Part shown: piece by piece, positions 1 to 20,601 of the stretch
How positions within the stretch are numbered: position 1 is the first letter of the stretch
How the letters are laid out: each line of letters begins with the position of its first letter
Source: a virus
DNA: 20,601 nt
IMG/VR virus record: IMGVR_UViG_3300031539_000386
Location: 1 to 20,601 of that record
Direction: 5' to 3' (one strand)
The notes under the pieces: model-generated
Seen by the model: the letters and a program-made list of their open reading frames with translations, nothing else
Database searches by the model: none
What the model was told of the DNA's origin: nothing
Program-made: the position numbers and the translations under genes

Positions 1-222
1 GGCCCTGTGGCTGGAGATGGTGGGGGCTCAAGCCGCAAAACGGCTGTTGACGAGGAGGCGACCATAACCGTTGATGTATCTGGCGATGCTGACCACATAG
101 CTCTGGTTTTTGTGGGTTCCACGCTTCTTCTCTACGTTACAACCTGCGCGCTTCAGACGTTGACGGCGGCTAATACGGTTACTATCCCTAGCTGGGACGT
201 GGAAATTGGGACTCCTACTTGA
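1..222 (+). CDS. C-terminal end of an unknown phage protein (5' truncated by window)
   Basis: The frame is open from the first base, with no stop before the TGA at 220-222, so the gene almost certainly begins upstream of the window. The GTG at base 7 is only an internal valine unless it happens to be a start, and no ribosome binding site can be judged. The visible 73 residues begin glycine-rich and then alternate short beta-strand-like stretches (ITVDVSG, HIALVFVG, TLLLYVTTC) and end in IPSWDVEIGTPT. This suits a small beta-sandwich, such as the last domain of a head decoration or other structural protein, but I do not recognise the family. It lies 27 bases before the next gene, on the same strand, at the start of a structural cluster. 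Confidence 0.55.
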   Translation, partial: GPVAGDGGGSSRKTAVDEEATITVDVSGDADHIALVFVGSTLLLYVTTCALQTLTAANTVTIPSWDVEIGTPT

Positions 223-249
223 TGATTAGATTGATAACTTGGAAGAAAA

Positions 250-639
250 ATGGCTGAAATATTAATCAAGGCAGTCAACGCCAATCATATAGACCCCATT
301 GAAGATCAAAGGGGATGCTATAAGCGCGGCAACCCTGTTGTTGTTTTTCCTGATGGTCATAAATGGGGAAAAGAAGAAGGGCTGCCTAAGTTTTTTATAC
401 TCAAGATTACAGATGTTTCGGTTAACGCTGCTCAAGAATATATTCAACCGGAATATAGTAGGATTTTGACTGCAGATGGTACTCAGGTTGTGTTGACCAG
501 AAGGCTTTATAAATTTCTTATTGATAACGTTCCGAGTCCAATAAAAAACCAGATACTGACAACAGGAAGGGCTACTGCTTCCTTTGCTGAAATTCGCTCT
601 TACATCCAAAACAAAACTACTGGAATGACTGAAAAATAA
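250..639 (+). CDS. Small phage structural-region protein of unknown function
   Basis: This is a complete 129-residue ORF with ATG at 250 and a GGAAG ribosome binding site just upstream. The N-terminal half is charged and polar, with the notable stretch GCYKRGNPVVVFPDGHKWGKEEGLPKF. That stretch resembles small proteins often found beside head-completion genes in phages, but I can give no function. The C-terminal half (RILTADGTQVVLTRRLYKFLIDNVP onward) is mixed alpha/beta. There is no signal peptide or membrane segment. The next gene starts only one base after the stop codon, so the two are probably translationally coupled. Its position among head/connector genes suggests a structural or assembly role; that is inference only. 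The antisense ORF covering the same bases is a shadow. Confidence 0.75.
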   Translation: MAEILIKAVNANHIDPIEDQRGCYKRGNPVVVFPDGHKWGKEEGLPKFFILKITDVSVNAAQEYIQPEYSRILTADGTQVVLTRRLYKFLIDNVPSPIKNQILTTGRATASFAEIRSYIQNKTTGMTEK

Positions 640-640
640 C

Positions 641-2146
641 ATGGCCACGATAAATACGAGGACGATTAAACCGAGCGGTGGAGACTACACATCTCTGGCA
701 GCATGGGAAGCTGGCAGGCAAGGTCAGCTTGTAACAGATAATCGGTGCGAAATAGCTGAATGCTATGCGATGTCTGATACGGGAGGGCTTCTTTTTGGGG
801 GCTGGACAACAGATGCAACTCATTGGATAAAAGTAATAGTTGCTGCCGGAGAAGGTCACTCTGGAATATGGGATGCCTCGAAATACAATTTATCTGGCAC
901 TGGCACTGCTCACACTATCACAACAGCAAATGGGTGGCTAACACTAGATGGTTTACAGGCTAATATTACGGGCGGATATTATGGGATATACCCATTAAAT
1001 GCCGAAAAAGATATAGTATCAAACTGTATAATCAAAGGAACGGCAAGTGAGTCAAGGATAAGAGGAATTTATATTACCGGCTCCGAAAATATCTATATTT
1101 ACAACACAATCGTTTACGGGATTACTACACAAAGTGGAGATAGTCGGTGTATTTTTATGCTTGGATCAGGTACTGCTTATATTTATAATACTACGCTTAT
1201 TGGCTCCCCTTATGGGATATTACACTCAAATGGAACCGTTATTGCTAAAAATGTTTATGCGGGTGGACAAGGAACGTCGTGTTTCAGCGGAACAATTACA
1301 AAGATAACCTGTGGGAGTTCTGATGCAACCGGTTCGGAAGGACTCCAAAATATCTCTGTCAATACAGATCAATTTATAAACGTAACCCCAGGATCGGAGG
1401 ATTTCCACCTAGCCGCAGCCTCGGCCCTCAAGGATGTCGGGACAGATACATCGGGTGATCCCGCCCCGATGGATTTTACGACTGATATAGATGGAGAAAC
1501 TCGTTCTGGATCATGGGATATTGGGGCGGATGAGGTCGTGGATACGGGAGCCACACTTGTCGTTTCCGAATGTTCTCGCGCTCATGTTGCCGATGCTCCG
1601 GTTCTTGTTGAGCATAAAACCCTAGTTGTGAGTGGGGCCAACCATGCTCAGTCGGCTGATGCACCTGTTTTAACGCAGATTCACACCCTTGCGGTCCAAA
1701 AGACCGAGCACGGCCATGTAATCGATCCGATCATCCTGGCGCAGGCACACCTTTTAGCTGTAAGCGATGGTGGGCATCTCCATGCGGCAGATAATGTAAT
1801 CCTCGAAGTCGGGGCAACGCTTCTCGCGGTACAGGATGCAGCTCACGCTCATGCTTCTGATGCCATTTTGTTGAGCCAGATTCACAACCTGAATGTACAT
1901 GAGGTTGCTCATTTATTCTCATCGGATGGTATAAGTCTGAGTCAATGGCATCTGCTAGCGGTGAACGGTGCCGAGCATCTGTTCACCTCGGATGAACCAA
2001 CCATATTTTTCCCAGAAAAGACTTTTGTTGACCCTATGTTTTGGGCATCGAAACACCGAGGGCCGAAGAGAATACAAAAATTAACTTCAACCGGCATCCC
2101 AGGAGCAAAGAGAAAAGTTAGAACAAGAATAGGAGAAAGGATATGA
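641..2146 (+). CDS. Beta-helix fibre-like protein with C-terminal histidine-rich repeats
   Basis: The product is a 501-residue protein. Residues 1 to about 300 look like a right-handed parallel beta-helix, with many short turns such as SNCIIKG, IYIYNTIVYG and AYIYNTTLIG. The N terminus (TIKPSGGDYTSLAAWEAG) is of the kind seen on phage beta-helix proteins. The helix ends with a cap, LAAASALKDVGTD...DIGADE, related to caps in two other proteins here. Residues 306-460 are seven repeats of about 22 residues, consensus LxVxxxxHxHxxDxxxLxQxH. The last 41 residues are basic. Translation starts one base after the previous stop with only a weak ribosome binding site; the end overlaps the next gene as ATGA. 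A likely role is a fibre or appendage protein. Its place among head/connector genes leaves open whether it belongs to head, neck or tail. Confidence 0.75.
   Translation: MATINTRTIKPSGGDYTSLAAWEAGRQGQLVTDNRCEIAECYAMSDTGGLLFGGWTTDATHWIKVIVAAGEGHSGIWDASKYNLSGTGTAHTITTANGWLTLDGLQANITGGYYGIYPLNAEKDIVSNCIIKGTASESRIRGIYITGSENIYIYNTIVYGITTQSGDSRCIFMLGSGTAYIYNTTLIGSPYGILHSNGTVIAKNVYAGGQGTSCFSGTITKITCGSSDATGSEGLQNISVNTDQFINVTPGSEDFHLAAASALKDVGTDTSGDPAPMDFTTDIDGETRSGSWDIGADEVVDTGATLVVSECSRAHVADAPVLVEHKTLVVSGANHAQSADAPVLTQIHTLAVQKTEHGHVIDPIILAQAHLLAVSDGGHLHAADNVILEVGATLLAVQDAAHAHASDAILLSQIHNLNVHEVAHLFSSDGISLSQWHLLAVNGAEHLFTSDEPTIFFPEKTFVDPMFWASKHRGPKRIQKLTSTGIPGAKRKVRTRIGERI
1556..2020 (+). repeat. Seven-copy 22-residue histidine repeat (66-base coding period)
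   Basis: Within the preceding fibre-like gene, seven consecutive units of 22-23 residues align as LxVxxxxHxHxxDxxxLxQxH. Three units keep a full HxH (EHGHVID, GHLHAAD, AHAHASD). The others are degenerate (SRAHVAD, NHAQSAD, AHLFSSD, EHLFTSD), but all seven keep the aspartate three residues after the second His position. Units 2, 3, 5 and 6 also end in QxH. The DNA copies have diverged widely, so the repeat is old and kept at the protein level. Confidence 0.9.
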
Positions 2147-2616
2147 ATATAGGATATTTTGCAGCCTTGGCTGGGGCCGAAACATATTTCGAGGAAGAGC
2201 GGCTAGAGACTGAGGCTTGGGACGATTTAGGGGAATTATCGGGCGATGTCCTGAAGACGAAAGTGTTAAAAATGGCCTACAATCGCGTTTACTATGACCC
2301 ACGATGGAGCTTGCCAACCTATGCGGAGGCTTCGGCGGCGGCTCTGGTTGAATTGGCAAAGGCCAATGCTGAGATGGCATATTATTTGGCCATTCACTTA
2401 GCCGATGAGGATAGGCGAAAAGGATTGCAAGCGCAGGGGGTTATTGAAGCTGGGGTAGTAAAAGAGAAATATTCCGAAGGGTCATTGATGGATATTCCCG
2501 TTCCGCCATTCGTGATAGCGATCCTTGCTCCCTGGTCAACGGCGAAAGCATTCGGCGCCGTCAATGTTGCTAGGGATGAGGAAGAATCTGTCAACACCAA
2601 AGTACATGATTTTTAA
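2143..2616 (+). CDS. Head-tail connector adaptor-like protein (DnaT-like family)
   Basis: This 157-residue protein starts at ATG 2143, overlapping the previous stop as ATGA, with AGGAGAAAGG just upstream as ribosome binding site. It begins AALAGAETYFEEERLETEAWDDL. A helical block follows (LKMAYNRVYYDPRWSLP, then ELAKANAEMAYYLAIHL), and the end is GVVKEKYSEGSLMDIPVPPFVIAILAPWS. The order of 'column' motif, helical bundle, then GVVKEKYSEG and a proline-led final helix is typical of phage head-tail adaptor proteins often annotated as putative DnaT-like. In known phages such adaptors sit under the portal and start the connector. The assignment rests on pattern and position. The name DnaT-like should not be read as a replication role. 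Confidence 0.65.
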   Translation: MNIGYFAALAGAETYFEEERLETEAWDDLGELSGDVLKTKVLKMAYNRVYYDPRWSLPTYAEASAAALVELAKANAEMAYYLAIHLADEDRRKGLQAQGVIEAGVVKEKYSEGSLMDIPVPPFVIAILAPWSTAKAFGAVNVARDEEESVNTKVHDF

Positions 2617-3098
2617 TGGAGGATAAATTGAGAAAGATACTAGCGATTATCACTTTAGGTTTACTGCTTGTGACATTGCCGTTGCTCGCATCTCACCAGA
2701 GGGACAAGTGGTTTCTAGGTACAGCCGTTGATGTAGGCGCTGATGCAACAGTAAGCTATCCCGCCACATTACCTTCTGGGGCTATCGATGTCAGCAAATA
2801 TTCACAATGTTCGCTTACTGTGGTTTTCAGCCGTGCGGCAGGAACGACAGATACGGTTGATGTTGAGATATGGTGTAGTCCTGGTGGTGGAATTTGGTCG
2901 CTACTCAGGCAAACTGCAGGTGAGCCACTTTTGCAGGCTCAAACCGGAACGGATGCCATAACGGGCAACGTGGTTCGGGTGACTTATCTGGTTGAGCTTC
3001 CTGGAATTAAATATCTGCGCCTCGGGAGTGTCGAGAATACCGATAGCTCAAATGCCATAACAGGTTTTAACGTGCTTTGTAGTTTGGGAACGATATAA
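2616..3098 (+). CDS. Small signal-peptide or membrane-anchored protein, unknown function
   Basis: The longest reading is 160 residues from ATG 2616, which shares one base with the previous TAA. An in-frame TTG at 2628 has GGAGGA five bases upstream and would give a product beginning MRKILAIITLGLLLVTLPLLAS, the layout of a normal Sec signal peptide. The ATG has no ribosome binding site of its own, so 2628 may be the true start. The mature part of about 130 residues is predicted beta-rich, ending YLRLGSVENTDSSNAITGFNVLCSLGTI, like a small beta-sandwich. There is no lipobox cysteine after the hydrophobic segment. Exported proteins are unusual among head-connector genes; see the neighbouring large secreted beta-helix gene. 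The function is unknown. Confidence 0.7.
   Translation: MEDKLRKILAIITLGLLLVTLPLLASHQRDKWFLGTAVDVGADATVSYPATLPSGAIDVSKYSQCSLTVVFSRAAGTTDTVDVEIWCSPGGGIWSLLRQTAGEPLLQAQTGTDAITGNVVRVTYLVELPGIKYLRLGSVENTDSSNAITGFNVLCSLGTI
2618..2623 (+). promoter_or_regulatory. Ribosome binding site favouring a TTG start at 2628
   Basis: GGAGGA lies at 2618-2623, inside the first codons of the longest reading of the gene and five to six bases before an in-frame TTG. Used with that TTG it makes a well-spaced start and a cleaner signal peptide (Met-Arg-Lys, then a hydrophobic core). The next gene also begins Met-Arg-Lys before its hydrophobic core. Confidence 0.5.
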
Positions 3099-3104
3099 AG
3101 AAGC

Positions 3105-3128
3105 GGGGGCAAGTAGCCGCTTACCCCC
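3105..3128 (+). other. GC-rich stem-loop in intergenic gap
   Basis: GGGGGCAAG (3105-3113) can pair with CTTACCCCC (3120-3128), nine positions with one C/A mismatch and a six-base loop. It sits in the 55-base gap between two genes, 15 bases before the ribosome binding site AGGAG (3143-3147) of the large beta-helix gene. There is no T-tract after it, so a standard terminator is unlikely. An mRNA processing or stability element is possible. Confidence 0.45.
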
Positions 3129-3153
3129 TGACCTTTCGCTCTAGGAGTTTTTA

Positions 3154-5523
3154 ATGAGAAAAGGCTTTTTCAATCTTAAAACATTTACACTCGGAATACT
3201 ACTCGTATTTCTGTCTATGGGATTTAACTTCCCTCTGGGTAGCGGTGGGGCTGACCAGGCGAACTTCCCCGATATTTATATCGATGGGGCATCAGGTGGA
3301 GATGGCTCTCTGGCAAGCCCCTATACAGCCCTCAGTGATGTTAATTGGACGACAGGAGGGGATAACTCTATATTCGATTACTTAGCTGGTTCTCCAGCGG
3401 CGAGTCCGACTATCCATTTGAAGAAAGCAACCACATGGTTGGAAAGCATGGAGGTGGGGGCATCAGGAACGGCAACATATCCTATAGTCATTACATCGTA
3501 TGATACTGGCGCTGATCCGGTAATAGATGGTAGCGATTTAGTAACCACTTGGACGGCAGCAACTGTGGTGCCTACTATAGATGATGATTTTGAACCAGAT
3601 GGTTCTGCTTCTGGAAATTGGGAAACGGCTGGTGGTGCAGCAGATACGGTTGTATTCAATGGTGGTTTAGCATCAAGGGAATTTGATAAGGTTAGCGAAT
3701 GGCTACAAGAAACTGTTACCACTCCTTACTATTATGCAGATTTTTATTACAGGGTTGACTCTGATAGCGGTACAACCGCCAACCATATTGTAAGGGTTGC
3801 TGGTTGCGAAGGTTCTGCATGGAATGGTGTTAATGGGGTTCAACTTTGGTTAAAATACTCTGGGGGCTATCTTTTATCTTTAGGGCGTGGTGGTGCATTA
3901 TCTGGGGCAACATTCGGTATTTCATCTGATACTTGGTATCATGTTCAATTTGAGATTGATACTGCTACAGACGTAGCGAAATTTTGGGTTGATGGAGATT
4001 TAAAAAGTACGCTTTCTAGCTTGGCATTAACTTCAGATGCACTTAATATAAGAATTGGAAACGCATCCTATAATTCCGGTACTTTTGAAGTAAATGTTGA
4101 TGACGTTAAAGTTTATACATCTGATCCTAATATAGACCTAACTGATGTATGGGAAGCCGCACTTGCTACCGACCCAAGATTGGTTATCTTTGATGATGTT
4201 TATGGGAAACCAAAGACTTCTGTAGTGGCATTGGTAGCTGACGAGGATTGGTATTGGAGCGATGCTCTCGACAAGCTCTATATTTTCTCGGATTCTGACC
4301 CAAACGGAAGAACCATTGAGTCGTATGCTGACACCTTTAATTTCAAGATAGACGGAAAAAGTTATATTACCGTTGAAAATATCAAATTCAGAGTATCTGG
4401 ATGGAATAATATTACGGTTATAGGTGATTCCGATAATATCACATTTGATGGAATCACTACTAATCATGCTTACGTCGCTGGAATCCAAGTTGATACAGAT
4501 GATACGGTTCAAATAAATGATTTAACGATTACAGATAGTACAGTTGCCTTTGCTGGATTGAATGGTATTGATGTGCGAGAGGTAGCCGATTGCCTTATTT
4601 CTGGAAATACTGTCTATAATAATTGTTTGCGTGGGACGGCTTCCACGCATGGCATCAGGGCTTCTAATACCGTTGGGTCTACTTACTTTCCAACAGATAT
4701 TACCATTGAAAACAACACGGTTTATCGGAATGGTTACTTCGCAGATGACACACAATCATCAGCCGCAACTACGGTAGGTAAGGGAATCCATGTAGACGTA
4801 GGTGGAAGTGGTCATATCATACGGTACAATAAAAGTTACAATAACAATTCTTATGGCATCCATGTAGAAATTATTGATGATGCTCAAGTCTATTACAACC
4901 TGTGTTACGGGAACACCAATGCTGGTGCAGCGTGTGGGATTGCGGTAACTGGGCATACGAATTTTACCTTAGATGGAAATTCGGTTTATAACAATGTCTG
5001 TTATGCAAATGACATTGGGATTGGTGCATGGGGGAGTGATTCACTAAATAACGACCAGTTTACGAACAATCTATTCAAAAACAACATTCTCTTTGATAAT
5101 ACCACCAGAGAACTTGTTGCTAAATGGGGGGCTGAGAACGATGGTACGGTTGGAAGCGGAAATGTCTATGTCAATAATTGTTTGGGAGTAGAGGCAGCCA
5201 GCTTTATTGAGTGGGGAGTCGGGGTTTATAAATCCACTTATGACGATTGGGAAACTTCCTATGGTGCAACTACTAATTCAGTAGAAGCAGACCCCCTTAT
5301 GACCGACCCAGCTAATGGTGACTTTACCCTTCAAGCCACATCACCCTGCATAGACGCTGGAGTGGATGTAAGCCTGACGGAGGACTATGTTGGGGCTGGT
5401 CTTGTAGGAGCGCCAGATATAGGTGCATACGAGCTTCAATATTCTATTGCCGAAGGAATAGCCGAGAATGTGTTGATGCGAGTGCTATTGCGAGTGCTTA
5501 TACGGGTGGTTATAAACAGATGA
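3154..5523 (+). CDS. Secreted right-handed beta-helix protein with inserted LamG/lectin-like domain
   Basis: The product is 789 residues; ATG 3154 follows AGGAG with good spacing. Residues 1 to about 34 form a signal peptide (MRKGFFNLK, then a hydrophobic run to LSMGFNF). Residues 40-142 match the start of the two beta-helix modules in the giant tail-tip protein (IYIDGASGGDGSLASPYTALSD...PVIDGS). Residues about 143-325 are an inserted concanavalin A/laminin G-like domain (DDDFEPDGSASGNW..., DTWYHVQFEID, AKFWVDGD, ending VDDVKVYTSDP). A beta-helix with repeated N-N-V/I turns covers about 400-700, and a cap SPCIDAGVDVSLTEDY...PDIGAYE follows. The last residues are an Arg-Val-Leu repeat. Overall it resembles polysaccharide-binding or lyase folds; no catalytic set can be assigned. 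The end overlaps the minor capsid gene as ATGA. The protein may be shown on the host surface or be part of the virion. Confidence 0.75.
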   Translation: MRKGFFNLKTFTLGILLVFLSMGFNFPLGSGGADQANFPDIYIDGASGGDGSLASPYTALSDVNWTTGGDNSIFDYLAGSPAASPTIHLKKATTWLESMEVGASGTATYPIVITSYDTGADPVIDGSDLVTTWTAATVVPTIDDDFEPDGSASGNWETAGGAADTVVFNGGLASREFDKVSEWLQETVTTPYYYADFYYRVDSDSGTTANHIVRVAGCEGSAWNGVNGVQLWLKYSGGYLLSLGRGGALSGATFGISSDTWYHVQFEIDTATDVAKFWVDGDLKSTLSSLALTSDALNIRIGNASYNSGTFEVNVDDVKVYTSDPNIDLTDVWEAALATDPRLVIFDDVYGKPKTSVVALVADEDWYWSDALDKLYIFSDSDPNGRTIESYADTFNFKIDGKSYITVENIKFRVSGWNNITVIGDSDNITFDGITTNHAYVAGIQVDTDDTVQINDLTITDSTVAFAGLNGIDVREVADCLISGNTVYNNCLRGTASTHGIRASNTVGSTYFPTDITIENNTVYRNGYFADDTQSSAATTVGKGIHVDVGGSGHIIRYNKSYNNNSYGIHVEIIDDAQVYYNLCYGNTNAGAACGIAVTGHTNFTLDGNSVYNNVCYANDIGIGAWGSDSLNNDQFTNNLFKNNILFDNTTRELVAKWGAENDGTVGSGNVYVNNCLGVEAASFIEWGVGVYKSTYDDWETSYGATTNSVEADPLMTDPANGDFTLQATSPCIDAGVDVSLTEDYVGAGLVGAPDIGAYELQYSIAEGIAENVLMRVLLRVLIRVVINR

Positions 5524-6365
5524 AACAAGGCGACTTAGAGAGGCTTTATCGTGAGGCGGGGCGATCCCTGCGTTCCGATCTCCTCTCTATCAACCTTGAT
5601 AAATTCAGCGACGATGAGGCAGACATGATAAGGCGGCAAGCAGGGCTGACCGTAGCAGGACTTAATCTAGTTGCAGAGAAATGGACAGGAAGTGCGCTAA
5701 AAGACACAGCAGAAAAAGCTAAAAACAAAACAAGGGTTGCACTCGAGATTCTAGGTAAGAAGCCGAAACGTCCGCAGATAACCGACCCTGGATATAACGC
5801 CAGGATGAAGGCGCTTGAAACACTTATCAAGGCTAATAATTCGATAATGGCAAACGTGGATAAATATCTCAGCGTTGCGCTCGTAGCATCGCATAAGGCC
5901 AGGACGGCGCAGGTGCAGGAGTTCAATTATAGTGAAGCTGCCGAGGAACTGGACGAGATAGCAATGGCGGCTCTGCTGAAGGAGAAAAGCAGGGGCTGGC
6001 TGTCAAAGCAGATAATAGAATTTCTGCGAGCGCTGATAGAGGAAGATGAGTTTATCGAGATAAACGGGCGCATGTATAAGATGAGCAAGTACGCCAAGAT
6101 GGTTGCGCGGACGGAATTGCGGAATGTGCAGACGGCCGCCACACTCGACCTTTGCAAGCAGTACGACAATGATTTAGTGCAAGTTTCAGATCATGGGACA
6201 GATTGCGAAAGTGGTATATGCCAGCAATTTGAGGGAAACATATATTCAATTTCAGGCGCTCATCCAAAATATCCACAACTTGAGGAAACCCCTCCTTATC
6301 ATCCAAATTGCTTGCACTCCATTTTACCAACCTCAGATGAAGCTATCTGGGCCAGGAGTCAGTAG
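5520..6365 (+). CDS. MuF-type minor capsid protein (SPP1 gp7/phage minor capsid 2-like)
   Basis: This 281-residue protein is largely helical over its first 190 residues. The C-terminal MuF-like core contains MVARTELRN around R197-T198-E199, then SDHGTDCESGICQQFEGNIYSISG with cysteines 229 and 234, then PPYHPNCLHSILP around 258-270. The ART...N helix, the paired cysteines and the P-x-H-P-N-C-x-H signature are hallmarks of the head-morphogenesis MuF/minor capsid 2 families. In SPP1-like phages such proteins bind portal or DNA inside the capsid and assist assembly or ejection. It starts at ATG 5520 within the previous stop and ends at TAG 6365, one base into the next gene. A MuF gene is usually next to the portal gene, so its place after the adaptor-like gene and a secreted beta-helix gene is unusual. 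Confidence 0.8.
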   Translation: MKQGDLERLYREAGRSLRSDLLSINLDKFSDDEADMIRRQAGLTVAGLNLVAEKWTGSALKDTAEKAKNKTRVALEILGKKPKRPQITDPGYNARMKALETLIKANNSIMANVDKYLSVALVASHKARTAQVQEFNYSEAAEELDEIAMAALLKEKSRGWLSKQIIEFLRALIEEDEFIEINGRMYKMSKYAKMVARTELRNVQTAATLDLCKQYDNDLVQVSDHGTDCESGICQQFEGNIYSISGAHPKYPQLEETPPYHPNCLHSILPTSDEAIWARSQ

Positions 6366-6694
6366 TGTTGAACGCATACTTAGTGGATGATCTGACAATT
6401 ATTAAATGGAATGGCAATGACGCCTGGAATGAACCCTTATCGGGTACGATTGTACCTGTAAAGGGATATATTGAATGGAAAACAAGGCTTGTTAGAAATC
6501 TGCAAGGCGAAGAGGTTGTTTCAAGTGTAATGATTTATCTGCATAAAAAGATAGATAGGGTCGCCTATCTAGGACGGCCATTGTGCCATGAGGACAGGAT
6601 CCAAATAGGAGATGAGGATTTTGATAGGGCGATTATAGAGATAAAGGCTCCGAAAGACTTTTCGCATCCACACTATGAGGTATATTTGGCATGA
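6365..6694 (+). CDS. Head-tail connector stopper / minor capsid 1-like protein
   Basis: The product is 109 residues. The reading begins with GTG at 6365, overlapping the previous TAG by one base; the adjacent TTG at 6368 is an equally possible start. The sequence is beta-rich. Its most telling part is VKGYIEWKTRLVRNLQGEEVVSSVMIYLHKK in the middle, followed by a loop DRIQIGDEDFDRAIIEI and a final strand HPHYEVYLA. The pattern of a small beta-barrel with 'GEEVVSS' is common to head-tail connector proteins of siphophages (gp16/FII-like stoppers and the minor capsid 1 family), which close the head after DNA packaging. The gene order minor capsid, stopper, neck protein and terminator supports this. 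It overlaps the next gene as ATGA. Confidence 0.7.
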   Translation: MLNAYLVDDLTIIKWNGNDAWNEPLSGTIVPVKGYIEWKTRLVRNLQGEEVVSSVMIYLHKKIDRVAYLGRPLCHEDRIQIGDEDFDRAIIEIKAPKDFSHPHYEVYLA

Positions 6695-7095
6695 GCATGA
6701 CAATTGATTTTAAGGACTTCGAGAAAGGCTTTGCCAAGATTATTGAAAAGGCCTCTAGCGAAGAAGCTGGGAAGGGACTATTCAAAGCAGGAAATGAACT
6801 CTTGCAAGACGCTATAAAGGTTGAACCGATAGCCCCATTTGACGAAGGAACACTCAGGGGATCTGCAAGGACGAATAAAGCAGACATAAAGAAAGGTGAG
6901 ATAACGGTTGAGACTGGATTCAACATTGAATATGCGGCACGCTGGCATGAGCTTACACCGGAGGAGGACAGCAAAATTAGCTGGACGACTCCAGGTTCAG
7001 GCCGGAAATACCTCGAATCCAAGATGGTGAAATTCAAGGATAAGTACATGAAAATCGTGACTAAATCCATTGAAAACGCCTTAAAGGGGAAATAA
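6691..7095 (+). CDS. Neck / tail completion protein (minor capsid 2 / HK97 gp10-like)
   Basis: The product is 134 residues. ATG 6691 overlaps the upstream stop; a second in-frame ATG at 6697 is an alternative. Residues 1-50 are helical (FEKGFAKIIEKASSEEAGKGLFKAG). The central part reads PIAPFDEGTLRGSARTNKADI, then VETGFNIEYAARWHELTPEEDSKISW, then TTPGSGRKYLESKM and a C-terminal helix. The sequence P-x-D-x-G-x-L-R-x-S, then Y-A-x-x-x-H-E, then G-x-K-Y-L-E is the signature of the gp10/minor capsid 2 type of neck proteins, which join the head connector to the tail. Position between stopper and tail terminator agrees. The stop overlaps the next ATG by one base (TAATG). Confidence 0.8.
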   Translation: MSMTIDFKDFEKGFAKIIEKASSEEAGKGLFKAGNELLQDAIKVEPIAPFDEGTLRGSARTNKADIKKGEITVETGFNIEYAARWHELTPEEDSKISWTTPGSGRKYLESKMVKFKDKYMKIVTKSIENALKGK

Positions 7096-7508
7096 TGTTC
7101 AAGGAAATCTGCACGCTTATCAGCACGCTTACAGGCTTTACTATAGGCACACGCCTGCAGGCAGGGCATTGGGAGCAGGATAAGCCTAAACGCTGTGTGC
7201 TTATCTCCGAGTCTGCCGGTGGCGAGACTAATTTCTATTCCCCAGATTTCGCCTTTTTCAACATCCAGGCGCTTGCTAGGGCCGAAACGTACTTCCAGGC
7301 TAGGGAAGATGCCTGGACAGTATATCGTGCCTTACACGGCACGTCAGGCTGGAATATGGCCAATTTTGAACTATCCGGCCCGGACTACCTGGCCATGACT
7401 GTGGAAGCGATAGGACTCCCGGCGTATCTGGGGGTTGATGACAATAGGCGACATTTGTTTACATGCAACTACATCTGGCGCATAGAGGAAGCAACCTGTA
7501 CGGGTTAG
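7095..7508 (+). CDS. Tail terminator protein (minor capsid 3-like)
   Basis: This is a 137-residue alpha/beta protein with ATG 7095 after AAAGGGGAAA. Recognisable parts are an N-terminal helix and GTRLQAGHWEQDKPKRCVLISES, then the mid part YFQAREDAWTVYRALHGTSGW, then the C-terminal LPAYLGVDDNRRHLFTCNYIWRIEE. The pattern 'R..A...Y..LHG', then 'P.YLG.D..G/R.F..NY.WR' is characteristic of small tail-terminator proteins (minor capsid 3 family), which form a hexameric cap on the finished tail tube and interface with the neck. It is the last of four tightly overlapping genes. A 70-base gap with a stem-loop then separates it from the tube gene. Confidence 0.8.
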   Translation: MFKEICTLISTLTGFTIGTRLQAGHWEQDKPKRCVLISESAGGETNFYSPDFAFFNIQALARAETYFQAREDAWTVYRALHGTSGWNMANFELSGPDYLAMTVEAIGLPAYLGVDDNRRHLFTCNYIWRIEEATCTG

Positions 7509-7522
7509 CTTATAAACGGGTA

Positions 7523-7553
7523 ACGGGAAGGGCAGCAATAGCGCTCTTCCCGT
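7523..7553 (+). other. Strong stem-loop between terminator and tail tube genes
   Basis: ACGGGAAGGGC (7523-7533) pairs with GCTCTTCCCGT (7543-7553) over eleven positions with a single G-T pair and a nine-base loop. It lies in the largest gap between genes of the tail cluster, before AGGAGG (7568-7573) of the tube gene. No run of T follows the stem, so an efficient intrinsic terminator is doubtful. Such hairpins ahead of very highly expressed structural genes may protect or process the mRNA; this is inference. Confidence 0.55.
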
Positions 7554-7578
7554 AAGCCCAAAATTTTAGGAGGCAAAA

Positions 7579-8136
7579 ATGCCATCTTTACCAATCGGTG
7601 ATTTAGGTCCTGGCGAAGTCGTGTGGGGCTACGGAGAAAGTGGAGCTCTCAATCTCGGTCCGTCCCTTGGTGGGATAACCCTGAGAATGGACACTACTGT
7701 TCATGATATCAAGACGGATCAGGCTGGAGACGCCGCTGTTGATGCCGCCTTCGGTGGCTCGACTATGGAGCTTGAGGTCATGATGACGCGCTCAACACTC
7801 ATTCAGTTAAACGAGGTTCTTTTGGCTGGAGGCGTAGTTGCATCTGGAGACCACAGTTACATTAAGCTCCTGAATCAGATCGGATGCTCTATGTACGACT
7901 TGGCCAAAGCGCTCGTGATCAAGCCCTACTGCGGAAACGAGATTTCTGACGACCCCGCAGAGTGGATCGAGATTTACAAGTGCTATCCGATTCCGGCGTT
8001 CGACCTGTCCTACACGCCAGACACACAGCGCGTGTTTCCGATCAAGTTCAAGGTATTCGTTTCTCAGGAAAGCGGACAGGAAGGCGAATTCGGGACACTC
8101 GGCATGGAATCTGGCTCAACTGAATTCGGTATCTAA
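7579..8136 (+). CDS. Major tail (tube) protein
   Basis: This 185-residue beta-rich protein has the strongest ribosome binding site in the window (AGGAGG at 7568-7573, five bases before ATG), as expected for an abundant tail protein. It opens PSLPIGDLGPGEVVWGYG, continues THDIKTDQAGDAAVDAAFGGSTMELEVMMTR-like (DQ.G..P/AVD...GG....E.) and ends FPIKFKVFVSQESGQEGEFGTLG. The motif 'D.aG..avD....G..v.....m...' is typical of siphophage tube proteins. They polymerise as stacked hexameric rings around the tape measure. The gene lies directly before the chaperone pair and tape measure, the canonical location. I see no Ig-like extra domain. Confidence 0.85.
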   Translation: MPSLPIGDLGPGEVVWGYGESGALNLGPSLGGITLRMDTTVHDIKTDQAGDAAVDAAFGGSTMELEVMMTRSTLIQLNEVLLAGGVVASGDHSYIKLLNQIGCSMYDLAKALVIKPYCGNEISDDPAEWIEIYKCYPIPAFDLSYTPDTQRVFPIKFKVFVSQESGQEGEFGTLGMESGSTEFGI

Positions 8137-8152
8137 TCCAGGATAGGATGAA

Positions 8153-8470
8153 ATGCCAAAACTAAAGATTGACACGAGTCTATTCGAGCCAATCGAAATC
8201 GAAATTGACGGGACTGTTTACGAATCGAAGCGCCTTACCAGGAATATCTTTCTGGAAATTGAAAGACTTACTAGTGCGGCTGAAGGTGGGAACATTGAGG
8301 CTGGTTACAAAATACTGGAGTTGCTGCTGGGGGAGAAGTGCGTAAAGGTGATTTCAAACCTAGACATTTCCATCGTCAACAAAATCACGAAATTCATCAC
8401 TGACAACGCATCAACCGTGGGGCAAGAAGAAAAAAACGGGCCAACGCCTGGGGACAAAGATTCGCAATAA
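8153..8470 (+). CDS. Tail assembly chaperone, short form (gpG-like)
   Basis: The 105-residue product begins MPKLKIDTSLFEPIEIEIDGTVYESKRL after an AGGATAGGA ribosome binding site. It is mixed alpha/beta with a helical core (FLEIERLTSAAEGGNIEAGYKILELLLG, then ISIVNKITKFITDNAS) and a polar tail. It sits between tube and tape measure genes, where lambda G and its relatives lie. In these phages the short protein and a longer frameshifted form bind the tape measure and recruit tube subunits; neither stays in the mature tail. The gene contains the slippery sequence at 8431-8437, so about the last ten residues are replaced in the frameshift product. Confidence 0.8.
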   Translation: MPKLKIDTSLFEPIEIEIDGTVYESKRLTRNIFLEIERLTSAAEGGNIEAGYKILELLLGEKCVKVISNLDISIVNKITKFITDNASTVGQEEKNGPTPGDKDSQ

Positions 8471-8781
8471 TTGCGAGTGAGTTTCCAGGTCTATTTCGAT
8501 TTCCTGACTTACTGGTGCTCGATTTAAGAGACCAAGAGTTCTGGCTTAAAGAAGCTGGGCGGAAGTCTCTGATGAGAAGGCTAGAGCTCTATCAGGCCGC
8601 GCTATTGCCGAACAGGGAGACAAAGGTTATTCAGCAAGAAATGGACAAACTGAGGGTGCAAATTTTTGAGGCAAACCATGATGGCGAGATAGAGGAGAGA
8701 GAGCGGCAATACGCAGAAAAGGTGTCTAAGGGTTTGCATAAAGCCCCAAGGAAGAAAAAGAAGGTGGTAGGAAATGGCTAA
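8153..8781 (+). CDS. Tail assembly chaperone, -1 frameshift fusion (gpGT-like), join 8153..8437 and 8437..8781
   Basis: Frame 1 is open without a stop from 8404 through the TAA at 8779-8781, overlapping the short chaperone gene. A -1 slip at A AAA AAC (8431-8437) would join residues 1-95 of the short form to 114 further residues, giving 209 residues. The extension reads RANAWGQRFAIIASEFP, then GLFRFPDLLVLDLRDQEFW, then a charged helical part ending RKKKKVVGNG. Read alone, the extension has only a GTG at 8515 without any ribosome binding site, which argues against an independent gene. The end overlaps the tape measure start (8774) by eight bases, as in most siphophages with a G/GT pair. Confidence 0.85.
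8431..8437 (+). promoter_or_regulatory. Programmed -1 ribosomal frameshift slippery site A AAA AAC
   Basis: In the frame of the short chaperone the codons read GAA GAA AAA AAC GGG, so the heptamer A_AAA_AAC fits the X_XXY_YYZ rule. Both tRNAs can re-pair one base back as AAA AAA, and the next codon becomes CGG in frame 1. Frame 1 is open from 8404 to 8781, so the shift yields a long fusion. Confidence 0.85.
8460..8478 (+). promoter_or_regulatory. Stem-loop downstream of slippery site, enclosing the 0-frame stop codon
   Basis: TCGCAA (8462-8467) pairs perfectly with TTGCGA (8471-8476), and flanking A-T and T-G pairs extend the stem to eight. The three-base loop is TAA, the stop codon of the short chaperone. 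The stem begins 22 bases after the slippery heptamer, further than the usual 5-9 base spacer, so its stimulatory role is unproven. Confidence 0.4.
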
Positions 8782-11692
8782 TTTTGGAGGCGGGTTCGTA
8801 GCCGGGTCAATTGTCGGAAAGCTTTTACTTGATAAAAGCGGGTGGAATCAGTCTATCCGTGATGTCGATAAGGACAAAAATAAGCTAAAGGGTACTGTTG
8901 GCCAAATTGGCTCTTCTTTCATGAAGATGTCAAAGATCATCCTTTTGGCAGGAGCCGGGGCTACCAGCGCACTTGTAGCGATGACGAAAAAGACAGCCAC
9001 CGCCGGGGATGAGATTGCAAAGCTATCCAAAAGGGTCGGAATATCCGCAGAAACATTATCTGGTTATGGCCATGCCGCAAAGCTTGGGGGATCATCTTTA
9101 GAGGGATTCGCCGCTGGAGCTCGCCGCCTGTCTTCGGCCATGATGGATACCCAGAACGGTCTCCTGGAGTCAAAGCGTGCGTTTGATTCACTTGGCATAT
9201 CTGTTGCAGATTCAACTGGTCAATTAAGGCCGATGGATGACGTGCTCATGGAGGTTGCCGACAGATTCTCCGAAATGGCAGACGGGACAGCTAAGGCCGC
9301 GCTATCGCAGGATATATTTGGCCGGTCTGGAATGGCTCTTATCCCCATGTTAAACGAAGGCTCTGAGGGACTGAAGCGGCACAGGGAAGAGGCAGAACGA
9401 CTCGGCATTGTTTTTACCGACAAGGCGGCAAAGGCTTCCGAGGAGTTTAATGACAGTATGACCAGGCTGAAAGCTAGCGTGGAGGGAACCTCAAGAGCGT
9501 TGGCCATAGAACTGATGCCAATTATGACTGATATCACGAACCGACTTACCAACTTTATGGTCTCCGTCAAGGATGCAATTACAAAGAACGCCCAAGGAAT
9601 CGCCACGGGTGTATTACAGGCTTTTAAAATAGTGGTTCAAGCTATTGAGGGTGTGATGCTTGCCTTTAATGCCTTGAAGTTGGCTGTCTTTAAAGTAGGC
9701 GAAGCTATAGCGCAAGCCCTCGTAAAACGCTTAATCCCCATTGCTGTCGTTGTGGATGCTCTGGCCAAGAAATTTAGCATACTCAAGGGAACAAGCGATG
9801 CTCTATTTGAGGCGATTAAGAACCTCGTTTGGATCGGGGTGGAGTACCAGGAACAGTCTGATAAATCCCTTGAAACCATGTCCGACATAGTGGGTACATT
9901 TGAAAAACTGCTGGAAGCTGTGGGCAAAATTGGGGATGAGTTCAGTGGAACCGGAAAGAAGATAGGTAAAGATTTTGTCCCAACTCTGGGAACAGTCAAA
10001 AAAACATTAGAGGAAACCGAAGTTTTAATCGCTAAGGATTTTAGTTATGCACTTAAACATGCAACGACATATCTGATCAGGGTACGAGATTATACTGGAA
10101 AATTAAATCGGGAGTTGGAGCTTTCGCGAGAGCATTTCAGAAGGCTTGCCGAAGTCATGGAAACTGATGCGAGTGCGGCATTCTTAACATTTTACAACAC
10201 CCTCCAGCTTGGGCTTAATCTCCTGTTTATGACGCGGGGTGGGCCGAGTTTCCCATTCTTTAAAAGGATAGAGAAGGGAATATTTGATGTGCAGGAACTC
10301 TGGAAAAATATGAATCAGCAGATTGAGGCTGAATGGATACGGGGGATATCCAAACTTGTCACAGCATTTAGCTCATTTCGGGACGCCTTGGCGGGGATAG
10401 CCCAAAACATCCTTACCATATTCGGTGACACTATCGGCATGATTGTTGTGGCATGGGTTAAGGGAACCATTACGATGCAGGCGGCTGTTGAAGGCATCAA
10501 AATGGCGTTGAAAGCTCTTGCTGTTTTTATCATGGTGGACTGGACAAAGAAATTTTTAACATGGGTGGGTATATTAAAGGAGAAAGTTGACCCAGCAATC
10601 CAAGCAATTTTAGACAAGCTGGAAAAAGCAAGGGAAGAAGGAGAGAAGATTTGGGAGCTTATCAATAAGATCCAGCTCAAGCAGGGTGATGGTGGGACGC
10701 CACGAAGGAGCGATAAAACAAGGCAGGGAGAAGACTATAATGACTGGCTAAGGGGAGATTTGGGACAATATATCAGCAAGATTCCTGCGGGACTCAAGTC
10801 TATGATTGAATTCCAAAAGAGTCCGCAAGCCCTTATGCGGATTGGGAGAATTGCAAGGGCAAGTATAGGCATGATGATTAGCCAGGGTTACACGCTTTTT
10901 CAGGCATTAACGGCGCTCAAGGAACCTCTGACCATGCTCCGAGATAAGTATCTGGAGTTGGGGAGGTCGGCCCCTGCGGCTCTTCAACCGATGCTCGACA
11001 TGATAGAGAAGATGGAAAAGCGGCCCAAGCTGTTTGAAGCCATGAGTGGGCTTATGGACGTATTTAACGCCTTCGTTAAATCAGGCTGGATGACCCAAAG
11101 CCTGTTTAAAGATTTAACGGCCGGTGCGCAGGGTTTCGTTAGGCAAATTCTAGGCGTAACGGGAAACCTGAGAAAAGCCATAGGAGACCTTGGCAGTCTT
11201 TCTAAAGAACAGATTATGATGCTTGCCCCAATACTTGTCCCCTTCCTTGAAGCTGCTCAGAAGTTTGGCCTAAAGCTTCCCGCGTGGATTGCAGACCTGG
11301 CAAAAAAGGCTGGCATTAAAATCGAGGAACAGCCAATAGCGAAAGTTCCAGGACTCCTTGAGGATATCCACAAAAGGCTTTTCAATCAAGCAACGCGAAT
11401 AGTTCTAGCCATACGAGGCCTTGGTGCAAAATTCGAGAAAGCCCTGGGAAACATCCCCTCTGGCGCTGGCGGGCTTGATATGTACTCTGGTGATCAGGGT
11501 GGGCTAGTCCGCTATCATCCAAGAGAGCAGGTCTCAATTACCCCCGGTTCTTTCAACATACAAATGGAGTCAACCCCCATTATCGTCAAGATAGGCGAAA
11601 GGGAGATATTCAACGTTGTGGCCAAGCATAGCGTGAAGCAGGGAAAGCGGGGCCGATTTAAGGTATCGACCAGATCGTTGGTGGAAGCATAA
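8774..11692 (+). CDS. Tail tape measure protein
   Basis: At 972 residues this is the longest helical protein here, directly after the chaperone pair with an eight-base overlap. It starts MANFGGGFVAGSIVGKLLLDKSGWNQSIRDVD. A hydrophobic segment at about 54-70 (IILLAGAGATSALVAM) follows. The next part is typical of tape measures: TATAGDEIAKLSKRVGISAETLSGYGHAAKLGGSSLEGF, then RAFDSLGISV, then DIFGRSGMALIPMLNEGSEGL. Another hydrophobic helical region lies near 565-600 (MALKALAVFIMVDW). The C terminus is beta-rich (SFNIQMESTPIIVKIGEREIFNVV), probably the tip-binding end. At roughly 0.15 nm per residue, a known rule of thumb, the tail would be about 145 nm. I see no lysozyme or peptidase motif inside it. 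Confidence 0.9.
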   Translation: MANFGGGFVAGSIVGKLLLDKSGWNQSIRDVDKDKNKLKGTVGQIGSSFMKMSKIILLAGAGATSALVAMTKKTATAGDEIAKLSKRVGISAETLSGYGHAAKLGGSSLEGFAAGARRLSSAMMDTQNGLLESKRAFDSLGISVADSTGQLRPMDDVLMEVADRFSEMADGTAKAALSQDIFGRSGMALIPMLNEGSEGLKRHREEAERLGIVFTDKAAKASEEFNDSMTRLKASVEGTSRALAIELMPIMTDITNRLTNFMVSVKDAITKNAQGIATGVLQAFKIVVQAIEGVMLAFNALKLAVFKVGEAIAQALVKRLIPIAVVVDALAKKFSILKGTSDALFEAIKNLVWIGVEYQEQSDKSLETMSDIVGTFEKLLEAVGKIGDEFSGTGKKIGKDFVPTLGTVKKTLEETEVLIAKDFSYALKHATTYLIRVRDYTGKLNRELELSREHFRRLAEVMETDASAAFLTFYNTLQLGLNLLFMTRGGPSFPFFKRIEKGIFDVQELWKNMNQQIEAEWIRGISKLVTAFSSFRDALAGIAQNILTIFGDTIGMIVVAWVKGTITMQAAVEGIKMALKALAVFIMVDWTKKFLTWVGILKEKVDPAIQAILDKLEKAREEGEKIWELINKIQLKQGDGGTPRRSDKTRQGEDYNDWLRGDLGQYISKIPAGLKSMIEFQKSPQALMRIGRIARASIGMMISQGYTLFQALTALKEPLTMLRDKYLELGRSAPAALQPMLDMIEKMEKRPKLFEAMSGLMDVFNAFVKSGWMTQSLFKDLTAGAQGFVRQILGVTGNLRKAIGDLGSLSKEQIMMLAPILVPFLEAAQKFGLKLPAWIADLAKKAGIKIEEQPIAKVPGLLEDIHKRLFNQATRIVLAIRGLGAKFEKALGNIPSGAGGLDMYSGDQGGLVRYHPREQVSITPGSFNIQMESTPIIVKIGEREIFNVVAKHSVKQGKRGRFKVSTRSLVEA

Positions 11693-11693
11693 A

Positions 11694-12800
11694 ATGGATA
11701 CATTTAAGTTTTTCTATGACAACTTATGGCGTCAGTATACGATAACCGCAACCTCCGAGCATGAGAATTTCCCAATAGAAAAAACACAGCACAGGGATTT
11801 TAACAAACAATGCCGTTCTCAACATGGCGCAGGCTCGGGATGGGGGAATTTCACGATTGCATCAGCAGTTAATGACCGTCTGGACTTTGAAGATAATGGG
11901 ACAACAACTAGGGTTGCCTCCCTTACCCCAGGCGATTATACGGCTGATGAATTAGCCGCCCACATTGAGACGCAAATGGAGGCCTCGGGTACGGCTGATA
12001 CTTTTACAGTCGTATATCTTGAGTTATCCAATAAATTCAAGATAACGGATGATGCAGGGACGTTCGAACTCCTTTGGAATAGCGGGGCGAATAAAACCCG
12101 GTCTATAGCCGATACGATAGGCTTTGACGATTCGGCAGATGATACCGGGGCATCTAATTATACGGCTGATGAGCTGCGGATTCACTCTGAGGAAAGGCAC
12201 ACTACAGACCTGCTTGTCTCAACTGATATCAATGCCATGATTATCAGGGGGCATAATTTCCAATCTACAGCAACGGTTGAGGCGATATTCTCAACTGATG
12301 CCTGGACAACGATAGCGGAGGCCATAGCCTTTACGATCCAGGATAAGATACTTGTCCTCCAATGGGATACCCCAAAGGAATATAGGTATGTGGGATACAG
12401 GATAAAGGATGTTGATAATCCCTATCTCTATGTGGCTGTTGGCGTGCCGTATGTCGGAGGTCAGTTTCAGCCAGATATTAGTTTTACGTCTGATGGTGAT
12501 GTCAACCGGATCGATCCTAGTATTATTCAGGCCTCCGAGTTCGGCCAGGAGTCAAGCATACAGCTAGACCATTTCGATGTTCTTTCATATTCGTTTTATG
12601 TAAATAGCCTGGCCCAGAAAGATTTGTTTGACGCCGTATTTGATGAGGTGGGCTATTCAAAGTCGCTTTTCGTTTGTGAGGATCCCGACCTACCGTTAAG
12701 CACCACAAGATATGTGGCCATAAACGGCTGGCGCTGGACTCCCATAAAACGATCAATCCCATTATGGACTCTATCAATAGAGTTTAGAGAGCAGAGGTAA
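11694..12800 (+). CDS. Distal tail / baseplate protein with inserted 'YTADEL' domain
   Basis: The product is 368 residues, starting one base after the tape measure stop. The first 50 residues (FKFFYDNLWRQYTITATSEHENFPIEKTQHRDF) lead into an inserted domain at about 54-165 (VNDRLDFEDN...TRVASLTPGDYTADELAAHIETQM...TIGFDDSADDTG). That domain is a recurrent small module in phage proteins. After it, HTTDLLVSTDINAMIIRGHNFQSTATVEAIFSTDAW continues a beta-sandwich that was interrupted by the insertion, and the C terminus (ATRYVAINGWRWTP-like, then PLWTLSIEFREQR) is beta-rich. The position between tape measure and hub suits a Dit-like or first tip protein. This is supported by order more than by sequence, and an adhesin role is possible. 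Confidence 0.6.
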   Translation: MDTFKFFYDNLWRQYTITATSEHENFPIEKTQHRDFNKQCRSQHGAGSGWGNFTIASAVNDRLDFEDNGTTTRVASLTPGDYTADELAAHIETQMEASGTADTFTVVYLELSNKFKITDDAGTFELLWNSGANKTRSIADTIGFDDSADDTGASNYTADELRIHSEERHTTDLLVSTDINAMIIRGHNFQSTATVEAIFSTDAWTTIAEAIAFTIQDKILVLQWDTPKEYRYVGYRIKDVDNPYLYVAVGVPYVGGQFQPDISFTSDGDVNRIDPSIIQASEFGQESSIQLDHFDVLSYSFYVNSLAQKDLFDAVFDEVGYSKSLFVCEDPDLPLSTTRYVAINGWRWTPIKRSIPLWTLSIEFREQR

Positions 12801-12802
12801 TT

Positions 12803-13093
12803 ATGGCTAAGACAAAAATGAAACATCCGGTAAGGCTTAGAAGTAATAGCAAGCTTAATAAAACACTTAAAGCCCTAACCGAACAACAGAAGGATAGAGA
12901 TGCTTTAAGGAAAGAGCTTTTTAAAATGGCAAAGAAAGCTCTTAATGAGGAGTTTGGCACATTTGATGAAACCTTTAAGGCTATGCTGATCGAGCATCAA
13001 GTGATGAAAAAGCTGGTTATGGATAGACTTGGGGTCACGCTTGAAGAGTGGAATAAAACATATATCGAAATAAAGGAAGCACAGAAGAAATAA
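12803..13093 (+). CDS. Small lysine-rich helical protein, unknown function
   Basis: This is a 96-residue ORF with ATG at 12803, two bases after the preceding stop, and AGAGG upstream. About a quarter of the residues are lysine or arginine, and nearly all of the chain is predicted helical (LKALTEQQKDRDALRKELFKMAKKALNEEFG, then TFDETFKAMLIEHQVMKKLVMDRLGVTLEEW). There is no membrane segment or cysteine. The next start codon follows its stop immediately. I do not recognise the family. Its place between distal-tail and hub genes suggests a tail-tip assembly or coupling factor. Confidence 0.65.
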   Translation: MAKTKMKHPVRLRSNSKLNKTLKALTEQQKDRDALRKELFKMAKKALNEEFGTFDETFKAMLIEHQVMKKLVMDRLGVTLEEWNKTYIEIKEAQKK

Positions 13094-16000
13094 ATGGCAC
13101 AATACTATTGCAATCCGGCAGCCGATCCTTTAGGAGACGGCACCACCCAGGCCTTAACTGGGCCTAACTGCGCCTGGGATGAATTAGCCGACATCAACGC
13201 CTATCAGGGTAGCCTAAATCCCGGGGATATAGTTTCGCTGGTCAAGGGAGGCGAATGGCGGGAGACCCTTGTTATAACGGCAAGTGGAGGGGGCGCTGGC
13301 ACCCATGTCACATATAACGCCTATGGCGCCGGGGATGATCCCATAATAAACGGTTCCTCTCTGGAGACGGTTTGGGCTCATACCACAGGATATATTTACG
13401 AAAAGACATTTGCCAACAGGCCGATGGTTGTTGTTGAGGATGACACGTTCCTCACTTTCAGACATTGGGCTGGAAGCGTCGCGGCCACATTCGCGGGAGC
13501 TACCCAGGGGTGCTGGACAGAGGACGGCGTAAATACTGCCTATGTTTGGTGTACTGACGATGCCGACCCCGATACTCATACGATGGAAGTGGCGGCCAAG
13601 ACGGGAAACGATAGATATGGAATCTATGGTTTAAATATTAGCTACGTCACAATAGAGAACCTGAAGATTAAGTATGTAACTCTTAATGGTATCCGTATCC
13701 TAGTAAATACGGGAACAGAAACGGATGTTCATCTAGAGAGTGTAGAGATATACAATACTGGTGGAAGTGGGATAGAGTGTGGTGTATCTGGAGCTACTTC
13801 GTGGAATCAGCTCACCGCTGTTACTGTTGATGGATGCACGGTTCATTATAGTCGTAGACATGGAATTATCTTTGCACCGTCTTGCTCAAATGGAGAGATT
13901 AAGAATAACGTAACTCATCATTGTGGATGGGGCGGTACCGGAGTAGGAACTTCTGGGGGACATAATATAAGCCTCTGGAGTGGCAGTTCTTCTACTAATC
14001 CACGAAACAATATCATTGAATACAATACTTCATATAACTGCTTTGAGTCATCTGACGGTTCAGAGGGAACGGGTATCCATGCTGATGATAATACCCAGAA
14101 TTGTACTTTTCGTTATAACATCTCATATAACAACGAAGGATCAGGCTTTTATGATAACGGTTTGAGTGGGAATAAGTGGCACTACCTCATTAGCTATAAT
14201 AATGGTCAGGGAACCCAAAGCCTTTTCAGGGGCGGCCTAACAATTTCATCCGGCAATGGGACTGAGGTTTATAACTGCGTTTTCTACGGCAACTCTCCAG
14301 TAGGAATAGGTCATTATGGGACATCTGTAGGCTATACCCTGAAAAACAACATCCTCTGCCAGAATTCCGTTTATGAGATCAGGTACGGTGTCAACGGACA
14401 GATTGGGCTCGTATCCAATTACAACTGCGTTTATCATCCTGCGGGCGGCAGTTATATGTATGCCGGGTCTAGTAAAGCCTGGGCCGCATGGCAGGCTCTA
14501 GGTTATGATGCCAATTCTATAACCTCTGACCCAAAACTTGTAAATCCTGCTGCGGGTGGGGCTGACAATTTCAAACTTCAATCAGATTCTCCATGCCTAG
14601 ATATAGGGAATGACGTAAGCCTTACGGAAGACTATTGGGGCAATCCTGTTCCTGTCGGGGATGGCGTTGATATAGGCGCTCATGAGTATCCGGCCTCGGG
14701 CGCAGGGGAAGCTATTTATTATGTAGACCCGAATTCGGCGGGGGGAGACGGGACCACTCCAGCGCTTACCGGAGCCAATGCTGCATGGACGGAACTATCC
14801 GACATAACCGGCCTGGTAGCCGGGGATTTTGTTTTACTGAGGAGGGACGAGGTTCATGCGGGGAGCATAACCGTTCCCGTAGATGGTGGAAGCGGATCGA
14901 TTTTAACATTTGGCGCGTACGGCTCTGGGGCAAAGCCTATTATTGATACAGGGGGCGGTGCGCAAACTACTTGGGTAGTGGCTGATGATGTTGTAGCTGA
15001 CACTATGATAGTAAATGGGAAGTTCACGGTCAATACAGATAATTGGCTGGCAGGTGGGGCAGGTTCAAGCATAGCTTGTGTTCTTCCTGATCCTGTACAG
15101 GATGGAAACTGCCTTGAAACGACAACGGGTACAGGCAATTCTACTGCTCAGTCTGATAATATAACAAAAGGAGTTACCCCTGGAGATAAAGTATCAATTA
15201 ACATCTATGTGAAACAAGGTACAGAATCAACATGGAAACTTCTTGTTTGGGATGTGACCAATGCTGCCTGGATTGACTTGGGAACTCCAGCAGAGGCTAC
15301 GGCTGCTTGGGTAAAGAATGCACTTGGGCCATTTACATATCCTGCTCTTTGTGAGTCAATTTTTATTAGGCTTCAGCAGACAAGAGTCGATACCGGAACT
15401 ACTCTTTATTTTGATGAGATTGCTGTCTATAATCCAGCGATATTCAAGAAAACAATAGATCCAGTTCCTTCTGTGCTGAATGAGGATGGTACCCCACTTT
15501 CTTACGTTCCGTGGGATACGGATACGCCTACGACATTTGAGGGGCGGGGCTCTGGGGTTTGGTCGTACAACGGGACAACCGTTTATGTGAGATGCACGGA
15601 TGACGCAGATCCCGACACCCACACCATGACGACAACGGGGCCATACGGCATTGACGGAAACGGTAAGGATTATATTAAGGTTGAAAATATCGATGTAATT
15701 GGCGCCTCGGTAGCCAATATCCTGCTTGATGGAACCGATTGCGAACTGGATGGAATAACAGCCAGAGATGGAGTAGCTATCGGAGTTTTGGTCACAGGGA
15801 ACACCAATATTATCCATGACAGCACGATTAAGGACAATGGTGGGGATGGCCTGTCAATCTCGGGTGACAGCGTTGACTATTATCTGAATCTCATCTACGG
15901 AAACGGGGATGGCGGGGCCATCATCTCGGGTGATTCGGGCGAAGGCTATTATAATAAAATCTACAGCAACACAGGAATCGGCCTCGAGATAAGCGGAGCA

Positions 16001-19000
16001 TCGAATAAGGCCTATTACAGCCTGATCTATGGAAACGGAAGTGATAATGTCAAGGTTCTTACGGGGGCTTCAAACGAACTTTACAATCTGATTTCCGAGG
16101 GAGCTGGGGGGCACGGATTTAATATTGACGAATCCTGTATTCTTCGGAATTGCATAGAGAGGAATTCTACTGGAGATTCCATAAATATCGACACTGGCAA
16201 AACAGTTACCGGAGGCTATAACTGCTTTGAGGATGCGGCCAAAGCCGGAGCTGGAACTTATACTGATACCGGAACATCAACACTGTTTGATACCGATCCC
16301 TTATTTACCGACATCGGAAGTAAGGTTTTCACTCTTCAATTGGGTTCGCCCTCTATTGATACTGGGTTAGATGTTGGCCTGACTGAGGACATTATTGGCA
16401 CGTCTGTCCCGCAGGGAGCGGGCGTCGATATGGGGGCTTATGAGTTCACCGGCTCCCAGGCAGAAACCGGAATGGGTGTCAGCGAATCAACCCCTGTCAT
16501 ATCCAGGGTATCAGAATTTGGGCAGTTCGACGACTGGGAAAAGCTGATAGTTTTCGAACATGAGTTGGGCCGGAAACTTCATGAGGAGCCCTGGACGCAG
16601 GGCGAGTCGGGCGTTACAAACACCTGGTATATCGACCTGCCTGACAATGGCGAGATTACAAAAGTCGAAGAGGATGGGGAAGTCTACAATGAGGTGTTTT
16701 CTGTTGCCGCCTGCCATGCCACCCCTTCGACATTCTATTATGATGACTTGAATAAGCGTCTTTACGTTCACACATCAGGTTCGGATTCTCCCGAATCACT
16801 GTCTGGCACTCAATATAATATCGTAGCTTTCTGGTGGGAATACATCTCGAACAGGCCATACCAGTTTGAGCCATACGAGGATTTACTGAAAGAGGCAAAT
16901 GGGACTTTGGAATTCTGGGATTCTGATACTGTGGCCGAAAACTGGACAACAACCGTTTATGACACTTCAACCATCACCAAAGAAGGTACAAATGTTTATG
17001 GCGAACATTCAGCATATTCGGTAAAGCTTACCGGTGATGCCGGAGGCGACGCCTGCCTTATATCGCGTGACGATATAGTGCTGAGACCCGGGCGCAGGGC
17101 CAGGATACGGTTCAAGCATTTTGAGTCTGCAAGCGGAAAAACCATTAAGGTTAGGCTCAAGGATACGGGAAGCAACGTCTATCTCAATAGCAATGGAAAC
17201 TGGGAGACAGCCTTAACATGGATTCCCATTTCAAGTGCGACAGATTGGATGGAAGTAGACATAGATTTTATCGCTCACAAAGATTACAGCTCGTATGAAT
17301 TCTTTGTTGTTAGCAATGCTCTGACAAGCGCCTCCGCCTATGTCGATGATATTGAAATATGGCGATTCAGGCGAGAGATCGATTGCCATGTTTTCCTTCC
17401 CACGAATGCTCTTCCTGTCATATCCCAGGCAGTAGGAGATTATTACCAGCCTGACGAGCAAATCAATTATGGATCAATAATATTGAATAACGCCTCGGGC
17501 TATTATTGGACAAGGCGAGCCCCGCAAGGTTATCTCTGGCATAATAATCCGGCAAGCTTGAAAGCTGGGAAAAAGGGGGATGATTATGATGAGTTGGTTT
17601 ATTTCTTTGTCGGAATAACGAAAGACCCCATTTGGGGAAAGACCGTTATAATAGATATTGAAGATGAAAGGGTTTTGCTAAAAAAAATCCCCATAGATAT
17701 TTTAGATGAATCCACTTACCCGGCCTGCGAAACTGAATGGCGCAACAAAAAAAAGCCAATCCTTCTAGGTCGTGTTGAGGATATAAAGCCTCCCGAGATT
17801 GATACGAATACGCATAAATTCAAGATAAGTCAAACCTATTTTAACCGGGAGGTGGATAGAGTTGACTATTTGGATGATGATTGCTCAAGTTTGGCTGCCT
17901 GGACGGACGCGAGTACAGGTCAAGGACGTATGTATGCTGTCGAGTATGACGATAAAGAATGCTTTGAATTTTACGTTGCCACTGATGGCACTCCAGCAAC
18001 AGCCTACGCTAGAATCCACAGAACCCTCGCTACCGGGCTGCCATCGGATTATACGATAGAGATAAAACTGTATAGAAAGCTCTCTTGGGCGGATCGCTCC
18101 GATCCGAGATGCTATTTTATTGAGGCATGGAATGGAATATTCAGGCTTTATGTTTCTATCGATTCTGATGAAATAGAAGTCTATGACGGAGCCGGATGGA
18201 ATTCAACGCCCCTTAGCTGGGCGGGCAATGTTTGGACAACATTTAGGCTTGAGGTTGACGGGGGGGCTCAGACTGTAGATGTTTATGTGGATGGCGTATT
18301 GGTGGTCAATGCGGCCGATTGCTCGGATACCGATGCCACAAGTGACGGAAAGGTTCAACTGACTTTAGCCGGTGATGAGACCGCATATATCCGGGCCTAT
18401 ACAGATTGGATTAAAATTTATTATGAAAATGTTATTACGGCTGGTCTAAATGCTCCCCTTCAAGAGATTCAGGCCGTATATCAGACGACAGGAGCGGGCG
18501 TAAAAAGCACATTAACAGAGGGCGTAGATTATACGACAGATTTGACAAATGGTGAATTTACGGTAAGTGCGGCTATTGCAGAGGGAGATATTATCACTTG
18601 TGATACCTTGGGGATAAAAATTGATTTTGAAACTGGCGATTATTCGGTTTTGGTAGCTGATTTTCTCTACTTCTTATATGTCACTTTAAATGGCAGATCC
18701 AAATATGGCTTGGATATAGCCTCGCTTATTGATCTCAAAGAAAACAGATTGATTGAATGTGGCGTGTGGCTTGCTGAGGAAGTAGACTCAATAGATGAGC
18801 TTATAAAATGGAAGAAATCGAATGTTTTTCAAACCATTTCCAGGCTCGATGGGTTGATTCATTTTCACAGATATGAGGAGAGCGTGCCAGAGGATTCCCC
18901 ACATTACCGAGTGGAGGATTATATTAAAGCTCCTGATTTTCATGAGGATACTGGCCAGTGTTTCAAAACCGTTGTTGGGCGAAGTCATTATCTCCCCTAT

Positions 19001-19378
19001 AGTGGTTATTACGAATATGAGAATCGCCAGGAATCTCTGACAGCAGAATGGAACAACAACGAAACGGCACAAATAGATTTTGACACCATTCTCGCAAACG
19101 AATTTCAACTCCGGGATTTAAGCGAAAATCTTTTAAGTATGCTGGAGGAGCCTATTGAAGTTATTGAAAATGTGATCCTCCCGGCAAACGCTTTGCTTCT
19201 TAATCCATGTGATAAATTCTATTTAACGTATATTCTTAAAGATCATGAGGGTGATGATATAGTGATTTACGATGACGAAGTTTTCAGGATACTTACCATA
19301 GACAAGGATTTAAACACTGGACACGCCACGGTAAAGGCTATTAAAGATGTGTCTAATTTCTTTTGGACAACACGGTGA
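13094..19378 (+). CDS. Giant tail-tip protein: two beta-helix modules fused to a baseplate-hub-like part
   Basis: The product is 2094 residues. Module 1 (about 1-532) and module 2 (about 542-1122) are each a right-handed beta-helix beginning YYxxP...GDGTTxALTG and ending SPxxDxGxDVxLTEDxxG...VDIGA/MGA-x-E. Module 2 carries a CBM-like beta-sandwich insertion at about 640-782 (VNGKFTVNTDNW... to DEIAVYNP). After a linker come a second CBM-like domain at about 1273-1426 (EFWDSDTVAENW... to DDIEIWRF) and a hub-like segment at about 1430-1588 (INYGSIILNNASGYY, then FFVGITKDPIWGKTVIIDIEDERVLL, then KKPILLGRVEDI). A LamG-like insertion lies at about 1589-1780, and the C-terminal hub continues to the end (LIECGVWLAEEVDSIDELIKW..., LDGLIHFHRYEE). 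It probably binds and opens the way through a surface polysaccharide while capping the tail. The role is inferred from domain types and position. Confidence 0.7.
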   Translation: MAQYYCNPAADPLGDGTTQALTGPNCAWDELADINAYQGSLNPGDIVSLVKGGEWRETLVITASGGGAGTHVTYNAYGAGDDPIINGSSLETVWAHTTGYIYEKTFANRPMVVVEDDTFLTFRHWAGSVAATFAGATQGCWTEDGVNTAYVWCTDDADPDTHTMEVAAKTGNDRYGIYGLNISYVTIENLKIKYVTLNGIRILVNTGTETDVHLESVEIYNTGGSGIECGVSGATSWNQLTAVTVDGCTVHYSRRHGIIFAPSCSNGEIKNNVTHHCGWGGTGVGTSGGHNISLWSGSSSTNPRNNIIEYNTSYNCFESSDGSEGTGIHADDNTQNCTFRYNISYNNEGSGFYDNGLSGNKWHYLISYNNGQGTQSLFRGGLTISSGNGTEVYNCVFYGNSPVGIGHYGTSVGYTLKNNILCQNSVYEIRYGVNGQIGLVSNYNCVYHPAGGSYMYAGSSKAWAAWQALGYDANSITSDPKLVNPAAGGADNFKLQSDSPCLDIGNDVSLTEDYWGNPVPVGDGVDIGAHEYPASGAGEAIYYVDPNSAGGDGTTPALTGANAAWTELSDITGLVAGDFVLLRRDEVHAGSITVPVDGGSGSILTFGAYGSGAKPIIDTGGGAQTTWVVADDVVADTMIVNGKFTVNTDNWLAGGAGSSIACVLPDPVQDGNCLETTTGTGNSTAQSDNITKGVTPGDKVSINIYVKQGTESTWKLLVWDVTNAAWIDLGTPAEATAAWVKNALGPFTYPALCESIFIRLQQTRVDTGTTLYFDEIAVYNPAIFKKTIDPVPSVLNEDGTPLSYVPWDTDTPTTFEGRGSGVWSYNGTTVYVRCTDDADPDTHTMTTTGPYGIDGNGKDYIKVENIDVIGASVANILLDGTDCELDGITARDGVAIGVLVTGNTNIIHDSTIKDNGGDGLSISGDSVDYYLNLIYGNGDGGAIISGDSGEGYYNKIYSNTGIGLEISGASNKAYYSLIYGNGSDNVKVLTGASNELYNLISEGAGGHGFNIDESCILRNCIERNSTGDSINIDTGKTVTGGYNCFEDAAKAGAGTYTDTGTSTLFDTDPLFTDIGSKVFTLQLGSPSIDTGLDVGLTEDIIGTSVPQGAGVDMGAYEFTGSQAETGMGVSESTPVISRVSEFGQFDDWEKLIVFEHELGRKLHEEPWTQGESGVTNTWYIDLPDNGEITKVEEDGEVYNEVFSVAACHATPSTFYYDDLNKRLYVHTSGSDSPESLSGTQYNIVAFWWEYISNRPYQFEPYEDLLKEANGTLEFWDSDTVAENWTTTVYDTSTITKEGTNVYGEHSAYSVKLTGDAGGDACLISRDDIVLRPGRRARIRFKHFESASGKTIKVRLKDTGSNVYLNSNGNWETALTWIPISSATDWMEVDIDFIAHKDYSSYEFFVVSNALTSASAYVDDIEIWRFRREIDCHVFLPTNALPVISQAVGDYYQPDEQINYGSIILNNASGYYWTRRAPQGYLWHNNPASLKAGKKGDDYDELVYFFVGITKDPIWGKTVIIDIEDERVLLKKIPIDILDESTYPACETEWRNKKKPILLGRVEDIKPPEIDTNTHKFKISQTYFNREVDRVDYLDDDCSSLAAWTDASTGQGRMYAVEYDDKECFEFYVATDGTPATAYARIHRTLATGLPSDYTIEIKLYRKLSWADRSDPRCYFIEAWNGIFRLYVSIDSDEIEVYDGAGWNSTPLSWAGNVWTTFRLEVDGGAQTVDVYVDGVLVVNAADCSDTDATSDGKVQLTLAGDETAYIRAYTDWIKIYYENVITAGLNAPLQEIQAVYQTTGAGVKSTLTEGVDYTTDLTNGEFTVSAAIAEGDIITCDTLGIKIDFETGDYSVLVADFLYFLYVTLNGRSKYGLDIASLIDLKENRLIECGVWLAEEVDSIDELIKWKKSNVFQTISRLDGLIHFHRYEESVPEDSPHYRVEDYIKAPDFHEDTGQCFKTVVGRSHYLPYSGYYEYENRQESLTAEWNNNETAQIDFDTILANEFQLRDLSENLLSMLEEPIEVIENVILPANALLLNPCDKFYLTYILKDHEGDDIVIYDDEVFRILTIDKDLNTGHATVKAIKDVSNFFWTTR

Positions 19379-19393
19379 TCGAACAGGAGAAAC

Positions 19394-20452
19394 ATGACGA
19401 AAAAAATCCCCCTGGTAATGGCTGTCCTTGATTTTGTCGGTAGAATGGAGGGGTGGTCAGATGCCCAGGTTGCCCAATACTGCCGATCCCTCTATTTTAG
19501 GCGAGTCAGGTACCTTCGCATATTCCTTTTCAATGTATGGGGTCCACAGGGGAAGTCGTCTCAGCCTTATGAGAAAGATGAAAATGGCGTATTCGATCTC
19601 AGGGTATTCAATGAGCATTTTTTAATCCAGCTCTCTAGGCTGAACCGTATATGCAACGATTTCAGAATAGCCCTCTACGTGGACTTATTCGACCATTGCG
19701 GAACGAAAAAGGCCGAGCATAGGCTGATACATCCTTATTATAATAACTGCAATGGCGTAAATGGGATATACGATCAGGGTAAAATAGCCCAAGATTTCAG
19801 GGATAAGCTGGCAGAGAAGGTGATAGAGATTGTCGGCCTAAAGAATACCTATCCGGCCTTGCATGGGATAGTTGAGCTTCCCTTGCATCCCACCTGGATC
19901 GGGCTATGGAATGAGGCCTATGTTGCCCATGCAGAACGGCATGAGTTTGGGAAGAAGGTAGCCTATCCTCTAGCCTCGAAACTACGCAAGCTTGGCTACA
20001 AGCAGAAGATCCTCTACTCGGCCTATGATGATGCCGGACATGCGATCGCCGCTTACGTGAGCTCTGAGAGCGGTTGGCAAACAGAATTTAAAAAAGGCGA
20101 TACTGTTAGGCAATTTCACGGCATGACAAGCGTGGGGTGGATAGAGGAGCAGACGGCAAAGGTTGAACATGGCCGCTGGTTTGCCACGTCTACGGATGGG
20201 ACGTTTCGCAAGAATCCCTCAATTTGGCTTGTGAGAACCATAATCAGCCGAGCCCTGCAGCTCTGCGAAGAAGGGAACCGGAACTATCACCATCACGAGG
20301 AATTGCCTCTTTCCATATCCGAGATTGGTACATGGCCCTGGGAGATAAGCGCAAGTCGTGATTTAGAGATATACACGGCCATCAATAAGGAATTCAACGG
20401 CCGGAAGAACCGGAAGGTTCCTAAATGGCTACTGAGAAAGTATGGGATTTAG
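19394..20452 (+). CDS. TIM-barrel glycoside hydrolase-like protein (clan GH-A/GH5-like)
   Basis: The product is 352 residues, ATG 19394 after AGGAGA. There is no signal peptide or membrane segment. The order of motifs fits a (beta/alpha)8 glycosidase: VRYLRIFLFNVWG, then RIALYVDLFDHC, then TWIGLWNEAY with Asn173-Glu174 as the likely acid/base pair at the end of strand 4, then FHGMTSVGW, then LSISEIGTW with Glu310 as the likely nucleophile on strand 7. Clan GH-A enzymes have just this N-E...E arrangement. It follows the tip protein that carries several carbohydrate-binding-like domains, so a tail-linked polysaccharide depolymerase is a natural idea. It might instead be a cell-wall lysin or an inactive relative; substrate cannot be read from the sequence. 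Confidence 0.6.
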   Translation: MTKKIPLVMAVLDFVGRMEGWSDAQVAQYCRSLYFRRVRYLRIFLFNVWGPQGKSSQPYEKDENGVFDLRVFNEHFLIQLSRLNRICNDFRIALYVDLFDHCGTKKAEHRLIHPYYNNCNGVNGIYDQGKIAQDFRDKLAEKVIEIVGLKNTYPALHGIVELPLHPTWIGLWNEAYVAHAERHEFGKKVAYPLASKLRKLGYKQKILYSAYDDAGHAIAAYVSSESGWQTEFKKGDTVRQFHGMTSVGWIEEQTAKVEHGRWFATSTDGTFRKNPSIWLVRTIISRALQLCEEGNRNYHHHEELPLSISEIGTWPWEISASRDLEIYTAINKEFNGRKNRKVPKWLLRKYGI

Positions 20453-20601
20453 CCCAACCTTAAAGACTAAAGGTGGACATTTTCGGGTACCTTGTCACCA
20501 AATGTTGACAAGTCGTAACAATATGTCTGGTTTCATATCCTGAAGTTGACATATTTGTCTATTAATTGCAATGGTCATCTTGACTCAAGATTGACAAACA
20601 C
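20453..20601. promoter_or_regulatory. Noncoding end with clustered inverted repeats (operator-like)
   Basis: This 149-base tail of the window has no ORF and is AT-rich. It contains CTTGTCA (20491-20497) / TGACAAG (20506-20512), a perfect 7-base inverted repeat with an 8-base spacer. It also contains AATATGTC (20520-20527) / GACATATT (20548-20555), a perfect 8-base pair with a 20-base spacer, and the perfect palindrome ATCTTGACTCAAGAT (20577-20591). TTGACA occurs at 20505, 20546 and 20591, and TTGACT at 20580, but no good -10 box is correctly spaced. An operator cluster, a control region of a following gene, or a recombination site are all possible. Confidence 0.45.

What the first reader, a model, noticed from the sequence alone, without database searches (positions are those of the whole stretch)
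3580..15440. Different binding domains plugged into the same site of paralogous beta-helices
After the shared strand ...DPVIDGS/KPIIDTG/DPIINGS-x-x-x-x-W, the secreted protein carries a LamG/lectin-like domain (residues about 143-325), module 2 of the giant protein carries a CBM-like domain (about 640-782), and module 1 carries nothing and goes straight on to its next strand. After the insert all three resume with a similar strand and D-rich loop. One fixed socket with exchangeable specificity domains would be an efficient way to change receptor range.
Basis: partly seen in the sequence, partly recalled or inferred. Interest (0 to 1): 0.68.

Follow-up and report, generated by a model that had tools for sequence, protein, structure and literature searches.

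The report
Exchangeable plug-in domains on phage beta-helices
Proteins of an uncultivated phage and its relatives share one fixed attachment point near the start of a beta-helix where sugar-binding-type domains of at least six kinds, or none, are plugged in, and close relatives show that these domains have been exchanged many times, probably to change what the proteins bind.

Summary
Observation confirmed. Profiles built without the window recognise the cap and the post-socket strand in all three units (E 3e-14 or better). The P1 insert is Laminin_G_3 and the module-2 insert CBM_4_9, both above Pfam cut-offs; module 1 has about 6 residues there. AlphaFold models put both inserts between equivalent strands of the same coil.

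The proposed refutation (the insert never varies) fails. Of 70 distinct sockets, nearly all in viral contigs, 26 are empty and 44 hold 158-264 residues of at least six sequence families. Cargo is only weakly linked to cap or helix phylogeny (34 and 31 minimum changes; 39 when shuffled). In several pairs, DNA identity of 80-91% stops at the socket and resumes only near the C-terminus, so often the whole body is exchanged, not just the insert.

A syntenic sister phage has one module with ConA-like cargo where the window has two (empty, CBM), and differs at two further sites of the giant protein. It lacks the P1 cassette altogether, so "receptor range" fits the giant, not necessarily leader-bearing P1.

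Similar insertions exist in cellular GH141 and GH120 enzymes; mosaic phage receptor-binding proteins are known. Binding is untested.

The parts
3154..5523 (+). P1: 789-aa beta-helix protein with hydrophobic leader
   Evidence: ORF; Beta_helix PF13229 over cut-off; AF2 model pLDDT 84.6, pTM 0.82; leader by hydropathy
3259..3552 (+). P1 N-terminal cap (aa 36-133), ends PVIDGS...W
   Evidence: leave-window-out cap HMM E 1.2e-19
3553..4146 (+). P1 socket insert (aa 134-331), LamG/ConA-like
   Evidence: Laminin_G_3 E 1e-6 over cut-off; separate beta domain in the model
4147..4449 (+). P1 post-socket strand and D-rich segment (aa 332-432)
   Evidence: leave-window-out post HMM E 3.6e-26
5275..5433 (+). 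P1 C-terminal anchor (DPLMTDPxxxDFTLQ...DIGAYE, aa 708-760)
   Evidence: conserved across family; second stretch of DNA identity in mosaic pairs
2617..5519 (+). Cassette of two leader-bearing genes (2616-3098 and P1), absent from the sister phage
   Evidence: window 2274-2618 and 5520-7573 abut in L193
13094..19378 (+). Giant 2094-aa protein: M1, M2 and a C-terminal tail-region part
   Evidence: ORF; gene follows tape measure gene and its neighbour
13097..13375 (+). M1 cap (aa 2-94)
   Evidence: leave-window-out cap HMM E 2.2e-20
13376..13390 (+). M1 empty socket (aa 95-99)
   Evidence: alignment; gap of 11 model positions, as in 25 other empty sockets
13391..14704 (+). M1 post-socket segment and helix (aa 100-537)
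   Evidence: post HMM E 5.6e-16; 51% identical to the body of L119, which carries a CBM
14714..14974 (+). M2 cap (aa 541-627)
   Evidence: leave-window-out cap HMM E 4.8e-18
14975..15439 (+). M2 socket insert (aa 628-782), CBM_4_9-like
   Evidence: CBM_4_9 E 1e-5, just over cut-off; Foldseek partner CBM4 1gui, E 0.01
15440..16447 (+). M2 post-socket segment and helix (aa 783-1118)
   Evidence: post HMM E 2.6e-14; AF2 model of M2
16916..17368 (+). CBM_4_9-like domain in the giant's C-terminal part (aa 1275-1425)
   Evidence: E 5e-4, below cut-off; homologous to the socket cargo of L032, E 1e-18; absent in L189 and L190
17843..18442 (+). LamG-like domain inserted in the giant's C-terminal part (aa 1584-1783)
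   Evidence: Laminin_G_3 E 1e-3, below cut-off; absent in the sister phage and in L119 and L188

Best explanation
The N-terminal cap of this beta-helix family ends in a loop (after PxIxGs...W) that tolerates a whole extra domain. Phages use that loop as a socket: it is empty or holds one of at least six kinds of domain (ConA/LamG-like, CBM_4_9-like, choice-of-anchor-R-like, a DNRLRE-like type and two unnamed families). Shown here: same coil, varied cargo, repeated change of cargo, and DNA breakpoints at the socket. Inferred: recombination between conserved caps and conserved C-terminal anchors swaps the body, sometimes the cargo alone; the cargo adds or changes carbohydrate binding, which helps the giant tail-region protein adhere to its host and gives the probably exported P1 its own target. 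Whether the helix is an enzyme or a passive arm is open.
For: Leave-window-out profiles; Pfam hits of both inserts; equivalent flanking strands in two models; 70 sockets, 26 empty and 44 filled in at least six families; 34 and 31 minimum changes of cargo on cap and body trees against 39 when shuffled; caps of L007 (empty), L115 (anchor-R-like) and L122 (family F) 90-93% identical with DNA identity ending within 2 nt of the socket; four-fold sites agree more in cap than in body, e.g. 35/42 against 13/36, p 2e-5; syntenic sister phage G040 with ConA-like cargo in one module instead of empty plus CBM; M1 (empty) and L119 (CBM) share one body at 51% identity, 99% support.
Against: No binding data. 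No pair with more than 60% identical post-socket segments carries different cargo, so cargo-only exchange is not caught in the act. The cap tree has few columns and many unresolved forks. A control pair with one history also has somewhat more conserved caps (p 0.06). P1 is probably not a virion part. The M2 insert is modelled with low confidence.
Confidence: 0.7

Rival explanations
1. The insert is part of an enzyme rather than a specificity adapter: as in GH120 XylC and GH141 BT1002, an inserted beta-sandwich shapes the active site of the helix, and different inserts go with different substrates.
For: Closest solved relatives are glycoside hydrolases: GH136, GH120, GH141; BT1002 and XylC carry an inserted beta-sandwich, and in XylC both domains form the active site (PMC6887791).
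Against: No Asp, Glu or His column reaches 55% conservation in the helix coils of the 57-sequence alignment (P1 aa 405-670); 26 sockets are empty; cargo families change independently of body phylogeny. A shared active site could still exist in subgroups.
Confidence: 0.2
2. One ancestral inserted domain diverged beyond recognition and was lost in some lines; nothing was exchanged.
For: GH120 and GH141 already have a beta-sandwich insertion; all cargo families are of similar length; family F, C and DNRLRE-like types have no model hit.
Against: Cargo families hit different curated models and are not joined by iterated profile search; caps over 90% identical carry three different states; sharp DNA boundaries at the socket.
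Confidence: 0.05
3. Whole-gene-body exchange only: the cap is a conserved N-terminal handle and everything after it is replaced as one block; the socket is just where the cap ends.
For: In all pairs with readable DNA homology the body after the socket is also different; some caps are followed by quite different bodies (L024).
Against: Body segments are homologous across different cargo; M1 and L119 share a body but not cargo; the sister giant keeps its C-terminal part at 57-60% identity.
Confidence: 0.25

Closest known systems
GH141 BT1002 (PDB 5MQP) and GH120 XylC (PDB 3VST)
   Same: Right-handed beta-helix interrupted near its start by a beta-sandwich: BT1002 catalytic domain 1-108 and 296-619 with beta-sandwich 109-295 (PMC10154630); XylC helix intervened by an Ig-like beta-sandwich (PMC6887791). 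BT1002 is the best Foldseek partner of P1 (E 5e-10).
   Different: Cellular enzymes with one fixed insert; here the insert differs or is absent among close relatives. Residue-level equivalence of the insertion point was not checked.
GH136 lacto-N-biosidases (PDB 5GQC, 7V6M, 6KQS)
   Same: Closest solved sequences: whole-family profile E 1e-40, cap alone E 3e-16.
   Different: No inserted domain at the socket in the aligned structures' sequences; no shared catalytic acid seen in the phage family as a whole.
Evolved Dit proteins of siphophages
   Same: Carbohydrate-binding modules inserted in loops of a tail protein, present or absent among relatives (PMC7291167, PMC6669499).
   Different: Scaffold is a galectin-type Dit ring protein and the modules are mostly of one fold; here the scaffold is a beta-helix and at least six families occur.
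Mosaic phage tail fibres and tailspikes
   Same: Conserved N-terminal part followed by exchanged receptor-binding or pectin-lyase-like parts (PMC10684548).
   Different: Here the variable domain lies inside the protein with homologous scaffold on both sides, besides the exchange of whole bodies.

Membership tests
Right-handed beta-helix proteins (Pfam Beta_helix) | Profile match over the curated cut-off | tested here: met
   P1 37.5 bits, giant 63.9 bits, cut-off 25.9
GH136 / GH120 / GH141 glycoside hydrolases | Sequence relationship including the cap | tested here: met
   GH136 E 1e-40, GH120 E 1.4e-17, GH141 E 2e-5 with the family profile; cap matched in GH136 and weakly in GH120
GH136 / GH120 / GH141 glycoside hydrolases | Conserved catalytic acids in the helix | tested here: inconclusive
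   No D/E/H column at 55% or more in the helix coils of A4; subgroups were not examined
GH136 / GH120 / GH141 glycoside hydrolases | Glycan cleavage | not testable with these tools
   needs an assay
Evolved Dit | Dit galectin/ring scaffold | tested here: not met
   Scaffold of the socket is a beta-helix
Mosaic phage receptor-binding protein | Near-identical N-terminal part with non-homologous continuation in relatives | tested here: met
   L007/L115/L122 and L008/L009
Mosaic phage receptor-binding protein | Located in the virion tail and binds the host | not testable with these tools
   Giant follows the tape measure gene and its neighbour in window and sister; no binding or virion data
Phage moron / accessory cassette (P1) | Extra gene between conserved genes, absent from a close relative with a clean junction | tested here: met
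   Window 2617-5519 missing in the sister phage, flanks abut

The most novel reading that the evidence does not exclude
A conserved beta-helix cap acts as a general, previously undescribed plug-in platform in environmental phages: cap and C-terminal anchor serve as recombination handles, one pool of ConA-like, CBM_4_9-like and anchor-R-like domains circulates between the helix socket and sites in a tail protein, and exported copies carry the same kinds of cargo outside the virion.
Probability: 0.4. Interest if true: 0.68.

Novelty: new variant of a known kind. Interest (0 to 1): 0.58.

Why it matters
It gives a defined insertion point with many natural cargo variants, an empty state, and a syntenic sister phage with different cargo, so the question whether inserted lectin-like domains set phage adhesion can be tested domain by domain. 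It also gives a sequence rule (cap, PxIxGs...W, post-socket strand) for finding candidate binding domains of unknown family, such as families F and C, in environmental phages.

Tried and rejected
Single-protein viral scans with M1 and with the giant's C-terminal part found no relatives, and tblastn of P1 and of the giant against GenBank phages found none; alignment-based scans were needed. phmmer of P1 and the giant against PDB found nothing. Structure prediction of M1 and M2 together was dropped because all homologues aligned to M1. A weak tail-tube hit in P1 (E 7e-4, below cut-off) lies on the helix and was set aside as spurious. Foldseek hits of the P1 model to clostridial neurotoxin binding domains reflect the shared ConA-like jelly roll only and say nothing about function. 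Families D, G and the L102 type, first counted apart, were merged as choice-of-anchor-R-like (only L115 is above the cut-off). Gaps of 87-144 aa in L044, L154, L156 and L163 are variants of the post-socket segment and were not counted as cargo. The end of DNA identity at the socket is partly forced in pairs with different cargo, so the weight rests on the near-identical caps with saturated bodies, not on the count of pairs.

Full report
What is in the window. The window is a 20.6-kb record of an uncultivated tailed phage with head, neck and tape-measure genes. P1 (3154-5523) and the giant protein (13094-19378) carry right-handed beta-helices. P1 has one helix unit; the giant has two (M1, M2) followed by a C-terminal part of about 960 residues.

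Observation. The three units align through an N-terminal cap ending in PxIxGs...W and again through a strand with a D-rich loop. Profiles built only from other sequences find both elements in all three units with E-values from 3e-14 to 4e-26. Between them lie about 198 residues in P1, 6 in M1 and 155 in M2. The P1 insert is Laminin_G_3 and the M2 insert CBM_4_9, each above the Pfam cut-off, the latter only just.

Same coil. AlphaFold2 models of P1 (pLDDT 84.6) and M2 (79.8) place each insert as a separate beta-rich stretch between a strand at P1 123-125 / M2 616-618 (giant numbering) and one at P1 332-336 / M2 783-786, which are equivalent in the sequence alignment. The M2 insert itself is modelled with low confidence, but a CBM4 (1gui) is among its Foldseek partners (E 0.01). 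M1 was not modelled; its empty state rests on sequence.

Survey. Three alignment-based scans of viral contigs, two of them with the cap alone so that cargo could not bias them, and one of bacterial genomes were made. In 70 distinct units with both cap and post-socket segment (all but L045 and L060 from viral records) the gap is bimodal: 26 empty (10-19 positions) and 44 filled (158-264). Cargo falls into ConA/LamG-like (18), CBM_4_9-like (7), family F (7, unnamed), choice-of-anchor-R-like (6), family C (4, unnamed) and a DNRLRE-like type (2; that name is my recognition, no model hit). Some members are assigned by linkage rather than by a Pfam hit over cut-off.

Exchange. On a tree of caps the cargo state needs at least 34 changes (39 when shuffled), on a tree of helix bodies 31 (39). 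The cap tree has few columns, so the number is soft; well-supported branches alone still force several changes for most types. L007 (empty), L115 (anchor-R-like) and L122 (family F) have caps 90-93% identical in protein and 80-87% in DNA; identity stops within 2 nt of the socket, and strong DNA similarity returns only near the C-terminus. L008 and L009 show the same, with 90-91% in the cap and 95% at the C-terminus. Four-fold degenerate sites agree more in the cap than in the body (35/42 against 13/36, p 2e-5, for L008/L009), which points to recombination rather than protein constraint alone, although a control pair with a single history leans the same way (p 0.06).

What is exchanged. In those pairs the helix body differs as well, so the unit moved is often everything between cap and C-terminal anchor. 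Evidence that cargo also changes on a retained body: M1 (empty) and L119 (CBM) share a body at 51% identity with 99% support, while L119's cap and CBM resemble M2 (45%) and its helix resembles M1 (46%).

Sister phage. G040 (the contig of L128) is syntenic: most genes along the window are about 60-93% identical. Its giant's C-terminal part is 57-60% identical, but it has one helix module with ConA-like cargo instead of M1 (empty) plus M2 (CBM). Within the C-terminal part it has an extra anchor-R-like domain between window residues 1274 and 1282 (below that model's cut-off) and lacks the LamG-like domain 1584-1783. The CBM in that part is homologous to the socket cargo of another phage (L032, E 1e-18), so related domains appear at both kinds of site.

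P1. The sister lacks P1 and the preceding small gene: window positions 2618 and 5520 abut exactly there. P1 has a hydrophobic leader, as do 15 of 50 socket proteins whose cap is N-terminal. P1 is therefore probably an exported accessory protein, not a tail part, and 'receptor range' need not apply to it.

Known relatives. By sequence the closest solved families are GH136, GH120 and GH141. BT1002 (GH141) has a beta-sandwich at residues 109-295 inserted in its helix domain (PMC10154630), and XylC (GH120) a similar interruption (PMC6887791). The insertion is thus not a phage invention. Evolved Dits (PMC7291167, PMC6669499) and mosaic receptor-binding proteins (PMC10684548) are functional analogues. 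New here, as far as this search shows, are the variety of cargo at one beta-helix socket and the natural series of empty, filled and exchanged forms.

Mechanism. Shown: a common socket, varied cargo, breakpoints at the socket, different cargo in closely related phages. Inferred: the cargo binds glycans, and this affects adhesion of the giant and the target of P1. Not tested: binding, enzyme activity, host.

Noticed in passing
window 2617-5519: A 2.9-kb cassette of two leader-bearing genes (2616-3098 and P1) sits between two head genes and is cleanly absent from the sister phage (L193).
   Followed up: yes
window 641-2146: Third protein with C-terminal repeats (LAVxxxxHxHxxDxxxL type); the sister phage keeps the repeats (about 40% identity) but has an unrelated N-terminal domain, so it is mosaic too.
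   Followed up: partly
window 16664-16795: Giant aa 1191-1234 weakly resembles the post-socket segment (E 0.002), also in the giants of L186 and L187; the C-terminal part may contain a relic of that subdomain.
   Followed up: no
L032 5851-8304: Protein with cap, CBM_4_9-like cargo and post-socket segment, then a calcineurin-like phosphoesterase domain (E 9e-9) in place of most of the helix.
   Followed up: no
L024 5438-6637: A cap close to P1's followed by a body without post-socket segment but with repeats of the form ALTGDIGNLPAGLTG.
   Followed up: no
L045 3966-6890: Acidobacteriaceae metagenome bin: GH18 domain fused to a socketed beta-helix with filled socket; whether it is a prophage was not examined.
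   Followed up: no
L188 695-4915: Relative of the giant's C-terminal part without helix modules; it has about 420 extra residues with a glycine-rich domain (PF21722, E 2e-23) inside the region of the CBM.
   Followed up: partly
window 19394-20452: Gene after the giant, 72% identical in the sister phage, without a family hit over cut-off.
   Followed up: no
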